NCBI GenBank assembly: GCA_947500755.1
Contig: CANMTO010000001.1
Coordinates: 62,001 to 126,000, forward strand
Length of the DNA stretch: 64,000 nucleotides
Origin: Flavobacteriales bacterium
GTDB lineage: Bacteria > Bacteroidota > Bacteroidia > Flavobacteriales_D > Crocinitomicaceae
Direction of reading: 5' to 3'
In this document: piece after piece, positions 1 through 64,000 of the stretch
Numbering within the stretch: position 1 is the first letter of the stretch
Layout of the letters: each line of letters opens with the position of its first letter
Notes under the pieces: model-generated
Told to the model about the DNA's origin: nothing
What the model saw: the letters and a program-made list of their open reading frames with translations, nothing else
The model's database searches: none
Program-made: the position numbers and the translations under genes

Positions 1-133
1 AGGTACGCTCATGGGCCTCTCGGAATATGGTATCTAATTGTTTATGTTTTCTAACTTTCTTTAAAAAGGATTGGATTTCCTTTCTTGAAACGTCGCTTTT
101 ATTAAGTAAATCTTGGTATTCTGGGATTAACAT
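1..133 (-). CDS. N-terminus of an unidentified protein, possibly YkgJ-type cysteine cluster protein (cut by window edge)
   Basis: An ATG at 133 opens a frame that stays open to the edge (44 residues, MLIPEYQDLLNKSD...FREAHERT). It is basic and helical and contains no signal peptide. It is the third gene in the minus-strand series after uvrB and the DUF3817 gene, with a 38-base gap. The pattern of a lysine-rich helix followed by FREAHE resembles the start of YkgJ-family zinc/iron-chelating proteins, in which a DCxxCxxCC cluster would follow next; that part is outside the window, so the family is an inference with low certainty. Confidence 0.5.
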   Translation of the reverse strand, partial: MLIPEYQDLLNKSDVSRKEIQSFLKKVRKHKQLDTIFREAHERT

Positions 134-171
134 GAAATGGGTTTATGAAAGTTAAAGGAAAGTTCGGGTCG

Positions 172-480
172 TTAATCCAACAGGTCGGGATCGGTGAAGT
201 TATTCTGGTTGAGGTATTTGCGCTCAAACCAAAACGTTCCAAAGGGTATCAAGGACATAAGCCAGCCAATCACATAAAATTCAACCTTCCTTTTAAAACG
301 CACTCCAACGATTAATACCCAAATACAATAGGCAATGAAAAGAATCCCATGGGCTAATCCGACGATTTTATTCGGAAGCGGCCAATGCATCATATACTTT
401 AGGGGCATGGTTATCGCGAAGGAGATGTATGAGATTCCTTCAGTAATTGCGAGAATTTTCAGGGTTTTTAATGGGGTCAT
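172..480 (-). CDS. DUF3817 family small integral membrane protein
   Basis: This 102-residue protein has about three hydrophobic segments, an N-terminal motif ITEGISY, a central NKIVGLAHG segment and a C-terminal SLIPFGTFWFERKYL. These are the hallmarks of DUF3817, a family of unknown function in the inner membrane. The chosen ATG (480-478) shares one base with the uvrB stop codon (TGATG), which implies translational coupling to uvrB. A GTG one codon upstream (483) is an alternative start. Co-transcription with uvrB is inferred from the overlap; there is no evidence for a role in DNA repair. Confidence 0.85.
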   Translation of the reverse strand: MTPLKTLKILAITEGISYISFAITMPLKYMMHWPLPNKIVGLAHGILFIAYCIWVLIVGVRFKRKVEFYVIGWLMSLIPFGTFWFERKYLNQNNFTDPDLLD

Positions 481-2480
481 CACAAGGTTTCTTTTAATTT
501 TTCTAACATGATTGTTTGATCTCGAATCGATGCCGCTAAGATAAAGTCTAATTCTTTTGCAGCGCGTAGCATTTCCTTTTTTAATTGTTTTATTTCTTTA
601 TCAACGGCTTGTATGCTTTGGTATTCTCCCTTAGCCTCACTCATGCTTTTAACCTTATCTGCCTGCTGATAATTGGGTTCACGTGAGCTGTTTCGAAGCC
701 CCACATCAATCGGTTTATTTAAGGGCTGAGGAGAAAGGCCGTGGGTATCATTGTAGGCGATTTGTATTGCCCTTCTACGTTCTGTTTCTTCGATGGTCAA
801 ACGCATAGATTCAGTCATTTTATCAGCATACATGATGACCCGACCGTTGATATTTCTTGCCGCTCTTCCTACGGTTTGCACCAATGACTTCACATTGCGG
901 AGAAACCCTTCTTTGTCTGCATCTAAAATTGCAACCAATGACACTTCAGGTAAGTCAAGTCCCTCCCGAAGTAGGTTTACACCGATTAGTACATCGAAGG
1001 TTCCGATTCGAAGTTCACGCAAGATTTCTACCCGATCAAGCGTATCAATGTCGCTGTGTATGTACTGGCAATTAACACCCACCTTCGTGAGGTATTTTTG
1101 AAGTTCTTCAGCCATCCGTTTGGTGAGTGTGGTCACTAAGGTACGTTCATTTAAGGCAACACGCGCTTGAATTTCTTCAATGAGATTATCAATCTGAAAG
1201 CGGCTTGGACGGACCTCTATGATGGGATCAAGTAGGCCTGTTGGACGGATAACCTGTTCAACCATGATGCCTTCGGAGAGCGCTACTTCAAGCACGGCAG
1301 GGGTGGCAGATACAAACACACATTGAGTCAATAATCCTTCGAATTCTTCATACTTTAAGGGACGGTTGTCGATGGCTGCTTGAAGTCTAAATCCGTATTC
1401 AATGAGGTTGGTTTTTCTTGCCCTGTCTCCTCCGTACATCCCTTTAACTTGAGGTAAAGTCACGTGGCTTTCATCAACCATCATCAGAAAATCCTCAGGA
1501 AAGTAATCCAGCAGGCAAAATGGACGTTCACCGGGTTGACGATTATCGAAATACCTGGAATAATTCTCTATACCTGAGCAATACCCGAGTTCACGGATCA
1601 TTTCTAGGTCATAGGAAACGCGCTCATACAAGCGATTGGACTCTTCCAGGCGTCCCTGCTTTTTGAATTGCTCCACTTGAAACACCATATCGTCCTGTAT
1701 CTGATGGATGGCTTGAAGTGTGTTTTCAGGACTGGAAACAAATAAATTTGCGGGATATAGGTTAAGGTCAGTATGGGTTTCAAAAATATGATTGGTAATA
1801 GGATCTATGGCTTGAATTCCTTCGATTTCATCTCCAAAAAATAATACTCGAACTACATGATCGGCATAGGCAAGATAAATATCTACGGTATCGCCCGTTA
1901 CGCGGAACATGCCGCGTTCAAACACCTCTTCGCTGCGGGTATATAAATTTTCAACCAATCGGTGCAGGAATTTATTTCTAGGAACTTCCATGCCAACATG
2001 AATCGGGAGTATGCTTTTCTTAAATTCGTTGGGGTTACCAATTCCATAAATACAAGAAACAGACGCTACCACAATGATATCTCTTCTCCCTGACAGCAGG
2101 GAGGAGGTGGCGGCTAAGCGAAGTTTTTCTATTTCATCATTGATGGAAAGGTCTTTTTCGATGTAGGTATTCGTGACCGGTATGTAGGCCTCTGGTTGAT
2201 AATAATCATAATACGATACAAAATACTCTACGGAGTTATTAGGAAAGAACTGTTTGAATTCTGAATAGAGTTGGGCAGCTAAGGTTTTATTGTGTGAGAG
2301 AATCAAGGTTGGTTTTTTCACCTGTTCAATCACATTAGCCATGGTGAAGGTCTTGCCACTACCTGTTACTCCAAGCAATGTTTGGAAAGTGATTTCCTCA
2401 TGGATTCCCTGAACTAATTGACGAATCGCCTTAGGTTGATCCCCGGTGGGTTGGTATGCTGAAACCAATTCAAAATCCAT
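480..2480 (-). CDS. uvrB: UvrABC excinuclease subunit B
   Basis: UvrB is the damage-verifying helicase-like subunit of nucleotide excision repair; it is loaded by UvrA and recruits UvrC. The 666 residues match the usual length. Walker A GVTGSGKT is at 37-44, the DNA-wedging beta-hairpin region with YYDYYQPEAYIP is at about 90-101, a DESHV box lies near 335, the SF2 motif VGRAARN is present, and a C-terminal UVR domain (about 628-666) would contact UvrC. The ATG at 2480 sits four bases after a TACCTTTG promoter box, which predicts a leaderless mRNA. The DUF3817 gene overlaps its stop. Confidence 0.98.
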   Translation of the reverse strand: MDFELVSAYQPTGDQPKAIRQLVQGIHEEITFQTLLGVTGSGKTFTMANVIEQVKKPTLILSHNKTLAAQLYSEFKQFFPNNSVEYFVSYYDYYQPEAYIPVTNTYIEKDLSINDEIEKLRLAATSSLLSGRRDIIVVASVSCIYGIGNPNEFKKSILPIHVGMEVPRNKFLHRLVENLYTRSEEVFERGMFRVTGDTVDIYLAYADHVVRVLFFGDEIEGIQAIDPITNHIFETHTDLNLYPANLFVSSPENTLQAIHQIQDDMVFQVEQFKKQGRLEESNRLYERVSYDLEMIRELGYCSGIENYSRYFDNRQPGERPFCLLDYFPEDFLMMVDESHVTLPQVKGMYGGDRARKTNLIEYGFRLQAAIDNRPLKYEEFEGLLTQCVFVSATPAVLEVALSEGIMVEQVIRPTGLLDPIIEVRPSRFQIDNLIEEIQARVALNERTLVTTLTKRMAEELQKYLTKVGVNCQYIHSDIDTLDRVEILRELRIGTFDVLIGVNLLREGLDLPEVSLVAILDADKEGFLRNVKSLVQTVGRAARNINGRVIMYADKMTESMRLTIEETERRRAIQIAYNDTHGLSPQPLNKPIDVGLRNSSREPNYQQADKVKSMSEAKGEYQSIQAVDKEIKQLKKEMLRAAKELDFILAASIRDQTIMLEKLKETL

Positions 2481-2484
2481 GGTA

Positions 2485-2492
2485 CAAAGGTA
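2485..2492 (-). promoter_or_regulatory. -7 promoter box (TACCTTTG) for uvrB
   Basis: Read on the minus strand, TACCTTTG matches the Bacteroidota consensus TAnnTTTG exactly and is followed by TACC and then the uvrB ATG. With a transcription start 4-6 bases after the box, the mRNA would begin at or next to the start codon. No clear -33 TTG element is visible. Confidence 0.6.
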
Positions 2493-2532
2493 GGGGATAA
2501 TGGTTCTATAAATAAGTTTGTTAATTTAAAAT

Positions 2533-2540
2533 TACGTTTG
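2533..2540 (+). promoter_or_regulatory. -7 promoter box (TACGTTTG) for the secreted orphan
   Basis: TACGTTTG matches TAnnTTTG and lies 51 bases before the ATG at 2592; a TTTG at 2517-2520 is upstream but closer than the usual -33 spacing. A second box-like sequence, TAAATTTT, abuts the ATG directly (2584-2591). Confidence 0.35.
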
Positions 2541-2591
2541 AATTCAATAATCGAAAAAAAATTATATCTTTATATAATTAAACTAAATTTT

Positions 2592-3707
2592 ATGAAAAAA
2601 ATATTTTTTATTACAGCGCTAACATGCTTAGGAACTATAAATGCTCAGTTTTTTATTGGAATACCTTTCTTGGATCAATGTAGAAAAATGAGTAAATGTG
2701 ACTTTTGTAATACTAAAAATCCAAAAACAAATGAATATTTGGATTCTTTAGCTATTGTTTTAAAGGGTGTGACTAGCGATAATGATAACTTGAGCGCCCT
2801 GAATCAGTTAAAAATAGTCGAAAAGGAGATTATGAATTACGGATCAAATTATGCGTCTCATTTGCCCGAATTAACCTCGGAAAAAGAAATTTATGGTCGA
2901 CTTCTCCTGACAAAAATTAAATTATTAATTCAATCAATTATTGAAAAAGACAATAAAGTATACAACCTTGCATTAACCGATTACGAAGATTATCCAAATT
3001 TTAAGGGTGTAATCGAAATTAATGGGCTCATTGATGAACTGATTTCTTTGAATATTAGTGAATCAACTAATGAGTATTTAAGAGAACTGAGAATGAAATA
3101 TATGTATGAGTCTTATGCTTTTGATATGGTATCCGAGGATATTGAGTGGTATTCTGATAAAAGTATTAATTCACTCAAAGGAGTTGATGATGACAGGAGA
3201 AATGCGGCAAAGATTTTTCTTGAGGACGAGGAAGCAACCAATTATGTTCCTTTCTCTTCTTATATTGCGATAGGGTTAGGTGCTACAGGTGCGATTGGAA
3301 AAGGAAATTGGATTGGTTACGAATTGTCTGATGAAATTGTCCAGTACACCAATCCTTTTTTATTGTCTCATCCCGTTTCGGGTTCTCCGCATGGTAGGTT
3401 TAGTTTTTTCGGAACTTCCTATTTGATGAATATAAACGATCGGACAAAACAAGATTTATTGTTTAATATTCTAAATTTTAAACATCCCCTGTTAAATATT
3501 AATTTGATTCAGTTTGGTATTCATTATGGAGTTGCGGATAAAGGTAAATGGTTGTACAGGCCCGAAATCGGATTGAGTTACGGGATATTCAAGGCTAGTT
3601 ATGCATACAACCTAACATTTGATAAATCGGTTAGATCATTAACAGAAAAGAACTTATTTACTTTTGGAATTAGCTATCCATTAATACGAATTGGTAAATA
3701 CGATTAG
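2592..3707 (+). CDS. secreted or envelope protein of unknown function, AT-rich
   Basis: I do not recognise the family. The 371-residue product begins with a clear signal peptide (MKKIFFITALTCLGTINA, cleavage before Q or F), which is why I prefer the ATG at 2592 over a TTG frame extension to 2538. After the signal comes a short cysteine-rich stretch (CRKMSKCDFC), a long helical middle, and a C-terminal third (about 250-371) with alternating glycine and aromatic residues and a final SYPLIRIGKY, which resembles an outer-membrane or beta-strand domain. Base composition is clearly more AT-rich than uvrB or rpsA. It stands alone, ended by a strong terminator. Confidence 0.8.
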   Translation: MKKIFFITALTCLGTINAQFFIGIPFLDQCRKMSKCDFCNTKNPKTNEYLDSLAIVLKGVTSDNDNLSALNQLKIVEKEIMNYGSNYASHLPELTSEKEIYGRLLLTKIKLLIQSIIEKDNKVYNLALTDYEDYPNFKGVIEINGLIDELISLNISESTNEYLRELRMKYMYESYAFDMVSEDIEWYSDKSINSLKGVDDDRRNAAKIFLEDEEATNYVPFSSYIAIGLGATGAIGKGNWIGYELSDEIVQYTNPFLLSHPVSGSPHGRFSFFGTSYLMNINDRTKQDLLFNILNFKHPLLNINLIQFGIHYGVADKGKWLYRPEIGLSYGIFKASYAYNLTFDKSVRSLTEKNLFTFGISYPLIRIGKYD

Positions 3708-3730
3708 TGTAACGATCATAATATGAATTA

Positions 3731-3764
3731 AAAGGGGAAGCATTTAATGCTTCCCCTTTTTTTT
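3731..3764 (+). terminator. Rho-independent terminator of the secreted orphan gene
   Basis: A perfect 13-bp stem (3731-3743 with 3747-3759, AAAGGGGAAGCAT and its complement) with a three-base loop is followed by a run of eight T. It lies 24 bases after the stop codon at 3707. Confidence 0.92.
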
Positions 3765-3905
3765 ATTGTAATTAATTGTTTTAACCCCAGTGTTTAATCA
3801 TATGTTGATTTGATGTTATTGCACAGGCATATATATTCATCTAGCTTCAGAGGCTTATACAAACAATACGCTGGTTTTAAACATTTACAACGGTAAGTTT
3901 AAGAC

Positions 3906-3932
3906 AAAAAAAAGAGGTCCGAAGACCTCTTT
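3906..3932 (-). terminator. Rho-independent terminator of rpsA
   Basis: On the minus strand, AAAGAGGTC pairs with GACCTCTTT (3911-3919 with 3924-3932) around a four-base loop, and the stem runs into a T-tract (A-run at 3906-3913 on the plus strand). It is 22 bases past the rpsA stop. Confidence 0.9.
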
Positions 3933-3954
3933 AACATGATATATTGAAATGGGC

Positions 3955-5769
3955 TTATTCGCCTTTCTCCATTTTTTCTTTCAATCCAGCTAAGGCATCT
4001 AAATCACCAAGGGTAGATTTCTCATTTCCTTTGTTGATTGCTTTAACCGCATCATCCGTATTCGATCCGGTAGAAGTTTTCTTGGTTGCTGTTTTGGCTG
4101 GCTTAACAACTGGCGCTGGAGTCTCTTGAGTGTCATCAAACGTGCGTGTATGTGACAATACAATTTTCTTAGCATCCTTGTTAAACTCAATCACTACAAA
4201 CTCCAAGGTTTCTTCCACTTTCGCGTTAGAACCATCTGCCTTACGTAAATGCTTACTTGGACAAATTCCTTCAACACCATAAGGAAGTGAAACAATACCA
4301 GATTTGTCTTTCATTTCAGTAATAGTTCCTGAGTGCGTTGAGCCTTCAGCAAAGGTTCCCTCGAACACATCCCATGGATTTTCTTCCAATTGTTTGTGAC
4401 CTAATGAAATTCTACGGTTTTCGCGATCGATTTCCATAACAATTACATCGAGCATGTCACCAACTTTACAGAATTCTGATGGATGCTTGATTTTCTTTTG
4501 CCATGACAAATCAGAAATATGAATTAATCCATCAACACCTTCCTCCAATTCAACAAATACACCGAAGTTGGTGAAGTTTCGAACTTTAGCAGTGTGCTTA
4601 GAATCAACACCATATTTGCTTTCGATTTCACTCCAAGGATCGGTCATCAATTGTTTGATTCCAAGACTCATTTTGCGTTCATCACGGTCTAGTGTCAAAA
4701 TAACTGCCTCTACCGTATCTCCAATTTTCATGAAATCCTGCGCGCTACGTAAGTGTTGAGACCAAGACATTTCTGATACGTGAATTAAGCCTTCTACGCC
4801 TGCTGCGATTTCAATAAACGCACCGTAGTCTGCCATAACCACCACTTTACCTGAAACTTTATCACCCACGTTTAAGTTCACATCTAGTGAATCCCATGGA
4901 TGTGGTTGAAGTTGTTTCAATCCTAAAGCGATTCGTTTTTTATCGTCATCAAAATCAAGGATTACCACATTAATTTTTTGATCAAGCTCTAGTAATTCTT
5001 CGGGATGATTTACGCGACCCCAAGAAAGGTCTGTAATGTGAATTAATCCGTCTACGCCACCAAGATCGATGAATACTCCATATGAAGTAATGTTTTTAAC
5101 GACCCCTTCCAATACTTGTCCTTTTTCAAGGCCAGAGATGATTTGTTTTTTCTGCTCTTCAATTTCTGCTTCAATCAGCGCTTTGTGAGATACAACGACG
5201 TTTCTAAATTCTTCATTGATTTTCACCACTTTGAATTCCATGTTTTTACCTACATAAATGTCGTAGTCACGGATTGGCTTCACATCAATTTGAGAACCAG
5301 GTAAAAATGCTTCAATACCGAATACATCAACGATGAGACCTCCTTTGGTGCGGCACTTAACAAATCCTGTAATGATTTCACCACTGCGCAATACATCATT
5401 CACACGAATCCATGCGCTGTGCATACGAGCTGTGCGGTGAGAAACAATCAATTGACCTGTTCTGTCTTCCTGCACTTCAACGTACACATCCACTATATCA
5501 CCAACTTTTAAGTCCGCATTATAACGAAACTCATTTGCTGCGATAACCCCTTCAGATTTGTAACCGATGTTTACGATTACTTCTTTTTTGGTGATTATTT
5601 CAACCGTACCTTGAATTACCTCTTTCTCATTGATGGAAGTCAAAGTTTTCTCATACTGATCTGATAACTCAGAACGTTGAATTAGGGTATATCCGTCTAA
5701 GGATAACGCTTCCCAATCGAAATCTGCACTCCCGTGCATGGCGATTTCTTTTTTGTTAGATTTTGCCAT
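3955..5769 (-). CDS. rpsA: 30S ribosomal protein S1
   Basis: S1 binds mRNA on the small ribosomal subunit. The 604-residue protein carries six S1 (OB-fold) repeats at roughly 50-112, 130-196, 217-285, 302-370, 388-457 and 474-540; the third to fifth are the most canonical, with GVFIDLGGVDGLIHITDLSW-type cores. A lysine/threonine-rich tail follows. The gene is monocistronic, between a promoter box at 5863-5870 and a terminator at 3906-3932. The start at 5769 has no Shine-Dalgarno sequence and an A/T-rich approach, as is usual for highly expressed Bacteroidota genes. The leader of about 90 bases has pairing potential (see separate entry). Confidence 0.97.
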   Translation of the reverse strand: MAKSNKKEIAMHGSADFDWEALSLDGYTLIQRSELSDQYEKTLTSINEKEVIQGTVEIITKKEVIVNIGYKSEGVIAANEFRYNADLKVGDIVDVYVEVQEDRTGQLIVSHRTARMHSAWIRVNDVLRSGEIITGFVKCRTKGGLIVDVFGIEAFLPGSQIDVKPIRDYDIYVGKNMEFKVVKINEEFRNVVVSHKALIEAEIEEQKKQIISGLEKGQVLEGVVKNITSYGVFIDLGGVDGLIHITDLSWGRVNHPEELLELDQKINVVILDFDDDKKRIALGLKQLQPHPWDSLDVNLNVGDKVSGKVVVMADYGAFIEIAAGVEGLIHVSEMSWSQHLRSAQDFMKIGDTVEAVILTLDRDERKMSLGIKQLMTDPWSEIESKYGVDSKHTAKVRNFTNFGVFVELEEGVDGLIHISDLSWQKKIKHPSEFCKVGDMLDVIVMEIDRENRRISLGHKQLEENPWDVFEGTFAEGSTHSGTITEMKDKSGIVSLPYGVEGICPSKHLRKADGSNAKVEETLEFVVIEFNKDAKKIVLSHTRTFDDTQETPAPVVKPAKTATKKTSTGSNTDDAVKAINKGNEKSTLGDLDALAGLKEKMEKGE

Positions 5770-5798
5770 ATGGCGTTTAAAAATTTGTATTTCAAAGT

Positions 5799-5841
5799 GT
5801 TCGGCCTTTGAAAGGGTTAATTAATTGGCCGGATTCCGAAC
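5799..5841 (-). promoter_or_regulatory. possible structured leader of the rpsA mRNA
   Basis: In the roughly 90-base rpsA leader, GTTCGG (5841-5836) can pair with CCGAAC (5804-5799), and GGCC elements lie inside. Just upstream a small CCCT/AGGG hairpin spans 5847-5860. Ribosomal-protein leaders often carry autoregulatory structures; here only the pairing potential is seen. Confidence 0.25.
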
Positions 5842-5862
5842 GTCGACCCTATTTCAAGGGTG

Positions 5863-5870
5863 CAAAGGTA
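5863..5870 (-). promoter_or_regulatory. -7 promoter box (TACCTTTG) for rpsA
   Basis: An exact TAnnTTTG match on the minus strand, placed 93 bases upstream of the rpsA start, giving an untranslated leader of about 88 bases. Confidence 0.55.
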
Positions 5871-5901
5871 CACTTAAAATCTAAGATTCCGAATGTTTGC
5901 G

Positions 5902-6486
5902 TTAATTTTCGCTCGGGTTTTTAGGGAAATTGGCAATCATTTTAAACTTTGACCCCTGTAATTCCATGCATGTTTTCCAAAGGGTCTCATAGGTTGATTC
6001 AAAGACAAGGTGTGTTGGGATATTATTGGCTGCAATCCAGCTATGCTCTTGAATTTCTTCTTCCAATTGCTGTTCGTCCCATCCGCTGTAGCCTACAAAA
6101 AACTTTAATTGGATGGATTCATAGCCGTTTATTTGCAAATATTCTACCAAACCATCGAAATCACCACTGAAATAAATATCGTTGCCACAAGCAAGAGAAT
6201 TCTCAATGCGATCGCCCACATTGTGCAAGAAAAAGAGTTGATTTTTCGCAACAGGACCGCCTACAAATAAGGCCTGGTCTTTTAGGTCCTTGCGGTCGAT
6301 AATGTCATGTAAATTAAGGGCTAAAGCGTGGTTAAGTACAAATCCGAATGTGCCCTCGGTGTCGTGTTGACATAAGTACACCACAGCGCGTTCAAAGAAG
6401 GGATCACCCTGAAAGGGATCGGACAATAAAAACCCTCCAGCTTTTGGTTTTTCAGTGTGTTCAAATATTAAACTAGTCTTTTTCAC
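5902..6486 (-). CDS. yqgE: YqgE/AlgH family protein
   Basis: The 194-residue protein matches the UPF0301 (YqgE/AlgH, DUF179) family: KAGGFLLSDPFQGDPFFERAVV at about 14-35, FGFVLNHAL near 47-55, LFVGGPVAKNQLFFLHN and VGYSGWDEQQLEEEI. The fold is known but the biochemical role is not; AlgH was named as a regulator of alginate genes. The start is a GTG at 6486, right for the family's usual N-terminus. It is divergent from the Ppx gene, with a TACCTTTG box 15 bases upstream of its start. Confidence 0.93.
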   Translation of the reverse strand: MKKTSLIFEHTEKPKAGGFLLSDPFQGDPFFERAVVYLCQHDTEGTFGFVLNHALALNLHDIIDRKDLKDQALFVGGPVAKNQLFFLHNVGDRIENSLACGNDIYFSGDFDGLVEYLQINGYESIQLKFFVGYSGWDEQQLEEEIQEHSWIAANNIPTHLVFESTYETLWKTCMELQGSKFKMIANFPKNPSEN

Positions 6487-6501
6487 AGAATTTACGCGTC
6501 A

Positions 6502-6509
6502 CAAAGGTA
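6502..6509 (-). promoter_or_regulatory. -7 promoter box (TACCTTTG) for yqgE
   Basis: An exact TAnnTTTG match on the minus strand, 15 bases upstream of the GTG start, in the 44-base divergent spacer shared with the Ppx gene. Confidence 0.55.
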
Positions 6510-6517
6510 AGGTTTTC

Positions 6518-6525
6518 TACTTTTG
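6518..6525 (+). promoter_or_regulatory. -7 promoter box (TACTTTTG) for the Ppx/GppA gene
   Basis: Exact TAnnTTTG match five bases before the ATG at 6531, so the mRNA should start at or within a base or two of the start codon. Confidence 0.6.
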
Positions 6526-6530
6526 TATCT

Positions 6531-7406
6531 ATGAAGTTAGGTGCAATTGATGTGGGGTCCAATGCCATGCGGGTACTAATAGGGGAGGTAACCAAACCTG
6601 TTGGGATATGGCATTATTCAAAAACAGCGTATTTAAGACTTCCTGTACGATTAGGGGAAGAGGTTTTTGAGAAAGGAAAAATTTCCGACGAGAAAATTGA
6701 AAAGTTTATTGAAGGCATGCGTATTTTTAAGAACTACCTCGATTTTTATGGTGTTTTGGATTACCGTGCAGTGGCTACCTCTGCGATGAGGGACAGTTCG
6801 AATGCAAAAAAAATCATTCAACGCGTAAAGAAAGAAACGGGAATCACCCTTGAGGTCATAACAGGGAAGGAGGAAGCGGAGTTGGTTTATCTTACCTTTC
6901 AATTAATCCCAGATCTAAAAATGAATTATGTTTTGATTGATGTGGGAGGAGGAAGTACAGAAATTACGTTATTTCAAAATAACCGCGTGCATACGGCGCG
7001 ATCTTTCCAAATCGGCAGTGTTCGCTTATTAAAAAATAAAGTTTCTATTACAGCCTGGGAGGAGGTAGTTGAGTGGTTAACTGCCGAGGTGTTGCCGTTC
7101 AAACCTGACCGTATTTTTGGGTCTGGTGGCACAATCAATAGCGTACACAAAGTGCTTGGAAAACAGGATAAATCTCCAGTAGATCTCTCAGAAATGAAGT
7201 GGCTCCAATCACAGCTAGAACCATTAAGTATAGAAGAGCGCATCCACCAATTCAAAATAAAGCCAGATCGCGCAGATGTTATAGGTCCGGCCATGGAAAT
7301 ATACATCCAACTAATGCAGACTTTAGATTTGCAGCAAATTTATGTACCCAAAATGGGGCTGTCCGATGGAATGATGTTAGATTTATACCGAGAAAAAACA
7401 CTATGA
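6531..7406 (+). CDS. Ppx/GppA family phosphatase (exopolyphosphatase-like)
   Basis: Ppx/GppA enzymes remove phosphate from polyphosphate or the 5' position of pppGpp. This 291-residue protein is the short, single-core form without the C-terminal HD domain. It has the ASKHA phosphate-1 loop IDVGSNAMRVLIGE (6-19), ATSAMRDSSNAK, the EEAELVYL region near 120-127 with the catalytic-type glutamate, the phosphate-2 loop LIDVGGGSTEITLF (about 137-150) and GSGGTINS near 199. Its ATG is predicted to be leaderless. Its stop overlaps the hisS start (ATGA at 7403-7406). Whether polyphosphate or pppGpp is the substrate cannot be told from sequence. Confidence 0.9.
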   Translation: MKLGAIDVGSNAMRVLIGEVTKPVGIWHYSKTAYLRLPVRLGEEVFEKGKISDEKIEKFIEGMRIFKNYLDFYGVLDYRAVATSAMRDSSNAKKIIQRVKKETGITLEVITGKEEAELVYLTFQLIPDLKMNYVLIDVGGGSTEITLFQNNRVHTARSFQIGSVRLLKNKVSITAWEEVVEWLTAEVLPFKPDRIFGSGGTINSVHKVLGKQDKSPVDLSEMKWLQSQLEPLSIEERIHQFKIKPDRADVIGPAMEIYIQLMQTLDLQQIYVPKMGLSDGMMLDLYREKTL

Positions 7407-8773
7407 GTCAAAAACCAGCGATTCCAAAGGGTACAAGGGATTTTTTGCCTGAAGATGTCTTGAAGCGAAATTTGATTTTTTCTACCATTTCAACCGCGTT
7501 CAATCGTTTTGGTTTTCAGCCTATTGAAACTCCGAGTTTTGAGTTATCAAGCACCTTAATGGGCAAGTATGGGGAAGAAGGCGATCGCTTGATTTTTCGC
7601 ATTCTAAATTCCGGCGAAAAAGTGCGCAAGGCGGACCTAGAAGCTTTGGCCTCGGATAACCTACCTCGTTTTGCGAATTCCTTGTCTGAAAAAGCACTGC
7701 GTTACGATTTAACCGTTCCATTTGCTCGTTTTGTGGTACAACATCAGCATGAACTTAGTTTTCCCTTTAAACGCTATCAAATTCAGCCTGTTTGGAGAGC
7801 GGATCGTCCTCAACATGGTAGGTACCAGGAGTTTTATCAATGCGACGGGGATGTAGTGGGGAGTGATTCTTTGCGGAATGAAGTCGAACTTATTCAAGTG
7901 ATTGATCAAGTGCTTAGCACTTTGAAATTACCAGGGTTTACCATCAAACTCAACAATAGAAAAGTATTGAGTGGAATCGCTGAAGTGTGCAATGCCTCTG
8001 AGCACTTGATTCACCTAACCGTAGCGCTCGATAAATTGGATAAAATTGGTGAGGATGGGGTGATCAACGAGCTGATGGGTAAAGGATTTGAAGCTTCCGT
8101 GATCGATTCGATCAAACCCTTGTTTCAACTAAAAGGTTCTTTTGAAGAACGGATTTCCTTCCTATCTGCATTTCTATCGAAGAGTGAAATTGGTATGAAA
8201 GGCCTAGAAGAATTGAGCTACATTCACAGCAAGTTCAGGGATAATCCCCTAGTAAAAGGACAATTAGAATTAGATGTGACTTTGGCACGCGGCTTAAATT
8301 ATTATACGGGAGCCATTATTGAGGTAAAAGCCCATGAGGTGGTGATGGGAAGTATATGTGGTGGTGGAAGATATGATGATTTAACTGGGCTTTTCGGCGT
8401 TAAAGGCTTATCCGGCGTGGGGATCTCTTTTGGTGCGGATCGAATCTATGATATTATGGAAACCCTGGAGTTATTTCCAAGTGATTTACGCAGTGGTCCT
8501 GACGTATTGTTTCTAAATTTTTCAGAAACCGAAGCGGATCAATGTGCCATTTGGGCGAATTCCGTTCGGGATTTGGGCAAGGTTGCAGAGGTTTATCCAT
8601 CGCAAACTAAATTGCAAAAGCAGCTGAAGTATGCAAACGAAAAAGGAGCAAAGTGGGTATTGTTTTATGGCGAAGAAGAGCGTCAAAAAGGCATCGTGAT
8701 CTTAAAGCATATGGAGTCGGGCGAACAACATACTTATCCAGCGGATGCTTGGTTGTCTTCTTGGGAAGGATAA
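7403..8773 (+). CDS. hisS: histidyl-tRNA synthetase
   Basis: A class II aminoacyl-tRNA synthetase that charges tRNA-His. The 456-residue protein begins MSQKPAIPKGTRDFLP, the usual start for the family; the frame is open further upstream to 7199 but that part is antisense-like and overlaps the phosphatase, so the ATG at 7403 (ATGA overlap) is chosen. Class II motif 2 is RPQHGRYQEFYQCDGD, the HisRS-specific ARGLNYYTG motif is near 295, motif 3 GVGISFGADRIY follows, and an anticodon-binding domain lies at the C-terminus. Its last 40 bases overlap the tail of the convergent phosphoesterase gene. Confidence 0.97.
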   Translation: MSQKPAIPKGTRDFLPEDVLKRNLIFSTISTAFNRFGFQPIETPSFELSSTLMGKYGEEGDRLIFRILNSGEKVRKADLEALASDNLPRFANSLSEKALRYDLTVPFARFVVQHQHELSFPFKRYQIQPVWRADRPQHGRYQEFYQCDGDVVGSDSLRNEVELIQVIDQVLSTLKLPGFTIKLNNRKVLSGIAEVCNASEHLIHLTVALDKLDKIGEDGVINELMGKGFEASVIDSIKPLFQLKGSFEERISFLSAFLSKSEIGMKGLEELSYIHSKFRDNPLVKGQLELDVTLARGLNYYTGAIIEVKAHEVVMGSICGGGRYDDLTGLFGVKGLSGVGISFGADRIYDIMETLELFPSDLRSGPDVLFLNFSETEADQCAIWANSVRDLGKVAEVYPSQTKLQKQLKYANEKGAKWVLFYGEEERQKGIVILKHMESGEQHTYPADAWLSSWEG

Positions 8774-9261
8774 CGATTTAACTCAATCAATTCTAGGTCT
8801 TTGCATTTCCCCATTTCAATCGTAAATCTAAGTAGAGTTCGAGCCTTGTGGAACCCTTTAATCCCACATGCACCGGGATTCATCCACAGCACATTTCGTT
8901 CCTTAACGTATTTTACTAAGGTGATGTGAGAATGACCGCAAATGAATAAGCCTGGTTTTTCCACCCTTAGAAGGTCTTTAATGGAATCTGCTAATTTTTC
9001 CGGACGACCAGCGATGTGTGTCATACAAACTTTTAGTCCTTCAATTTCAAAGCACTCCAACACCTGGGTTTCATTTCTGAGTGTTGCCCCATCAATATTT
9101 CCGTACACTACTCGGCACGGTTTCATTTCAAGGATTTTATCGAGCACCGCCAAGGATCCAATGTCCCCTGCGTGCCAAATTTCATCTACATCGGAAAGGT
9201 AGGAACAGACATCAGCGCCTAAATAGTCGTGCGTATCAGAGATTAATCCAATTCGTTTCAT
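8734..9261 (-). CDS. YfcE/MJ0936-type metallophosphoesterase
   Basis: A calcineurin-like phosphodiesterase of 175 residues. Metal-binding blocks are visible in order: GLISDTHD (D-x-H), HAGDIGS (GD), VYGNID (GN), MTHIAGRP (H) and ICGHSHI (GHxH). Family members hydrolyse artificial phosphodiesters with Mn; the physiological substrate is unknown. The ATG overlaps the stop of the upstream ABC transporter gene (ATGA at 9258-9261), so the two form one operon. The C-terminal 13 codons run antisense into the end of hisS, a longer convergent overlap than usual. Confidence 0.9.
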   Translation of the reverse strand: MKRIGLISDTHDYLGADVCSYLSDVDEIWHAGDIGSLAVLDKILEMKPCRVVYGNIDGATLRNETQVLECFEIEGLKVCMTHIAGRPEKLADSIKDLLRVEKPGLFICGHSHITLVKYVKERNVLWMNPGACGIKGFHKARTLLRFTIEMGKCKDLELIELNRYPSQEDNQASAG

Positions 9262-11018
9262 GCATCTGTTGATTGATCTTCGTTGAGCTGCTGGAGATAG
9301 GTTTCGTAGTACACCCCTTTTAGTTTCATCAGGTTCTCCGGACTTCCCATTTCAATGATTTCCCCCTCATTCATTACTATAATCTGCTCGCAATTTCGCA
9401 GGGTGGAAATTCGGTGGCTTACAAATACAATGCTGGGTTTTTGAGCTAGCGCACGGAGTTCATTGAGGATAATTTCTTCCGTTTCAGTATCCACCGCGGA
9501 AAGACAATCGTCTAATACCAAAAGTTTAGGGTTTCGAATGAGTGCACGTGCAATGCTTATGCGCTGTTTCTGACCACCACTGAGGTTTACACCCAATTCG
9601 CCGAGTGGTGTATCGAGCTTTTCTGGAAACTCTTCGATATTATGCCACACATGTGCTTTTTTCAACACATCGATGATTGCCTCATCCGAAACCGCATCAT
9701 GCGCGCCAAATGCTACGTTATTTCGAATGGTATCAGAAAATAAAAACACCTCTTGAGGAACAACAGCCATCTGAGAACGATAATCCTGTAGGTTAATGCC
9801 ATTAAGGGCTAGACCGTTAATATGAATGGTTCCCGAGTTGGGGTCAAATTGCCGGCCAAGCAATTGAAGTACACTTGACTTACCACTACCTGTTTTCCCC
9901 AGAATGCCTAAGTGTTGTCCGGGCTTAATCGTAAAACTTAGGTTGTGAAGGGCTCGGATTCCGGTATTTGCATAGGTGAAACTTACGGCCTTGAAAACAA
10001 TATCTCCGGTTAATTCAAAGGATTCATTGCTGGGGTTTGCAATCGTTGGCTTGGTATCAAGAAATTCATTGATCCGTTGCTGTGATGCTTCTGCACGTTG
10101 TATAATCGAGGTTACCCATCCGATCGACACAAAAGGCCAGGTTAAGTTGTTGACATAGAAAATAAAGGCCACGATTCCCCCTAGGCTAATTTGATGCGTT
10201 GCCGTAAGCATCCCGCCAACATAGATTACGATTAGGGTGCTTAATCCAATTAACAGCATGATGCTCGGCATAAAAAGCGCATTGATGAGCATTAATCGCA
10301 TACTTTTTTGTTTATAGGTATTCGCCGCATTTTCCATTCGATCGCTCATTGGGCCAAATTGGTCATAGGCTTTTATTAGGCGAATCCCTGAAAACGTCTC
10401 TTGCGCCAGTGTAGATATCTTAGATTGCTCCTCTTGTACATGTTTACTGGCAAGATTGATTTTGTTGGAGACCTTGTAAATGATGTAAGACATCAAGGGC
10501 AGCGGAATTAGCGCAAACAGGGTTAGGGTGGTGCTGATTTGTGCCATTTGATATAAACTCAATACGGTTAACACTGTTAGGTTAATCGAATACATGACTC
10601 CAGGCCCTAAATACATCCGTACTTGACCCACATCCTCAGAAATTCGATTCATTAAATCCCCAATTCGATTGCGTTTGTAAAAGTCAGCGTCTAAGGTTTG
10701 ATAGTGCGTATATATTGCCTGTTTTAAATCAAACTCAATCCACCGCGACATGACAATGATCGTTTGGCGCATTAAAAACAAGAAAAAACCCTTGGTCGCG
10801 GATAGCAATAAATACAAGCCTCCAATCTTAAAAGATAGCCATAAGGCATCTTCTAATTGCGTGCTTACGCCAGTTTTTTGTAATCCGTCTATGGATACCT
10901 GTACGAATTTGGGCATTTTTACTGCAAAGTAATTGCTAATCACGGTGAATAGAATTCCAAGTAGGAATCTCCATTTATAACTGATGAAATATTTGTTCAA
11001 ACTCCGTAGAGACTTCAT
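9258..11018 (-). CDS. ABC transporter, fused membrane and ATPase domains (exporter type)
   Basis: The 586-residue half-transporter has six transmembrane helices in about 1-310 (type IV exporter fold, DADFYKRNRIGDLMNRISED coupling-helix region) and an ATPase domain with Walker A GKTGSGKSS (about 375), Q-loop, signature LSGGQKQRISIARAL, Walker B LLVLDDCLSAVD and the switch VSHRIST. It would work as a homodimer or heterodimer exporting lipids, drugs or peptides; the substrate is not evident. In Walker B the catalytic glutamate position reads D (LDDCLS), which can indicate a weakened ATPase site seen in some heterodimeric exporters. Confidence 0.93.
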   Translation of the reverse strand: MKSLRSLNKYFISYKWRFLLGILFTVISNYFAVKMPKFVQVSIDGLQKTGVSTQLEDALWLSFKIGGLYLLLSATKGFFLFLMRQTIIVMSRWIEFDLKQAIYTHYQTLDADFYKRNRIGDLMNRISEDVGQVRMYLGPGVMYSINLTVLTVLSLYQMAQISTTLTLFALIPLPLMSYIIYKVSNKINLASKHVQEEQSKISTLAQETFSGIRLIKAYDQFGPMSDRMENAANTYKQKSMRLMLINALFMPSIMLLIGLSTLIVIYVGGMLTATHQISLGGIVAFIFYVNNLTWPFVSIGWVTSIIQRAEASQQRINEFLDTKPTIANPSNESFELTGDIVFKAVSFTYANTGIRALHNLSFTIKPGQHLGILGKTGSGKSSVLQLLGRQFDPNSGTIHINGLALNGINLQDYRSQMAVVPQEVFLFSDTIRNNVAFGAHDAVSDEAIIDVLKKAHVWHNIEEFPEKLDTPLGELGVNLSGGQKQRISIARALIRNPKLLVLDDCLSAVDTETEEIILNELRALAQKPSIVFVSHRISTLRNCEQIIVMNEGEIIEMGSPENLMKLKGVYYETYLQQLNEDQSTDA

Positions 11019-11031
11019 GGGATTTATTTTC

Positions 11032-11039
11032 TATTTTTG
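11032..11039 (+). promoter_or_regulatory. -7 promoter box (TATTTTTG) for the dehydrogenase-nusB operon
   Basis: Matches TAnnTTTG and lies about 60 bases before the ATG at 11100. It faces the minus-strand box at 11055-11062, so transcripts starting from the two boxes would begin within a few bases of each other in opposite directions. Confidence 0.4.
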
Positions 11040-11054
11040 CCGACCAAACCGGTA

Positions 11055-11062
11055 CAAAGGTA
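11055..11062 (-). promoter_or_regulatory. -7 promoter box (TACCTTTG) for the ABC transporter operon
   Basis: Exact TAnnTTTG match on the minus strand, 36 bases upstream of the transporter ATG at 11018. Confidence 0.5.
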
Positions 11063-11099
11063 CTATTAAAATGTACGATTCTTATTCAATTTAAAAGGC

Positions 11100-12188
11100 A
11101 TGAATACAAGCAACATCATTTCAACAACAAACACCGTTGATGGAATCTTGGTTCAATTAACCAAAATGGGTCACGAACAAGTTCTTTTTTGTAACGATGC
11201 AAAAACAGGTTTGAAAGCCATCATCGCAGTTCATAATACCGTGCTCGGACCAGCCCTTGGCGGAACGCGCATGTGGATGTACAACAATGAAGCGGATGCA
11301 CTGAATGATGTGTTGCGGCTTTCTCGCGGGATGACTTACAAAAATTCAATTTCTAACTTGGATCTAGGCGGGGGTAAAGCAGTGATTATCGGGAATGCTC
11401 GGACCATGAAATCGGAAGCATTATTTCGGAGATTCGGTCAGTTTGTAAATGGATTAGCAGGAAAATATATTACCGCAGAAGATGTGGGTATTTCTCCAGA
11501 TGACATGGTGCATGTAAGTAAAGAAACAAATTATGTAGTTGGCTTGCCGGGTAAAAGCGGGGATCCATCTCCTGTAACTGCTTACGGGGTTTATGTGGGG
11601 ATGAAAGCCTGTGCAAAAATGCAATTTGGTACAGATAGCCTAAGCGGAAGAACCGTGGCTGTGCAGGGTGTTGGTCATGTCGGTCAATATTTAGTGAAAC
11701 ATCTGGCCTCTGAGGGTGCAAAGATTTTTATCACTGACATTCATGAAGAAACCTTAAAAAAAGTGGCAGAAGCCTATGGTGCCTCAGTGGTTGCGCCACA
11801 GGAAATTTATGATGTACCGATGGACATCTATGCGCCTTGTGCCCTGGGTGCGACAGTGAATGATGATACCTTGGCTCGACTATCTTGCAGTATTATTTCC
11901 GGTGCAGCTAACAATCAATTGGCAGATGAACAGAAGCACGGTGTGGCTGTGATGGAAAAAGGGATTTTGTATGCTCCGGATTATGCCATTAATGCAGGCG
12001 GGGTAATCAATTGTTTTTCTGAAGTATCAGGCTTGAGTTTGGAATGGTCGCATCAAAAAGCAGGAGAAATTTATCAAACAATTTACCAAATTCTGGAACG
12101 ATCAAAAAACGAAGCGATACCTACGTATCAAATTGCAAACCGAATGGCTGAAGAACGAATTGAGCGTAATGGAGGGTTGAATCTATAA
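11100..12188 (+). CDS. Glu/Leu/Phe/Val dehydrogenase, leucine-dehydrogenase type
   Basis: NAD-dependent oxidative deamination of branched-chain or related amino acids to 2-oxo acids. The 362-residue length suits leucine dehydrogenase rather than the roughly 450-residue glutamate enzymes. Substrate-side motif GPALGGTRMW is followed by LSRGMTYKNS and DLGGGKAVI, which carry the two conserved lysines. The Rossmann loop is VQGVGHVGQYL at about 190. YAPDYAINAGGVIN near the C-terminus is also typical. It is the first gene of a run with nusB four bases after its stop. A short purine stretch AAAAGG precedes the ATG. Confidence 0.92.
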   Translation: MNTSNIISTTNTVDGILVQLTKMGHEQVLFCNDAKTGLKAIIAVHNTVLGPALGGTRMWMYNNEADALNDVLRLSRGMTYKNSISNLDLGGGKAVIIGNARTMKSEALFRRFGQFVNGLAGKYITAEDVGISPDDMVHVSKETNYVVGLPGKSGDPSPVTAYGVYVGMKACAKMQFGTDSLSGRTVAVQGVGHVGQYLVKHLASEGAKIFITDIHEETLKKVAEAYGASVVAPQEIYDVPMDIYAPCALGATVNDDTLARLSCSIISGAANNQLADEQKHGVAVMEKGILYAPDYAINAGGVINCFSEVSGLSLEWSHQKAGEIYQTIYQILERSKNEAIPTYQIANRMAEERIERNGGLNL

Positions 12189-12191
12189 AAC

Positions 12192-13139
12192 ATGTTGAAT
12201 CGCAGGCATTTACGGATTAAGGTGTTGCAGTTGCTTTATGCTCATTTTCAAAGCAACGAGCAGGATTTTATCAAAACAGATAGGGAATTAAACGTTTCTC
12301 TGGATCGGATGTACGACATGTATTTATACCTGTTAATCACCTTTGATCAATTGGTTCGGGCAGCGGAAAATAAAATGGAGGACCGCAAGAAAAAATTGCG
12401 TCCAAGTGCTGAAGATTTAAGTCCAAACATGCGTTTTGTAGACAATCTGGTGATTAATCAATTATCTAACGCCAAAATTCTAGGTGAAATCTCGAAAAAA
12501 CGAAAGGTAAATTGGATGGGAGCGGAGTCTCAAGAAATTTTCCGGAAAATGTTCAATTCGATTTTAGAATCTGAAGCCTACGTGCTGTATATGAGCAATG
12601 AGGAAAACGGATATGAGGTGGACCGTGCATTTGTATTGCAGTTGTTTAAGGACTCTGTGGCAAATTCTCCATGGCTATACAATTTCTTTGACGAAAAGAG
12701 TATTTATTGGATGGACGATTTGGATTTATGCTGTTCCATGGTGCTGAAAACAATCAAAGCAATGAAGCCAGGGGAGGAGTTCTCGCCCTTACCATTGTAT
12801 AAAGATCCAGCAGATGAATCTACCTTTGTGCATGATTTATTGCGCAAAACCATTCAGAATAATGTGGAATATGATGCGCTAATTACAGCCATGGTGGATA
12901 ACTGGGAGACAGAGCGCATTGCCAAAATGGATATGGTACTCTTGAAAATGGGCATAACCGAATTTTTGTTTTTTCAGAGCATTCCCGCAAAAGTTACCTT
13001 GAATGAATACATTGAAATTTCTAAGTTTTACAGTACTCCAAAAAGTAATATCTTTATCAACGGAATTTTAGATAAAATTATAGAGAAATTCAAGTTAGAA
13101 AAACGAATGATTAAAACAGGAAGAGGATTATTAGACTAA
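12192..13139 (+). CDS. nusB: transcription antitermination protein NusB (long Bacteroidota form)
   Basis: NusB binds boxA RNA with S10 (NusE) and supports processive transcription of rRNA operons. This 315-residue form is about twice the length of enterobacterial NusB: the N-terminus opens NRRHLRIKVLQLLYAHF, a helical insertion follows, and the classical NusB core is at about 215-300 with WETERIAKMDMVLLKMGITEF and TLNEYIEISKFYSTPKSNIFINGILD. The long form is normal for Bacteroidota. The start lies three bases after the dehydrogenase stop. Confidence 0.95.
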   Translation: MLNRRHLRIKVLQLLYAHFQSNEQDFIKTDRELNVSLDRMYDMYLYLLITFDQLVRAAENKMEDRKKKLRPSAEDLSPNMRFVDNLVINQLSNAKILGEISKKRKVNWMGAESQEIFRKMFNSILESEAYVLYMSNEENGYEVDRAFVLQLFKDSVANSPWLYNFFDEKSIYWMDDLDLCCSMVLKTIKAMKPGEEFSPLPLYKDPADESTFVHDLLRKTIQNNVEYDALITAMVDNWETERIAKMDMVLLKMGITEFLFFQSIPAKVTLNEYIEISKFYSTPKSNIFINGILDKIIEKFKLEKRMIKTGRGLLD

Positions 13140-13144
13140 ACACT

Positions 13145-13534
13145 ATGAAAAAGTTAATTGTTTTATTGGTTTTACCCGTGATTTTCTCGTGCTCGAGTGA
13201 CGGGGAATCGGTTGAAATTGGAAAAAAGACAAGCCTTGAAGTGAACGAAGTTTACGATGCAGGTACCGTAATTAAGGGAGAAGTGATTCGAGCTGTGTTT
13301 ACTGTTAAAAATACAGGAGATCACCCCTTGGTTTTTGGTGAGGTTCGTCCTTCGTGTTCATGCACCGTGGCTGATAAACCCTCGGAGCCAATTCCGCCGG
13401 GAGCGACAACAAAGATCATTGCAAAAGTAAATACGGCAAATGAGTCTTCTAAAGAAGTTACCAAATCAGTTACCATAATGACGAATACAACACCGTCTAC
13501 TAAAGTGTTGATAATCAAAGCTAAAATTAAATAA
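13145..13534 (+). CDS. DUF1573 lipoprotein
   Basis: A 129-residue secreted lipoprotein: signal peptide with lipobox VIFSC (Cys16), then one DUF1573 immunoglobulin-like domain with YDAGTVIKGEVIRAVFTVKNTGDHPL and VRPSCSCTVADKP, the conserved CSCT motif of the family. Function is unknown; the fold resembles MSP/ASPM-SPD-2-Hydin beta-sandwich domains. It sits between nusB and yajC, six and two bases away, the usual Flavobacteriales order. Confidence 0.93.
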   Translation: MKKLIVLLVLPVIFSCSSDGESVEIGKKTSLEVNEVYDAGTVIKGEVIRAVFTVKNTGDHPLVFGEVRPSCSCTVADKPSEPIPPGATTKIIAKVNTANESSKEVTKSVTIMTNTTPSTKVLIIKAKIK

Positions 13535-13535
13535 A

Positions 13536-13820
13536 ATGGGTGGAGGGAATTCTATTAGTTCGTTGATAATGATCGTTGCAATGATTGCAATTTTCTATTT
13601 TTTTATGATACGACCGCAAGCTAAAAAACAAAAGGAACTTAAGAAGTTTCGTGAAGCGATGAAACCAGGGGATAAAGTAGTAACCATCGGAGGCATTCAT
13701 GGTAAAATTTTAGAAATTGCCGAGTCTACTGTCCTAATTTCATCCGAAGGAACAAAAATCCGTGTGGAGAAAAGTGCGATTTCGCAATCTGCCGCAGACC
13801 AATTGACAGCGATTAAGTAA
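13536..13820 (+). CDS. yajC: preprotein translocase subunit YajC
   Basis: A 94-residue single-span inner-membrane protein that associates with SecDF in the Sec translocon. An N-terminal membrane helix (about 8-26, LIMIVAMIAIFYFFMIRPQ) is followed by QAKKQKELKKFREAMKPGDKVVTIGGIHGKI, the family signature. The usual Flavobacteriales neighbour after yajC is coaE, which is absent here. Confidence 0.96.
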   Translation: MGGGNSISSLIMIVAMIAIFYFFMIRPQAKKQKELKKFREAMKPGDKVVTIGGIHGKILEIAESTVLISSEGTKIRVEKSAISQSAADQLTAIK

Positions 13821-13824
13821 GCTT

Positions 13825-14112
13825 ATGAGAACGATTTTGTTTGGGTTATTTCTAGCCCTTGTTATTGTTTCTTGCAAATCAAAAGTTTGTGAGTGCGCCG
13901 ATGCTCATGTGAAAGCGGTGAAAGAAATTAATAAAACGTCGGATCCCATCAAAAAGATGCGCGTGCTTGGAAATAAGAAATATCAAAAAGTCTTCAGTAA
14001 ATGCAACGCAATGACTAGCAAGATGTCGCCGGAGGAATTGAAGGATTTTGAAGCCGAATATGAACAATGTCCTTCTGTTAAGGCACTTAAAGCAGAAGAT
14101 TTAAAGCAGTAA
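13825..14112 (+). CDS. small cysteine-containing lipoprotein of unknown function
   Basis: A 95-residue protein with an N-terminal hydrophobic signal and lipobox VIVSC (Cys17), followed by KSKVCECAD and a helical, lysine-rich region with two more cysteines (SKCNAM, EQCPS). No family is recognised. It starts four bases after the yajC stop and closes the nusB operon; no hairpin terminator is visible in the 58 bases before the convergent peptidase gene. Confidence 0.82.
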   Translation: MRTILFGLFLALVIVSCKSKVCECADAHVKAVKEINKTSDPIKKMRVLGNKKYQKVFSKCNAMTSKMSPEELKDFEAEYEQCPSVKALKAEDLKQ

Positions 14113-14170
14113 AACACGGTTTTAACGAACATTACTGCCACCTACTTTTCTAATTCTATACGAGTAACCC

Positions 14171-15547
14171 TTAAAACAATACCGTATCCATCAGGAATAC
14201 AAGGGATGCAATGGCTGCCGCACCAAGTTCTAATTCTCGTTTGTTGACAGTTTCAAATACATCGCTTTCTGCATGATGCACATCAAAGTAGCGCTGACCG
14301 TCGGGAATAAATCCAAACAAGGCTATGTCTGTAAACTTTTCTTTCAGGGGACCAATATCCACACCGCCTCCACCGCGTTCCCACAGGTGTAAATCGTACG
14401 GTTCGAATAAGGGCGAGAAAGCTTGAAACTTAGTGAATATGGAGTCTGAAGCATCACAGCCAAATCCTCTTGGGGTAAAACCACCCCGATCACTCTCGAG
14501 TGCTGCAAGGTGTTTCTCGTTTTTTTCTTTTACCCAAGAAGCATAGGTCTTTCCTCCCATATTACCATTTTCCTCGTTCATGAAAAATACAACGCGAATG
14601 GTGTGCTCCGGCTTATACGCCAGTACTTTTAGTATCCGTAAGGCCTCCATGCAGTGAATTATTCCTGCACCATCATCGTGTGCTCCTTCGCCTTGGTCCC
14701 AAGAATCTAAATGTCCACCGATGGTGATTATCTCATTGGGATATTTGGACCCCAATAATTCCCCGATCACATTGAATGAAGGTTCATACGGGAAATTTCG
14801 ACAATCCATTTCCATCGAAAAAGTTAAGGAGACTCCTGATGCCAATAGGTCCGCGATACGCTCAGCATCTTGAGTTGAGAGCGCTGCTGCAGGTATTTTT
14901 TTTATGCTGTCCTCATAACGCATGCTTCCCGTATGCGGAAAGTCGTCATTCGGCAAACCGAGTGAACGAATAAGTACCGCTTTGGCTCCGAGTTTGGAGG
15001 CTTCAATAGCGCCGTTTCCACGAATAGGATAACACGCGCCATATGCCTTGAAGGTTTGTATTTCAGCAGCATTCATCGGTTGATTGATAAATACAATTTT
15101 CCCTGATACCTCCTTGGGTTTTGCCTTGGAAAGGTCTGCTATGGCATTAAACATAACCAACTCTCCTTCCATCATCCCTTGGGTGGACACAGAACCTCCG
15201 AGGGCACATATGTTTATTTTTTCAAGTATCCCATTCGGATGCGTAATCCATGCCGCTTCTGGGTTACCACGCTCCCAATGGGGCACCATGATCGGTTCCA
15301 GATAAACTCGATCAAAACCGTATGAATGCATTTTCTGCTCCGACCATCGAATAGACATCGCAGCTTCGGAACTTCCAGAGAGCCGGGGTCCAATTTCTTT
15401 ACAGAGTGAGCGCAAATCTTCATAGGCATGTCCCCTGAGTAAGGCTTCGTCATATATCCTACGAATCATTTTATCCTCTTGACTCTGAGTGAAAATAAAT
15501 TGAAAAAATGTAAGTCCGATAAACATTAAAACGAATTTTTTACGCAT
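14171..15547 (-). CDS. secreted M28-family metallopeptidase with PA domain (carboxypeptidase Q-like)
   Basis: The 458-residue protein has a signal peptide (MRKKFVLMFIGLTFFQFIFTQ) and the layout of M28 aminopeptidase/carboxypeptidase Q: a protease-associated insert around 110-230, then the di-zinc site with GGHLDSWDQG (His and Asp), HDDGAGI, NEENGNMGG (catalytic and ligand glutamates) and HHAESD (last His). It would cleave dipeptides or oligopeptides in the periplasm or outside. It has no T9SS sorting domain, so it probably stays periplasmic. It is divergent from the T9SS cargo gene at 15567, with a spacer of only 19 bases. Confidence 0.92.
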   Translation of the reverse strand: MRKKFVLMFIGLTFFQFIFTQSQEDKMIRRIYDEALLRGHAYEDLRSLCKEIGPRLSGSSEAAMSIRWSEQKMHSYGFDRVYLEPIMVPHWERGNPEAAWITHPNGILEKINICALGGSVSTQGMMEGELVMFNAIADLSKAKPKEVSGKIVFINQPMNAAEIQTFKAYGACYPIRGNGAIEASKLGAKAVLIRSLGLPNDDFPHTGSMRYEDSIKKIPAAALSTQDAERIADLLASGVSLTFSMEMDCRNFPYEPSFNVIGELLGSKYPNEIITIGGHLDSWDQGEGAHDDGAGIIHCMEALRILKVLAYKPEHTIRVVFFMNEENGNMGGKTYASWVKEKNEKHLAALESDRGGFTPRGFGCDASDSIFTKFQAFSPLFEPYDLHLWERGGGGVDIGPLKEKFTDIALFGFIPDGQRYFDVHHAESDVFETVNKRELELGAAAIASLVFLMDTVLF

Positions 15548-15555
15548 ATTTCAAT

Positions 15556-15563
15556 TAAATTTG
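15556..15563 (+). promoter_or_regulatory. -7 promoter box (TAAATTTG) for the T9SS cargo gene
   Basis: Exact TAnnTTTG match three bases before the ATG at 15567. If the start site is 4-6 bases after the box, the mRNA begins on the first codon; an in-frame ATG at 15576 would then be an alternative start. Confidence 0.55.
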
Positions 15564-15566
15564 TAG

Positions 15567-16973
15567 ATGAAAATTATGACGATTCCGAAGTTACTGACTA
15601 TTTCTTTATCCGTGTTCTTCGGACAGGTTTTTTCCCAATTATCTGTTTCGATTAATGGGACTGGCCAATCTATCTGTACGGGAGGAAGTGTGACGTTAAC
15701 TGCGGTGCCTTCTTCTGCAGGAGGGTCCTATTCTTGGTCACCAGGAAATGCTTCCTCTCAATCTATTGTTGTTTCGCCCTCTTCAACAACTACATATACT
15801 GTTAACTACACCTTGTTTGGAACCACGGTTTCAGCTAACTACCAAGTTCAGGTTAATGTTACTCCCACAGTTTCTATAACTTCAAATGTTCCTGGCAATG
15901 CAATTTGTAATGGCCAAACCATATGTCTAACGGCAAGTTCCGGAAGTCCCGGCAGCCAATTTACATGGAGTAATGGTGTTCAATCTTCCACAATTTGCGT
16001 TAGTCCAACACAAAACATTACCTATACTGTGTCCTGCGTGGCCCCAAATGGATGTTCAAGTGCTACGTCTGTTCCTGTTCAAGTAAGTATTGCTCCAATT
16101 ATTCAAACCGGTGATTATCAGATTTGTCAAGGAGACAGTGTAGCGTTAACCGCGAATGTTTTCCCTAACGGTGGAAGTTTTCAATGGTCTACCGGTGCGG
16201 GTGGTCAAAGCATCTATGTAAACCCACTCAATACACAAATGTATTACGTGACCTATACAACCAATGGATGTCCATCAATTTCTGATTCTGTTTTGGTTAC
16301 GGTCGGACAAAATCCAAGTGTTTTTGTTCCTGGATATAACATTTGTGAAGGAAATAGCCAACAGGTTTTTGCTGTCGTGAATGTGTTGGGAGGGACCTAT
16401 GAGTGGTCTAATCAGGCAACGAGTTCAACAATTATTGTCACACCATCTAATTCTTCTACGATGTGGCTTTCGTATCAAGCGCCGAATGGGTGTGTAACCA
16501 TAGATTCATTCCAAGTCTCTGTATTGCCAAGTCCTAGTGCAAGCATAGTTATTGATGGTTCAGTGCTACAGGCACTTCCTGACAGTAACGTGTATTCATA
16601 TCAATGGTTTAATTGTACAACGCAACAGCCGATGCTCGGTTCCGTTGCCTCCACATTGCCTGTGAGTAATGGATTTTATTCGGTGATTGTTGGAATTGGC
16701 CAATGCGTAGACACCTCCGTTTGTTTGGAAATAACCAATGCCATGATTCAAGAGCACATGCACTCGGTTTCAGTGTATCCTAATCCAGCGTCAGATTTAA
16801 TTACGTTAAAAGGATTTTTATTTCAAGAGATCTCGCTTTACAGTTTGGAGGGCTTGATGATAGGTTCTTATGTTATTGATTCAGAATTAGTTAGTATTGA
16901 TATATTAACACTTAATCCAGGTATGTATCTCATTAAATCGGCTGAAGGTCGATTCATTTTTAATAAATTATAA
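15567..16973 (+). CDS. T9SS type A cargo with four Ig/PKD-like repeats
   Basis: A secreted 468-residue protein. After the signal peptide (ending near FSQ) come four tandem domains of about 75-80 residues, each with the pattern IC-x-G-x-S-x-x-L-T-A, G-x-Y/F-x-W-S, and SP-x-x-TTTY-x-V (starting near 20, 100, 180 and 250), then a shorter degenerate unit. The last 75 residues are a T9SS type A sorting domain: VYPNPASD at the start, LYSLEG in the middle and GMYLIKSAEG near the end. The repeats resemble cell-surface adhesin or matrix modules; a binding partner is not evident. ychF follows two bases after the stop. Confidence 0.9.
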   Translation: MKIMTIPKLLTISLSVFFGQVFSQLSVSINGTGQSICTGGSVTLTAVPSSAGGSYSWSPGNASSQSIVVSPSSTTTYTVNYTLFGTTVSANYQVQVNVTPTVSITSNVPGNAICNGQTICLTASSGSPGSQFTWSNGVQSSTICVSPTQNITYTVSCVAPNGCSSATSVPVQVSIAPIIQTGDYQICQGDSVALTANVFPNGGSFQWSTGAGGQSIYVNPLNTQMYYVTYTTNGCPSISDSVLVTVGQNPSVFVPGYNICEGNSQQVFAVVNVLGGTYEWSNQATSSTIIVTPSNSSTMWLSYQAPNGCVTIDSFQVSVLPSPSASIVIDGSVLQALPDSNVYSYQWFNCTTQQPMLGSVASTLPVSNGFYSVIVGIGQCVDTSVCLEITNAMIQEHMHSVSVYPNPASDLITLKGFLFQEISLYSLEGLMIGSYVIDSELVSIDILTLNPGMYLIKSAEGRFIFNKL

Positions 16974-16975
16974 GT

Positions 16976-18073
16976 ATGTCATTGAAGTGTGGTATTGTAG
17001 GACTTCCTAATGTTGGGAAATCAACGTTATTTAATTGTTTATCGAATGCAAAAGCACAATCTGCGAATTTTCCTTTTTGTACAATTGAACCAAACATCGG
17101 GATCACATCGGTTCCTGATCCACGGTTGGAGAAATTAGAAACTATGGTAAATCCAGAACGCGTAGTTCCTGCAACCATGGAAATTGTTGATATTGCTGGT
17201 TTAGTAAAAGGAGCATCCAAAGGAGAAGGACTAGGAAATCAATTCTTAGCGAATATTAGGGAGACGGATGCAATCCTTCATGTGCTTCGTTGCTTTGATG
17301 ATGGGAATATTGTGCACGTGGATGGCAGCGTGAACCCAATTCGTGATAAAGAAATAATTGACATTGAACTACAGTTGAAAGACTTAGAAACCATAGAGAA
17401 GAAAATTCAAAGTTTAGCCCGGGTTATTAAGTCTGGTGATAAAGATGCAGTGAAAGAAAATGAATTAGCACACAAAATTAAAGAAGGTCTTGAACAGAGT
17501 ATTTCTGTGCGAGGCTTAGGGTTTGATGCTAGTGATATGGAAGTGATTAAACGATTTAATTTGATTACCTCCAAACCGGTCATGTATGTGTGTAATGTAG
17601 AGGAAGCCTCCGTGCTTACTGGTAATGCCTATGTTGATCAAGTTCGCTCCGCGGTAGCAAATGAGCGCGCAGAGGTACTCATCATTGGAGCTAAAATTGA
17701 AGCAGATATCACCGAACTCGAAACGTATGAAGAACGAAAAATGTTTTTGGATGAGCTTGGTCTTGACGAGCCAGGGGTAAATCGCTTGATTCGTTCGGCT
17801 TATGACTTACTTAATCTGCAAACGTATTTCACCGCGGGCGTCAAAGAAGTGCGTGCGTGGACTATTTACAAAGGATCTACGGCACCACAAGCCGCAGGAG
17901 TGATTCACTCCGATTTTGAAAAAGGGTTTATTCGTGCGGAAGTCATGAAATACGATGATTTTGTTCAATACGGATCAGAAGCCGCAATGAAAGAGGCGGG
18001 TAAATTTAAAGTGGAAGGAAAAGAATATGTGGTTTCCGACGGTGATGTCATGCACTTTCGTTTTAATGTGTAA
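16976..18073 (+). CDS. ychF: redox-regulated ATPase YchF (Obg family)
   Basis: A translation-associated P-loop ATPase of 365 residues. G1 is GLPNVGKS (9-16), switch II is DIAGLVKGASKGEGLGNQFL, and the G4 position reads NVEE rather than NKxD, which gives the preference for ATP. A coiled coil inserts at about 130-200 and a TGS domain makes the C-terminus (TYFTAGVKEVRAW ... DGDVMHFRFNV). It starts two bases after the T9SS cargo gene. Confidence 0.97.
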   Translation: MSLKCGIVGLPNVGKSTLFNCLSNAKAQSANFPFCTIEPNIGITSVPDPRLEKLETMVNPERVVPATMEIVDIAGLVKGASKGEGLGNQFLANIRETDAILHVLRCFDDGNIVHVDGSVNPIRDKEIIDIELQLKDLETIEKKIQSLARVIKSGDKDAVKENELAHKIKEGLEQSISVRGLGFDASDMEVIKRFNLITSKPVMYVCNVEEASVLTGNAYVDQVRSAVANERAEVLIIGAKIEADITELETYEERKMFLDELGLDEPGVNRLIRSAYDLLNLQTYFTAGVKEVRAWTIYKGSTAPQAAGVIHSDFEKGFIRAEVMKYDDFVQYGSEAAMKEAGKFKVEGKEYVVSDGDVMHFRFNV

Positions 18074-18112
18074 TCCTATGTATTCAAATGTTAATTTCTT
18101 ATTTCAACTCCA

Positions 18113-19384
18113 ATGATTGCAGCAAATAATCCCGACTTAGTTTCTTGGATACACGTCAGTGAAGATTCCGATTTCCCAATTCAAAACATTCCATTTGGCG
18201 TTGGGTTTTTAGAGCAAGATGAGCCCTTTGTGACCACCCGAATAGGGGATAAGGTGATTAACCTCGCTGCATTGAACGACAAAGGCTACTTCAAAGAACT
18301 TGGATTTCAATCCTCGGCCTTCAATTCTGCTTCCTTAAATGCGCTCATGAAATATGGTAAGTTACCTTTGCGGAATTTACGCAATCGAATCTCATCACTC
18401 TTCACCAACGGAAACAAGGAGTTGCAAGGACATGAAGAAGACTGCATGGATGTACTTTATTCAGCAGATCGCGTGCAACTGCTGCTCCCCGTAAACATTG
18501 GAGATTATACCGATTTCTATTCAAGTAAAGAACATGCAACCAACGTTGGAACCATGTTTAGAGACCCAGCAAATGCCTTGCTTCCGAACTGGTTGTGGTT
18601 ACCGGTTGGATATCATGGTAGATCCAGCTCCATCGTTACCTCAGAAGTTCCGGTGGTGCGACCTAAGGGACAAACAAAGGTGGAAGGTGAAAACCCTTCA
18701 TTCGAGGCTTCTGCCCGCGTTGATTTTGAATTAGAAATGGGATTCTACACCTTTGATGGCAAACCCCTAGGGGAACGAATTTCTACTACAGAAGCGGAGG
18801 ATTTTATCTTTGGATTGAGTTTGTTTAATGATTGGTCCGCTCGAGATATTCAACAATGGGAGTACGTACCGCTTGGACCTTTTTTAGCAAAAAATTTCGC
18901 GTCTTCCATCTCCCCATGGATTGTTACTTTAGATGCCCTACAGCCCTACGCGGTTGATACACCCGTTCAAGAACCAGCGGTGTTGTCATATTTGAAATTT
19001 GAAGGGAAGAAATCGTATGACATTAATTTAGAAGTGTTTATTCAGCCCAAAGAAGGAGCAGAAGATCGCGTGTGCTTATCTAATTTTAAGTACATGTATT
19101 GGAATATGGCGCAGCAATTAGCGCATCACACGGTGAATGGATGTAACATTCGCTGTGGCGACTTAATGGGATCGGGTACGATTTCAGGTCCTACACCAGA
19201 TTCTTACGGATCCATGCTTGAGTTAGCGTGGAAAGGAACGAAACCCCTTACCTTGAGTGATGGGTCGCAACGTCGGTTTATCCAAGATTATGATACCGTA
19301 ATTATGAAAGGACATTGCACGAATGGGAAAGTTCGCATAGGCTTTGGTGAGGTAAGAGCACAATTGCTTCCTGCAATAGATTAG
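18113..19384 (+). CDS. fahA: fumarylacetoacetase
   Basis: Hydrolyses fumarylacetoacetate to fumarate and acetoacetate, the last step of tyrosine degradation. The 423 residues match the full-length eukaryote-like enzyme: N-terminal SH3-like domain (IPFGVGFLE), YTDFYSSKEHATNVGTMFR with the metal Asp and catalytic His, PVGYHGRSSSIV, DFELEMGFY with metal glutamates, FGLSLFNDWSARDIQQWEY and GDLMGSGTISGP. No other tyrosine-degradation genes are adjacent. rel follows two bases after the stop. Confidence 0.97.
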   Translation: MIAANNPDLVSWIHVSEDSDFPIQNIPFGVGFLEQDEPFVTTRIGDKVINLAALNDKGYFKELGFQSSAFNSASLNALMKYGKLPLRNLRNRISSLFTNGNKELQGHEEDCMDVLYSADRVQLLLPVNIGDYTDFYSSKEHATNVGTMFRDPANALLPNWLWLPVGYHGRSSSIVTSEVPVVRPKGQTKVEGENPSFEASARVDFELEMGFYTFDGKPLGERISTTEAEDFIFGLSLFNDWSARDIQQWEYVPLGPFLAKNFASSISPWIVTLDALQPYAVDTPVQEPAVLSYLKFEGKKSYDINLEVFIQPKEGAEDRVCLSNFKYMYWNMAQQLAHHTVNGCNIRCGDLMGSGTISGPTPDSYGSMLELAWKGTKPLTLSDGSQRRFIQDYDTVIMKGHCTNGKVRIGFGEVRAQLLPAID

Positions 19385-19386
19385 TT

Positions 19387-21624
19387 ATGACTCAGTTACC
19401 TGGAGCATATAACGTCGAAGAAGAACGGGTCGCTATTTTATCAGCGTTTAAAGGCTTACTCCGATCGGTAAAAGACCGCTCGCGTGAAGATACAAAGTTG
19501 ATTCGAAAGGCTTTTGATATGGCCCTAGAGGCACATAAGGATGATCGACGTAAATCGGGAGAATTGTATATTTTTCATCCCATTTCTGTGGCGCGTATTT
19601 GTGCGGAAGAAATGGGACTCGATAGCATCGCCATTACCTGTGCCTTGTTGCATGATACCGTAGAAGATACCTATATATCCTTGGATGACATCGAAGATGC
19701 CTTTGGCATTAAAGTTCGTCGAATTATCGATGGCTTAACAAAAATTCCGGATGTGTTTGATGAAAATGCTTCGGTACAAGCTGAGAATTTCCGTAAGATG
19801 ATTTTAACCATTTCTGATGATTTCAGGGTGGTGCTGATTAAATTTGCGGATCGCTTGCACAACATGCGGACCTTATCCAGTATGAAACCGGATAAGCAAC
19901 TTAAAATAGCATCTGAGACCCGGTTTTTATATGCTCCGTTAGCTCATCGTTTTGGTTTTTATACCGTGAAGACAGAGCTTGAGGATTTGTCCATGAAATA
20001 TTGTGAGCCAGAAATTTTCAATGAAATTGAAACGAAGTTGAAATCCACGCAAGATGTTCGTGCGCGATTCATTCGAAGGTTTATGGCGCCGATAAAGGAG
20101 GAACTTCAAAAACAAGCTTATCAGTTCGACATTAAAGCACGAACCAAGTCGATCTCTTCGATTTGGCGGAAAATGCAAACCAAGGAAATTCCATTTGAGG
20201 AGGTTTTTGACGTGTTCGCCATTCGAATTATTGTTGAGACCTCTCAAGAGCAAGAGAAGTCTGATTGTTGGAGAATATACAGCATTGTAACAGATTTCTA
20301 TCAACCCAGTCCGGAACGATTGAGAGACTGGATTTCTACACCGCGTGCCAACGGCTATGAATCGTTGCATACCACGGTGATGTCACCTCAGGGAAAATGG
20401 GTTGAAGTTCAAATACGCTCGAAACGCATGGATGAAATTGCGGAAAAAGGACTTGCAGCACATTACAAATATAAAGAATCAAGGAACGATGAAAGTAAAT
20501 TTGATCGCTGGATTACTGAAGTACGCGATCTATTAGATAACCCCGATTCGAATGCCCTTGATTTTATCAATGAGTTTAAGTTGAATTTATTCAACGATGA
20601 AATCTATGTGTTTACCCCCAAAGGGGAGCTGCGGGTTTTGCCAACTGGTTCAACCATTTTAGATTTTGCGTACGATATTCATACGGATATTGGCGATAAA
20701 TGTATCGGTGCCAAGGTGAATAATCGCCTGATGCCCTTGAGTTATCAATTGCTCAATGGGGATCAGTTAGAAATCATAACCTCAAGCAAACAAAAACCTA
20801 ATGAGGAATGGCTCAAGTTTGTTGTTTCTGCACGCGCACGACAAAAAATAAAGTCTTCCTTAAATGAAGAACGAAATCTAATTGCGCAAGATGGGAAGGA
20901 AACCCTTGAACGAAAGTTGAAGCAATTTAACGTATTGATGAATTCTGAGAACATTACATTTTTAGAAAAATTTTATGGGCTAGGTAGTGCTACGGATTTG
21001 TACTATCGAATTGCGAAAGGAAAAATTGATGTCAATAAGATTCGCGAGATTGAAGATAAACATGGGTATTTAATTACCTCCAAGAAAGATGTGGTCGTTC
21101 TTAAAAAAGGACGTAAAAACACCGAAGAAGACAGCAGGATTGTTGATGCAAAAAAAGATGTAATTTTTATTGGCGAAGATTTTAAGGGTATTGATTATCA
21201 GATGTCTGTGTGCTGTAATCCAATCCCTGGCGATAAGGTGTTTGGCTTCATAACGATAAATCAAGGAATAAAAATCCATCGTTCGGATTGTCCAAATGCC
21301 GTTCATTTAATGTCAAAATATGCTTATCGCTGCGTTAAAGCCCTTTGGAAATCCGAAGTGTTAGTAGAACGTTTAGCGGCCATACGCATCATTGGTATCG
21401 ATCAGATTGGTTTGGTGAATCGATTGACAGAGATTATTTCAAAGGAAAACAAAGTAAATATGAAAAGCATTCACTTTGAAACCAACGACGGTACCTTTGA
21501 AGGTCGGATTCATGTCATGGTTTACGATACCGAGCATTTGGATCAATTAACACGTAAATTTCAAGAAATAGAAGGGGTTCAGCGTGTTACTCGATGGGAT
21601 TCGGAAGATGAGGCACTAATCTAG
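19387..21624 (+). CDS. rel: bifunctional (p)ppGpp synthetase/hydrolase, RelA/SpoT family
   Basis: The stringent-response enzyme of 745 residues. The N-terminal HD hydrolase domain retains HDTVEDT (89-95) and should be active. The synthetase domain follows with the substrate region RDWISTPRANGYESLHTTV and EVQIRSKRMDEIAEKGLAAH. A TGS domain is near 410 (VFTPKGELRVLPTGSTILDF), then a zinc-finger-like segment with CCNPIPGD, and a C-terminal ACT domain (about 665-735). It is probably the only long Rel protein of the organism, as in most Bacteroidota. Its last nine bases overlap the convergent ostA-like gene. Confidence 0.96.
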   Translation: MTQLPGAYNVEEERVAILSAFKGLLRSVKDRSREDTKLIRKAFDMALEAHKDDRRKSGELYIFHPISVARICAEEMGLDSIAITCALLHDTVEDTYISLDDIEDAFGIKVRRIIDGLTKIPDVFDENASVQAENFRKMILTISDDFRVVLIKFADRLHNMRTLSSMKPDKQLKIASETRFLYAPLAHRFGFYTVKTELEDLSMKYCEPEIFNEIETKLKSTQDVRARFIRRFMAPIKEELQKQAYQFDIKARTKSISSIWRKMQTKEIPFEEVFDVFAIRIIVETSQEQEKSDCWRIYSIVTDFYQPSPERLRDWISTPRANGYESLHTTVMSPQGKWVEVQIRSKRMDEIAEKGLAAHYKYKESRNDESKFDRWITEVRDLLDNPDSNALDFINEFKLNLFNDEIYVFTPKGELRVLPTGSTILDFAYDIHTDIGDKCIGAKVNNRLMPLSYQLLNGDQLEIITSSKQKPNEEWLKFVVSARARQKIKSSLNEERNLIAQDGKETLERKLKQFNVLMNSENITFLEKFYGLGSATDLYYRIAKGKIDVNKIREIEDKHGYLITSKKDVVVLKKGRKNTEEDSRIVDAKKDVIFIGEDFKGIDYQMSVCCNPIPGDKVFGFITINQGIKIHRSDCPNAVHLMSKYAYRCVKALWKSEVLVERLAAIRIIGIDQIGLVNRLTEIISKENKVNMKSIHFETNDGTFEGRIHVMVYDTEHLDQLTRKFQEIEGVQRVTRWDSEDEALI

Positions 21625-23145
21625 GGTTTTGTGTACCATAGCATACGGATTTCTTGGTCTTAGCTTGGGATTCCACGAAAAATTCCGAATATACCGCTCC
21701 TTATCATCAATTTGGTCCATGGGGAAAAACACCCCATCCGGTTTATCGAAAAATGTAATTTTTGAAACCTCACCACTGTCTAAGTAAACAATCAACTCTG
21801 AGGCATATAATCGGTTCAAGCCTTTGCGCGTTCGTGTTAAGGTGCTGTCATTTTTTTGGTCTTCTAAGGGATAGAAAATAGTCCACGCCTGACCGCTAAC
21901 TTTAGCCTTGGTAAGCACACTATCATTAAACCATGCATCAATTCGTTTCCCGGAAAGCTGGTTGAAACAGCTGCCCGTATCCACCTTCATGATTGAAGTG
22001 GCATTTCCTAATATTTGTGCTTTTTCAAGGACACTATCTGCCAGAAATACCTGAATGGAATCTCCTTTTAATTCTCCGTTTTGTGCCCAAAGTATGGGGC
22101 TCTGAAACAGGTCAATTCTCCCGATTTTACTGCTGTAGTGCGCCGAGTCACAAACCGCTTGTGCCTTCTTGGTGAATATACTAACCGCATTATACCCAAA
22201 AATGTTCCGCTCGTCGAGGCTGTCCTTTTGCATGCGTATGGTGTCGGCATGCAGAAACAATGAATCCTTTTGTTTCGTTTCAATCACCAGTGCATGACCC
22301 GCCAAGGTACTCTGAGAAACATTATTTTGCGTGTGGAAATAGTCGCCCAATAACATTAAATGCTGGTTGTTTTCATAGATTCGAACATGACCATTCCCTG
22401 TGAATAATTGATGGGTTTCCTTATACAACGCCGTGTCGCAATATATCGTCCGGTCCTTTTGCTTGATGAAAACGTTTTTCCTCAGGAGTCCTTCTTGAAT
22501 ATCAACTCGGTATTGCCCTTTTTCGCATTGAATTTCAATGCTGTCGTTTTTTATCGTGGTAGGGCCATGAAAGTAGGTGGTTTGTTTTTCATAAACATAG
22601 TGTAGGGTATCGGTGGTCATGGTTAAGTCTTCTTTCTTGTATTTAACCTTTCCGCTAAAAAAACAGGTACCAGTATTCGGGTAGAAATACCCTATTTTAC
22701 TCGTGATTACCTCTTTGTTTGTGCTGTTTTCAATTTTTCCTTGGTTTCGGTAAATGGCACGACCCGTTTTTGCATTGTATTCAAGTGAATCCGATGATAA
22801 TTTATATGCTGAGTCGCGTATTTTCACGTGGCCCCAGAGTCGAGCAAGTTTAGTACTGCCTGAATACACCATGGAATCACAATAAAGATTTACATCGTCT
22901 TTAGTGATATGCACCTTACCATAGGCGCGTACAATTTTATCTCGTTCTCGATAGTGGGCAGAATCGCAATACATGGTATTGCCTTGATAAATGAAGCTAA
23001 CGGTACCCACCAAGCGATGAGTTTGTGTGGCCTTGTTGAAATAAATTTTCTCAGAGCCTGGTAAAAGTTCCAGTTTCCCTTGCGATAACAACACATTTAA
23101 TGCGAATACAAATCCGAATAACAGGGTGAAACGCACGGGATTCAA
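21616..23145 (-). CDS. OstA-like protein (LptA-type organic solvent tolerance domain)
   Basis: A 509-residue periplasmic protein with a signal peptide (MNPVRFTLLFGFVFALNVLLS) and a long beta-repeat region: recurring units such as YCDSAHYRERDKIVRAYGKV, YCDSMVYSGSTKLARLWGHV and YCDTALYKETHQLFTGNGHV, spaced about 35-40 residues, which form the beta-jellyroll staircase of OstA/LptA domains. LptA bridges lipopolysaccharide transport between the membranes; Bacteroidota proteins of this longer type are presumed to take part in the same Lpt pathway. It lies five bases after purA and ends the fur-STAS-purA operon. Confidence 0.9.
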   Translation of the reverse strand: MNPVRFTLLFGFVFALNVLLSQGKLELLPGSEKIYFNKATQTHRLVGTVSFIYQGNTMYCDSAHYRERDKIVRAYGKVHITKDDVNLYCDSMVYSGSTKLARLWGHVKIRDSAYKLSSDSLEYNAKTGRAIYRNQGKIENSTNKEVITSKIGYFYPNTGTCFFSGKVKYKKEDLTMTTDTLHYVYEKQTTYFHGPTTIKNDSIEIQCEKGQYRVDIQEGLLRKNVFIKQKDRTIYCDTALYKETHQLFTGNGHVRIYENNQHLMLLGDYFHTQNNVSQSTLAGHALVIETKQKDSLFLHADTIRMQKDSLDERNIFGYNAVSIFTKKAQAVCDSAHYSSKIGRIDLFQSPILWAQNGELKGDSIQVFLADSVLEKAQILGNATSIMKVDTGSCFNQLSGKRIDAWFNDSVLTKAKVSGQAWTIFYPLEDQKNDSTLTRTRKGLNRLYASELIVYLDSGEVSKITFFDKPDGVFFPMDQIDDKERYIRNFSWNPKLRPRNPYAMVHKTLD

Positions 23146-23150
23146 GGGGC

Positions 23151-24419
23151 TTATTTTAAGAGCGTTTGTGCTCGGTCTGGACCTACCGAAACCATACGAA
23201 TGGGAACTTCCAGTTGTGTTTCTAAGTAGTTCACATACGTTTTTAGTGCCTCTGGAGCGTCATCATACGATGTGAGCTGGGTCAAGTCTGTTTTCCATCC
23301 TTCCATGGATGTTAAGATGGGTTTGATTTCCAGGTCACTCACATCATAGGGGAACTCGGTTATGGTTTCTCCATTAATTTCATACGCTTCACAAATCATA
23401 ATGTGATCGAAGATTCCTAATACATCGGCTTTCATCATGCACAATTCAGTTACCCCATTAATCATGATGGCATACTTCAATTGTACTAAATCTAACCATC
23501 CGCAGCGACGTGGTCTACCGGTGGTAGCGCCAAATTCGTTCCCTTCTTTTCGCATTAACTCCCCGGTCTCATTGTCCAATTCACTCGGAAAAGGACCGCT
23601 TCCCACACGGGTGCAATACGCTTTAAAAATCCCAATCACCTTGCCAATCGCTGATGGAGGCACTCCCAATCCGGTGCACGTTCCTGCCGTTACCGTATTA
23701 GAGGACGTTACAAAGGGATAGGTTCCGAAATCAATGTCGAGCATGGTGCCTTGTGCTCCTTCGGCCAAAATGCGTTGCTTGTTTTTTAATGCGTGATTTA
23801 AGTAATGATCACTTTCGATGCACGTTAAGGCTTTTAGGCGTTCAATTTGCTTAAACCATTCGGCCTCCATGACGGTTAGGTCATAGGTGAATCCTTCGTA
23901 GTGGTTCAAGAGATTCAGGTGTTTTTCTTTTAATTCCTCATATTTCGCTTGGAATTTTGGGGAAAACAAGTCACCAACACGCAAGCCGTTACGACCTGTT
24001 TTATCCATATAGGTAGGACCAATTCCTTTTAGCGTGGAGCCGATTTTCTTCAAGCCTTTGGCTTGTTCCGACGCGGCATCCAGTAGGCGATGAGAAGGTA
24101 AAATTAAATGGGCTTTTTTAGAAATTAACAAGCGACTCTTTAGGTCGATGTTGAATGGAGTTAATTTATCAAGTTCCCCAGCAAATACGATTGGATCAAT
24201 GACTACGCCATTTCCAATGACATTAAGTGCTTCAGGTCTAAAAATCCCGGAAGGAACCGTATGCAATACATGCTTAATTCCTTCGAATTCCAGGGTATGA
24301 CCCGCATTGGGGCCACCTTGGAAGCGAGCGATAATATCATACGATGGCGTTAATACGTCAACTACCTTTCCTTTTCCTTCATCTCCCCATTGAAGGCCTA
24401 ACAACACGTCCACTTTCAT
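23151..24419 (-). CDS. purA: adenylosuccinate synthetase
   Basis: Joins IMP and aspartate with GTP in AMP synthesis. The 422-residue protein has the P-loop GLQWGDEGKGK (8-18), GGPNAGHT, the IMP loop GIGPTYMDKTGRNGLR, AEGAQGTMLDIDFGTYPFVTSSN and GVTELCMMKADVLG. Its ATG overlaps the stop of the STAS gene (ATGA at 24416-24419), which indicates co-translation with a regulatory protein gene, an unusual neighbour for purA. Confidence 0.98.
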   Translation of the reverse strand: MKVDVLLGLQWGDEGKGKVVDVLTPSYDIIARFQGGPNAGHTLEFEGIKHVLHTVPSGIFRPEALNVIGNGVVIDPIVFAGELDKLTPFNIDLKSRLLISKKAHLILPSHRLLDAASEQAKGLKKIGSTLKGIGPTYMDKTGRNGLRVGDLFSPKFQAKYEELKEKHLNLLNHYEGFTYDLTVMEAEWFKQIERLKALTCIESDHYLNHALKNKQRILAEGAQGTMLDIDFGTYPFVTSSNTVTAGTCTGLGVPPSAIGKVIGIFKAYCTRVGSGPFPSELDNETGELMRKEGNEFGATTGRPRRCGWLDLVQLKYAIMINGVTELCMMKADVLGIFDHIMICEAYEINGETITEFPYDVSDLEIKPILTSMEGWKTDLTQLTSYDDAPEALKTYVNYLETQLEVPIRMVSVGPDRAQTLLK

Positions 24420-24757
24420 AGGTTTTGATTATAGTGATTTCTTGCATCTTCGATGGTTTCATATATGGTGAAGACCTCATGCATTTTGGTGATATCAAAT
24501 AGTTTTTTTAGGCTCGCATTTACATGCGAAATTACCGCATCTCCGCCATTCACACGAGAACGTGTTAAGATGCGTACCATAAATGCAATACCGCTTGAGT
24601 TGACGTGGGAAAGATCTTTCAAGTCCAAGACAATGTTCCAATTCTGTAATTTTTCAATTTCAGTGGATACGGCTTTTAAATCCGAGTCGGAAAGCAATTT
24701 ACCGTCTAGGGTAATGGTGGTGGTGTTTTCACCGTTCGAAATGAAATAATCAATCAT
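24416..24757 (-). CDS. STAS domain protein, anti-sigma factor antagonist type
   Basis: A 113-residue single STAS domain of the SpoIIAA/RsbV class. The conserved loop [16 protein letters not shown] (about 53-68) carries the serine that partner kinases phosphorylate. Family members bind an anti-sigma factor/kinase and free a sigma factor. No such kinase or PP2C phosphatase gene is nearby, so the partner is unknown. It overlaps fur at its start by eight bases and purA at its stop by four. Confidence 0.92.
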
Positions 24758-25202
24758 TTTCTTTGTGTTTAATTCCGTAAAAATATAGCGAATGGTGTTG
24801 GATTTCTACCCCAAAAATATCTTCAATTGTTGCCTTGATTTGTTGTATCCTAGGGTCGCAAAACTCAACGACTTCGCCCGTATCTGTCAAGATGATATGG
24901 TCGTGCTGCTTTGAACCGTGTGACTTTTCATATTGCGCCATGGCCTTTCCAAATTGGTGTTTTCGCACCAAATTACAAGCCAATAGCAATTCAATCGTGT
25001 TGTAAAGTGTTGCTCTTGATACGCGGTAATTATCCGCTTTCATCTTGAAATATAAGGTCTCAATGTCAAAATGACCTTGGTAGGTATAGATTTCATTGAG
25101 TATCGCGAAGCGCTCAGGGGTCTTTCGGTGACCGTTCTGCTCTAAGTATGCTGCGAAAATTCCTTTAACTTTCTCTGGTAATTCCAAGGTTGACAAATTC
25201 AA
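24750..25202 (-). CDS. Fur-family transcriptional regulator
   Basis: A 150-residue metal-dependent repressor: winged helix at about 10-85 ([45 protein letters not shown]) and dimer domain with [22 protein letters not shown]. The usual CxxC structural zinc pair is absent, with a lone CDP, as in some Fur and Zur relatives, so the metal cannot be named. There is no ATG near the expected start; the TTG at 25202 is chosen because a TAAATTTG box lies exactly four bases before it, the spacing seen at other starts in this window. Confidence 0.9.
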
Positions 25203-25206
25203 GAAA

Positions 25207-25214
25207 CAAATTTA
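25207..25214 (-). promoter_or_regulatory. -7 promoter box (TAAATTTG) for the fur operon
   Basis: Exact TAnnTTTG match on the minus strand, four bases before the TTG start of fur; predicts a leaderless mRNA with a TTG start. Confidence 0.55.
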
Positions 25215-25304
25215 CTTTTTATTTGATTCTAATTGATGAGCAAAATCGTTGATTTTTTAGAGGTTTTGAACACTTTTTCAACGCTTTTTATTTGGATTTC
25301 TATG

Positions 25305-25312
25305 TACCTTTG
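25305..25312 (+). promoter_or_regulatory. -7 promoter box (TACCTTTG) for the glycosyltransferase-ettA pair
   Basis: Exact TAnnTTTG match four bases before the ATG at 25317. This fixes the start; the frame is open to 25233, but the extra residues would lie upstream of the promoter. Confidence 0.6.
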
Positions 25313-25316
25313 CGCT

Positions 25317-26060
25317 ATGTTAAATCAAAAACGCATTTGCATCGTGCTTCCGGCGTATAATGCCGCAGAGACCCTAGAAATAACCTATAATGAGATCCCA
25401 TTTGATATTGTAGATGAAGTGGTTTTAGTGGATGATGCCAGCCGGGATCATACGTCTGAAATCGCTAAAAAGTTGGGGATTCAACACGTGATACGCCATG
25501 AACTTAATCGGGGATATGGCGGCAACCAGAAATCCTGTTACCACAAGGCTTTGGAGCTGAATGCAGATATCGTTATCATGCTTCACCCAGATTATCAATA
25601 CACCCCGAAATTGATTCATTCCATCGCTGCAATTATTGCCTTTGATGTGTATCCCATTGTGCTCGGATCAAGAATTTTGGGTAAAGGAGCGCTCAAGGGA
25701 GGCATGCCCATATACAAATACATTGCGAATCGCTTCTTAACCCTGGGGCAGAATATCCTCATGAGTCAGAAGCTCTCGGAGTACCATTCTGGATATCGTG
25801 CATTTTCCAAAGACGTGTTCTCAAAAATCGACATCGAATTGAATTCGGATGATTTTATTTTTGATAATCAAATGTTAGCACAGTTATTTTATGCCGGATA
25901 CGAAATTGGTGAAGTAACTTGTCCAACCAAGTATTTTGAAGAGGCCTCTTCCATTAATTTTTCGCGCTCCATGAAATATGGATTTGGCGTCATTGGAGTC
26001 AGTATCGGTTATCGATTAGCGAAATGGGGTCTTTATACCCCGAAAATTTACAAGAATTAA
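25317..26060 (+). CDS. family 2 glycosyltransferase, DPM1/dolichyl-phosphate-mannose-synthase-like
   Basis: A 247-residue GT-A enzyme without membrane helices. ICIVLPAYNAAETLE and VVLVDDASRDHT form the nucleotide-sugar fold, LHPDYQY supplies the metal-binding acidic motif, and YHSGYRAFSKDVF is the GYR motif of the polyprenyl-phosphate glycosyltransferase group. It would transfer a sugar from a nucleotide donor to a polyprenyl phosphate, providing substrate for GT-C enzymes such as the one at 31622-33922, though that link is inference. ettA begins 11 bases after its stop. Confidence 0.9.
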   Translation: MLNQKRICIVLPAYNAAETLEITYNEIPFDIVDEVVLVDDASRDHTSEIAKKLGIQHVIRHELNRGYGGNQKSCYHKALELNADIVIMLHPDYQYTPKLIHSIAAIIAFDVYPIVLGSRILGKGALKGGMPIYKYIANRFLTLGQNILMSQKLSEYHSGYRAFSKDVFSKIDIELNSDDFIFDNQMLAQLFYAGYEIGEVTCPTKYFEEASSINFSRSMKYGFGVIGVSIGYRLAKWGLYTPKIYKN

Positions 26061-26071
26061 TTTATAGCATT

Positions 26072-27754
26072 ATGTCAGACGATAAGAAAATTATTTTCTC
26101 CATGGTGGGAGTGTCCAAGTCTACCCCACAAGGAAAACAGATCATCAAAAACATTTACCTCAGTTTTTTCTATGGTGCCAAAATCGGTATCATTGGATTG
26201 AACGGTTCGGGAAAATCTACCATAATGAAAATTATTGCAGGCCTCGATCAATCGTATCAAGGAGACGTGGTGTTCTCTCCAGGCTACAGTGTCGGATATC
26301 TTCCACAGGAACCTGAGTTGGATCCGAACAAAACTGTTAAAGAAGTTGTACTTGAAGGTGCAAAAGAAATCGTTGATGTGCTCAAGGAGTATGAAGACAT
26401 TAACAATGCGTTCATGGATGAAGAAGTGATGAATGATCCGGATAAAATGGATAAGTTAATCGCTCGTCAAGGGGAAGTTCAAGATAAGATAGATGCGCTT
26501 GATGCTTGGGAATTGGATAATAAAATTGAACGCGCTATGGATTCCTTGCGTTGTCCGCCCGATGACCAAACAATTGCTTCGCTTTCAGGTGGAGAAAAAC
26601 GACGTGTAGCGCTATGCCGCCTCTTACTACAAAATCCAGATGTACTCCTATTAGATGAGCCAACAAACCACTTGGATGCGGAATCCATTGATTGGTTAGA
26701 ACAACATTTACAACAATACCAAGGCACCGTGATTGCTGTAACTCACGACCGGTATTTCTTGGACAACGTAGCGGGTTGGATTCTTGAATTAGATCGGGGA
26801 GAGGGGATTCCATGGAAAGGAAACTATAGTTCATGGCTTGAACAAAAAGGGAACCGATTAAAAGCGGAAGAAAAGACCGAGTCTAAACGTCAACGCATGC
26901 TTGCGCAAGAGTTAGAATGGGTGCGAATGAATCCAAAAGCACGTCAGGCAAAATCGAAAGCTAGGCTTCAGAATTATGAAAAAATGCTCTCAGAAGATGG
27001 CAAAGAAAAAGAAGCTACACTCGAGATTCCAATCCCGAATGGTCCACGACTTGGAAACAATGTGATTCAAGCGGTACATGTAGGTAAGAGCTTTGGAGAT
27101 AAATTGCTATACGATGATTTAAATTTCTCCCTACCGCCTGCCGGAATTGTCGGAATCATCGGACCCAATGGTGCCGGGAAAACAACCATTTTCAAAATGA
27201 TTATGGAGGAATTAATGCCTGAGAATGGTCAATTTATGGTTGGGGAAACGGTGAAGCTGGGCTATGTTGATCAGAACCATAAATCCTTAGATCCAAATAA
27301 ATCGGTGTATGATGTAGTTTCGAATGGTCTTGAATTTATTGAAATTGGTAATCAAAAAATCAATGCACGGGCCTACCTTTCAAAGTTCAACTTTAACGGT
27401 TCGGATCAAAATAAAAAAGTGGGCGTGCTCTCCGGTGGGGAACGAAATCGCTTGCATTTGTCGATGACCTTAATGATTGAAGCCAACGTGTTATTACTGG
27501 ATGAGCCAACGAATGATATTGATGTGAACACCTTGCGCGCCTTAGAGGAAGGCATCGAACGCTTTGCTGGTTGTGCGGTGGTTATTTCTCACGACCGATG
27601 GTTCTTGGATCGGATTTGTACCCACATCCTGGCCTTTGAAGGAGATTCTCAGGTGTATTGGTTCGAAGGTTCCTATTCGGAATACGAGGAAAACAAGAAG
27701 AAACGCCTGGGTGATAGCGGCCCGAAACGTATGAAGTACCGAAAAATAATGTAA
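26072..27754 (+). CDS. ettA: energy-dependent translational throttle protein EttA (ABC-F)
   Basis: A 560-residue soluble ABC-F ATPase that binds the ribosomal E site and gates entry into elongation. It has two ATPase domains: Walker A GLNGSGKS (42-49) with LSGGEKRRVALCR and LLLDEPTNHLDAES, and Walker A GPNGAGKT with LSGGERNRLHLSM and LLLDEPTNDIDVNT. The linker EKGNRLKAEEKTESKRQRML is the arm/P-site-interacting segment. The start MSDDKK at 26072 is chosen; an upstream extension to 26024 would overlap the glycosyltransferase. Confidence 0.96.
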   Translation: MSDDKKIIFSMVGVSKSTPQGKQIIKNIYLSFFYGAKIGIIGLNGSGKSTIMKIIAGLDQSYQGDVVFSPGYSVGYLPQEPELDPNKTVKEVVLEGAKEIVDVLKEYEDINNAFMDEEVMNDPDKMDKLIARQGEVQDKIDALDAWELDNKIERAMDSLRCPPDDQTIASLSGGEKRRVALCRLLLQNPDVLLLDEPTNHLDAESIDWLEQHLQQYQGTVIAVTHDRYFLDNVAGWILELDRGEGIPWKGNYSSWLEQKGNRLKAEEKTESKRQRMLAQELEWVRMNPKARQAKSKARLQNYEKMLSEDGKEKEATLEIPIPNGPRLGNNVIQAVHVGKSFGDKLLYDDLNFSLPPAGIVGIIGPNGAGKTTIFKMIMEELMPENGQFMVGETVKLGYVDQNHKSLDPNKSVYDVVSNGLEFIEIGNQKINARAYLSKFNFNGSDQNKKVGVLSGGERNRLHLSMTLMIEANVLLLDEPTNDIDVNTLRALEEGIERFAGCAVVISHDRWFLDRICTHILAFEGDSQVYWFEGSYSEYEENKKKRLGDSGPKRMKYRKIM

Positions 27755-27767
27755 CGAGTATAGACGC

Positions 27768-28508
27768 TTAATTGCCCTTTGTATATTTCCAAACCAGGGA
27801 TTCAATCACGTTATGCTTCTTGATTTTTAAATACGCTTGAGGCGTGTGACTTACTCTTTCCTTGAAAATTACTGAATAAAAACTGCAAGCCGCGGCATAT
27901 GATCCCAATTTACTGGGGTGACTGTTGTCGGGTCTATATAAGTCTGTTATGTGATGTTTGAAGTATAACTTTTCAAATACTAAGCCCACTGGTGTAAGTA
28001 AGGCATCAAAATCCGTCGCAAGCGTTTTGTATTTTGAGGAGATCCGCCGGATCATTTTGTAATGCGTTTTGGAATATGGAAATTTCGGGTACCCCTTTTT
28101 ATAGGCCCAGGTCATAAAGAAAACCAACTTGGTGTTAGTGTTTCGTTGCTTTATACGCGTAACTATTTTATTTAACCCGGGAAGCGTTTTTTTATAATAG
28201 ATTGAGCTGTCCTTCAACATGTCTCGACTAGACCCCTGCAGTACCACGTAATCCCATTTCTTCCATCGGATTGCCCTGTAAACCTTATCTCGCAAAGAAT
28301 GTCTGTAGAACGATGTTTTTCCTTTGACGCACCAATTTACTTCCACGTGCTTTCCATTTGCCTTGGCGATTTTCATAAACATGCGTGGCATGTGATTGCG
28401 GTAGGTGTAAGAATTACCGATGAATAATATACGTATAGGCTCTTCCGCGAAGCTCAGGGACTGACCTGAAACGAAGATAAAAAGAAGAAATATAACGATG
28501 CGATTCAT
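27768..28508 (-). CDS. secreted SGNH/GDSL hydrolase
   Basis: A 246-residue periplasmic or surface protein with a signal peptide (ending SFA-EEP). Block I reads FIGNSYTYRNHM with the catalytic serine, an LQGSS segment follows, and block V is DNSHPSKLG with the Asp-His pair. Such enzymes are esterases, often acetyl-esterases on glycans. It is last in the minus-strand operon with three sulfotransferases and a TMTC-like protein (40 bases after the sulfotransferase stop). A glycan de-acetylase or transferase role is an inference from that context. Confidence 0.85.
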   Translation of the reverse strand: MNRIVIFLLFIFVSGQSLSFAEEPIRILFIGNSYTYRNHMPRMFMKIAKANGKHVEVNWCVKGKTSFYRHSLRDKVYRAIRWKKWDYVVLQGSSRDMLKDSSIYYKKTLPGLNKIVTRIKQRNTNTKLVFFMTWAYKKGYPKFPYSKTHYKMIRRISSKYKTLATDFDALLTPVGLVFEKLYFKHHITDLYRPDNSHPSKLGSYAAACSFYSVIFKERVSHTPQAYLKIKKHNVIESLVWKYTKGN

Positions 28509-28547
28509 GAGTAGGTTAACATGACTAATGTAATAAAAGTTCTAGGC

Positions 28548-29597
28548 TTATGGAGTGTATTCCTTTTTTCTTCGTCTAATGATTCGTTTTAGCTTGAGTG
28601 GTAACTGTCGATATATTCGCCATAAATACGGGCGGAATAAAAGAGCAAGTGTACGGTAGAACATCCAACTTAAGCCATCCCAAATATTGAGTTTTATTGC
28701 TGTTGAGTGGGTAGAATATCCAAGCTTTTTACTTGTTTCATTAGTTTGTTTTAGAATGACCACTTGATGTTTTTCTGACAAGGGTTTAGCAGTTTGTTGT
28801 TTTGCGCGAGGAGCTGTATCTAAAATTCCTCGGTGAAAATCGCTTATTTTTTTGATGAATTCAGGGGACAGCAGGTGCGAGCGATGCGCAATTAGTGCGC
28901 TGAATCCAGCTTGATAATCCAATTGGGTTGATTCATATGGAACATCCCAAGAGGAATTCAAGGATTTCAACGAGGCCTCCGGATTTTTTATAAACGTTTC
29001 AAAATGTAGGATTTTTGTCCGTGGAAAACGCAAAGCCTCATCGTAAGTGAGCTTCCACACATTACTCAAATAATAGGGGTGACTAAAAAAATCTATCCCG
29101 CGTCTCGCTTTTGCTTCGATGTTTTTCAATACATATCGCGTTAATATTAAGAAAGTTGCACTGGGGAATAATCGCGTAATTTCCTCCTTTTGAAAGACAT
29201 ATTTCATCTGCTTGTCTAAAATAACCTGGATGGAATCCTTGTTTTTCATGTCCCTATCGTAGAAATTCAAATAGGTCAATTTAATTAATCGATTATAGTT
29301 CAAGATCGGCGCATGGGCCAAAAGGCATTCGGCAAAACGATCTTTGTGTTCAAAATACAGGGCGGCATTCTTTTCAAAAAGGCTAAAGAAGTCATCCACA
29401 AAGGCATTGATTCGGCGTTCATTCCAATCGCTTATGTTTCCGTACTTACCCGAAAAATACAAGGCAAACGGTTCTTCCGATGCAACAATCAATGAAGAAT
29501 TCATATTCAACATGGTCGAAAGCAAGGAAGACCCTGTCCGTTCTGTACACAGTATAAAATGGATGGGTATAGAATCTAATTCGTCGCTACGCCACAT
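28548..29597 (-). CDS. sulfotransferase family protein (divergent 3'-phosphate site)
   Basis: A 349-residue cytosolic sulfotransferase fold. The PAPS 5'-phosphosulfate loop is LCTERTGSSLLSTML near 16-30. The 3'-phosphate site reads LTRYVLKNIEAKARRG, where the Arg is kept but the usual downstream serine is missing, unlike its two neighbours. The frame is open up to 29639 inside the upstream gene; the ATG at 29597, 11 bases inside the end of that gene and behind AAGAAG, is preferred. The basic C-terminus (LKRIIRRRKKEY) may lie at the membrane. The acceptor is unknown. Confidence 0.85.
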   Translation of the reverse strand: MWRSDELDSIPIHFILCTERTGSSLLSTMLNMNSSLIVASEEPFALYFSGKYGNISDWNERRINAFVDDFFSLFEKNAALYFEHKDRFAECLLAHAPILNYNRLIKLTYLNFYDRDMKNKDSIQVILDKQMKYVFQKEEITRLFPSATFLILTRYVLKNIEAKARRGIDFFSHPYYLSNVWKLTYDEALRFPRTKILHFETFIKNPEASLKSLNSSWDVPYESTQLDYQAGFSALIAHRSHLLSPEFIKKISDFHRGILDTAPRAKQQTAKPLSEKHQVVILKQTNETSKKLGYSTHSTAIKLNIWDGLSWMFYRTLALLFRPYLWRIYRQLPLKLKRIIRRRKKEYTP

Positions 29598-30639
29598 GCT
29601 TCTTACGTTTTTTGTCGATTCGGAGCACCCAACGCTCAAAATATGAAACTTTTAACTGAATAGGCAAGCGATTAAAAAAAGCATCTTTTGCTCGTTCCAT
29701 GCTTATTTTCATTGCATAAGGTGTTGCCAAAGCTTCAATCCAACATCGTTTGGCCATAGGGATTGTCAATGTAGTTTGATAGCCATAAGTGCTTCCCGTT
29801 CTCCCTGCAATGACTTCGCATACTTCAAGTTCCTGAGTTGTTAAACCTGATTTCCACGCCTCAACTGCCGCGGTATGTATGGGTTTAGACAAATCACCAA
29901 AGCGTTTTTTCATGCGGTTCGCTTGTTCGTATTGGGTTTTTACTTCGTGCTGAAATAGTGCTTGGTATGGCGCTAAGGCCTCTTGAGTTCTTATTTTTAC
30001 TGGAATTTCAAGAAAATCACACACCTTGGCTAAGGTTTGATCAGGGGCTTGCACCAGGTCTTCATAACGTACAATAAGCACTCGATTGGGATGCTGTTTT
30101 TGAAAGGAAGCAATGCGTTGTTCAAATTGAATCCAGCGTAACGAATTATAGTATGCGCTTGTGGATTTTAAGTGAACGCTATTTTTTCTAGAATTCACAT
30201 TGGCCCGATAGTCGCGCATCATCCAAATGAACTTTGTGTCTAAGCTAATGGAATGGAGTGCATCGAGGTAGTAGGAGTGAAGCGGATTCTTATTGATGAA
30301 ATGAATCGCATCTTTGGTGGGGGCGAGCTGATCCACAAAGGAACGATATGTGTGTATGATCAGTTCTTCATACGACTTGATCTCTATATTAGAGTCGAAG
30401 AACGCCTCATCAAACGTAAACCCAACATAGGGTTGTAGGATTCCAAAGGCTTTATTAAAACGCGCGGCCAATGCTAAGTCTGCCCGACTGAATTCGGTTT
30501 TATTTTTCCAAGCATGATAGAAAAAAGGAATAAAATAATTCTCCGGACCTGCCCATACTTGCGGCTGTGCATTCAACATGCTCTGCAACAAGGTGGTTCC
30601 GGAACGACCAATGCCAATGATGTGGTGGTGCTTATTCAA
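29587..30639 (-). CDS. sulfotransferase family protein
   Basis: A 350-residue sulfotransferase. The 5'-phosphosulfate loop is GIGRSGTTLLQSML (9-22) and the 3'-phosphate motif is MMRDYRANVNSRKNS with Arg and Ser in place. RYEDLVQAP, typical of the family, follows. It overlaps the upstream sulfotransferase by eight bases and the downstream one by 11, so the three are translated from one mRNA. It shares the overall layout of its neighbours (PENYFIPFFYHAWKNK compared with PEIPLFSFFYKAFRNK), pointing to local duplication. Confidence 0.9.
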   Translation of the reverse strand: MNKHHHIIGIGRSGTTLLQSMLNAQPQVWAGPENYFIPFFYHAWKNKTEFSRADLALAARFNKAFGILQPYVGFTFDEAFFDSNIEIKSYEELIIHTYRSFVDQLAPTKDAIHFINKNPLHSYYLDALHSISLDTKFIWMMRDYRANVNSRKNSVHLKSTSAYYNSLRWIQFEQRIASFQKQHPNRVLIVRYEDLVQAPDQTLAKVCDFLEIPVKIRTQEALAPYQALFQHEVKTQYEQANRMKKRFGDLSKPIHTAAVEAWKSGLTTQELEVCEVIAGRTGSTYGYQTTLTIPMAKRCWIEALATPYAMKISMERAKDAFFNRLPIQLKVSYFERWVLRIDKKRKKHVA

Positions 30640-31606
30640 GACGTTTTAATTTTAAGGACAAGGGCAGGGAAAAAATGAGTTTTTCTTTGAGATTGTAGCA
30701 TCGCACTAAGAAACGAAATTTAATGGGAATTGGCACTTGAACCCTTGTTTTACGGGAATACCCAAAGAAATCCATTTCGGTTTTACAGATGTCTTCTATC
30801 GCTTCAATGATTTCTTGATCAAGGATCTCACTCCATCTGTTTATCGCATGGGGATTAATGGGAGCGTTTAAATCACGGTACTTTTTTACTAAACGTGCTG
30901 CGTTCTGATCAATGTGCGCGGAGGGTATAGGATTAGGAGATTCAAGCGTAATACGGTGAATCCTCAAGAAATCGCAGAGTTCATCCACGTGTTGCTGCGG
31001 ATTTAATGCAAAATCCTCATAGCGAAGTAAATGAATTTGATGCGGGAATTGATCCTTGAGCTTGTTATAATATCGGTTATAGCCGCGCCAACGGAGTATA
31101 TTTATCCTCCAGTGATTTGTTCTTCCATGAATTAGATTTTGACTTTGCATTCGAGAAGCTACATTCGCACGTGGATCACGCACCAAAAAAATCGCCTTAG
31201 TTTGTGGGTATTCTTTAAGAAAATGATGTACATGCAAGGTGTTTACTGGATTCTTATCGATAATCCACTCAGGACCTTGAGTGTTCTTTTTTGATTCAGA
31301 TTCGGTGGTGAATAAGGTCGAAAGTTCGTTCATGAAGCTGAAATAGTCTAATCCACTTGGAATCTTTGCTACTTCTTCAGTTTGTATCTGCCATGGATGA
31401 CCTGGATGCCTTCGCTTCATGGAGTTTATATAGCGTACAACCAGGTAATTTCTTTCTGAATTAGACCATTTGTTTCGAAATGCCTTATAAAAAAATGAGA
31501 ACAACGGAATTTCAGGATTGTCTAAGCAATCGGGATGGCTTCCCAGTGTTTTGGAAAGTATAGTCGACCCAGACCGCCCGATTCCTATAATGAATAATCG
31601 ATTCAA
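30632..31606 (-). CDS. sulfotransferase family protein
   Basis: A 324-residue sulfotransferase with 5'-loop GIGRSGSTILSKTL (8-21), 3'-phosphate motif LVRDPRANVASRMQS and RYEDFALNP. It is the most canonical of the three paralogues. It begins 15 bases after the stop of the TMTC-like gene and overlaps the next sulfotransferase at its end. A PAPS supply (ATP sulfurylase, APS kinase) is not encoded in this window. Confidence 0.9.
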   Translation of the reverse strand: MNRLFIIGIGRSGSTILSKTLGSHPDCLDNPEIPLFSFFYKAFRNKWSNSERNYLVVRYINSMKRRHPGHPWQIQTEEVAKIPSGLDYFSFMNELSTLFTTESESKKNTQGPEWIIDKNPVNTLHVHHFLKEYPQTKAIFLVRDPRANVASRMQSQNLIHGRTNHWRINILRWRGYNRYYNKLKDQFPHQIHLLRYEDFALNPQQHVDELCDFLRIHRITLESPNPIPSAHIDQNAARLVKKYRDLNAPINPHAINRWSEILDQEIIEAIEDICKTEMDFFGYSRKTRVQVPIPIKFRFLVRCYNLKEKLIFSLPLSLKLKRLE

Positions 31607-31621
31607 GTTATTTAATGTAAA

Positions 31622-33922
31622 CTATTGATTATTAATTTTTTGAATGTATAAATTAAGGCGATTTACTTCACTCCTTGCTTCGGTAGAATTTATTTTTTTC
31701 AATGCGTCAATTCCTCGCTTGAAGGCACGAATAGCCAGGTCTTTTTCACCTAGATTTACATAGGAGTTTCCAATTTGTACAAAGTCTTTGGCCTTACCTT
31801 TTCCGGATTTGATTTGATGTCTGTGGATTGCTATAATTGCTTCATATTGAAGGGTATTCATGAGGTAGGTATCCGTGAGTTCCTCCACCTTGGATTCAGG
31901 GAATTTCCGTTCGATTGCTGCCTTTGTTGCAATGATTTCATGGATTAAGGAATCTGAAATTACTGTAAATCGACTTGGTGCTAGGAAGTGGCCAACCAGT
32001 TGTTTACGGAAATCATCTACGATGTTATAACTCGCTTTTTTTCCAGTGTATAGCTCCATTAATCGTTGTCTTACTTCTGTTGCATAAGGGGGGGTCATGT
32101 GGGCTAAATCCATGTTCCATGTGGTTTGTCCTGAAGCAAAGGCGCTAAGTTGATTAATCGACGTTGGATTTAATCCATCGGCTAAAAACATTTTTCCCCG
32201 TTCTTCGAATTGACTGAGTAAGCCTAACATGCTTAAACTTGAGAGGGAATCAAGTGAGTGAATTGGTCGATTGTTAAGTGATTTATCGGTTATGAAGGCT
32301 TCGTTTCGTTTCCATACAATATAGATTCTCAGCAGAGAAACTAAGCGGTTTTTCCACGCTTCTTGGTAATCGGGTTGTTTCTTGGTAAGTGCCTTAAGTA
32401 GGGATAGTGCTGCACGCTCATCACACCGGAAGGAAGATTCCAGGGTGGCCAGGTTGTTTTGGATTTTGTAATAATCAGGATAGGTGTGGAGCGCGTTTTC
32501 GTAGGCTTTTTTGGCCATATTCACGCTGCTGTAAATCGCTTCTTGATTTTCTAACTGCACATCGTTCCAAGACTGATTAATTTGGTACTGTAATTCTTGT
32601 CCAAGCAATGCGTGAACCTTAGCAGATTTTGTAGTGGAGCTATCGGCTTCATACAGACTCAGGCGGTCGCTCCATGCGTTGTTTCGAATGAACACCATAC
32701 TTAAACTGTAAACGCTGAATGCGATGAAAAGTAGGGGGGCAATTTTTTCTTTGATTGTTGTGCATTGATTCAGTAGAAAGACGATGGTAATGCATAGACC
32801 GAGACTTGCCGTAAATGCCAAGCGTTCCCCCACAATACCCACCATAGGAAAGATCAAGTTACATGCGCCAACGATGGCTAAAAAGAAAAATACCAATCCG
32901 AAACTCAGTTCGGTATGCATCTTTTTTATAAAGGCCCAAAGAATAAACCCTAAGGTAAATAACAGAACCATTCCGATGGCAAAGGTTTTAAAGGTAAAGG
33001 CTGATGAAACGGTAAGGGAACCTAAGCCATAATAGCATTGCAGATCCAGCGGTAAAATGCTTTGTTTAACATACCAAATCACGGAGTCAAAGAATAGGGG
33101 GATACGCTGAAAGAAGCTGTATTCAAACGCCGGATTTTCAACGATGGAAAATTCACGAATCTTTTCGGTTTCAATTAAGCCCTTTTTTAATAATCCAAAG
33201 AGGATCCGTGCTCCGAGCAACGATACGGATATAAAAGCAACGGATTTCCATGAAAAGGATCGAAAATACACGAGGGTAATGGGGATGATCGCCAACATGG
33301 GCATGGCAGTTTTTTTACTCAATAAGGCTAAGAGTAAATTCATCAAGGTAAAGAGGAGCCATTTCCATTTCCGTGAATCTACAAAGCACAGTGCGGAACG
33401 CAGTGCCAACACGGAGAAAAGCATGCTGAGCAATTCATCGCGATTTTTTAAGCTGTTAACGACCTCACTGTGAATGGGTAAGCTGAGAAAAAGCAGGGTA
33501 ATGACAAGGGCGACCAGGTGCTTGGAAGGACCAAATAAGGTATTCAGGGTGCTGAATAAAACAATCCCGAGTAAGGCATATAAAAGCAATTGAATGAAAT
33601 GGGATATATGAACCCATGCGTCGGAGCTTCCGAATACGCTTTTTTCAATGGCAAATGACGTTAAGACTAGTGGACGATACTCGTAATTTTGCTCCTCATT
33701 GGAGGCATAGGCAGAAGTGAAAATTTTTGGAATTCCCGCAATTCCTTTCGAGACTAAAGGGTGTTCTTGTCGATCCGTACACGTAACTAATTCGTCATCT
33801 AAGGCGAAGGTGTTTTTAATCGTATTACCATAAAACAGAAACACCCATAAAATGAGTAATGGATAAATAAAACGCCTGGGTAAGGTGAAAACTCTACCAA
33901 AGAAAGGGAATTCAAACTGCAC
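31622..33922 (-). CDS. GT-C fold membrane glycosyltransferase-like protein with TPR tail (TMTC-like)
   Basis: A 766-residue polytopic protein. About 10-11 membrane helices fill residues 15-410; the first periplasmic loop has the acidic motif FALDDE and then EYRPLVLTSFAIE, as in TMTC-type O-mannosyltransferases and other GT-C enzymes. Residues about 430-766 are soluble helices with TPR-like repeats (AKKAYENALHTYPDYYKIQN, IGNSYVNLGEKDLAIRAFKRG). It probably transfers a sugar from a polyprenyl-phosphate donor to a surface acceptor. The GTG start at 33922 is set by a TACCTTTG box four bases upstream. It heads the operon with the sulfotransferases. Confidence 0.75.
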   Translation of the reverse strand: MQFEFPFFGRVFTLPRRFIYPLLILWVFLFYGNTIKNTFALDDELVTCTDRQEHPLVSKGIAGIPKIFTSAYASNEEQNYEYRPLVLTSFAIEKSVFGSSDAWVHISHFIQLLLYALLGIVLFSTLNTLFGPSKHLVALVITLLFLSLPIHSEVVNSLKNRDELLSMLFSVLALRSALCFVDSRKWKWLLFTLMNLLLALLSKKTAMPMLAIIPITLVYFRSFSWKSVAFISVSLLGARILFGLLKKGLIETEKIREFSIVENPAFEYSFFQRIPLFFDSVIWYVKQSILPLDLQCYYGLGSLTVSSAFTFKTFAIGMVLLFTLGFILWAFIKKMHTELSFGLVFFFLAIVGACNLIFPMVGIVGERLAFTASLGLCITIVFLLNQCTTIKEKIAPLLFIAFSVYSLSMVFIRNNAWSDRLSLYEADSSTTKSAKVHALLGQELQYQINQSWNDVQLENQEAIYSSVNMAKKAYENALHTYPDYYKIQNNLATLESSFRCDERAALSLLKALTKKQPDYQEAWKNRLVSLLRIYIVWKRNEAFITDKSLNNRPIHSLDSLSSLSMLGLLSQFEERGKMFLADGLNPTSINQLSAFASGQTTWNMDLAHMTPPYATEVRQRLMELYTGKKASYNIVDDFRKQLVGHFLAPSRFTVISDSLIHEIIATKAAIERKFPESKVEELTDTYLMNTLQYEAIIAIHRHQIKSGKGKAKDFVQIGNSYVNLGEKDLAIRAFKRGIDALKKINSTEARSEVNRLNLYIQKINNQ

Positions 33923-33926
33923 AACT

Positions 33927-33934
33927 CAAAGGTA
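33927..33934 (-). promoter_or_regulatory. -7 promoter box (TACCTTTG) for the sulfotransferase operon
   Basis: Exact TAnnTTTG match on the minus strand, followed by AGTT and the GTG start of the TMTC-like gene. Predicts a leaderless mRNA beginning with GTG. Confidence 0.6.
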
Positions 33935-33944
33935 GTATTTTAAT

Positions 33945-33973
33945 CAAAAAAAAATCCCGGTTTCCCGGGATTT
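33945..33973 (-). terminator. Rho-independent terminator of the Spy-like gene
   Basis: A nine-base stem (33952-33960 with 33965-33973, AAATCCCGG and its complement) with loop TTTC; on the minus strand it is followed by a T-run (A-run 33946-33954). It is three bases past the stop and separates this gene from the sulfotransferase operon promoter just downstream. Confidence 0.88.
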
Positions 33974-33976
33974 AAA

Positions 33977-34339
33977 CTAGTTTTTAACTTCTTTATGTTC
34001 CGCTTTTGCGCGCTTCTTTTTCTTGATTTCCTTAACTTCTTGTTCCAGTTTTTCGTATTGTGCCGCGGTTAATACATCTTTCAACATGGATTTTCTCGCT
34101 TGCTGATTGCTTTGCAATACCTCTTTCTTAACCTCCTCAGAAAACGTAGAAGTTTTAATTCCATCATTTTTCATGATGATTCCCAAATTGATATCGTAAA
34201 CCTTAGTAAACTGATCATCGGTTAGATTCAACTCAGTTTTCATGCGATTGGTTTGATTGGTAGCGCGTTCCTCCGGGGTTGTTTGAGCGAAACTTCCGAG
34301 GGAGATAAAAAGTAGAGCTAGTAAAAAAAGATTCTTCAT
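33977..34339 (-). CDS. small periplasmic protein, Spy/CpxP-like helical family
   Basis: A 120-residue exported protein with a signal peptide (MKNLFLLALLFISLGSFA, cleaved before QTT). The mature part is all-helical and highly charged with two LT-x-x-Q motifs (ELNLTDDQFTKVYDIN and LTAAQYEKLEQEVKE), the pattern of Spy/CpxP-like and Bacteroidota DUF4890-type proteins. Those act as periplasmic chaperones or stress sensors; the role here is unproven. The ATG at 34339 gives a clean signal peptide; an ATG at 34366 adds nine residues. Confidence 0.8.
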   Translation of the reverse strand: MKNLFLLALLFISLGSFAQTTPEERATNQTNRMKTELNLTDDQFTKVYDINLGIIMKNDGIKTSTFSEEVKKEVLQSNQQARKSMLKDVLTAAQYEKLEQEVKEIKKKKRAKAEHKEVKN

Positions 34340-34439
34340 GGCATTAATTTTTTTAAAAGTACGCATAACATGGGTTCAAAGATGCCTCTAGGTGTTAAAT
34401 TTAGTCAATTTCAAGTTCGTTGTTTCTTTTCCCTTTGCG

Positions 34440-34447
34440 TATCTTCG
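34440..34447 (+). promoter_or_regulatory. -7 promoter box (TATCTTCG) with -33 TTG for the acetyltransferase operon
   Basis: One mismatch from TAnnTTTG, four bases before the ATG at 34452. A TTG at 34420-34422 lies 17 bases upstream, which is within the described 17-23 base spacing to a -33 element. Confidence 0.5.
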
Positions 34448-34451
34448 CACT

Positions 34452-35345
34452 ATGGCCTTAAATTGGAAATCCCTAGTCCCCACATTTTTAAAGGAGATAT
34501 TCCATTCCCTTAAGCGAAAAAAACGACAAGCTGCGTTGCTTAATCAGCAACAATCAGGGCAGGGGTTGACGAAAGAAGAATTAAAAGAATCACTTCTAAA
34601 TGCCGGTATACTTCCGGGTGATCACCTTATGGTGCACGCCAGCTTAAGCAAGATGGGATTTATCGAAGGGGGCGCCGACACGGTAGTTGAAGTGCTAAAG
34701 GAGTGCGTTGGTGCAGAAGGATTGATTCTAATGCCAACTTCTCCCATAGCGCGCTTGCAATTAGATTATGTGTTTACCAATCCCTTGTTTGATGTCTTGC
34801 TTTGCCCTTCGGCGATGGGGAAAATATCTGAAGTTTTCCGAACTTCGGATGGCGTCATTAGGAGCTATCATCCCACGGAGCCGGTAGCGGCTTGGGGCGC
34901 GCAAGCGTACGATTATATTAAGGACCATACCGCAAAAAACACCCCGTACCACTGGGATTCACCCTATGGTAAACTGATTCAACACGGTGGAAAAATTTTA
35001 TACATCGGCGTTACCCTCGACAATGCAGGCACGCATTTACACACCCTAGAAGATGCCTTGGACCTTGGGGTTCCGGTTTATTATCCAGAAGAATTTAAGC
35101 TCCCAGTGCGTGACTATGAAGGGAACGAAATGATCGTTGCCACCAAAGTTCATAATCCGGAATACTCAAAAAAACGTCGCTGCGATGAATTACTTCCCAT
35201 GTTTTTGCGTGAAGAGGTTTATCGTGAAGTGTATATTGGAACGGCTAAAACATTGGTGTTTGATGCTAAAAAAATGTTTGATGTGATGGTGACCGCCTTC
35301 ACCGATCGGGGGGTAACCATGTATAATCCTGAAGGAAACAAATGA
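34452..35345 (+). CDS. AAC(3)-family N-acetyltransferase
   Basis: A 297-residue protein of the antibiotic acetyltransferase fold: LLNAGILPGDHLMVHASLSKMGFIEGGADTVVEVL, LILMPTSP, YHPTEPVAAWG (with the catalytic-type His) and DNAGTHLHTLED. The family is named for aminoglycoside 3-N-acetyltransferases but many chromosomal members acetylate amino sugars in glycan or antibiotic pathways. As first gene of an operon with a deacetylase, a FemAB/GNAT protein and an SDR, a glycan role is more likely than resistance. The ATG at 34452 is set by the promoter box; the next gene overlaps by four bases. Confidence 0.88.
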   Translation: MALNWKSLVPTFLKEIFHSLKRKKRQAALLNQQQSGQGLTKEELKESLLNAGILPGDHLMVHASLSKMGFIEGGADTVVEVLKECVGAEGLILMPTSPIARLQLDYVFTNPLFDVLLCPSAMGKISEVFRTSDGVIRSYHPTEPVAAWGAQAYDYIKDHTAKNTPYHWDSPYGKLIQHGGKILYIGVTLDNAGTHLHTLEDALDLGVPVYYPEEFKLPVRDYEGNEMIVATKVHNPEYSKKRRCDELLPMFLREEVYREVYIGTAKTLVFDAKKMFDVMVTAFTDRGVTMYNPEGNK

Positions 35346-36313
35346 AGATAGCCATTACATGGGATTATGAGCTGTTTTTTGGCGAACGCAGCGGATCGGT
35401 GGAGCAATGCATGATCGAACCTACGGATCGGTTGTTATTGCTCGCCGCTAAATACAAGATTCCATTTACCTTTTTTCCCGACGCTGGGTGTTTAATCAAG
35501 TTTGAGGAACAAGCAGCTTGTCATCAAGCGCTTCAAGCGATTAAAAATCAAATTCAGGTATGGGATACCAAGGGGCATGAAACGGGCTTGCACATTCATC
35601 CACATTGGGAAAAGTCCAGTTGGAATGGTCAGCAATGGGAACATGATTTATCCTTCTATAAATTATCAGATTTTTCGGCTGAAGATGCCTCAGATATAGT
35701 TGATCGCTATGCAACCTATATGAATTCCTTACTTTCCCAACCGATGCAAAGTTATCGGGCAGGAGGTTGGTGTGCGCAACCTTTTACTCCCGTAGCAGAG
35801 GCCATGAAAAATGCAGGGATTCACCTTGATTCTTCGGTATTTAAAGGAGGAAAGAACACCACTAAACCGTATCAGTATGATTTTACGGGAACACCGGATT
35901 TATCGCAATGGAAATTCACGGAAGACCCTGCCGTTTTGCATGCAGAGGGTGTTTTTACCGAATTACCGATAGCCTCGATGAATTACTCGCCCTTGTTTTT
36001 CTGGAAACTCTTTGTGCTTGGTCGCCTCAATCCTAGTCAACATAAGCCCATAGGGAATGGACTTCCTGCAAAAGGTGGGGGATCGAAAAAAGAGTTACTC
36101 ATGCGCACGCACCGCTTGTGTGTCAGTGCAGATGGATATTTTTCAACCCAACTGAATCGCGCCTTGCGAAGGGCAAAGCAAGCCAACGAACCATTCCTCG
36201 TGGTGATCGGTCATCCCAAGGCCTTAACACCGTTTGGCTTGAAAACCTTGGAAGCCTTTATCGCTAAACATCGTGAAGATCATGAATTTGTAACACTTTC
36301 CTCGGTCCTATGA
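35342..36313 (+). CDS. NodB-type polysaccharide deacetylase-like protein
   Basis: A 323-residue protein with the CE4 barrel pattern: TWDYELFFG at the first strand carries the acidic residue, FTFFPDAG follows, GLHIHPHWE (about 79-87) supplies the metal histidines, and SYRAGGWC is the RAGG-type motif. CE4 enzymes remove N- or O-acetyl groups from polymers. No signal peptide is seen, so it would act in the cytoplasm on an intermediate. It overlaps the acetyltransferase gene by ATGA and the next gene by four bases. Confidence 0.85.
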   Translation: MKIAITWDYELFFGERSGSVEQCMIEPTDRLLLLAAKYKIPFTFFPDAGCLIKFEEQAACHQALQAIKNQIQVWDTKGHETGLHIHPHWEKSSWNGQQWEHDLSFYKLSDFSAEDASDIVDRYATYMNSLLSQPMQSYRAGGWCAQPFTPVAEAMKNAGIHLDSSVFKGGKNTTKPYQYDFTGTPDLSQWKFTEDPAVLHAEGVFTELPIASMNYSPLFFWKLFVLGRLNPSQHKPIGNGLPAKGGGSKKELLMRTHRLCVSADGYFSTQLNRALRRAKQANEPFLVVIGHPKALTPFGLKTLEAFIAKHREDHEFVTLSSVL

Positions 36314-37200
36314 TTGTAGCCAATGCACAACTCGATAAACAGCGTTGGGATCAGAGAGTCCTAGCGGAACAACCTGAAGGCTTCTTTTTCTTGTTGAGTT
36401 GGTATTTGGATTCGGTAGCACCGGGTTGGGAAGGCTACGTGCTTGGTGATTATGACGGCATTTATCCCATTGTGCCCCAGCAAAAGTTTGGGGTGAGTTA
36501 TACGCATATGCCGTTTCTTATACGAAGTTTTATTCCGATTGGGTTTGATGATCAACAATCTGCGACTCTTCGTCAATACCTTTCGAAACGTTTCTCCTAT
36601 CTGCAGTTGGCAGGTGTATCATTGGATGAGCCTTATCAACAGCAAATCCGAACACATCAAGTGCTTGATTTAACAAGTTTCGAGCGGTCTCAATGTTCTG
36701 AGAACCACCGCAGGCAGTATAAAAAAGCAACCCAACAAGGGTTTGAAATGGATACTTCGGTAAATCCAGCGGGTTTAATTGCTCTATTTCGTCGGATGAA
36801 AGGGGCGGAATTTACCCATTTGAAAGATGCTGATTATCTACTGTTAGCGCGTTTGATGGAAGAAGCAAACCGTCGCGGATATTTAAGGCAGTTTTCCTTG
36901 TGGAATCAAGGGGAGCTGGTCGGAGCTGCTGCGTACTTGGAAGTGAACGGAAAGGTACTGTATTTAAAAGGAGCCATTACTCCGGAAGCCATGAAAACAG
37001 GAGGGATGGTGTATTTGCATGTGGAGGCTATGATGACCTTAGCGCCTTCCTGTTCCCAACTTGATTTTGGTGGCAGCAATGCCAAAGGGCTTGGAGAATT
37101 TAATCGAAAATTTGGTGCAAGGGATGTAGAATACCTACTTTTGATTAAGAATTCGCTAGCGAAGCCGTTGGCTTGGTTAGCAAAACGTAAATTCGGTTAA
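36310..37200 (+). CDS. GNAT/FemAB-like acyltransferase
   Basis: A 296-residue protein with the double-GNAT style of FemAB relatives: WYLDSVAPGWEGYVLGDYDGIYPIVP in the first half, ENHRRQYKKATQQGFE in the middle (the RR-x-x-KKA region of these families) and VGAAAYLEVNGKVLYLKGA, LDFGGSNAKGLGEFNRKFGA at the end. Family members transfer an aminoacyl or acyl group to an amine, for example on a glycan. It overlaps both operon neighbours (ATGA upstream, TAATG downstream). Confidence 0.82.
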   Translation: MIVANAQLDKQRWDQRVLAEQPEGFFFLLSWYLDSVAPGWEGYVLGDYDGIYPIVPQQKFGVSYTHMPFLIRSFIPIGFDDQQSATLRQYLSKRFSYLQLAGVSLDEPYQQQIRTHQVLDLTSFERSQCSENHRRQYKKATQQGFEMDTSVNPAGLIALFRRMKGAEFTHLKDADYLLLARLMEEANRRGYLRQFSLWNQGELVGAAAYLEVNGKVLYLKGAITPEAMKTGGMVYLHVEAMMTLAPSCSQLDFGGSNAKGLGEFNRKFGARDVEYLLLIKNSLAKPLAWLAKRKFG

Positions 37201-37913
37201 TGACAAAATCAGTATTAATTACAGGAGCAAGTGGCGGTATAGGAATGCGCCTTGCAAAAGCAATGATATCGAAGGGGTATCGTGTGGTCCTTCACGGTAA
37301 CCAACACATGGAGGCCATTTCTGAGTTGGGTGGACTATTTCCTGAACAGATTACTGCGGTAGCTGCTGATATTTCAACGGAAACGGGCATTAGTCAACTT
37401 ACCCAAGCTGCAGGGGACTGTGATGTTGTATTGCATTGTGCAGGAATCCCAAGTGCAGGTATTTCTTGGAAGATAAGCACAGAGGAATTCCGAAACGTGA
37501 ATGCTATTAATTACGAAGCGCCGTTTTTCATATCTCAGCAGCTTATTCCTTCAATGCGAAGCAAGGGGTGGGGTAGAATTGTCTTCTTTTCTTCGATCGT
37601 AGCCCAAACCGGCATACCTGGAACAGCGGCGTATTCGGCATCGAAAAGTGCCTTGTTTGGTTTAACCCGAACGATGGCCTCGGAGTTGGCAGCTAATAAC
37701 ATTACCGTGAATTGCATCGCGCCCGGATACATGGACGTAGGCATGATCCGCGAAATACCAGCGGCTGTGCGCGAACAGATCATTGCAAGAACGCCCATAG
37801 CGAAACTCAGCGACACCGGGGGAATTATTAAGATGGTAGAACTGCTTCTTTCCGAGGAGTCCAATTCTATTACCGGACAGGTGCTATCTGTGAACGGCGG
37901 CTTGTGGATGTAG
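37200..37913 (+). CDS. short-chain dehydrogenase/reductase, FabG-like
   Basis: A 237-residue NAD(P)-dependent SDR with TGASGGIG (8-15), CAGIP (NAG equivalent), the catalytic serine in VFFSSIVAQ, the YSASK active-site pair and the C-terminal LSVNGGLWM usual for FabG-like proteins. It could reduce a beta-ketoacyl chain or a sugar intermediate feeding the acyltransferases of the same operon. It is the last gene; its ATG shares a base with the preceding stop (TAATG). Confidence 0.9.
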   Translation: MTKSVLITGASGGIGMRLAKAMISKGYRVVLHGNQHMEAISELGGLFPEQITAVAADISTETGISQLTQAAGDCDVVLHCAGIPSAGISWKISTEEFRNVNAINYEAPFFISQQLIPSMRSKGWGRIVFFSSIVAQTGIPGTAAYSASKSALFGLTRTMASELAANNITVNCIAPGYMDVGMIREIPAAVREQIIARTPIAKLSDTGGIIKMVELLLSEESNSITGQVLSVNGGLWM

Positions 37914-37962
37914 GGGGATAAAAAAATAACACGTTGTTCATCCGCTTGAAACGGTAAAAGTG

Positions 37963-37970
37963 TATATTTG
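37963..37970 (+). promoter_or_regulatory. -7 promoter box (TATATTTG) upstream of the orphan membrane protein
   Basis: Exact TAnnTTTG match; a TTG at 37946-37948 is 14 bases upstream, shorter than the usual spacing. Transcripts would run through a 27-codon open frame (38017-38100) into the gene at 38128. Confidence 0.4.
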
Positions 37971-38016
37971 TACATACGATGTTAATTTGTGCGTGTAAAA
38001 CTAAGGTAAGCTGCAT

Positions 38017-38100
38017 ATGTTTGCTTTTGGTAATATTATAAGTAAGTTAATAGTTAGTTTAAGAAAGAGGCGGAATCCGAAAAGCCTTGAAATAGAGTAG
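38017..38100 (+). CDS. possible 27-residue cationic peptide
   Basis: An ATG at 38017, preceded by AAGGTAAG, opens a frame for MFAFGNIISKLIVSLRKRRN followed by PKSLEIE: a hydrophobic helix then a basic cluster. It lies in the leader of the membrane-protein gene, where it might be a leader peptide or a short membrane peptide. Length alone does not prove it is expressed. Confidence 0.2.
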   Translation: MFAFGNIISKLIVSLRKRRNPKSLEIE

Positions 38101-38127
38101 GAACTAAGTTTTTAAAAAAAAGAAAAA

Positions 38128-38760
38128 ATGAAAAAAGGACTAATGGTTTTAGGAGTAATCATTGTGGTGGCAATTGTTACAATGTTTGCATATTTGATCT
38201 ATAAAACGTGGATTGTTTTTGGATTTTGGACACTTGCTTGGACAGGTTTAGTCACTTCATTGTCAGGCACAATTTTAGGTCAAATGATAGGTTCAAGGAA
38301 GGATTCTAATGGTAAAATCATGTACAACCCCAAAGAATGGCCTAAGTTTGTTAACATAATTATTTGTGTTTTGGTTGGATATTATCTCTATACAATTATC
38401 TCTGCACCAAATGTGGATAAGGGTAATTATTATTTTGGGCTAACGTATTTAATTCTTTTAACAGCCCTGCCAACGATTTATGCAATTTATAAGCTTTTCC
38501 GCGACCGTAATGATTTTGTAGAACTTGATGAAAAATATATTTCATACAAAGACAATGCGAAAACGGGAAAATTTGAAATATCTAAAATAAGTAAAATTGA
38601 GGGTGCTTTAACTATTCATTTCAATGATGAAACAACACATACTATAGCCTTATCAAATATGAATTTTAATTCAATAGATATTACTTCCTTGAAAAAGGAT
38701 ATTCAATCTCGATTACCAAATATTGAGAACAATGATCTCAATGAATCAACAGAGCAATAG
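38128..38760 (+). CDS. orphan integral membrane protein of unknown function
   Basis: A 210-residue protein with about four hydrophobic segments (5-27, 33-50, 72-90, 103-122), then a charged cytoplasmic-type domain (about 125-200) built of short beta strands (EKYISYKDNAKTGKFEISKISKIEGALTIHF), similar to the PH-like tail of membrane-anchored bacterial proteins. I recognise no family. It is AT-rich compared with the operon before it, and an attC-like hairpin follows 12 bases after its stop. Confidence 0.75.
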   Translation: MKKGLMVLGVIIVVAIVTMFAYLIYKTWIVFGFWTLAWTGLVTSLSGTILGQMIGSRKDSNGKIMYNPKEWPKFVNIIICVLVGYYLYTIISAPNVDKGNYYFGLTYLILLTALPTIYAIYKLFRDRNDFVELDEKYISYKDNAKTGKFEISKISKIEGALTIHFNDETTHTIALSNMNFNSIDITSLKKDIQSRLPNIENNDLNESTEQ

Positions 38761-38771
38761 AACAACGATAC

Positions 38772-38876
38772 GTTAACAGTATTTTTGCAATAGGCGGGGT
38801 TTCGTGCTACACAGATCAGCCGCGGCTGATGCTAAGAATCCCGCCCATCGCAAATCTTCATACCGTTAGTGGTAAT
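38772..38876. repeat. long imperfect hairpin, attC-like or miniature-element-like
   Basis: A 105-base imperfect inverted repeat. The outer arms are GTTAAC (38772-38777) and GTTAGTGG (from 38865); inside are TTTGCAATAGGCGGGGTT, whose counterpart on the other strand is TTTGCGATGGGCGGGATT, and the centre is a perfect 16-bp palindrome ATCAGCCGCGGCTGAT (38815-38830). The left arm has about eight extra unpaired bases. The shape and the GTTAG/TTAAC ends recall integron attC sites, but no integrase is in the window. A mobile miniature element or an mRNA leader structure for the GH16 gene are alternatives. Confidence 0.45.
38780..38787 (+). promoter_or_regulatory. possible -7 promoter box (TATTTTTG) for the GH16 gene
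   Basis: Matches TAnnTTTG, lies within the left arm of the hairpin element, and would give a leader of about 110 bases that contains the hairpin. It is the only candidate in the 140-base spacer. Confidence 0.25.
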
Positions 38877-38900
38877 ACAACGAGTACGTCACGATAGACA

Positions 38901-39824
38901 ATGAACAAATTAACCGTTCTACTTCTGACAATCCTTACTGTGAAAATTGCATCAGGTCAAATCTGCCATGGAAAACAAGTTGTTATGACACAAGATGGAC
39001 AATGTGACTACAATGACTATATGTTAGAATTTGAAGATAATTTTGACGGGAACGAACTCGATTTATCCAAATGGACTTTACCTTATCAGGGTGTTTTGAG
39101 AAACTTTAATCATAGCACAGAAAGGCAATGGTATGCCAATACTGGAAATATTCCTGCTATTCCAATCAGTAATAATATTGAGATAAGCAATGGAACACTC
39201 AAGTTAATCGCAAGGAAAGAATCTACTCCAATTATTGGTACATATATTTCTGATTTTTCAACAAATCCATGGACATACACTACCGAAAGTTTTGATTATT
39301 CATCTGCTGAAATAGATTCAAAATATAAATTTGGTTACGGCAAGTATGAAATTCGATGTAAAATTCCAAGTGGTAGAGGTTTCTGGCCAGCGTTTTGGAT
39401 GTACGGCATTGGTTCAGGCGATGTAAATAATGAAATCGATGTCTTTGAATTTTGGAACAATAGTACCAATGACCATAATATGACTATTCACTATAATGGA
39501 CAAATGTGTTTAACCGATTATAATGGTCCAGATTACTCAGAAGCATTTCATACGTACACCGTCATTTGGAATAATTACAAAATAGAATGGTACGTTGATG
39601 GGGAATTAAAAAGAAGAAGCACAAAATTTTATACAATTCTTGGACAAACCGTTGATTGCAATGGTATTCAGGCATATAGCCATTATATAATGGACAAAGT
39701 TTTTCCTCTTGACCCAATGAATATAATTGTGAACCTCGCTTTACAAACTGGAACTTATACGCCTGATAATAGTACACCCTTTCCGAGTTCTTTGGAAATA
39801 GATTACATCCGATATTACAAATAA
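38901..39824 (+). CDS. glycoside hydrolase family 16 (laminarinase/endo-beta-glucanase-like)
   Basis: A secreted 307-residue enzyme that would cut beta-1,3- or beta-1,3-1,4-glucans or related galactans. Signal peptide (MNKLTVLLLTILTVKIASG), then one GH16 domain: FEDNFDGNELDLSKW at 44-58, SSAEIDSKYKFGYGKYEIR, GFWPAFWMYG and the catalytic motif NEIDVFEFW with nucleophile Glu178, Asp180 and acid/base Glu183. HTYTVIWNNYKIEWYVDG and the closing LEIDYIRYYK complete the fold. It stops right after the catalytic domain, without a T9SS sorting domain; a remnant of one lies about 190 bases downstream. Confidence 0.92.
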   Translation: MNKLTVLLLTILTVKIASGQICHGKQVVMTQDGQCDYNDYMLEFEDNFDGNELDLSKWTLPYQGVLRNFNHSTERQWYANTGNIPAIPISNNIEISNGTLKLIARKESTPIIGTYISDFSTNPWTYTTESFDYSSAEIDSKYKFGYGKYEIRCKIPSGRGFWPAFWMYGIGSGDVNNEIDVFEFWNNSTNDHNMTIHYNGQMCLTDYNGPDYSEAFHTYTVIWNNYKIEWYVDGELKRRSTKFYTILGQTVDCNGIQAYSHYIMDKVFPLDPMNIIVNLALQTGTYTPDNSTPFPSSLEIDYIRYYK

Positions 39825-40245
39825 ATACCTTGTGCAGTTGCTGTAAACACCGTTCGAGCGTTTTTTATCAACGTTTGAAATCAACAATGCTGATAATTTT
39901 CACGTGGACTTGTATGTAGATGTAAGCGTTGACTTTGCTTATAATCGGTTTAATTCGATGAAAAAATAAGCAATAAGGAACAATAAATATTCCTACGACC
40001 GGATGTTACCATGGAACATTTGGAAAAAGTTAATGAGACAGGAATTTGTTTTGTGACAATAGTTTCAGGTAATCTAATTTCAACAAAGAAAATTATAATC
40101 GAAAACTAAACTCAGAGCACCATTCGTTAATTTTTATATTTACCAAGTTGTTTAGAAATCAAAAAATTATTGAACTTTTTTATAATTTTACCCAATCGTT
40201 GCAATTTTTATCTAAAAACAACAACTAATAGTTCTAATCAACAAA
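39825..40245. other. gene-free spacer with decayed coding remnants
   Basis: This 421-base AT-rich stretch has no intact gene. At 39847-39969 a plus-strand frame without a start codon reads TPFERFLSTFEINNADNF and onwards to NSMKK-stop (40 codons), family unknown. At 39987-40109 lies a T9SS sorting-domain-like tail (separate entry). The last 135 bases before the multicopper oxidase are T/A-rich and contain TATATTTA and TATAATTTTAC, possible poor promoter boxes. Confidence 0.6.
39987..40109 (+). pseudogene. remnant of a T9SS type A sorting domain
   Basis: The frame ending at 40107-40109 reads VNETGICFVTIVSGN followed by LISTKKIIIEN-stop. This is the typical end of a type A sorting domain (G-I/V-Y-F-V-x-I ... 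K-K-I-I-I), with Cys where Tyr is normal. The frame is closed by TAA at 39984-39986 and has only an internal ATG (40011), so it cannot make a secreted protein. It most likely once belonged to the GH16 gene upstream or to another lost cargo gene. Confidence 0.5.
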
Positions 40246-41979
40246 ATGAACAAGATCATGAGAAATAGTCTACTAATTTTAGGATTAATCATTCTTTTTA
40301 ATTCGAATGCATCCGCACAATCATACAACACACTTTGGATCCCCGATACATTAACGGGTACTAATTTTAACTTAACGATCAAAGATACCTTTGCACAGAT
40401 TGTAAACACAGGAAACCAAAGCATTACTGGTGGAATCAACGGGAAATTTTGGGGACCTACCTTGATCATTAATAAAGGAGACGTTGTGAATATGAACGTT
40501 CAAAATGATTTGAATGATTCAACAACGATACATTGGCACGGAATGCACTTGCCTGCTGTGATGGATGGCGGACCGCATCAAATTATTCCACCAGGAACAC
40601 TTTGGCAACCCTATTGGGAAGTGAAAAATCAAGCTTCCACGCTTTGGTATCACCCGCACATGCATGAAATGTCACAGGAACAAATTACAAAAGGCATTGG
40701 GGGCTTTATAATTGTCCGTGATGCCGCAGAAGCGGCTCTTGCTTTGCCAAGAAAATACGGTGTGGATGATATCCCTATCGCCATTTCTGATAGAGACTTT
40801 AATGTACAAAATCAATTTTCTATTGTCCCTTATGGAGATAGTATAATGGCTAACATGACCTTGCGGGCTCAATATTCAGTTCCTGCTCAATACGTAAGAC
40901 TAAGATTGCTAAACGCAGCAATTGAAACTTCCTATAATCTTGGATTTAGCGACAATAGGTCTTTTTATATTATTGGAACGGATGGCGGATTGTTAGATGC
41001 TCCTCTCTTAATAAATGGAGCCACACCTCGCTTTTTATTGTCAGCCGGAGAACGTGTTGAAATTTTAGTGAATTTTTCAGGGCAATCTGGAAGTTCTGTT
41101 TTCTTAAAAGCGTATAACCAAAGTTTAGGGAATTTTATTCCAGGTGGAGAAAGTTTTCCAAATGGTCCATTTGCAAGTTTTCTCGGTCATACCAATTATA
41201 ACATTGTGAAATTAAATGTTACTAATGCAACTGCTAATCCGATCACAAGTGTGCCAATTTCCCTTGTAACGAACACGTATCCCTTGGAACAAGATGCGGC
41301 CCTGACAAGGATCATTACGCTTAGTGATAGCGCTGGAGTAACAAGTGTTCCTATTCTAGGGCCAAATGCATTTATTTTAGGACATCAACTGTTTAATATC
41401 AATACGATCAATCATTCTATTCCTTTGAACCAAACCGAAGTATGGGAATTGAAAAGTACTTCTGTTTTTGGACACCCTTTCCATATTCATGATGTTGAAT
41501 TTAAATTATTGACAATTAATGGTGTAACAGCGCCCACTTACCAGCAAGGATGGAAAGATGTTGTTCTTGTGGAAGGAGGAAAAACCGTCAGGTTTATCGC
41601 AAAATTTGATGATTATGCCGATGCAATACATCCATTTATGTATCATTGTCACATTGCGTTGCATGAAGACGAAGGTATGATGGGGCAATTTGTGGTAACA
41701 GATATAAATTCAGTAAATGAAATTTCCAAGGTAGAAATTCCGATTACATTGTATCCAAATCCAGCACATGATAAATTGTTTGTTGAGTTTAAAAATCAAG
41801 CTCAATCTGCCTATTATGTAACCGTAAAAGATTTCTTAGGACGAACAAAATTGATGTTGCCCCAACCATATTTAAAAGATGGAATAGATATTAGCTCACT
41901 AAGTAAAGGCGTATATACTATATCTATTATGGAGAAAGGGAGCAAGCAAGTAATTACAAAAACGTTTGTTGTAAACTAA
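40246..41979 (+). CDS. multicopper oxidase with T9SS type A sorting domain
   Basis: A 577-residue secreted oxidase of the CotA/bilirubin-oxidase-like three-cupredoxin type. The signal peptide ends near NASAQ. Copper-binding histidines are in THWHG-type TIHWHGMHLP (His96, His98), WYHPHMHEM (His136, His138), HPFHIHDVEF and HCHIALHEDEGMM, where the last holds the type 1 Cys. The final 80 residues are a type A sorting domain (LYPNPAHDKLF, LSKGVYTISIM, KTFVVN), so it is exported to the cell surface or medium. It may oxidise Cu(I), Mn(II) or phenols. The redoxin gene follows four bases after. Confidence 0.93.
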   Translation: MNKIMRNSLLILGLIILFNSNASAQSYNTLWIPDTLTGTNFNLTIKDTFAQIVNTGNQSITGGINGKFWGPTLIINKGDVVNMNVQNDLNDSTTIHWHGMHLPAVMDGGPHQIIPPGTLWQPYWEVKNQASTLWYHPHMHEMSQEQITKGIGGFIIVRDAAEAALALPRKYGVDDIPIAISDRDFNVQNQFSIVPYGDSIMANMTLRAQYSVPAQYVRLRLLNAAIETSYNLGFSDNRSFYIIGTDGGLLDAPLLINGATPRFLLSAGERVEILVNFSGQSGSSVFLKAYNQSLGNFIPGGESFPNGPFASFLGHTNYNIVKLNVTNATANPITSVPISLVTNTYPLEQDAALTRIITLSDSAGVTSVPILGPNAFILGHQLFNINTINHSIPLNQTEVWELKSTSVFGHPFHIHDVEFKLLTINGVTAPTYQQGWKDVVLVEGGKTVRFIAKFDDYADAIHPFMYHCHIALHEDEGMMGQFVVTDINSVNEISKVEIPITLYPNPAHDKLFVEFKNQAQSAYYVTVKDFLGRTKLMLPQPYLKDGIDISSLSKGVYTISIMEKGSKQVITKTFVVN

Positions 41980-41983
41980 AAAA

Positions 41984-42580
41984 ATGAAATCAACTCTAGC
42001 AATAGGCGTTTGTATACTTTTCATCTTTCTATTTGGCAGCTTTAATTTAACGATCGACAAACGAGTTGATAATTTCACGTTACGAAATGTAAATGGAAAA
42101 AATGTATCAACGCAAGATTATAAAGATGCAAAAGGCTTTATTGTAATTTTCACCTGTAATCATTGTCCATTTGCTAAGTTATATACCAATCGTTTTAATG
42201 AGTTGAATACGAAATATTCCAACTTAAATGTGCCTTTGATAGCCATTAATTCGATGGACACCCTGATGTATGAGGAAGAAACTTTTGAATTAATGCAACA
42301 AAAAGCAAAAAAGGAAAAATTTAATTTCCCTTATTTACAAGATATAACGCAAGCTGTTGGTAAATTATTTGAGGCGCAACATACCCCCATGGCATTTGTA
42401 ATATGGAAAGAAAATAATGAATGGCTTATCAAATACAAGGGAGCAGTTGATGATAATGGGGCGCATCCAAAACTCGCAAATTCCTATATATCAAAGGCAG
42501 TTGATGAATTGCTGAATGGCAAGCCTGTTTCCAATTCAGAAACGGAATCTTTTGGCTGTGCTATTTTTTATAGAAATTAG
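41984..42580 (+). CDS. exported thioredoxin-like (redoxin/AhpC-TSA type) protein
   Basis: A 198-residue thioredoxin-fold protein with an N-terminal hydrophobic helix (MKSTLAIGVCILFIFLFGSF) that serves as signal or anchor. FTLRNVNGKNVSTQDYKDAKGFIVIF leads to the active-site motif TCNHCPFAK (CxxC), and AQHTPMAFVIWKENN contains the cis-proline. Such proteins reduce or form disulfides, or buffer peroxides, in the periplasm. Tight linkage to the multicopper oxidase suggests it helps metallation or disulfide handling of that enzyme; this is inference. Confidence 0.88.
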   Translation: MKSTLAIGVCILFIFLFGSFNLTIDKRVDNFTLRNVNGKNVSTQDYKDAKGFIVIFTCNHCPFAKLYTNRFNELNTKYSNLNVPLIAINSMDTLMYEEETFELMQQKAKKEKFNFPYLQDITQAVGKLFEAQHTPMAFVIWKENNEWLIKYKGAVDDNGAHPKLANSYISKAVDELLNGKPVSNSETESFGCAIFYRN

Positions 42581-42584
42581 ATTT

Positions 42585-42616
42585 CTCCCTCTATTAGTGT
42601 GACTAAGGGGTGGGAG
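42585..42616 (+). terminator. weak terminator-like hairpin after the redoxin gene
   Basis: CTCCC (42585-42589) can pair with GGGAG (42612-42616) and TTAG with CTAA inside. There is no T-tract after it, so termination is doubtful. The rest of this 265-base spacer holds the operator-like repeats of the Fic gene. Confidence 0.25.
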
Positions 42617-42749
42617 CGTTAAACCTCATAATTTTAAGGGTTCTGATTTCTTAAGAATTTTCACGATTTGGACTTCTGAGAATTCTGATTTTTTCACAAC
42701 TAAAATAATTTAAATCTTATAATTTTAAATTGTCTGAAAAACATGGAAG

Positions 42750-42831
42750 TTTACCGTTCCTTACGATTTGCGGTGAAAAAATGTGTTAATATCCGCAAAT
42801 ATGCGGTGAATAATTGATATATTTACCGCAT
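42750..42831. promoter_or_regulatory. repeated operator-like motif upstream of the Fic gene
   Basis: The core GCGGTGAA occurs at 42770-42777 and 42803-42810, its reverse complement form TTTACCGC at 42822-42829, and a truncated TTTACCG at 42750-42756. In addition CCGCA-AATA-TGCGG (42793-42806) is a perfect hyphenated palindrome. The repeats end 15 bases before the Fic ATG. This is the pattern expected of a transcription-factor operator; the winged-helix end of the Fic protein is a candidate ligand. Confidence 0.45.
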
Positions 42832-42845
42832 AATGTAAATTCCAT

Positions 42846-43943
42846 ATGCAAAAATACATCTACGAATATTCAAATTGGCCTCAATTTTACTGGAGAGAAA
42901 GGGAAATAAGTGCCTTGTTCGGTGAGGTGCGTAACTTGCAAGGTCGCTTATTCGCTCAAATGAACATGCTTGGGTTTTCTACCAAAGAACAAGCCTCCTT
43001 GGCTACCATGACCTTAGATGTCCTAAAAACTTCAGAAATCGAAGGTGAACACTTAGCGTATGAACACGTGCGATCTTCCATAGCCAAACGGCTTGGGATC
43101 AACGTTGGGGGTTATTTACCAACCCAAAGGAACGTGGATGGCGTGGTTGAAATGATGTTGGATGCTGCTCAGAATTATCAAAATCATCTTACCCATGACA
43201 GGTTATTCGCTTGGCATGCGGCCTTATTCCCGACCGGATACAGTGGCATGCTTAAAATAGACGTGGGGTGTTACCGAACAGAGGAAATGCAAATTGTTTC
43301 GGGGGCCTTAGGTAAAGAACGCGTGCACTATATGGCGGTTCCAGCCGTCCATGTAAAAGCTGAAATGGATACCTTTCTTGCGTGGCTAAATACGGATCAA
43401 GGATTAGATCCTGTGATCAAATCGGCTCTTGCTAACTTTTGGTTTATTATCATACATCCATTTGATGATGGAAACGGCAGGATAGCACGAGCAATCTCTG
43501 ATTTGCTCTTAGCGCGCGCAGATAACACCCCCGATCGATTCTACAGCATGTCGAGTCAGATTATGCTAGAACGAAAACACTATTATGCGATGTTGCAAAA
43601 GGTCCAATACAGTAAGGGCGATATTACTGAATGGATGCACTGGTTTTTGATGTGCCTAAAAAATGCCCTGTTGAGTTCGCAAGAATCGTTGGATATGGTT
43701 TTAAAAAAGCATGAGTTTTGGAAAATACACGAGCATACCGAACTGAACGAGCGGCAACGGAAAATGTTGAACAAACTATTTGAGAATTTTGATGGCAAAT
43801 TAAAGTCTTCAAAATGGGCGAAAATCACCAAATGCTCCGCAGATACTGCACTCCGAGATATCAAAGATTTAATGGATAAAGGAATATTGCGTCAAGAACA
43901 GGGAGGCGGTCGAAGCACTAACTATGAATTGATAGTGCTTTAA
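42846..43943 (+). CDS. Fic family adenylyltransferase with N-terminal inhibitory helix and winged-helix tail
   Basis: A 365-residue Fic enzyme that would AMPylate a protein target. The N-terminus (YEYSNWPQFYWREREI) is the DUF4172 type. The inhibitory helix motif TSEIEG (62-67) fits the self-inhibition pattern (S/T)xxxE(G/N), so it is a class II, auto-inhibited protein. The Fic core motif HPFDDGNGRIAR (204-215) is fully conserved, with catalytic His204. Residues about 300-365 form a winged helix (SKWAKITKCSADTALRDIKDLMDKGILRQEQGGGRSTNYEL), suggesting DNA binding and autoregulation at the repeats upstream. No separate antitoxin gene is seen. Confidence 0.93.
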   Translation: MQKYIYEYSNWPQFYWREREISALFGEVRNLQGRLFAQMNMLGFSTKEQASLATMTLDVLKTSEIEGEHLAYEHVRSSIAKRLGINVGGYLPTQRNVDGVVEMMLDAAQNYQNHLTHDRLFAWHAALFPTGYSGMLKIDVGCYRTEEMQIVSGALGKERVHYMAVPAVHVKAEMDTFLAWLNTDQGLDPVIKSALANFWFIIIHPFDDGNGRIARAISDLLLARADNTPDRFYSMSSQIMLERKHYYAMLQKVQYSKGDITEWMHWFLMCLKNALLSSQESLDMVLKKHEFWKIHEHTELNERQRKMLNKLFENFDGKLKSSKWAKITKCSADTALRDIKDLMDKGILRQEQGGGRSTNYELIVL

Positions 43944-43948
43944 GTTCC

Positions 43949-46777
43949 TTACCGTATCACAGTGATATGACCCGAAACCACCTTGTTGTCGTTGGTGGTG
44001 AGCTTGTAGAAGTATATTCCTGCTTCAAGATCCTTTCCGTTAAGGTCCTTTCCACTGAATGGTACACTTGTGTTAGTCATTTCGTAAACCACATTGCCCC
44101 AACGGTTTAAAATAATCAGATCAAAGCTTGTGCATTCAACAAATAAGTTGTCAAGGATTAATTGATCATTCACTAAGTCTTCGTTTGGCGTAATTACGTT
44201 AGGAATATTTAAATTCTCTATGGTTACGGAAGGCAGAATGGTAAACGGCAGCGTCTCACTAAAATCACAGCCATTAGTACCTTCCAAGGTAATGCTCGCA
44301 ATATATGCTCCTGGGTTTACAAAGGCATGCGTAAAGCTAGGAAAGGAGAAGTCGCCAACGCCCGGTATGTTCCAAGTCAATTGGTTAAACGTATAATTAT
44401 CCAAGGCGAGCCCTACCTCAAACGTACCTTGCTGACCACAAGCAGTAAGCACGGAAGGAGTAATCGTTGGTACGGCAACGATGGTCACGTTAATGGTATC
44501 GGCATTCGTACATCCTTCGTCGCTACTCACATTTAAAATGACTTGGTATGTACCTGTGCTATCATAACTATGAGAAGCGTTTGAGACAGCAGCATTTTGA
44601 CCATCGCCAAAATTCATACCGTAAACAACAGTAGGAGTTGGCGGGGGATTACTGATCCAGGTTAATTGACTGGAAAATTGCGCACTTTCTCCATCGCACA
44701 GCGGATTTACGCTCAAGTTAACCGATGGGATAGGGTGGAAGGTGATGTTAAACGTATCGGAACTAAAGCAATTATTGGTAGTGAGCATTTCTACCCAATA
44801 TGTTTCTACACTGTAGGCTCCGGCGCTTGCGTTCACATTATTGGGGTTTCCTGTATTTCCTACGATGCCCTGTTGGTTATACCATGTAATCGACTGAACG
44901 GGGTCGGAAGGGTCTGTTTGGGTAGCGCTAGTGAAATTGATTGATGTTCCACACACTTCGATTGGGCCTTGATGTGATATTTGCGGTGCGCTTAACACGT
45001 GAATGGTATCAAATGCCGTTGGGGAAATACAAGCACCTAAATTGGAATAAAGTTCAATGGGATAATATCCTGGTTGTAATCCTTGAATAGTCAGGGAATC
45101 ATTAACAGCTACAGTATCATTATTGAAATTCCAGTGATACGTATAGGCACCATTCAACGTGGTTTCTGCAAGAAGCGTATCTCCCAGACAAAGCGGTGAA
45201 TTTGTATTAATCAGCGGTGTGTTAGGCGTAGAAATAATGGTAATCGCCACGGTATCTGGGATCAACTCACAGGCCCCTGGATTGTATCCAGAAATGATGT
45301 AATTACCTGATTGTGCAGGCACTACGCCATATAAGGTTAAAGAAGCACCATTCGTAGTGATTCCTAAAGGACCTGTCCATGTATAAGTAGCTCCCGGAAG
45401 TGAATCCGTCGCGAGCATTAAGGTGTCCCCGCTGCACAATAAATCGTTTGCTGCATCAATTTCATATTTGTACGCTGCAAAGTCTGAGAAATACCCATAA
45501 CGACATCCGGAATTTGCTCCACCATGAATTACCCCAAGGTGAAATTTGGCACTTGGATTTTCTATGCGGCTCGCTGCTAGAACACCAATAAATCCACTTC
45601 CGTCCAACTGCGCATACATCCAATTGTTATTGGTGCCTGGTACCGGTTGAAAAATGCCCGGACCAACATTCGCTGGTGAGCCATTTAAGGTAAATGAATT
45701 TTCTCCGCCAGCAGGCACCAAAATATTCATTGCAAAAAACTCATTGGTAGAACGTACGAAGGCCACTGTATTTGAACCCGTACAAACTACGGGAGGAACA
45801 ATCGCGCCGCCCACCTCGCAACCAAATCCTGTGGTATGTAACACATATACCGGCTTATCTGCTTGAATGTAGGCTGTTGGGTTAGATTGGGTGTGCACAT
45901 AAAGGTTAGTGGCATTCAAGGTTCCTACATTCACCCCATCTATGGTAAGTTGCGTGTTATTCTGAGTGGCTACCACATACACCTTGTCTGGTCCATTCAA
46001 ATATCCTTTGAGTGTTACATATTCTTTTCCTGTAACTGGGACAGGAATGGTTTGGTCTCCCATTAAATCAGCACAGCCGCCATAAGGCGCTCCTGACATC
46101 GAATCATCTTTAATCGTAATGGCAATGGGTTTATTTGCAATTACGGTAGAGCCCGAGAGGTGTAAGTTTCCTGCGATATTCGATGCCTCCGCGCTATAGG
46201 TTTCGCCCATGTTTAAAACGATGGTAAATGGCACACCAGCAGGATGTCCTACGATGTCGCTGGATGGAACGATGGTTATGGAAGTATTGCTTTGTGTGGC
46301 TACAATATCAAAGCCTGACCGGGCATAGTTAGCATTGGTCAAAAAGGTTTGAGCGCTGATGATAAAGTTGGTTCCAAGGGCATTTTTCCCCTTTAATGTG
46401 AAGATGTCTGGGTTGCAATTACATGAAGTAACTACTTCATAATACGCCATAATGGGCGCTGTTGCTTTGATTTTAAATCCATAATTCAATACAGAATTCG
46501 AGGGTTTATTTTCAATAATATCAATCCAGGGAGTGAGGTCCAAGGTTTGTGCAGCATTCGCCCCTAAATTGATGACTTGAGGGGGGAATCCCGGATTCGC
46601 AGGTTGTGAAATCGTAATCGTCGCGGGAGTTACAAGCGTAGCGAATCGGAACACAATCGGGCGATCACCGTGGCTTTGAGCTACTTCAGGAGCAACAAAC
46701 CAAAATAAGGTATCCAATTGCGCGCTCGCCTGAAATCCAAGTAGCAGTGTGAAAAGTACTAGGTAGATTGATTTCAT
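43949..46777 (-). CDS. T9SS type B cargo with IgGFc-binding-like domain and PKD domains
   Basis: A 942-residue surface protein. After the signal peptide, residues about 25-410 match the IgGFc-binding N-terminal domain (PIMAYYEVVTSCNCNPDIFTLKG style, repeated FIISAQTFL, EYVTLKGYL, VYVVATQNNTQLTIDG). Then come Ig/PKD-like modules, including a clear PKD with FGDGQNAAVSNASHSYDSTG. The last 85 residues are the type B gliding-motility sorting domain (NVITPNEDLVNDQL, IILNRWGNVVYE, LEAGIYFYKLTTND). It probably mediates adhesion. Its ATG has TAAATTTA four bases upstream, an imperfect box inside the end of the GH92 gene. Confidence 0.9.
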   Translation of the reverse strand: MKSIYLVLFTLLLGFQASAQLDTLFWFVAPEVAQSHGDRPIVFRFATLVTPATITISQPANPGFPPQVINLGANAAQTLDLTPWIDIIENKPSNSVLNYGFKIKATAPIMAYYEVVTSCNCNPDIFTLKGKNALGTNFIISAQTFLTNANYARSGFDIVATQSNTSITIVPSSDIVGHPAGVPFTIVLNMGETYSAEASNIAGNLHLSGSTVIANKPIAITIKDDSMSGAPYGGCADLMGDQTIPVPVTGKEYVTLKGYLNGPDKVYVVATQNNTQLTIDGVNVGTLNATNLYVHTQSNPTAYIQADKPVYVLHTTGFGCEVGGAIVPPVVCTGSNTVAFVRSTNEFFAMNILVPAGGENSFTLNGSPANVGPGIFQPVPGTNNNWMYAQLDGSGFIGVLAASRIENPSAKFHLGVIHGGANSGCRYGYFSDFAAYKYEIDAANDLLCSGDTLMLATDSLPGATYTWTGPLGITTNGASLTLYGVVPAQSGNYIISGYNPGACELIPDTVAITIISTPNTPLINTNSPLCLGDTLLAETTLNGAYTYHWNFNNDTVAVNDSLTIQGLQPGYYPIELYSNLGACISPTAFDTIHVLSAPQISHQGPIEVCGTSINFTSATQTDPSDPVQSITWYNQQGIVGNTGNPNNVNASAGAYSVETYWVEMLTTNNCFSSDTFNITFHPIPSVNLSVNPLCDGESAQFSSQLTWISNPPPTPTVVYGMNFGDGQNAAVSNASHSYDSTGTYQVILNVSSDEGCTNADTINVTIVAVPTITPSVLTACGQQGTFEVGLALDNYTFNQLTWNIPGVGDFSFPSFTHAFVNPGAYIASITLEGTNGCDFSETLPFTILPSVTIENLNIPNVITPNEDLVNDQLILDNLFVECTSFDLIILNRWGNVVYEMTNTSVPFSGKDLNGKDLEAGIYFYKLTTNDNKVVSGHITVIR

Positions 46778-46786
46778 TGTATAAAT

Positions 46787-49765
46787 TTAATTAAAAATCA
46801 ATTCATCTAAAAAAATCCATGTTGGATTTCCAGCTCCAAGGTGCCATTCCGGACAAACTCCTTGATTTCGTATGGTATATCGAATATATTTTACCTTATC
46901 AATAACCACGGATTTAACCATGCTTCCTAGTCCTTTTTCTTCCGTTTCTTTCGTGGCCGTTCGTATAACAAATTCCGCTGCAGGTCGGTAAGTTATCCCG
47001 TCATCAGAGGTTTCAATGACAATCTGACTTGGTTCAAAAATCCATGAGTTAAGATCTTTTAACCATGATGCACCGAGTGAATTTATCGTTCGAGCTTCAT
47101 TGAATGAAACAATTGCAATCACGTCCTTTCCTTGAAATCCTTGCCAATCCCCCGTTCTAAAATCATTACTGCCTCGAATTTTATCAATTAGGGTATTTGG
47201 TCCTGCTGCAGCGTAGGATGGGGCATAGGCGGTTTGAAGTTCGAGTTGAGATGTTGCATCGGTTTTGGTGAAGGTTGAACCCAGTATGGCTGAATAACTA
47301 AGTTCCTTTCCATTTTTGTTGAATCCGCGTACATGTACTTTGGCTGATTTCTTCAGCGTAAATGGGAGGGTGTACACTTGCCATTTACCCATGAGTTGAT
47401 TCTCCTCAACCGCGTATTCGATGCCCTGGTTTTGTCCGGGTATGGTTACCATGCCCATTTCAATCGCTATGGAATCATTAAAAATTCTATTTGCCGTATT
47501 TATGAACGGTACAGGGATAAATTGACCAGGAACGTTCATCGGTATTTCTGTGAATTTCAAAGCAGGATTTGGTTCATCTTGCATTTCAAATTCAAGTTCT
47601 CCGCCTTGCATCAGCTGCGCATGGTCGATGTAGGAAATTTCAGTCCCATTGTAACGCACTGCCTTGATGTATTTTCCTGCTCCTCCGCTGCGTTTAATGG
47701 TGATCGATTTACCATTTTCTAACCGAATGCTTGCCTTGTCGAATATGGGATGCCCGATTTCATAACGCGTACTTCCCGGTGCAATGGAATAAAATCCTAA
47801 GGAAGAGAGCACATACCACGCACTCATCTGTCCACAATCTTCATTTCCGGCTAAGCCATCCGGCGCGTTACTATACATTGATCGCTGAATAGAATCCACA
47901 TAAAAGGAAGTTTTCCATGGGCTTGAAGAATAATTGTATAAATAAGCCATGTGATGCGAAGGTTCATTGCCATGGGCGTACTGTCCAATTAAACCGGTAA
48001 TATCGGCTTGTTCACGGCCCGATAGGCTGCTGGAGGTATTGAAAAGTTTATCAAGCCAAGAGGATAGTTCCTGTTTTCCACCAATCAAGTGGGTCAATAT
48101 GTAGGGCTGATGTGGCGCATATAGTGAATATTGCCAACTGTTTGCCTCCGTGTAATTGAAATTCACCTCCGACGGATCAAATGGGGATACCCATTGAGCA
48201 CCACGCCTCGAACGCATAAATTTTGTATTCGGATCAAAATGATTGATAAAATTTAAACCCAATTGATCGTGCTTCGCGGCAAGTTCTTGGTTATTCATGG
48301 CTCTTGCCATTTGGGCAATGCACCAATGGTCGTAGGCATATTCGAGCGATTTCGATACCGATTCAGATTCCCAATCTGAGGAGATTAGTCCATAATCCCG
48401 AAATAAGGTCTTTCCAAATTCGTTTAGATTTGACGTGTAGACCATGGCATTTAAGGCATCTTCCGCTGAATAATCTCTGATTCCTTTGACATAGGCATCT
48501 GAAATCACCGATGCACTGTGGAATCCAATCATACACTCCGTTTCATTCGCGGCTAACTCCCAAACCGGAAGGTCTTTTCCTTGGTTAAATTGTCGTAAAA
48601 AAGTGTTTATAAAGGAATTGGTTCGTTTCTGATCAATGATGGTAAATAAAGGGTGTGTGGCGCGATAAGTGTCCCATAAAGAAAACACCGTATATTGAGG
48701 TATTTTCTTATCAATGGTATGGATTTGAAAGTCTCGTCCTCGGTATCTACCATCCACGTCGGAAAAGATATTCGGGGCCATCATGGTATGGTAAAGCGCG
48801 GTATAGAAGATGGTCTTTTGAGTCAAGTTGCTTGACTCCACCTGAATTTTTGATAATTCTATCTGCCAAAAATTTTTTGCATTTGTCGAGAGTTTTTCAA
48901 ACCCTAATCCATCGGTTTCATGCAGGAGATTTTTTCTCGCACCTTCTTCGTCTACTGCCGAGATTCCAACACGTAATTCTATCTCTGTTACCTTTTTGTC
49001 AAAGTGAAGAACTAATCGATGTTGTCCTTCTGATGTAATTTCTTCTGCCTTGCTAAAAGGGATAGAGGAATTAAGCGCGAAGTAGAAGTATTGTAACTTG
49101 GCCCAGCCCTCAGACTTTCGATATCCTGAAATCTCTTGGTTGCCATTGATGGTAAAGCCTGCATCGAGTACCTTATCGCGATAATCTAAATCCAATACGA
49201 TGTAGCGCTTTCCCTTCCCCTTGAAGGTATATTTATGAATCCCTGTGCGTTGGGTTGCTGTTAGGCTTACATCTATATTTCCATCTATTAAGTGTACTTC
49301 GTATAGTCCCGGACTAGCCCTTTCATTTTTATGATTGAATCTTGAACCATAGGCTGCTTCAAAAAGATAGGAAGGAAGATAGGAAGGAACTGCCGGATAG
49401 TTGCCACAAACCGGAGTTATTAATAAATCCGCATAGTCAGGAACGCCAGTTCCACTGAGGTGTGTATGACTAAACCCGTGAATGATGGAGTCTGAATAGT
49501 GATAGCCGCCGCAACCATCCCAACCTTCCATGCGTGTGTCTGGACTCAATTGCACCATCCCGAACGGAACCGTTGCACCTGGAAAGGTGTGCCCATGTCC
49601 GCCTGTTCCAATAAAGGGATTAACATAGCTGAGTAGGTTCGGGTCAACGTTTCGAAGGGGATTCATTAAGGAATGAGCGCGATCACTCGCTTTCTTTAAC
49701 TCATTAACTTGAGCGCTAAGTAGGATCGGAATAAAAATTAGAAAACCTAATATCTTGTTTTTCAT
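46787..49765 (-). CDS. glycoside hydrolase family 92 alpha-mannosidase with F5/8-type C-terminal domain
   Basis: A 992-residue secreted calcium-dependent exo-alpha-mannosidase. The signal peptide is MKNKILGFLIFIPILLSA. The GH92 catalytic part holds NPFIGTGGHGHTFPGATVPFGMVQLSPDT (about 48-76, family hallmark), FSLWDTYRATHPLF, HMAYLYNY and GNEDCGQMSAWYVLSSLGFYSIAPG. Beyond about 800 is a chitobiase/F5-8C-like region (WLKDLNSWIFEPSQIVIETSDDG). It has no T9SS domain, so it is likely periplasmic or lipid-free. It acts on mannose-rich glycans. Its ATG overlaps the stop of the glycosyltransferase gene (ATGA). Confidence 0.95.
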   Translation of the reverse strand: MKNKILGFLIFIPILLSAQVNELKKASDRAHSLMNPLRNVDPNLLSYVNPFIGTGGHGHTFPGATVPFGMVQLSPDTRMEGWDGCGGYHYSDSIIHGFSHTHLSGTGVPDYADLLITPVCGNYPAVPSYLPSYLFEAAYGSRFNHKNERASPGLYEVHLIDGNIDVSLTATQRTGIHKYTFKGKGKRYIVLDLDYRDKVLDAGFTINGNQEISGYRKSEGWAKLQYFYFALNSSIPFSKAEEITSEGQHRLVLHFDKKVTEIELRVGISAVDEEGARKNLLHETDGLGFEKLSTNAKNFWQIELSKIQVESSNLTQKTIFYTALYHTMMAPNIFSDVDGRYRGRDFQIHTIDKKIPQYTVFSLWDTYRATHPLFTIIDQKRTNSFINTFLRQFNQGKDLPVWELAANETECMIGFHSASVISDAYVKGIRDYSAEDALNAMVYTSNLNEFGKTLFRDYGLISSDWESESVSKSLEYAYDHWCIAQMARAMNNQELAAKHDQLGLNFINHFDPNTKFMRSRRGAQWVSPFDPSEVNFNYTEANSWQYSLYAPHQPYILTHLIGGKQELSSWLDKLFNTSSSLSGREQADITGLIGQYAHGNEPSHHMAYLYNYSSSPWKTSFYVDSIQRSMYSNAPDGLAGNEDCGQMSAWYVLSSLGFYSIAPGSTRYEIGHPIFDKASIRLENGKSITIKRSGGAGKYIKAVRYNGTEISYIDHAQLMQGGELEFEMQDEPNPALKFTEIPMNVPGQFIPVPFINTANRIFNDSIAIEMGMVTIPGQNQGIEYAVEENQLMGKWQVYTLPFTLKKSAKVHVRGFNKNGKELSYSAILGSTFTKTDATSQLELQTAYAPSYAAAGPNTLIDKIRGSNDFRTGDWQGFQGKDVIAIVSFNEARTINSLGASWLKDLNSWIFEPSQIVIETSDDGITYRPAAEFVIRTATKETEEKGLGSMVKSVVIDKVKYIRYTIRNQGVCPEWHLGAGNPTWIFLDELIFN

Positions 49766-50763
49766 AGGGTAAGGTCTGAATACTTATTTTTTCTTTTTAA
49801 GTAATGGTCTATTACAATGTTGCCAGAATAACGACCCAGCACCGTATTTTTGATGCGTTGGCGTTGGGAGATTAATCTTGGTAAAGCGCCGTAGAATCCG
49901 ATATGTGCTCTTAATACTTGGTAAAGTAAGGCAGGCTTCCCTTTGAGTAAAAATTGAGCTGCCGCGAGTCCATCCCAGAGCATACGAATGAAAATTTTAC
50001 CCTGCCAAAAACCCGTTTCATTTTTAGCCAACATGTAAAGGTTGTTGCGAAAATTCAAGAAAACTTTGGTGTTTGATTCATAGGAAAGGGTACCGCCACC
50101 TAAATGATAAACCGTACTGCTTGGTTCAACCCAAATTTGATAGCCTTTATGTTGTAAGCGCCAACATAAATCGATTTCTTCCATGTGGGCGAAAAACTTA
50201 CCATCAAATCCATTCACTTCATGAAATAGGGTAGACCTAATCAGTAAACAGGCACCACTCGCCCAAAATACAGGCATGGCCTCATTGTATTGTCCGTTAT
50301 CTGTTTCGCATGCATCGAATATTCTTCCGCGACAAAACGGAAATCCATTACGGTCCAAGAACCCACCGCTAGCTCCGGCATATTCAAAACGTGTTTTATT
50401 GGAGTGGCTTAGTATTTTAGGTTGAACTGCTGCAATGCTTGGCGCTGCGATCCGGGAAAGGAGCGGGGAGAGGTATCCAGGAGAAACTTCTACGTCCGAA
50501 TTTAACAAGAGGTAATGTTCGTAATTCCCTTTAATTCGTTCTAATCCATCATTATACCCTTGAGCAAATCCAATATTTTCCTTTAATTGTATGAACTTAA
50601 CGGTAGGGAATTTCAGGCTAATGTAATGAATCGAATCATCTAAGGAACCGTTGTCTATCACAATGACATCGTGACCGTCACTGCATTCAACCACCGAGGG
50701 CAAATAGGTCTGCAGGTGTTTTTTTCCGTTATAGTTGAGAATTACAATTGCGAGCGTTTTCAT
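49762..50763 (-). CDS. family 2 glycosyltransferase, rhamnosyltransferase-like
   Basis: A 333-residue GT-A enzyme: VILNYNGKKHLQTYLPSV, VIDNGSLDDS, NIGFAQGYNDGL, LLLNSDVEV with the acidic metal site, FWASGACLLIRSTLF and MEEIDLCWRLQHKGY, all typical of WbbL-like transferases of surface polysaccharides. A predicted amphipathic C-terminus may touch the inner membrane. It starts two bases after the GWxTD gene and overlaps the GH92 gene. Confidence 0.92.
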   Translation of the reverse strand: MKTLAIVILNYNGKKHLQTYLPSVVECSDGHDVIVIDNGSLDDSIHYISLKFPTVKFIQLKENIGFAQGYNDGLERIKGNYEHYLLLNSDVEVSPGYLSPLLSRIAAPSIAAVQPKILSHSNKTRFEYAGASGGFLDRNGFPFCRGRIFDACETDNGQYNEAMPVFWASGACLLIRSTLFHEVNGFDGKFFAHMEEIDLCWRLQHKGYQIWVEPSSTVYHLGGGTLSYESNTKVFLNFRNNLYMLAKNETGFWQGKIFIRMLWDGLAAAQFLLKGKPALLYQVLRAHIGFYGALPRLISQRQRIKNTVLGRYSGNIVIDHYLKRKNKYSDLTL

Positions 50764-50765
50764 AA

Positions 50766-52220
50766 CTAGTATTGTCGGAAAAGATCGTTACTGTTTTGTC
50801 CCCAATGCCGATCATTAAACAGGTTGGGGTCGTCCACGGTACCGTTAATCGTGTTGCGTTTAGAGAGGATTTGAGACCAGCCTGGATTCTTCACTTCACC
50901 CACTAAATCACTGTGCAATAAGCGATACGCGTTGTTGGTGAGGTCAGGGTTGTAAAAGATAAACCGTCGGTTGCTGAATTTACCGATTTTATTGTAAAAC
51001 CAAATTTCGTAAGGGTATTCTGACGGAGAATCTTCGCGGGTATTCACCGTACTTGGGCCACCGTATTGCAAGTAAACGCGACCTCGGTCGGTTTCATAAC
51101 CCGATTGAAAATTAGTTTTATATAGCCCTTGAACGTATTGTACTTGCTGTTTATACTTAAGCCACGCATAGGTGGCATCGCCGGGAGAGGTTGAATTCCA
51201 AAACGCTTGAAAATATTTACGAATGGCTCCAAAATCTTTGGTTTTCAACAAGGTTCGGATGTTTTTATTCTCTGATGTTTTTACTATGGGCAGCAAGCTT
51301 CCTAGGTAAAATTGTAAGCTATCTTCTGGGATTGATTGCTGAAAATTCGGATCCAAAATTGTATTGGCATAATCGATGGTGTCATCAAGAATAATGTTGC
51401 CGCGTTCAAAGAAATACTCGGAAGAATACACGACACTATCCTTATCATTCAATAAAGAAACAGCGTAGGCATAGGCTCCACTGGCAAGGTTTGTAATATC
51501 GATGCGTTTAATCATGGGAACCACCTGGTCGCGTTCCGTGAGTTCGGTAGACTTGTGATAGGAGAAAAGTTCGCGTTGATTTTCGGTGTCTATTAGAGCC
51601 TCTTCAATAAAATAGCGCGATGTACTATTTTTTGCCTGATATAACTCAAAATATACGGGCAAGGTATTTAACATGGTACCATAATAGGCATTAAGCTTAG
51701 GAATAATAAGAAATCCATTTTTTTGAAACACACCAGTGCTTGTATCGGCAATCGCATAATCAATGGCCTCCACTTGAGAAATTGTTGGCGTTTGAGCCAT
51801 GTCTGTAACCTCAAGTAATTGACTCCCTCTAATATCAGAATTTTTGGCATTCCAATCTGATAAGGTCAGGTTGATTTGATACAATCCTTTTGCCAATGGG
51901 ATTCGTCGCAGCTCAAAAAAATCTTCCACGGTACTGTCGATGAATACCGGTGAGTTTAATAAGTATTCATCTGTAAAAAAGATTTTATTTATGCTGTCCT
52001 TAATTTCGATTTTTAAGTATGTGGTTGCTTGTAAGCCTTTATCCTTAGCAAGAAATTTGGTGTGTTTCGCATCGAATTGAAAATGTAATTCCAGGTAATT
52101 ACCGATCGAGGGTTCGTAGAACTGAACCGTATTGAAATACACCTTGAATTTGGAACGTTGAGACCAGCTATGATTTACAAGGGCAAGGCAAAGAAACAGC
52201 AAGAGATAAAACGCTTTCAT
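50766..52220 (-). CDS. GWxTD-domain protein with altered GYETD motif
   Basis: A 484-residue exported protein (signal peptide MKAFYLLLFLCLALVNHSWS). The C-terminal GWxTD domain is recognised by FQSGYETDRGRVYLQYGGP, PSEYPYEIWFYNKIG and NRRFIFYNPD; the name-giving Trp is replaced by Tyr. GWxTD proteins occur in Bacteroidota envelopes and their function is unknown. The N-terminal half is a beta-rich region. It heads the operon with the glycosyltransferase, GH92 and type B cargo. Confidence 0.88.
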   Translation of the reverse strand: MKAFYLLLFLCLALVNHSWSQRSKFKVYFNTVQFYEPSIGNYLELHFQFDAKHTKFLAKDKGLQATTYLKIEIKDSINKIFFTDEYLLNSPVFIDSTVEDFFELRRIPLAKGLYQINLTLSDWNAKNSDIRGSQLLEVTDMAQTPTISQVEAIDYAIADTSTGVFQKNGFLIIPKLNAYYGTMLNTLPVYFELYQAKNSTSRYFIEEALIDTENQRELFSYHKSTELTERDQVVPMIKRIDITNLASGAYAYAVSLLNDKDSVVYSSEYFFERGNIILDDTIDYANTILDPNFQQSIPEDSLQFYLGSLLPIVKTSENKNIRTLLKTKDFGAIRKYFQAFWNSTSPGDATYAWLKYKQQVQYVQGLYKTNFQSGYETDRGRVYLQYGGPSTVNTREDSPSEYPYEIWFYNKIGKFSNRRFIFYNPDLTNNAYRLLHSDLVGEVKNPGWSQILSKRNTINGTVDDPNLFNDRHWGQNSNDLFRQY

Positions 52221-52224
52221 TTTC

Positions 52225-52232
52225 TAAATTTA
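52225..52232 (-). promoter_or_regulatory. -7-like box (TAAATTTA) for the GWxTD operon
   Basis: One base from TAnnTTTG, placed exactly four bases before the ATG at 52220, the same spacing as exact boxes elsewhere in this window. The same eight bases occur at the same spacing before the type B cargo gene (46782-46789). Confidence 0.4.
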
Positions 52233-52239
52233 AGCAATT

Positions 52240-53748
52240 TTAATCATCGAGTTGCATTCGGAGTTTTTGACTCAATTGCCGATTGTAAGTATCCATCAAA
52301 TACTTTAAATAATTGTCGGTAGACTTTGAAATACATCGCGTGTAATTTTTCAGCCGATGCTCAATGTGCTCTTGCAGCAACTCCATGCATTTGAACCCTT
52401 CGGTAAGCGTGGTGGCTTTGTTTAAAATGGCTTCAAAATGATTGTTCATAGAGTTCTCAATGGCGAGTTTTCCCTTAATTCCAGCATCAAGACACTCGTA
52501 ATAATTTTCCTTTATATTGAATGCTGTAAGAATATCGACATCAAAGTACTTTTCCATGCCTTTAGAGAATTCAAATTCAATTTCAAATTCCATATCTTCC
52601 AATTCGGAAATTCTAGATTCGAGAAAGCGATCCGGGAAACGAAAGGCATCTTGCCAATTGATGTGATCTTGCCAATACCCGAAGCGTCGTACGTTATTCC
52701 CCAGGTCGATTACTTGAAAGTTAGTTTTTCCAGGAATACTTCGAGAACCCCGTCCGATCATTTGATGATATAAGGTAAGAGAGCGAGTCGCACGATTCAG
52801 TATGATGGTCTGCACGGAAGGTTCATCAAAACCAGTGGTTAAGATTCCTACGGAAGTTAAGATGGCATCCGGTGTTTCTTTAAACCATTTGAGGGTGTCT
52901 TTACGGTCTTTATCGCTAAAGGTAGAATCTAGATGCTTTACCTTATACTTGTGTTTTTTAAAGAGTTCAAATACATGAATGGAGGTTTCTATACCTGCAT
53001 TAAAAATTAAGGTTTTCGTTCCAAGTGCTACTTCTTCATATGCAAAAAGCAACTTTTCTTGCATGAAAAAATTACTGTAAACTACATCTGAACTTGAAAT
53101 GGTAAAGTCACCGTTATTTCCAATTTTCAACCCGTGAAGATTTACATCATAGTTATAGGTTTCTGCATCTGCCAAATACCCCATTTTAATCAATCCAGCA
53201 ATACTTTCGCCTGTAATCAATTTATGGTAATGGTCTTTTAACGGTAAGGTTTTATTGCTGCTTAGTGGCGTGGCTGTAACGCCAAGGATGCTGCTGTTCC
53301 CATAATATTGAAAAATCTTTCTGAAGGAATTATAATGAGCTTCATCAACAATCACTAATCCTACATTTTCAATAAAATCCTGGTTGTCTTGCAGGCGATT
53401 GTTCAGGGTCTCCACCATAGCAATGTAACAATCACAGTCTAACTGATCTTCAATCGTTTTAACTTCAGAATTAATGATCTTGTTTTTGACACCAATGGCT
53501 AATAATTGATGAGATGTTTGAACAGAGAGCTCAATTCGGTGGGTTAGAATTAAAACGCGCTTACCCCATTCTTGCAGATATTGCTTTGCTATCGCTGAAA
53601 AAATAACCGTTTTTCCACCTCCTGTGGGCAGCTGATACAACAAGTTGAACGGATGTTCATTTGTTCTGAACTCGTCAAGGACTTGTTTAACAGTCTCTTC
53701 TTGAAATGGGTAAAGTCTTTTTGCCTCGTAAAGGTCGGTATCAATCAT
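52240..53748 (-). CDS. DEAD/DEAH-box superfamily 2 helicase
   Basis: A 502-residue nucleic-acid helicase or translocase: Walker A PTGGGKT (41-47), motif Ia ILTHRIELS, DEAH box VDEAHYNS (135-138), TATP, VGILTTGFDEPSVQ (motif V) and HQMIGRGSRSIPGK (motif VI). It resembles the SSL2/UvrB-like group of single helicases in Bacteroidota genomes. No nuclease or methyltransferase subunit is adjacent, so it is not a recognisable part of a restriction system. A TAAATTTG box lies 16 bases upstream of its ATG. Confidence 0.9.
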   Translation of the reverse strand: MIDTDLYEAKRLYPFQEETVKQVLDEFRTNEHPFNLLYQLPTGGGKTVIFSAIAKQYLQEWGKRVLILTHRIELSVQTSHQLLAIGVKNKIINSEVKTIEDQLDCDCYIAMVETLNNRLQDNQDFIENVGLVIVDEAHYNSFRKIFQYYGNSSILGVTATPLSSNKTLPLKDHYHKLITGESIAGLIKMGYLADAETYNYDVNLHGLKIGNNGDFTISSSDVVYSNFFMQEKLLFAYEEVALGTKTLIFNAGIETSIHVFELFKKHKYKVKHLDSTFSDKDRKDTLKWFKETPDAILTSVGILTTGFDEPSVQTIILNRATRSLTLYHQMIGRGSRSIPGKTNFQVIDLGNNVRRFGYWQDHINWQDAFRFPDRFLESRISELEDMEFEIEFEFSKGMEKYFDVDILTAFNIKENYYECLDAGIKGKLAIENSMNNHFEAILNKATTLTEGFKCMELLQEHIEHRLKNYTRCISKSTDNYLKYLMDTYNRQLSQKLRMQLDD

Positions 53749-53764
53749 GTAGGGCGTAAAAGCG

Positions 53765-53772
53765 CAAATTTA
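53765..53772 (-). promoter_or_regulatory. -7 promoter box (TAAATTTG) for the helicase gene
   Basis: Exact TAnnTTTG match on the minus strand, 16 bases upstream of the ATG at 53748, giving a short leader of about 10 bases. Confidence 0.5.
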
Positions 53773-53801
53773 CATTCCTTTTAGGGAAATCCAATCACTT
53801 T

Positions 53802-54536
53802 TTATAATCTATTCCATTTTGCGACTAAAATCCCGCAGGCAACTGCAGCATTTAACGATTCAGCCCCGCCAAATCGTGGGATTGAAATGTGTTGGGTGAG
53901 GTACGGGATTAGGTCAGGAGACATCCCATTTGCTTCATTTCCGATTACTAATATGCTATCCGTTTCCATCGTCATCTCTTGAATAGTAGTGCCATCCATC
54001 ATAGCGCCGTAGATTGGCAATGTGCTCGTCTTTAGGAATTCACTTAAGTTGGTATAGCTTACTGAAACTCGAAATATACTACCCATGCTAGCCTGGATGG
54101 TCTTGGAGTTGAAACAATCCACGGTTTGTTCTGAGGCAACAATATCCTGAATACCAAACCAATCCGCAATACGTATTATGGTACCTAAATTACCAGGATC
54201 TTGAATATTATCAAGACAAATCAGACGCTTGGCAGTAATGGGTGCAGTGAGCCTAGGATAACGAAGCACGGCTAATACATAGGATGCATTCTTAAACGTC
54301 GAGATTCGCTGTAGTTCTTTGGGTGAACATGACTTGATCGGACACGATGCGAGCTGCTCAAATTCATCGGGTAGGTTTGAGTCGGTAACGATCATGACCA
54401 ACTCAAAACGCTCCTGGTGCAAGCATTCTGTTACCAATTTCCGACCTTCTACGATAAAACAACCTTCCGCTTTTCTCGCTGATTTATCATGCAGTGAACG
54501 AATCCACTTAATATCTGTTGAAGTAAGCTTTTCCAT
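53802..54536 (-). CDS. SpoU/TrmH-family RNA 2'-O-methyltransferase
   Basis: A 244-residue SPOUT enzyme that methylates ribose in tRNA or rRNA using SAM. An N-terminal substrate-binding domain (AEGCFIVEGRKLVTECL) precedes the knot fold with motif 1 NIQDPGNLGTIIRIADWFG, motif 2 LVIGNEANGMSPDLI and motif 3 IPRFGGAESLNAAVACGILV. The exact target is not evident. It is divergent from tamL with a 29-base spacer, a pairing found in many Flavobacteriales. Confidence 0.93.
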   Translation of the reverse strand: MEKLTSTDIKWIRSLHDKSARKAEGCFIVEGRKLVTECLHQERFELVMIVTDSNLPDEFEQLASCPIKSCSPKELQRISTFKNASYVLAVLRYPRLTAPITAKRLICLDNIQDPGNLGTIIRIADWFGIQDIVASEQTVDCFNSKTIQASMGSIFRVSVSYTNLSEFLKTSTLPIYGAMMDGTTIQEMTMETDSILVIGNEANGMSPDLIPYLTQHISIPRFGGAESLNAAVACGILVAKWNRL

Positions 54537-54549
54537 TGCTTGAAATTCT

Positions 54550-54557
54550 TAATTTTG
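54550..54557 (+). promoter_or_regulatory. -7 promoter box (TAATTTTG) for tamL
   Basis: Exact TAnnTTTG match eight bases before the ATG at 54566; the leader would be only about three bases. Confidence 0.5.
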
Positions 54558-54565
54558 TAGGACCC

Positions 54566-57310
54566 ATGCTAAATAAATTCTTTTTTTCTTGCTGTTTTTT
54601 GGCTGTGCTATTCAGTTGTCAGATTTCCAAAAATGTCCCCAAGGGATTTTATTTATTGCAAGATAACGCGGTGAAATTACAAAAAAGCGGGGGAACCCTC
54701 ACAACGGCTGATTTAGAAGGAGTAATTCGCCAGCAACCGAACCAAAAATTAATTGGGATGCCATTTAGGCTCTCCCTTTATAATAGCGTTGATTCCGCGA
54801 AGGTGGCATCGAAACGTCAGCGAAAAAATGAAGAGCTGCTGGCTAAGAATCAGGAGAATATAGACAACATGAGTCGGATCAACCAAAAGCGAATGAATAG
54901 GGCTAGGGAGAAGGGGCGTGATTATTACACTGAAAAGATTATTCCGATGAAAGATCTAGAGCATCCTCGTAGATTTTTTCGCGAGTGGTTGAAATTCAAA
55001 TACGGTGAAAAACCAGTAATTTTTGATACCAATTTGTATGTTAAGTCTATCGAGCAACTCGGGATTTTATTGCGAAAAAAAGGATACTATGAAGCGTTGG
55101 TTGAAGCTGAAATTTACAAGGACTATCGAAAACGAACAACGACCGTAATCTATCTTGTGAATGCAGGAAAACCCTATATCATTGATTCGATTTATTTGAA
55201 AGGACCCAGCAAGGTAACCAGTCTTTACAATTCGTTCATAAATCGTCAAGTTAAGGCAAATGGTGAGCACCCCTTGTTGAATAATACACTTGATGAAGAT
55301 ATGCTGAAAACCCATAGTGAATTGGTTGCTCGAGAAATGAGAGACATGGCCTTGTTTGGATTTACAAATTCAAATATTCGGTTCTTAGCGGATACCAATG
55401 CACTAAAAAAGACGGTAACCTTGGGACTTGAGTTTTTACCACGACGTATAGCTCACGGTAGTATTTCTGATAGCTTCGTTACCGTTGCATTCAAAGATTA
55501 TTATGTAAACAAAGTCATCTTTCATTTAAGTGATACCAATCGAATCGATATACCATTCAAGACTTATCTAACTCAAAAGAATGTCAATTCCTCTAAAGAT
55601 GCATTAGAATCTTCCTTCTTGGCTACCACGGAGGAATATGAATACAGAAAGTTAACCTGTGATAAAAATGCCATTAAACGATTTAAGCTGACGAAACATG
55701 ATTTAAATCCATTTCGAATGGTTGATGTCTATTTCAATGGTGACAAACCCAGTGTAAAACCCCATTTGTTAGAGCTTCAAAATTACTTGGAACCTACCAA
55801 TTATTTCAAGGATAAGTATCTAGAAAGAAGTTATCAGTTTTTAAGTCAATTGAATCTTTTTACTACGATTAAGCCTGTATTTTATGAAGTTCCTGGTAAA
55901 AATCAGGTGAATGTTCATTATTTTTTGGTTCCCAAAAAGAAACAATCCTTTTCCTTTGAGCCCCGCTTTACTTCTTCCTTTGGTTTATTAGGAGTGAATG
56001 CTTCGATGAATTACGTCAACAATAATGTGTTTCGAGGTGGGGAGAAGTTTACGTTTACGCTTGGAGGGGGGTTTGAATCTCAACCGATTGTATTCGATGA
56101 TGGTACAACCGGTGGAAGAGCATTTAATACCCTAGAGTTCGGTCCCAACATTAAAATAGAAATTCCTGGCCTTTTTCCGACTCCTGTATGGTTGTTATCG
56201 AAACGTCAAAAGCCGATTACAGTAATTGGCGCAGGATTGAATTTCGAACGACGTGATATTTTTTCTAGACGCGTATTACAAATGAATTATACATGGCGTT
56301 GGAAGGTCGATAAAACCCAAGTATTTACCTTTGGATTGCCTTTTGCATCAACTATAAAGTTTGTTCAATTCGACAATTCAGATGCCTTTCAGAATCAAAT
56401 TAACACCTTGAGCGATTTATTTTTGAGAAATTCATACAGCAATCAGCTAATTTGGGAGGATTTTAAATTTCAATTTGAATTTTCCAATGTTAATAAGGAT
56501 TTTGTTGCGGATGAAGGACATTCTTCCCGCTTAACGAACATGGATATTAACTTGACCAGTTCAATTTCACTCGCAGGAAACACCCTTGCCTTTCTAACAA
56601 AGAACGCGGATACCATTAGTGGAGGGCAACATACATTTTATGGCAATGTCTTTGCTGAATTTATCCGAAATGATAATCAATTGATTTTAACGAAGCGCTT
56701 TAACTCATCAGTGCAGCTGGCTGGAAAGTTCATGGCAGGGTTTGGTTTACCTTACGGCAATTCAACCACTTCTATGCCTTATGATTATAGTTTTTTTGCT
56801 GGAGGAGCCAACGATAACCGCGGATGGAAGGCAAGGATGCTAGGGCCGGGAAGGTATAAAAGTTATTTGGATTCAACCGGAACGGCAACTCAAATAGGGG
56901 ATATCCGCATCGGAGGTTCAATTGAGTTTCGATTTTCTATGAGTAAAATGTTGAAATCGGTTCTTTTTGCTGATTTTGGAAATATTTGGACAACAAAAGA
57001 TGATGACAACCGCGTGGGAGCTACCTTTTCAACGGATTTTTATAAACAGTTAGCACTTTCCATTGGTACGGGCTTACGCATTGATTTGGGATTTTTCCTT
57101 GTGCGTTTTGACCTAGGATTCCCAATGTGTAATCCTGCGCTACCAGATAAGGCGCGTTGGGTTTTTCAAAGTCGAAATTCATACTACCTCGAAGGTGCTG
57201 AGTATTATGGCATTACCGGGACACTAGAAGAGCAATTAATCGGTGGTAAAGAAAAATTACCAAGACCCTTCTTGCCATCTTTGAATTTTGGCATTGGCCT
57301 TCCATTCTAA
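54566..57310 (+). CDS. tamL: TamL-type BamA/TamA-family outer-membrane lipoprotein
   Basis: A 914-residue Omp85-family protein. The lipobox AVLFSC places the acyl-cysteine at residue 18, as in the Bacteroidota TamL form of TamA. Residues about 100-420 hold POTRA-like repeats (IEQLGILLRKKGYYEALVEAEI, RSYQFLSQLNLFTTIKPVFYEV), and about 440-914 form the 16-strand barrel, including YDYSFFAGGANDNRGWKAR, the lid-lock region of Omp85 proteins, and IRIGGSIEFRFSM. It should act with TamB in outer-membrane homeostasis. The ATG at 54566 is chosen; an extension to 54536 would precede the promoter box. Confidence 0.88.
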   Translation: MLNKFFFSCCFLAVLFSCQISKNVPKGFYLLQDNAVKLQKSGGTLTTADLEGVIRQQPNQKLIGMPFRLSLYNSVDSAKVASKRQRKNEELLAKNQENIDNMSRINQKRMNRAREKGRDYYTEKIIPMKDLEHPRRFFREWLKFKYGEKPVIFDTNLYVKSIEQLGILLRKKGYYEALVEAEIYKDYRKRTTTVIYLVNAGKPYIIDSIYLKGPSKVTSLYNSFINRQVKANGEHPLLNNTLDEDMLKTHSELVAREMRDMALFGFTNSNIRFLADTNALKKTVTLGLEFLPRRIAHGSISDSFVTVAFKDYYVNKVIFHLSDTNRIDIPFKTYLTQKNVNSSKDALESSFLATTEEYEYRKLTCDKNAIKRFKLTKHDLNPFRMVDVYFNGDKPSVKPHLLELQNYLEPTNYFKDKYLERSYQFLSQLNLFTTIKPVFYEVPGKNQVNVHYFLVPKKKQSFSFEPRFTSSFGLLGVNASMNYVNNNVFRGGEKFTFTLGGGFESQPIVFDDGTTGGRAFNTLEFGPNIKIEIPGLFPTPVWLLSKRQKPITVIGAGLNFERRDIFSRRVLQMNYTWRWKVDKTQVFTFGLPFASTIKFVQFDNSDAFQNQINTLSDLFLRNSYSNQLIWEDFKFQFEFSNVNKDFVADEGHSSRLTNMDINLTSSISLAGNTLAFLTKNADTISGGQHTFYGNVFAEFIRNDNQLILTKRFNSSVQLAGKFMAGFGLPYGNSTTSMPYDYSFFAGGANDNRGWKARMLGPGRYKSYLDSTGTATQIGDIRIGGSIEFRFSMSKMLKSVLFADFGNIWTTKDDDNRVGATFSTDFYKQLALSIGTGLRIDLGFFLVRFDLGFPMCNPALPDKARWVFQSRNSYYLEGAEYYGITGTLEEQLIGGKEKLPRPFLPSLNFGIGLPF

Positions 57311-57320
57311 CACATTGAAT

Positions 57321-58931
57321 ATGAAATATGCTTGGTTTGTTTTGATTTTCCTTGTCAGCTTCGCATGCATGAAAGGTAAGAAGGTCGATTTAATTGTACA
57401 TAATGCAAAAATTCATTGCATGGATGATCAGAATACCATTGAGGACGCCATGGCAATTCGGGATGGCATCATTGTAGAGGTGGGTCCGGAACGACAAATA
57501 TTGAATAAGTATTATGCAGATCAAGAAGTGGATGCAAAACAGAAAGGTATTTATCCCGGTTTTACCGACGCTCATACGCACATGTTTTCTTTGGCGAAAC
57601 AAAACTTAGGAGTGGATTTAACCGATTGTAAGTCTATGGAGGAGGTGGTTAATCGAATTAAGGCCTATCTAACGCTAAACAAACGCACATTTGTCATCGG
57701 AAGAGGGTGGGACCAAACGCGTTGGAAAGACGACCAGATGCCAACCAAGGAAATAATTTCTAAGGCCTTTCCAACAATTCCCGTGGCGCTATATCGGATT
57801 GATGGCCATGCATTGTTGGTCAATGAAGCCTTACTAACTGCCTTAGATCAGGTCAAAACATTACTATTAAACGGCCCTTTTGAAACAGGTTTGTTCATCG
57901 ATAAAGACATGTCGATTCCTGAAGCGAAAATGCAGGATTTTTCGTCCTCAGAATACCAGCAAGAATTGCTTGAAATTCAGCGTAAACTTTTTGCATTTGG
58001 GGTTACTGGTGTACATGAAGCAGGACTGATGCGCTGGCAAGTAGCACTCCTTAAGCAAATGGTGCAGCAAGATAAACTATCCTTGGACATCTATGGCATG
58101 CTTACCGCGAATGAAGAGAATTATCAATATGCCAAAAAGCACGGTCACATGGTCTATAAAAATTTAAGCATTCGCAGTTTTAAACTGTATATGGATGGTG
58201 CCTTGGGTTCGCGTGGTGCACTATTAAAAGCCCCTTATGCGGACATGAAAAGCTTTTCGGGACAACAACTGACCAGTAACGATGCATTGTCAATGTGGAT
58301 TGAGCGATCGTTAGCATTAGACTACCAACTCAACACCCATGCCATTGGAGATCAGGGAAATCAACTGGTGTTGAATGCGTACAAGCGCGCCTTTGAGCAA
58401 AATCCGGATCACCGATGGAGGATAGAGCATGCACAGGTGGTTGACCCTTCGGATATGCATCTGTTTGGAACCTATGCAGTTTTTCCTTCCGTGCAACCAA
58501 CACATGCTACTTCTGATCATGATTGGGCAGAACGTCGCTTAGGCAAAGAACGGTTAAAGGGAGCTTACGCGTATCAATCGTTGTACAATCAATTTGGAAT
58601 GTTGGCCTTAGGTACAGATTTCCCGGTAGAACAAATAAATCCTTTTCTAACACTAAGGGCTGCAGTGCTTCGTGTTAATTCGGAAAATAAGCCGATAAAT
58701 GGGTATTTAGTGAAGGAAGCATTGGATTTAAATACAAGCTTGAAAGGAATGACGATTTGGCCGCAATTCGCAGCATTCAGCGAAACAAAACGCGGAATGC
58801 TCATTCAGGGAATGGAGGCTACGTTTTTTATCTGTGAGAAGCCAATTACAGAGAATAACATTCCAGAAAATAACCGATCAGTGGCTACCTACGTTAGAGG
58901 ATTGCTACGCTTTGATTCAGCGGCTTATTAG
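57321..58931 (+). CDS. lipoprotein amidohydrolase, YtcJ-like (amidohydrolase family 3)
   Basis: A 536-residue metal-dependent hydrolase with a lipoprotein signal (VLIFLVSFAC, Cys16). Metal-site motifs: GFTDAHTHM, the carbamylated-lysine region near RSFKLYMDGALGSRGA, NTHAIGDQGNQLV, RIEHAQVV and LALGTDFPVEQINPF. The substrate is unknown; family members act on amide bonds of small molecules. It starts 10 bases after tamL, so it is probably co-transcribed. Its stop overlaps the convergent PorP/SprF gene by four bases. Confidence 0.93.
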   Translation: MKYAWFVLIFLVSFACMKGKKVDLIVHNAKIHCMDDQNTIEDAMAIRDGIIVEVGPERQILNKYYADQEVDAKQKGIYPGFTDAHTHMFSLAKQNLGVDLTDCKSMEEVVNRIKAYLTLNKRTFVIGRGWDQTRWKDDQMPTKEIISKAFPTIPVALYRIDGHALLVNEALLTALDQVKTLLLNGPFETGLFIDKDMSIPEAKMQDFSSSEYQQELLEIQRKLFAFGVTGVHEAGLMRWQVALLKQMVQQDKLSLDIYGMLTANEENYQYAKKHGHMVYKNLSIRSFKLYMDGALGSRGALLKAPYADMKSFSGQQLTSNDALSMWIERSLALDYQLNTHAIGDQGNQLVLNAYKRAFEQNPDHRWRIEHAQVVDPSDMHLFGTYAVFPSVQPTHATSDHDWAERRLGKERLKGAYAYQSLYNQFGMLALGTDFPVEQINPFLTLRAAVLRVNSENKPINGYLVKEALDLNTSLKGMTIWPQFAAFSETKRGMLIQGMEATFFICEKPITENNIPENNRSVATYVRGLLRFDSAAY

Positions 58932-59893
58932 AACGAAGGACAGCTAATTTTTCTAAAGTTCTTCGGTTTCTTTTTACATGCAAAGTTAAATCCTAAGGAA
59001 ACTTCATGGGAACCACCAGAAACTCCGTTGCCAAGTTTTGATACCGTTATATCGTAAGAATATCCTACCTTAAATTTAGGGGTTGAAATGCCTAAGCATA
59101 AAATAAATGCATCTCGATTTCTATACCAAACACCGGCCGTAAAGTTTTCATATTTGATGTATGTACCAATGTTTAACTCTTGAAAGCCGTTTTGGTATTG
59201 ATAGATGATATTTGGCATGATGGAGGTTGAGTTAGAAAATTTGTTTCTACCCAATTTTATGTTCGCCCCGGCATGTCCTGTAAATCGCATGGGAAGTTTA
59301 CTTGTTCCTAAAATCATTGATTCATCTGGAGTATTCAAGTGGTGAATCGCACCACCGAAGTAAAAAATATCCGTGTAACCTACGAAACCAGCAGAAGCAT
59401 CAAAATAACCCCGTCTTCCATTTCCGCGAGGAACATCTCCCGTTTGATAAATGAACCCACGACGTGGATCAATCATGTCGCCAAACGTTAATTTACTCCA
59501 ATCTAAGTATTTTTGATAATAGGCTGCTCTTGCTCCAAACATCATCGAAAACTTACGGTTTACACGCAGGTTGTAGGAATAGATGGCACCTACCATCGTT
59601 GTGGAAATCGTTCCACGTCCTTGCTGGTCATGCGTCGCAATAAACCCAAGTCCACCAGAGATGCTTTTAACATAGCTGTCGTAAGCCAAACTGTAGGTTA
59701 TGTAGTTACCGGTTAGCTGCGGCCATTCATTTCTGTAGTTCATGGAAACACGCGGACATCCAGTTGAACCTGCAAGGGCAGGATTCAAATAAATCGGGTT
59801 CGAATAGAACTGAGTAAAGGTTGGATCTTGCGCCATAACGTCCACAGAAACAACAGAAAGCAAGGCCAAAAAGATGATTTTTTTCATGTTCAT
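58928..59893 (-). CDS. PorP/SprF-family type IX secretion membrane protein
   Basis: A 321-residue outer-membrane beta-barrel with a signal peptide (MNMKKIIFLALLSVVSVDVMA). PTFTQFYSNPIYLNPALAGSTGCPRVSMNYRNEWP at about 24-58 is the PorP/SprF hallmark, and KVGYSYDITVSKLGNGVSGGSHEVSLGFNF is the family's end. PorP/SprF proteins serve the secretion or surface attachment of type B cargo such as the protein at 43949. It follows the anti-sigma/barrel fusion by two bases and also has its own exact promoter box in the end of that gene. Confidence 0.95.
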   Translation of the reverse strand: MNMKKIIFLALLSVVSVDVMAQDPTFTQFYSNPIYLNPALAGSTGCPRVSMNYRNEWPQLTGNYITYSLAYDSYVKSISGGLGFIATHDQQGRGTISTTMVGAIYSYNLRVNRKFSMMFGARAAYYQKYLDWSKLTFGDMIDPRRGFIYQTGDVPRGNGRRGYFDASAGFVGYTDIFYFGGAIHHLNTPDESMILGTSKLPMRFTGHAGANIKLGRNKFSNSTSIMPNIIYQYQNGFQELNIGTYIKYENFTAGVWYRNRDAFILCLGISTPKFKVGYSYDITVSKLGNGVSGGSHEVSLGFNFACKKKPKNFRKISCPSF

Positions 59894-59895
59894 AG

Positions 59896-61557
59896 TTACA
59901 AATATAAATAACGTCTTGTTTTTCGACTAATATTAGTATTAAATCTTACGACTAATTGATGCATAAATTGCGGTTCAATGCTTGTTAATGGCTTTGTTTT
60001 AAAGCTTTGCGCCATTATTGAAAAGTTTTTTGATTGGTATCCTAATAATGCCCCAACTGAGGAATTTGAGCCATAATTACCCCCAAGTACCAGATTACCG
60101 AGTTGAAGACTTGCCCCAAGTTGGGTGAATTGCGCGCCTTGAACGATGGAATGAGAAAGCATAGGGGAAAACATGATTTTACCTTTTTTCGCAGAAAAAT
60201 CTGTTCCAATGTAAAGGTTGGTTTGTTGCTGCGATCTGTCGATGGTATCAAATTTATTCGTGTGGATGTTGTCCTGATGCCTAAGGATGTTTTGAGTGTT
60301 CATCCCAACAAAAATAGGTCCTAAATTCATGTTTACGCCAGCATTTAAATCTCGGTAATACAAGGCGTTTCCAATGGGTTTATTCAGGTCATAATTGAAT
60401 TGCTGTAATTGATTGCTGTGGTATTCAAAGGTAGAATGATTGATGGCTTTTGATGAATTAATTGATTTCTGACCCACTACATACGAAATTGAAGGCTCAA
60501 TCAATATGAATCTACCAAGTGCTACTTTCGGCGAATAAATCAATCGTACATTCCAATCTTGAATGGTATTATTCCCGAAATCCGAGTAGTTTGCAAGAAC
60601 TCCGAATCCGCTTCGTAGATTTCTGGAATATCCATCAACCGAAATTTGTTGACTAAGTTTTTGGTTTCCTGTACCAATCCAGCGTGCAGTGCTCATGGTT
60701 TGAAAACGGGTTTGCGATCGATTGCCTACAAATGCCTCAGCAATGTCTAGATGACTTTTTTCCTGTATTACAAAAACACGGTCTTTAAGCGTAGCGCTGC
60801 TAGTTTCTTTTCTGAGATACTTCCCTAAGAGGGAGTTTTTACTTAGATGCAAAGAAGGAAGGGTAATTTTACTTCTTCGTTTAATCTCCTGCTTGGATGT
60901 GGTTTCTTGAACCCCAAGAATCTGGGTATTAGTATGAATGATTAAATTCGATTTAGGGATGTTTAGTCCAATGCTTTCGATGCGATTCAATGTTAAAGGA
61001 TCCTTTGCCAACAAGGCAAAACCTTGATTCGGCTCCAAAAACGCTGGGTTTGAATTATAATTGTTCGAACGATGTAACTTTTTCGTCAAGGGATTAGAAT
61101 TTGGCCTGTATTGATGATTCGAAGAATTGGCTCGGGCATACGAACCATGTGAACTTTTGTTACGAGGCTGAATGGTTTGAACCATTCTGGGAAAATCCTT
61201 ATTCGAAATGCGTTGTTTTTGAGCCTGTTTATTCGATGTAGCATTGAATGAATTACCAAGATATACAAAACTGAAAATCAACATGACGGTGGTTGTAGCG
61301 GAAAGCAACCAGAAACCAAGGCGACGTTTTTTGTCTTTTTCGGGTTCTTCCTTTACACCAAAATTGAAGGAAGAGACCATTTCTGAATCGATGGGCGGAA
61401 AAGTTACTCGTGATTTTTCCCAAGCCTCTAAGTCTGCTTCGTATTCCGGATTGAGTAAAAGGAAAATCCGTAATTCTTGTTCCTTCGACTCAGAAAGATT
61501 ACCTTCGATTAAATCGAATAGCCATTGATCAATATTTTCGTGGTTTGGAGTATTCAA
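59896..61557 (-). CDS. fusion of an anti-sigma-like domain, a membrane helix and a PorP/SprF-like beta-barrel
   Basis: A 553-residue protein with three parts. Residues 1-78 are acidic and helical (IDQWLFDLIEGNLSESKEQE, LNPEYEADLEAWEKS), like the cytoplasmic end of Bacteroidota anti-sigma factors. One membrane helix follows (about 83-103, FWLLSATTTVMLIFSFVYLG). Residues 105-290 are a Ser/Asn/Lys-rich linker. Residues 300-553 are beta-rich and align with the neighbouring PorP/SprF (YYRDLNAGVNMNLGPIFVGM, TNLYIGTDFSAKKGKIMFSP, LVLGGNYGSNSSVGALLGYQ). The TTG start at 61557 overlaps the sigma factor stop as TTGA. It would span both membranes and hold or release the sigma factor. Confidence 0.82.
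   Translation of the reverse strand: MNTPNHENIDQWLFDLIEGNLSESKEQELRIFLLLNPEYEADLEAWEKSRVTFPPIDSEMVSSFNFGVKEEPEKDKKRRLGFWLLSATTTVMLIFSFVYLGNSFNATSNKQAQKQRISNKDFPRMVQTIQPRNKSSHGSYARANSSNHQYRPNSNPLTKKLHRSNNYNSNPAFLEPNQGFALLAKDPLTLNRIESIGLNIPKSNLIIHTNTQILGVQETTSKQEIKRRSKITLPSLHLSKNSLLGKYLRKETSSATLKDRVFVIQEKSHLDIAEAFVGNRSQTRFQTMSTARWIGTGNQKLSQQISVDGYSRNLRSGFGVLANYSDFGNNTIQDWNVRLIYSPKVALGRFILIEPSISYVVGQKSINSSKAINHSTFEYHSNQLQQFNYDLNKPIGNALYYRDLNAGVNMNLGPIFVGMNTQNILRHQDNIHTNKFDTIDRSQQQTNLYIGTDFSAKKGKIMFSPMLSHSIVQGAQFTQLGASLQLGNLVLGGNYGSNSSVGALLGYQSKNFSIMAQSFKTKPLTSIEPQFMHQLVVRFNTNISRKTRRYLYL
59899..59906 (-). promoter_or_regulatory. -7 promoter box (TATATTTG) for the PorP/SprF gene
   Basis: Exact TAnnTTTG match on the minus strand, five bases before the ATG at 59893; it lies inside the last codons of the upstream fusion gene. 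Predicts a second, leaderless transcript for PorP/SprF. Confidence 0.5.
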
Positions 61558-62042
61558 GCGAAATAATGAACGATTTTTAACTGATTCTTTACCTTTCCCC
61601 TTGCGCGAAACAAGTACACTTTTACTTGAGACGGATTTAGATTCAGCATGTCTCCAATTTCTTCATAGGAGTAGCCCTCTAAATCACGCATCAACAAAAT
61701 GCTCTTTTGCAAAGGGGGTAACATACCGACCGTTTGTTCAATGATTTCGTTACTTTCAAATTCAAAAGAATCCACTTGGGCGTTCCCTTGAAGATGGATA
61801 GATTGCATGTAGTCAATGCGCGCTCTTCGTTTAATGAAGTTCAACATCGCATGGTGGGTACATGTAAACAACCAACTTTTAACTTTATCATGATCAATTC
61901 GATCGACATTCACCCAAAGTTTTACGAAAATATCTTGTACGATGTCTTTGGCATCCTCGGAGGATCCCATAAAATTCAGCGCAAACCGATAAAGGCTTAC
62001 TTGATGCGCATGAACCACGTTCGTATAATCACTTTTCTTCAA
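61554..62042 (-). CDS. ECF-family RNA polymerase sigma factor
   Basis: A sigma-70 family protein of about 162 residues. Region 2 is SLYRFALNFMGSSEDAKDIVQDIFVKLWVNVDRID with VKSWLFTCTHHAMLNFIKRR (-10 recognition), and region 4 is MLPPLQKSILLMRDLEGYSYEEIGDMLNLNPSQVKVYLFRARGKV. There is no ATG near the expected start. The TTG at 62042 (reading LKKSDYTNVV) is my choice; the frame is open to a TTG at 62111, but that lies within the promoter box. It is translationally coupled to the fusion gene, which is therefore its likely anti-sigma factor. Confidence 0.9.
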   Translation of the reverse strand: MKKSDYTNVVHAHQVSLYRFALNFMGSSEDAKDIVQDIFVKLWVNVDRIDHDKVKSWLFTCTHHAMLNFIKRRARIDYMQSIHLQGNAQVDSFEFESNEIIEQTVGMLPPLQKSILLMRDLEGYSYEEIGDMLNLNPSQVKVYLFRARGKVKNQLKIVHYFA

Positions 62043-62108
62043 ACTTGCAGTTTCAGTTAAAACAATTCGCTTCAGGTAAAAGTTACAGGAACGTAACCTT
62101 ACCCTAAA

Positions 62109-62116
62109 CAAATATA
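62109..62116 (-). promoter_or_regulatory. -7 promoter box (TATATTTG) for the sigma/anti-sigma/PorP operon
   Basis: Exact TAnnTTTG match on the minus strand, 66 bases upstream of the proposed sigma factor start, giving a leader of about 60 bases. Whether this is a housekeeping or an autoregulated promoter cannot be told. Confidence 0.4.
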
Positions 62117-62193
62117 AAAGAATATGAGTGGCTAGTACTTCCTATCGAATATAATGCTATCCTGCATGAATATTTTAAAGGGCTCAGCGAGTA

Positions 62194-62943
62194 TTAAAAT
62201 CCAAAATTATCAAAGCCGTTTTGCATTAATCGCAAATATTGGTCTTTATCGAACATAAATAACTGGGAGGGCTTGTGAGGTACACCACTTTGCTTTTCTT
62301 TTAGTGACATCACAATATTCAGTTTTTGAATTTTTCGTCTGAAATTTCTCTTATCCAATGGTTTATCTAGTATTGACTCATACAGTTTATGGAGTTGACT
62401 TAACGTGAATTTCTCAGGCAACAAGTTAAAACCAATGGGACGGATTTTAATCATTTGCTTCAACCTCGATTTTGCAGCTTGTAAAATCTCATAGTGGTCG
62501 AACGCTAATTCCTTGATTTCATTGATAGGAATCCACTCAGCGGATTTAGCGAATGATGAGGCTTGAGGTTGATAATCTTCCATTTTTACAAAGGAAAAAT
62601 AAGCTATCGTAATTACACGTGCATCCGGTTGCGCTCGAATAGACTGCAGCCAAGATCGGTCTGATTCTTTGGAAATTCGCAGGGGATCACCGAAGGCACC
62701 TATTTGTTCAAGGTAAATATGCTGTAGTCCTGTTAATTCTTCTAGTACTCGATTTGCTGCTTGATCTAAGTGTTCATCGTCATAGATTAAATTCCCAGGC
62801 AATGCCCGTTGAACACCATTTGCAAAATCTCGATTAATAACGAGTACATTGAGTTTGTCAAAATCAAAACCAAAAATTACGCAATCTACCGAAACATTTG
62901 GGTTCAGTTCAAGTGTCGTGTTTTTTTGGATTTCTTTTCTCAC
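62194..62943 (-). CDS. Nudix-fold transcriptional regulator, NrtR/AraR-like
   Basis: A 249-residue protein with an N-terminal Nudix domain (about 15-150) and a C-terminal winged helix (about 175-235, FTLSQLHKLYESILDKPLDKRNFRRKIQKL). The Nudix box reads GNLIYDDEHLDQAANRVLEELTGL, where the catalytic pattern REUxEE is broken (RVLEEL), so hydrolysis is unlikely and the domain probably senses a sugar or nucleotide ligand. Relatives in Bacteroides control sugar catabolism. The start is a GTG at 62943. It is divergent from the BadF-type kinase gene, a likely target. Confidence 0.88.
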   Translation of the reverse strand: MRKEIQKNTTLELNPNVSVDCVIFGFDFDKLNVLVINRDFANGVQRALPGNLIYDDEHLDQAANRVLEELTGLQHIYLEQIGAFGDPLRISKESDRSWLQSIRAQPDARVITIAYFSFVKMEDYQPQASSFAKSAEWIPINEIKELAFDHYEILQAAKSRLKQMIKIRPIGFNLLPEKFTLSQLHKLYESILDKPLDKRNFRRKIQKLNIVMSLKEKQSGVPHKPSQLFMFDKDQYLRLMQNGFDNFGF

Positions 62944-62958
62944 TTTTATCGGAATTTG

Positions 62959-62966
62959 TATATTTG
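62959..62966 (+). promoter_or_regulatory. -7 promoter box (TATATTTG) for the BadF-type kinase
   Basis: Exact TAnnTTTG match 46 bases upstream of the ATG at 63013, in the 69-base divergent spacer with the Nudix regulator gene, whose operator may overlap it. Confidence 0.45.
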
Positions 62967-63012
62967 AAAGTGTTAAAATGACACATAGATCAAATTAACT
63001 TTATATTAATTT

Positions 63013-63882
63013 ATGATTTTTATTGTAGAAAGCGGTTCAACCAAAAGCGATTGGGTATTAATAGATGACAAAAATAACCAAAGTTTTTATTCCACGATGG
63101 GCTTCAACCCGTATTTTCATTCTTCAGATTTAATCGAATCTGAGTTGAAAAAGAATTCACACATGATGATGGTGGAGTATGAAATCACGGAAGTATACTT
63201 TTATGGTGCGGGGTGCTCTAGCAATAAAATGAATGCAATTGTTGAAAACGGACTCCAAAGAGTGTTCATAAATGCAAAAATTCATGTAGACCATGATTTA
63301 GTAGCCTGCGCGTATTCAACTTACCTTGGAAGGCCCGGAATTTCTTGCATTATTGGCACTGGTTCTAATTCATGCTATTTCGACGGAAATGATGTTTCAG
63401 AAGTTGTACCTGCCTTAGGTTACATACTAGGAGATGAAGGAAGTGGTAGTTATTTTGGTAAAAAATTACTCGCTGCATATTTATATCATCAATTGCCAGC
63501 ACACCTCGCTGCAGATTTTGAGATAACCTATGGGATGGATAAAGATGCGATTATAGATAAGGTCTATCGCGAGCCAAATGCTAATGTGTTTATCTCTTCA
63601 TTTATGCCGTTCATCGCAAAGCATAGCGACGAACCGTATTTTCAGGCCATGATTGAGGCTGGATTTAAACATTTCATGGAGGTCCATGTGTGTTGTTATC
63701 CGAATTATAAAGAGGCGGATATTCACTTTGTTGGCAGTTTAGCAGGGATTTTCAGGTCAGCCTTGGATCGAGCAGCAGCGTCTTTGGGTATTTCTGTAAC
63801 AAGCGTAATTCGTAAACCAGTAGAAGGATTAGTGAATTATCACCTTAAATACATTTTAAACGATAAAATTACACAAGCTTAA
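63013..63882 (+). CDS. BadF/BadG-type ATPase, N-acetylglucosamine kinase-like
   Basis: A 289-residue ASKHA-fold kinase. The phosphate-1 loop is VESGSTKSDWVLID (4-17), the phosphate-2 region is CIIGTGSNSCYFDG (about 112-125), and GYILGDEGSGSYFGKKLL is the conserved GDEGSG motif of the N-acetylglucosamine kinase group. It would phosphorylate GlcNAc or a related amino sugar from recycling or uptake. It lies divergent to the Nudix regulator, and a secreted-protein gene begins two bases after its stop. Confidence 0.92.
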   Translation: MIFIVESGSTKSDWVLIDDKNNQSFYSTMGFNPYFHSSDLIESELKKNSHMMMVEYEITEVYFYGAGCSSNKMNAIVENGLQRVFINAKIHVDHDLVACAYSTYLGRPGISCIIGTGSNSCYFDGNDVSEVVPALGYILGDEGSGSYFGKKLLAAYLYHQLPAHLAADFEITYGMDKDAIIDKVYREPNANVFISSFMPFIAKHSDEPYFQAMIEAGFKHFMEVHVCCYPNYKEADIHFVGSLAGIFRSALDRAAASLGISVTSVIRKPVEGLVNYHLKYILNDKITQA

Positions 63883-63883
63883 T

Positions 63884-64000
63884 ATGAAGTTCTATACTTT
63901 TTTTCTTGGTCTTGTACTTACCTGCAGTGTCCTTGCGCAATCAGCAACCGAAACAACCATAAATGACACGCCCACGCCAATCGCGTCTTCCGTTATTTAT
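63884..64000 (+). CDS. N-terminus of a secreted protein (cut by window edge)
   Basis: An ATG at 63884, one base after the kinase stop, starts a frame open to the edge. The 39 visible residues are a signal peptide (MKFYTFFLGLVLTCSVLA, cleaved before QSA) and a Thr/Pro/Ser-rich beginning of the mature protein. The family cannot be told from this part. Confidence 0.75.
   Translation, partial: MKFYTFFLGLVLTCSVLAQSATETTINDTPTPIASSVIY

Follow-up and report, generated by a model that had tools for sequence, protein, structure and literature searches.

The 64,000-nucleotide stretch of DNA analysed here (the window) contains an operon that is real and conserved, probably serves to sulfate a glycan and includes a TMTC-like transferase. 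According to the ORF calls and the window sequence, five minus-strand genes run head to tail at 27768-33922. In transcription order, 15 bp separate the first two genes, the next two junctions overlap by 8 and 11 bp, and 39 bp lie before the last gene (Table 1). A sequence-only reading had described five such genes with overlaps of 8 and 11 bases, three adjacent sulfotransferases and a GT-C enzyme with a TPR tail. The ORF coordinates bear out the layout, Pfam places ST1, ST2 and ST3 all above the Sulfotransfer_3 cut-off, and an AlphaFold model with PDB fold matches agrees with the GT-C assignment. The upper limit of 33934 in that reading had to be corrected, because this position is no start codon but the edge of the TACCTTTG box; the in-frame start is the GTG at 33922.

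Table 1. Genes of the operon and features upstream of it, in transcription order from the upstream side
Feature	Position	Strand	Remarks
Terminator-like hairpin, ATCCCGG GAAA CCGGGAT + T run	about 33946-33971	-	between DUF4890 gene and operon
TACCTTTG box resembling Bacteroidota -7 element	33927-33934	-	5 bases before GTG start
Head gene, 766-aa predicted GT-C (PMT/TMTC-class) membrane glycosyltransferase with C-terminal TPR tail	31622-33922	-	GTG start
ST1, 324-aa Sulfotransfer_3 protein	30632-31606	-	TTG start
ST2, 350-aa Sulfotransfer_3 protein	29587-30639	-	TTG start; overlaps ST1 by 8 bp
ST3, 349-aa divergent sulfotransferase	28548-29597	-	ATG start; overlaps ST2 by 11 bp
SGNH/GDSL hydrolase-like DUF4886 protein, 246 aa, last gene	27768-28508	-	ATG start

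For ST3 the ORF tool also permits a TTG start at 29639. The GC content of the five genes is 39-42%, against 40% in the window at large. Nothing points to a phage origin, and a viral contig scan with ST1 gave no relative. NCBIfam holds no equivalog for any of the operon proteins.

The TACCTTTG box, which by its likeness to Bacteroidota promoters we take to be a putative -7 element, is kept in five of the six upstream regions compared, the window's own included, along with the terminator-like hairpin behind the DUF4890 gene. As a putative -7 element it would leave the transcript with a very short leader or none. The upstream neighbours, namely the DUF4890 gene and the divergent gene at 34392-37913, are common to 17 loci. 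In other members of the genus the head gene and sulfotransferases lie at different chromosomal places, so the head-ST unit has either relocated as a block or been kept in differing genomic contexts.

The head protein as a TMTC-like GT-C enzyme

Judged by its predicted structure, the product of the head gene is a GT-C glycosyltransferase. Pfam gives only sub-threshold matches, to PMT_2 (25.5 bits against a cut-off of 26.1) and to TPR, and the NCBIfam model TIGR03663 scores 17.4 bits against a cut-off of 126. The AlphaFold2 model, built from 33 sequences, has a mean pLDDT of 84.1 and a pTM of 0.82, and its helices divide into a membrane part (16-416) and a tail (434-766). When VIA-align 2 was applied to the 1000 best Foldseek chains, the top PDB rows were STT3, AglB, PglB and PMT (Pmt4, Pmt1-Pmt2). 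STT3 scored Z 20.8, Pmt4 18.9 and ArnT 16.9 within a GT-C range of 16.5-20.8, and the matches span about 310-350 residues, within model residues 1-481. The GT-C enzymes come out on top only after this realignment; Foldseek alone ranks TPR proteins first and PglB at 50. Similarly, the best 60 matches of a PDB sequence profile search with the head alignment are TPR proteins and other TPR-bearing chains. To our knowledge, AglB itself has no TPR tail.

The conserved residues point in the same direction as the fold. All 33 aligned head sequences share D42-D43, Y82-R83-P84 and E366-R367, and R161-D162-E163, K203 and E262-N263-P264 are equally invariant. The sequence-only reading had staked its GT-C assignment on an acidic loop, and the invariant pair Asp42-Asp43 does sit in the first periplasmic loop. 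The DD, YRP and ER motifs follow one another in the order seen in TMTC proteins and precede the helical tail. TMTC proteins are O-mannosyltransferases, which transfer mannose from polyprenyl-P-mannose to protein. TMTC1-4, members of the PMT clan, are described in the accessible text of PMC7801869 as combining a TPR tail with a GT-C domain whose first luminal loop carries DD, followed by YRP and by an ER pair between TM9 and TM10. In the nomenclature of that text, D42D43, YRP and ER of the head protein correspond to motif M1, part of M2 and part of M7, and most invariant head columns fall in the same order and the same loops as the TMTC motifs. However, SHKS of M2, KE of M4, DW of M5 and PxxP of M6 do not occur in the head protein in the forms given there, and the sequences are otherwise remote. 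The head protein has no Pfam match to DUF1736 at E 0.1, and one head relative (L116) reaches 18.1 bits against a cut-off of 27. From the helix count in the model, and by analogy with TMTC, the TPR tail is predicted to be periplasmic. In a tree of 116 head-type proteins, those of the genus form one group (SH-aLRT 100), apart from the shorter paralogues that lie near large genes.

Three sulfotransferases and their PAPS supply

ST1, ST2 and ST3 score 100.8, 106.1 and 38.4 bits, respectively, against the Pfam Sulfotransfer_3 cut-off of 27, and they are the only matches to this family in the genome. Two motifs, which we take to contact the 5'- and 3'-phosphates of PAPS, are intact in ST1 (GRSGST and RDPRANVASR) and in ST2 (GRSGTT and RDYRANVNSR). 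ST3 keeps the 5' motif as ERTGSS, but its 3' motif is degenerate (RYVLKNIEAK) in this species and its closest relatives. Most ST3 relatives keep the Asp and Ser that are missing here; the motif reads RDVRDNIVSK in the L041, L042, L045, L047, L052, L053, L054 and L060 rows. Because these two residues are lost, ST3 of this species may be inactive or altered. In a tree of 65 sulfotransferases, ST3 belongs to a separate clade of 17 rows (support 100/100) that is genus-wide and also takes in a sequence from a different family of the order; its place at the end of the series is therefore old.

Inspection by eye found no signal peptide in ST1-ST3, and their 5'-PAPS loop starts before residue 20. ST1 ends in the tail LPLSLKLKR and ST2 in LPIQLK plus a basic tail. 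A hydrophobic-basic C-terminal stretch around LPxxLK is present in 38 of 53 operon sulfotransferases against 5 of 39 comparison sulfotransferases, in a set of related rows and for a pattern defined after the alignment had been viewed. Seven of the 39 comparison proteins themselves belong to head operons or sulfotransferase triads (L179, L181, L184) and account for four of the five matches, which leaves 1/32 in the remainder. The simplest reading of the LPxxLK stretch is a membrane-associating tail.

The sequence-only reading, having seen no PAPS-making genes in the window, had raised the question whether they lie elsewhere in the genome, and they do: CysD and CysN are on contig C4 and a single copy of CysC (APS kinase) is on contig C13. 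A SulP permease is encoded on contig C39 and a CysQ-like phosphatase on contig C26 (211.6 bits, strong though below the curated cut-off of 228.8). In this genome of 98.9% completeness, CysH was not found, the single PAPS_reduct match being CysD, and there is no NIR_SIR match for a sulfite reductase. PAPS is thus made with no visible use except sulfation, and most simply the cell activates sulfate for this purpose and not for cysteine synthesis. By the same reasoning, most of a sulfate label would be expected to end up in sulfated products. Across the genus, CysH-type matches occur only in G005, G052 and G081, among the matches listed and as judged by match length.

Conservation of the operon and links to glycan assembly

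The pairing of head gene and sulfotransferases is the conserved core of the operon. Among the 28 genus head genes with a visible neighbour, 24 have a sulfotransferase within two same-strand genes downstream, against 6 of 236 other genes of those loci (Fisher p = 1.5e-24, a nominal value since the loci are related). Before the neighbourhood counts, L122 and the ten named loci L076-L085 were removed as copies of unnamed loci. In three genomes (G003, G066 and G081; L056-L058) the head gene is followed by a 389-aa gene at the place where sulfotransferases are usually found, and the sulfotransferases are on other contigs; the copy scanned, that of L057, is a GT2. Weak matches included, 54 of 150 relatives have a match to the head protein in a pairwise search, which may miss paralogues.

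Sulfate activation tends to go with the head gene. We scored the 85 genomes taken as the genus (G000-G084), calling a genome head-positive at a match of E about 1e-31 or better and counting ten weakly matching genomes as negative. Weak APS-kinase matches in G008, G010 and G078 were ignored, and genomes absent from the match listings were scored negative. With shared ancestry ignored, APS kinase occurs in 29 of 33 head-positive genomes against 18 of 52 others (Fisher p = 1.4e-6), and a strong Sulfotransfer_3 match in 32/33 against 18/52 (p = 2.6e-9). Most of the 18 APS-kinase genomes without a strong head match have other sulfotransferases, and where both head and sulfotransferase are absent APS kinase is found in 1 of 27 genomes. 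The correspondence has exceptions: 12 of 50 strong-ST genomes have no APS kinase, and four genomes (G030, G034, G041 and G052) have the head without it. One of these, G030 (99% complete), has head and sulfotransferases yet no APS kinase or CysD match. MAG record names and the accessible part of PMC9878933 suggest that the genus lives in lakes.

The last gene of the operon is distributed differently. Its product is predicted to be a secreted DUF4886/SGNH protein, with a DUF4886 match of 65.1 bits (cut-off 26.7), a Lipase_GDSL_2 match just below the cut-off (32.6 against 32.9) and an N-terminal signal-peptide-like stretch. What we take to be block I (GNS at 31-33) and block V (DNSH, with D194 and a His three residues on) are both present. 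Of the closest loci, the three that extend far enough (L036, L037 and L039) carry the full head-ST1-ST2-ST3-SGNH set, and L038 ends after ST2. Loci beyond these have one to three sulfotransferases and no SGNH label. Of the gene set whose conservation the sequence-only reading had proposed to examine, the GT-C enzyme and the sulfotransferases are therefore conserved in the genus, with one to three sulfotransferases per locus, whereas the SGNH esterase that it had grouped with them lies outside the conserved set and is seen only in the closest species.

Further from the genus, head genes often lie beside genes that may make an acylated sugar. Of the nine head loci that belong to other families of the order, eight have a KASIII pair (25 of 77 loci outside the genus), followed in most of those other-family loci by SDR, GT2 and GNAT genes, and in L066 the head, the KAS cluster and three sulfotransferases form one run. 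The window's own genome has the same six-gene order on another contig (C13:44076-48590), unlinked to the head operon: two KASIII genes, an ACP-like ORF (81 aa, no Pfam match), SDR, GT2 and GNAT. The accessible text on Flavobacterium psychrophilum O-antigen (PMC6519341) proposes that the dihydroxyhexanoyl group on an amino sugar is made by a pair of ketoacyl-ACP synthases with an ACP, a reductase and a PglD-like acyltransferase, and the C13 cluster, with its KASIII pair, ACP-like ORF, SDR, GT2 and GNAT, resembles these wfp genes. The glycan differs, however, and the KAS cluster is linked to a head GT-C in other families though not here. These neighbourhoods lead us to place the head GT-C in a proposed glycan pathway that includes an N-acylated amino sugar. 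An 867-aa CHU_C protein gene adjoins the C13 cluster.

The neighbours of the shorter paralogues suggest what the acceptor might be. Outside the genus, 20 of 86 head-type genes have a gene of at least 950 aa within two same-strand genes downstream, compared with 20 of 704 control genes; most of these large genes stand behind shorter head paralogues outside the order. Four of the 20 large proteins were scanned (L086, L087, L091 and L096), and all four have a CHU_C T9SS signal and PKD/Ig-like domains. Co-location with CHU_C alone (23 of 77 loci) was set aside as proof because CHU_C genes are common, and we relied on the large-gene count, compared with controls from the same loci. The small ORFs that separate head paralogues from large genes were likewise left out of the evidence, since they do not form one family; only three of eight (L087, L091 and L114) match each other. 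For the window's own head protein the case for T9SS-exported proteins is circumstantial. The idea of the sequence-only reading that the glycan is an O-glycan of such proteins is suggested, indirectly, by the relatives' neighbourhoods. In L047, a gene for a subtilase with a T9SS tail stands after the head-ST unit.

A model for the operon, its alternatives and its significance

We propose that the operon builds and attaches a sulfated glycan, which would be sulfated on its lipid carrier inside the cell and then transferred by the GT-C enzyme to an exported acceptor; the chances that this proposal is right seem to us about even. The identification of the components and the argument from PAPS we regard as firm. 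The SulP permease would import sulfate, and CysDN and CysC would convert it to PAPS. ST1, ST2 and ST3, which have no signal peptide and a common hydrophobic-basic C-terminal tail, would sit at the inner face of the cytoplasmic membrane and each add sulfate at its own position on a polyprenyl-linked glycan, with the CysQ-like phosphatase recycling PAP. An N-acylated amino sugar for this glycan may come from the KAS/ACP/reductase/GT2/acyltransferase cluster on C13. After flipping, the head protein would transfer the sugar or glycan to an exported acceptor, which its periplasmic TPR tail would help to choose, the likeliest acceptors being T9SS-exported surface proteins with Ig/PKD-like repeats. 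In the nearest species only, the secreted SGNH protein might trim or add an ester. A more ambitious version holds that a Bacteroidota class of TMTC-like GT-C/TPR enzymes modifies the Ig/PKD repeats of T9SS adhesins, and that here the glycan is multiply sulfated and the PAPS pathway kept for sulfation alone; taken whole, we regard it as rather unlikely.

A sulfated glycolipid or LPS could instead be the product. The GT-C enzyme would then be ArnT-like and add a sugar to lipid A or another lipid, and the sulfotransferases would act on a lipid-linked sugar or the LPS core. Against this, head relatives sit before large exported protein genes, and we know of no ArnT-type enzyme with a TPR tail. ArnT is among the structural matches of the head protein (Z 16.9), an LPS-export-type gene (LptA/LptC-like) lies nearby at 21616-23145, and the C13 cluster resembles the Flavobacterium O-antigen acyl-sugar genes as far as PMC6519341 presents them in its accessible part. 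However, the D42D43/YRP/ER pattern is of the TMTC/PMT type set out in the available text of PMC7801869, and we consider a glycolipid or LPS product unlikely.

Protein tyrosine sulfation, in which TPST- or RaxST-like sulfotransferases would act on exported proteins or peptides that the GT-C enzyme glycosylates independently, draws on the relatives of the sulfotransferases. Among solved structures, ST2 is closest in sequence to the CurM sulfotransferase and TPST1/2, and the ST3 model (pLDDT 85.1) keeps the overall fold and matches TPST best, together with CurM. But Sulfotransfer_3 is a broad family, and weak NoeE-like matches are found too (at best 33.8 bits against an NCBIfam cut-off of 500). 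The operon shows no gene for a small substrate peptide, and three divergent sulfotransferases beside a glycosyltransferase would better suit several sugar positions. Tyrosine sulfation is, on balance, distinctly improbable.

A sulfated capsule or exopolysaccharide, with the sulfotransferases decorating the polymer and the GT-C enzyme adding a periplasmic side branch, has precedents in bacterial sulfated capsules with biosynthetic gene clusters (PMC11641403 and PMC11766843, in their accessible parts), but neither the operon nor its scanned neighbours showed a gene for a polymerase or for polymer export, and it is very improbable. A flippase-like gene does occur in one locus of the genus, L059.

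Haloarchaea and animals are known to make protein-linked sulfated glycans. In our literature search, which covered few subscription journals, no title or abstract describing this operon was found, weak evidence of novelty, and no protein-linked sulfated glycan made by a Bacteroidota cell was found described. The best functional analogue of the proposed pathway is Halobacterium salinarum, where, according to the accessible text of PMC11980604, one membrane-associated and one soluble sulfotransferase (VNG1056C and VNG1057C) sulfate two sugars of an N-glycan that AglB transfers. Both systems would combine dedicated sulfotransferases for different sugars with a GT-C oligosaccharyltransferase and surface proteins. 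That system is, however, archaeal and N-linked, whereas here three Sulfotransfer_3 proteins share one operon with a TMTC-like GT-C enzyme in a Gram-negative bacterium.

Within the phylum, the nearest comparison is the general O-glycosylation of Bacteroidota, which also concerns exported proteins and places its glycan at D-S/T-hydrophobic sites. The accessible text of a review (PMC12871550) reports its core flippase, OTase and ligase as undiscovered and contains no word beginning with 'sulf'. The vacancy for an OTase or ligase is one that a GT-C enzyme could fill, and the head GT-C family is a concrete candidate for these transfer steps, although it is unlikely to be a universal OTase because pairwise search found it in only part of the relatives. 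The sulfate donor seems to be made only for sulfation, which is unusual for the phylum. If the more ambitious version of the model is true, the operon would provide the first sulfated O-glycan of the phylum, a candidate for the missing OTase or ligase, and a parallel to the TMTCs that act on cadherins.

Genes flanking the operon

The head gene of the operon, which encodes the GT-C glycosyltransferase with a TPR tail, lies beside a divergent cluster that is kept in genus loci. The four genes of this cluster encode an SDR, a protein matching Acetyltransf_6, a polysaccharide-deacetylase-like protein (a weak match) and an AAC(3)-like acetyltransferase, which scores far under all NCBIfam AAC(3) cut-offs. 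The cluster probably has a role in sugar modification and not in drug resistance. At the other side, 1.7 kb from the operon end, is a GT2 similar to polyprenyl-phosphate sugar synthases, and this adjacency is retained in many genus loci. Elsewhere in the window, a tandem pair was noted.

Features and their locations
Feature	Location	Strand	Remarks
GT2	25233-26060	+	AglJ and PpgS matches, both below cut-off
Divergent cluster	34392-37913	+
IgGFc-binding/PKD/CHU_C protein and GH92 family glycosidase	43949-49765	-	Tandem pair
KASIII - ACP-like - KASIII - SDR - GT2 - GNAT cluster	L188:6077-13648 (contig C13)
DUF4886-like protein, second	L189:11780-13012 (contig C4)		410 aa; match below cut-off
Aspartyl/asparaginyl beta-hydroxylase-like gene	L053:9978-10751	Opposite to ST3	Directly downstream of ST3

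Related loci in the same genome

In other families, the head GT-C gene adjoins the KASIII - ACP-like - KASIII - SDR - GT2 - GNAT cluster that this genome has on C13. The C13 cluster is divergent from two genes, a 124-aa and an 867-aa CHU_C. The second DUF4886-like protein carries PKD-type repeats and is encoded on C4, where CysD and CysN lie at a distance of about 6 kb.

Variation among relatives and a possible source of donor sugar

The beta-hydroxylase-like gene was identified by scanning the L053 copy, and L052 and L054 have genes of equal length in the same place after the third sulfotransferase. In genome G054, the head gene is broken into 133- and 625-aa frames (L043:8531-10408 and the frame preceding); the split recurs in L079, which represents this locus in a named record. 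Shorter GT-C/TPR paralogues are immediately followed by giant genes, the longest coding for 3027 aa (L086, L087, L091, L096, L099, L103, L110, L114, L121 and others), and all four giant genes covered by a domain scan encode CHU_C/PKD/Ig proteins. For the head protein itself, the GT2 near the operon end may supply the donor sugar.

Follow-up and report, generated by a model that had tools for sequence, protein, structure and literature searches.

Does a single polypeptide connect a cytoplasmic sigma factor to a PorP-type barrel in the outer membrane and, if so, what would such a chain control? The question is raised by a minus-strand locus in the window (the whole stretch of 64,000 nucleotides that was analysed, from a Crocinitomicaceae genome), which consists of an ECF sigma factor gene, a gene for a 553-aa fusion protein and a free PorP/SprF gene. 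All three genes are present, with the following features:

62058-62087, minus strand: predicted ECF promoter of the operon, TGTAAC-N16-TTGTTTTA, consistent with autoregulation (sole exact match in the genome; conserved in relatives)
61554-62042, minus strand: ECF sigma factor, 162 aa, TTG start assigned from relatives and the promoter (Sigma70_r2, 62.7 bits; Sigma70_r4_2, 59.6 bits)
59896-61557, minus strand: fusion protein, 553 aa, with anti-sigma-like domain, membrane helix, tether and PorP-type barrel (TTGA overlap with the sigma gene; AlphaFold2 model and profile alignment)
61408-61557, minus strand: residues 1-50 of the fusion, predicted three-helix N-terminal domain (pLDDT 90-96; best conserved segment, mean identity 0.51)
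61249-61320, minus strand: residues 80-103, predicted membrane helix (AlphaFold2 helix; hydropathy 1.85, above 1.6 in 55 of 62 aligned rows)
60790-61248, minus strand: residues 104-256, predicted disordered, Ser/Asn-rich, Cys-free periplasmic tether (pLDDT mostly below 50; sequence non-conserved)
59899-60789, minus strand: residues 257-553, predicted 14-strand PorP-type outer-membrane barrel (AlphaFold2; hhalign against the free PorP, 99.7%; Foldseek)
58928-59893, minus strand: free PorP/SprF protein, 321 aa, C-terminus ...FRKISCPSF (PF11751, 210.6 bits; TIGR03519, 244.8 bits; 71% identity to the gldJ-linked copy; 14 strands)

The sigma and fusion genes overlap by 4 nt, the TGA stop of the one and the TTG start of the other sharing the sequence TTGA, while the fusion genes of relatives start with GTG or ATG at the equivalent position. 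The arrangement is that of a sigma/anti-sigma pair, as the first-pass annotation had read it, and a sigma gene adjoins the fusion gene in 80/80 named loci. The start of the sigma gene is most likely the TTG at 62042, giving 162 aa, and not the longest-frame start at 62111/62116, because the conserved promoter (62087-62058) falls inside the longer frame and the corresponding TTG is the start codon in relatives. About 15 nt separate the end of the -10 element from 62042, and the leader of the sigma mRNA would be very short in the genus. The nearest named model to the sigma factor is NF058625, with a score of 126.4 bits against a cut-off of 130. Elsewhere in the window, at 54536-57310, lies a protein of 924 aa that starts like a lipoprotein, has a barrel-like C-terminus and is reminiscent of TamL.

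An AlphaFold2 model of the fusion protein, built on 62 aligned proteins, predicts a single chain running from the cytoplasm to the outer membrane, as had been proposed, and made up of an N-terminal domain, one membrane helix, a tether and a barrel. The N-terminal domain is formed by helices at residues 9-18, 23-35 and 37-49 (pLDDT 90-96), and F14, E18-G19-N20-L21 and W46 are invariant among the 62 proteins; no Pfam family was matched by residues 1-79. The tether (about 150 residues, modelled with very low confidence between roughly 107 and 256) has a mean identity of only 0.13 and is half gaps in the same alignment. Despite this non-conserved sequence, the span from W46 to the start of the barrel is kept at 200-341 residues and, at 3.4 A per residue, the tether would be ample for crossing the periplasm. 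The barrel (mean identity 0.35) comprises 14 strands between residues 284 and 540, mostly at pLDDT above 90. Foldseek matches of the fusion included outer-membrane barrels, among them OmpG, FadL and chains of T9SS translocon structures, and sequence searches of the PDB gave no credible relative.

Is this barrel of the PorP type, as the earlier reading, in which it could be aligned with the neighbouring PorP/SprF protein, had supposed? Direct comparison by BLASTP was weak (30% identity over 54 residues), and profile-profile comparison was therefore used. With hhalign, the fusion barrel and the free PorP family aligned with a probability of 99.7 and an E value of 1.6e-26 over 290 collinear columns, covering the whole free PorP from end to end, and the AlphaFold2 models of the two alike show 14 strands. 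In a genome scan the fusion scored 59.3 bits with PF11751 (cut-off 22.3), and a plain Pfam hmmscan of the same protein listed nothing. The free PorP exceeds the cut-offs of both PF11751 and TIGR03519 (T9SS_PorP_fam) and is thus a full member of the PorP/SprF family, from which the fusion barrel differs in that it stays below the TIGR03519 cut-off (54.4 bits against 90.55) and is joined to a signalling module. Across relatives, the fusion barrels often share about 30% identity, as against more than 70% for the free PorPs. The C-terminus of the fusion may thus fairly be read, from sequence profiles and models, as a divergent relative of PorP.

The three-gene order is not a chance arrangement. 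Of 30 loci retrieved in a search among relatives, nearly all within the genus, 25 had the three genes in the order sigma, fusion, PorP, and most of the others were interrupted by contig ends. In 80 named loci, largely from Crocinitomicaceae and including Crocinitomix catalasitica ATCC 23190 and C. algicola, the sigma gene was upstream of the fusion gene in all cases and PorP was downstream wherever there was room for it (65/65). Further families of the same taxonomic order show this arrangement too. Outside the order, one family provided 8 genomes with a sigma gene and a full-length fusion, PorP being next in most of them (its frame is broken in one genome and it was partly recognised in another); a TGTAAC...TTGTT promoter with 15-17 bp spacing was clear in 7 of these 8 and present as a variant in the eighth. 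Beyond these, when 396 genomes of the class were scanned (E 1e-15), there were no full-length fusions among the matches listed, and the module therefore appears to be patchy. The recurrence of the gene order, for which the first-pass annotation had proposed a search, is thus seen both within the order and in a second one.

Two further arrangements were seen in these searches. Loci L044-L047 carry a sigma gene and proteins that have the same N-terminal domain but other C-termini; one such protein weakly matches the zf-HC2 model. Upstream of these loci are TGTAAC sites, each with a -10 sequence after it that resembles TCGTC or CGTC. In six loci of other families (L266, L267, L269, L270, L274 and L279), a PorP-type protein is found close to another, distinct ECF sigma gene and to a single-helix protein of about 230-250 aa with an unfused tail, which in 5 of the 6 carries a conserved MGNEPVFGDMLDSSKGI-like motif; this arrangement is possibly a split version of the fusion idea.

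The upstream sequences suggest what the sigma factor would read. The element TGTAAC-N16-TTGTTNTA precedes the sigma gene in 77 of the 77 named loci with room for it, with a 15-bp spacing in two, and in the window's own genome the operon promoter is its only exact match. When two mismatches were allowed, this genome gave 11 sites, as compared to 20 with a reversed-pattern control, so that single sites are no evidence and conservation across genomes was used instead. Summed over 41 genomes of the genus, the pattern occurred at 103 sites and the reversed pattern at 54. The extra sites that recur lie ahead of a tandem array comprising two to four lipoproteins of about 130 aa, belonging to no Pfam family and detected by protein homology in 38 of the 41 genomes, the seed proteins for this search having first been found through the motif. 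A promoter-type site was present at the arrays in 30/30 inspected loci (27 of them better than all 200 shuffles) and in the other 8 genomes, hence in 38/38. The array of the window's own genome (C68:3600-4357) has a weak site (C68:4493-4522) with two mismatches, alone no better than background and supported through the relatives. In a clade where the operon -10 is TTGTA, the lipoprotein -10 also reads TGTA in 6/6 genomes, which, as a single lineage, count as one event.

The same promoter is also found ahead of PorP genes outside the operon. Genome G058 has no PorP beside its fusion gene, but its second core-type PorP, on another contig, is immediately preceded by the promoter in perfect form. 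G055 likewise has a copy ahead of a further, unlinked PorP. In these cases the link between the sigma factor and PorP does not depend on the order of the genes. The predicted output of the sigma factor is accordingly PorP plus lipoproteins, in keeping with the expectation of a regulon that includes envelope and PorP genes. Among the motif matches inspected, no chaperone or BAM genes were recognised, and the motif was not seen ahead of any other gene of the T9SS machinery. Other matches in the relatives are mixed: some lie before recurrent small barrels, of 224-227 aa in G016, G020 and G022 and of about 300 aa in G002, G015 and G036, and others look like chance. At L058 and in the relatives G007 and G025, a TGTAAC...CTCGTT site with at least 27 identical bases lies before an apparent gene for a very small protein.

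The operon PorP had been suggested to be a paralogue, competitor or target of the fusion. It is 71% identical to a second copy lying between a PorU-like gene and GldJ (neighbours named from sequence), and is better seen as a second copy of this core gldJ/porU-linked PorP, placed under the sigma factor's own promoter, than as a competitor. Each triad genome examined has at least two core-type PorPs, except G045, which gave one partial match, and the operon and gldJ-linked kinds generally occur together. We rejected a reading of the operon PorP as a separate ancient paralogue: in the tree, copies from the operon and copies linked to gldJ are mixed, so that they probably reflect repeated duplication or gene conversion. 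The window's genome possesses a T9SS (SprA, 2336 bits) and 42 type B cargo tails over the cut-off. At least 10 other PorP genes in this genome directly follow a type B cargo gene, while the operon PorP follows the fusion instead and has, unlike most other PorPs of the genome, no type B cargo gene beside it. Core-type PorPs (L004, alignment A4) end in CPSF after the last strand, a sequence invariant in A4, and the cargo-linked PorPs that were inspected lack it.

Taken together, the locus is probably, on balance, an autoregulated module of an ECF sigma factor and a Dma-like dual-membrane anti-sigma factor, in which a PorP-type barrel would serve as the outer-membrane sensor of a homeostatic loop. 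The parts of this reading differ in strength. Very probably, the three helices of the N-terminal domain keep the sigma factor at the inner membrane, and we are equally confident, from the predicted structure, that the disordered tether would cross the periplasm and the 14-strand barrel anchor the chain in the outer membrane. A change in the state of the barrel would then free the sigma factor, which in all likelihood would read the TGTAAC-type promoters of its own operon with the second core PorP, of the lipoprotein array and of the unlinked PorPs of relatives. That the sensor barrel acts as a proxy for PorP, such that demand on T9SS PorP-type barrels, or their failed assembly, leads to more PorP and partner lipoproteins, is an idea on which we are nearly evenly divided, leaning slightly against. 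Homeostasis is nevertheless the most likely logic because sensor and output share a barrel type, and a homeostatic loop for PorP-type barrels seems the most economical reading.

The nature of the signal could be understood in several ways. The barrel may report on assembly: sharing the BAM/chaperone route with PorP, the fusion would be degraded whenever insertion falters and the sigma factor freed, the signal being one of folding and not of cargo. Sensor and output are of the same barrel type, the non-conserved tether is what a passive link should look like, and RseA-type anti-sigma factors are released by proteolysis; however, a general assembly response should include chaperones or BAM genes, none of which was recognised behind the motif matches inspected, and we hold this explanation to be rather unlikely. 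The proposal of the first-pass annotation, that the barrel senses export status or cargo load, is in our view just as doubtful. Here a type B tail or surface lipoprotein would putatively bind the barrel as such ligands bind PorP and SprF, and its occupancy would control sigma release. Type B tails are indeed bound by both proteins, PorP binding PG1035 and SprF binding SprB (PMC9143113), and the position that a cargo gene takes before at least 10 PorPs of this genome is taken by the fusion before the operon PorP. Lipoproteins, moreover, are among the predicted outputs, but the much greater divergence of the fusion barrel (often about 30% identity, against more than 70% for the free PorP) means that cargo-binding features may be lost. 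As the actual signal, assembly failure and cargo occupancy appear about equally possible.

The link to PorP could also be incidental, the PorP-type barrel being a mere anchor of a general envelope or vesicle regulator like Dma1 or Dma2. The fusion does share its domain plan with Dma2, the deletion of which alters vesiculation and polysaccharide genes (PMC13088901), but PorP co-occurs at all 65 loci with room and the promoter follows PorP even where it is unlinked, which makes this improbable. Least probable by far is that there is no functional anti-sigma factor at all, the N-terminal domain being unrelated and the overlap ordinary operon packing. In its favour, residues 1-79 match no Pfam family, but this explanation has to contend with the invariant N-terminal residues, with the sigma gene adjacent in 80/80 loci and with the presence of this N-terminal domain in further proteins that are linked to a sigma gene and end differently, including the one weak zf-HC2 match. 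We prefer the homeostatic loop. Its sensor would be a copy of the barrel under its control, which gives the loop a concrete form; the promoter is defined, and the predicted targets are few, the Pfam-less small lipoproteins among them. Such a loop would bear on how the type IX secretion machine is adjusted to its cargo and on the signals read by Dma anti-sigma factors, and the module is carried by cultured strains, Crocinitomix catalasitica and C. algicola.

Among known systems, PorXY-SigP/PorA of Porphyromonas gingivalis likewise connects a surface signal with T9SS gene control by an ECF sigma factor (PMC7712824), but by way of a two-component system, whereas the fusion is a single transenvelope anti-sigma chain. 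In Flavobacterium psychrophilum, SM6 concerns ECF-type promoters ahead of T9SS genes and an ECF/anti-sigma pair; unlike the fusion operon, it has a CGT box in the -10 and controls several T9SS components, with no PorP-barrel sensor described (PMC9723704). Literature searches in which PorP or SprF was combined with anti-sigma factors yielded no PorP-barrel sensor, although the first Dma paper may have noted PorP-type members. On a bolder reading, which we consider rather unlikely, the fusion would be the first sensor known to span the envelope with a T9SS PorP-type barrel at its end, and would report cargo or PorP occupancy at the outer membrane directly to the sigma factor, in a closed feedback loop for type IX secretion that restocks PorP and its partner lipoproteins.

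The closest likeness is to the Dma family, in which an anti-sigma domain, a membrane helix, a disordered tether and a barrel are encoded beside an ECF21 sigma gene (PMC13088901). Dma1-Dma3 of Bacteroides thetaiotaomicron, with their Das sigma factors, have the same domain plan and adjacent ECF sigma gene as the fusion (PMC13088901), in which the transmembrane helix, the long disordered tether and the C-terminal beta-barrel are all predicted; its three-helix N-terminal domain (pLDDT 90-96), with the sigma gene adjacent in 80/80 loci, would take the anti-sigma role. The first-pass annotation had called such an architecture a predicted one and missed that the dual-membrane plan is already known from experiment in the Dma anti-sigma factors (PMC13088901). 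What seems new, and what sets the fusion apart from Dma, is the PorP type of its 14-strand barrel and the link to PorP, with a free PorP in the operon and a predicted output of PorP and lipoproteins.
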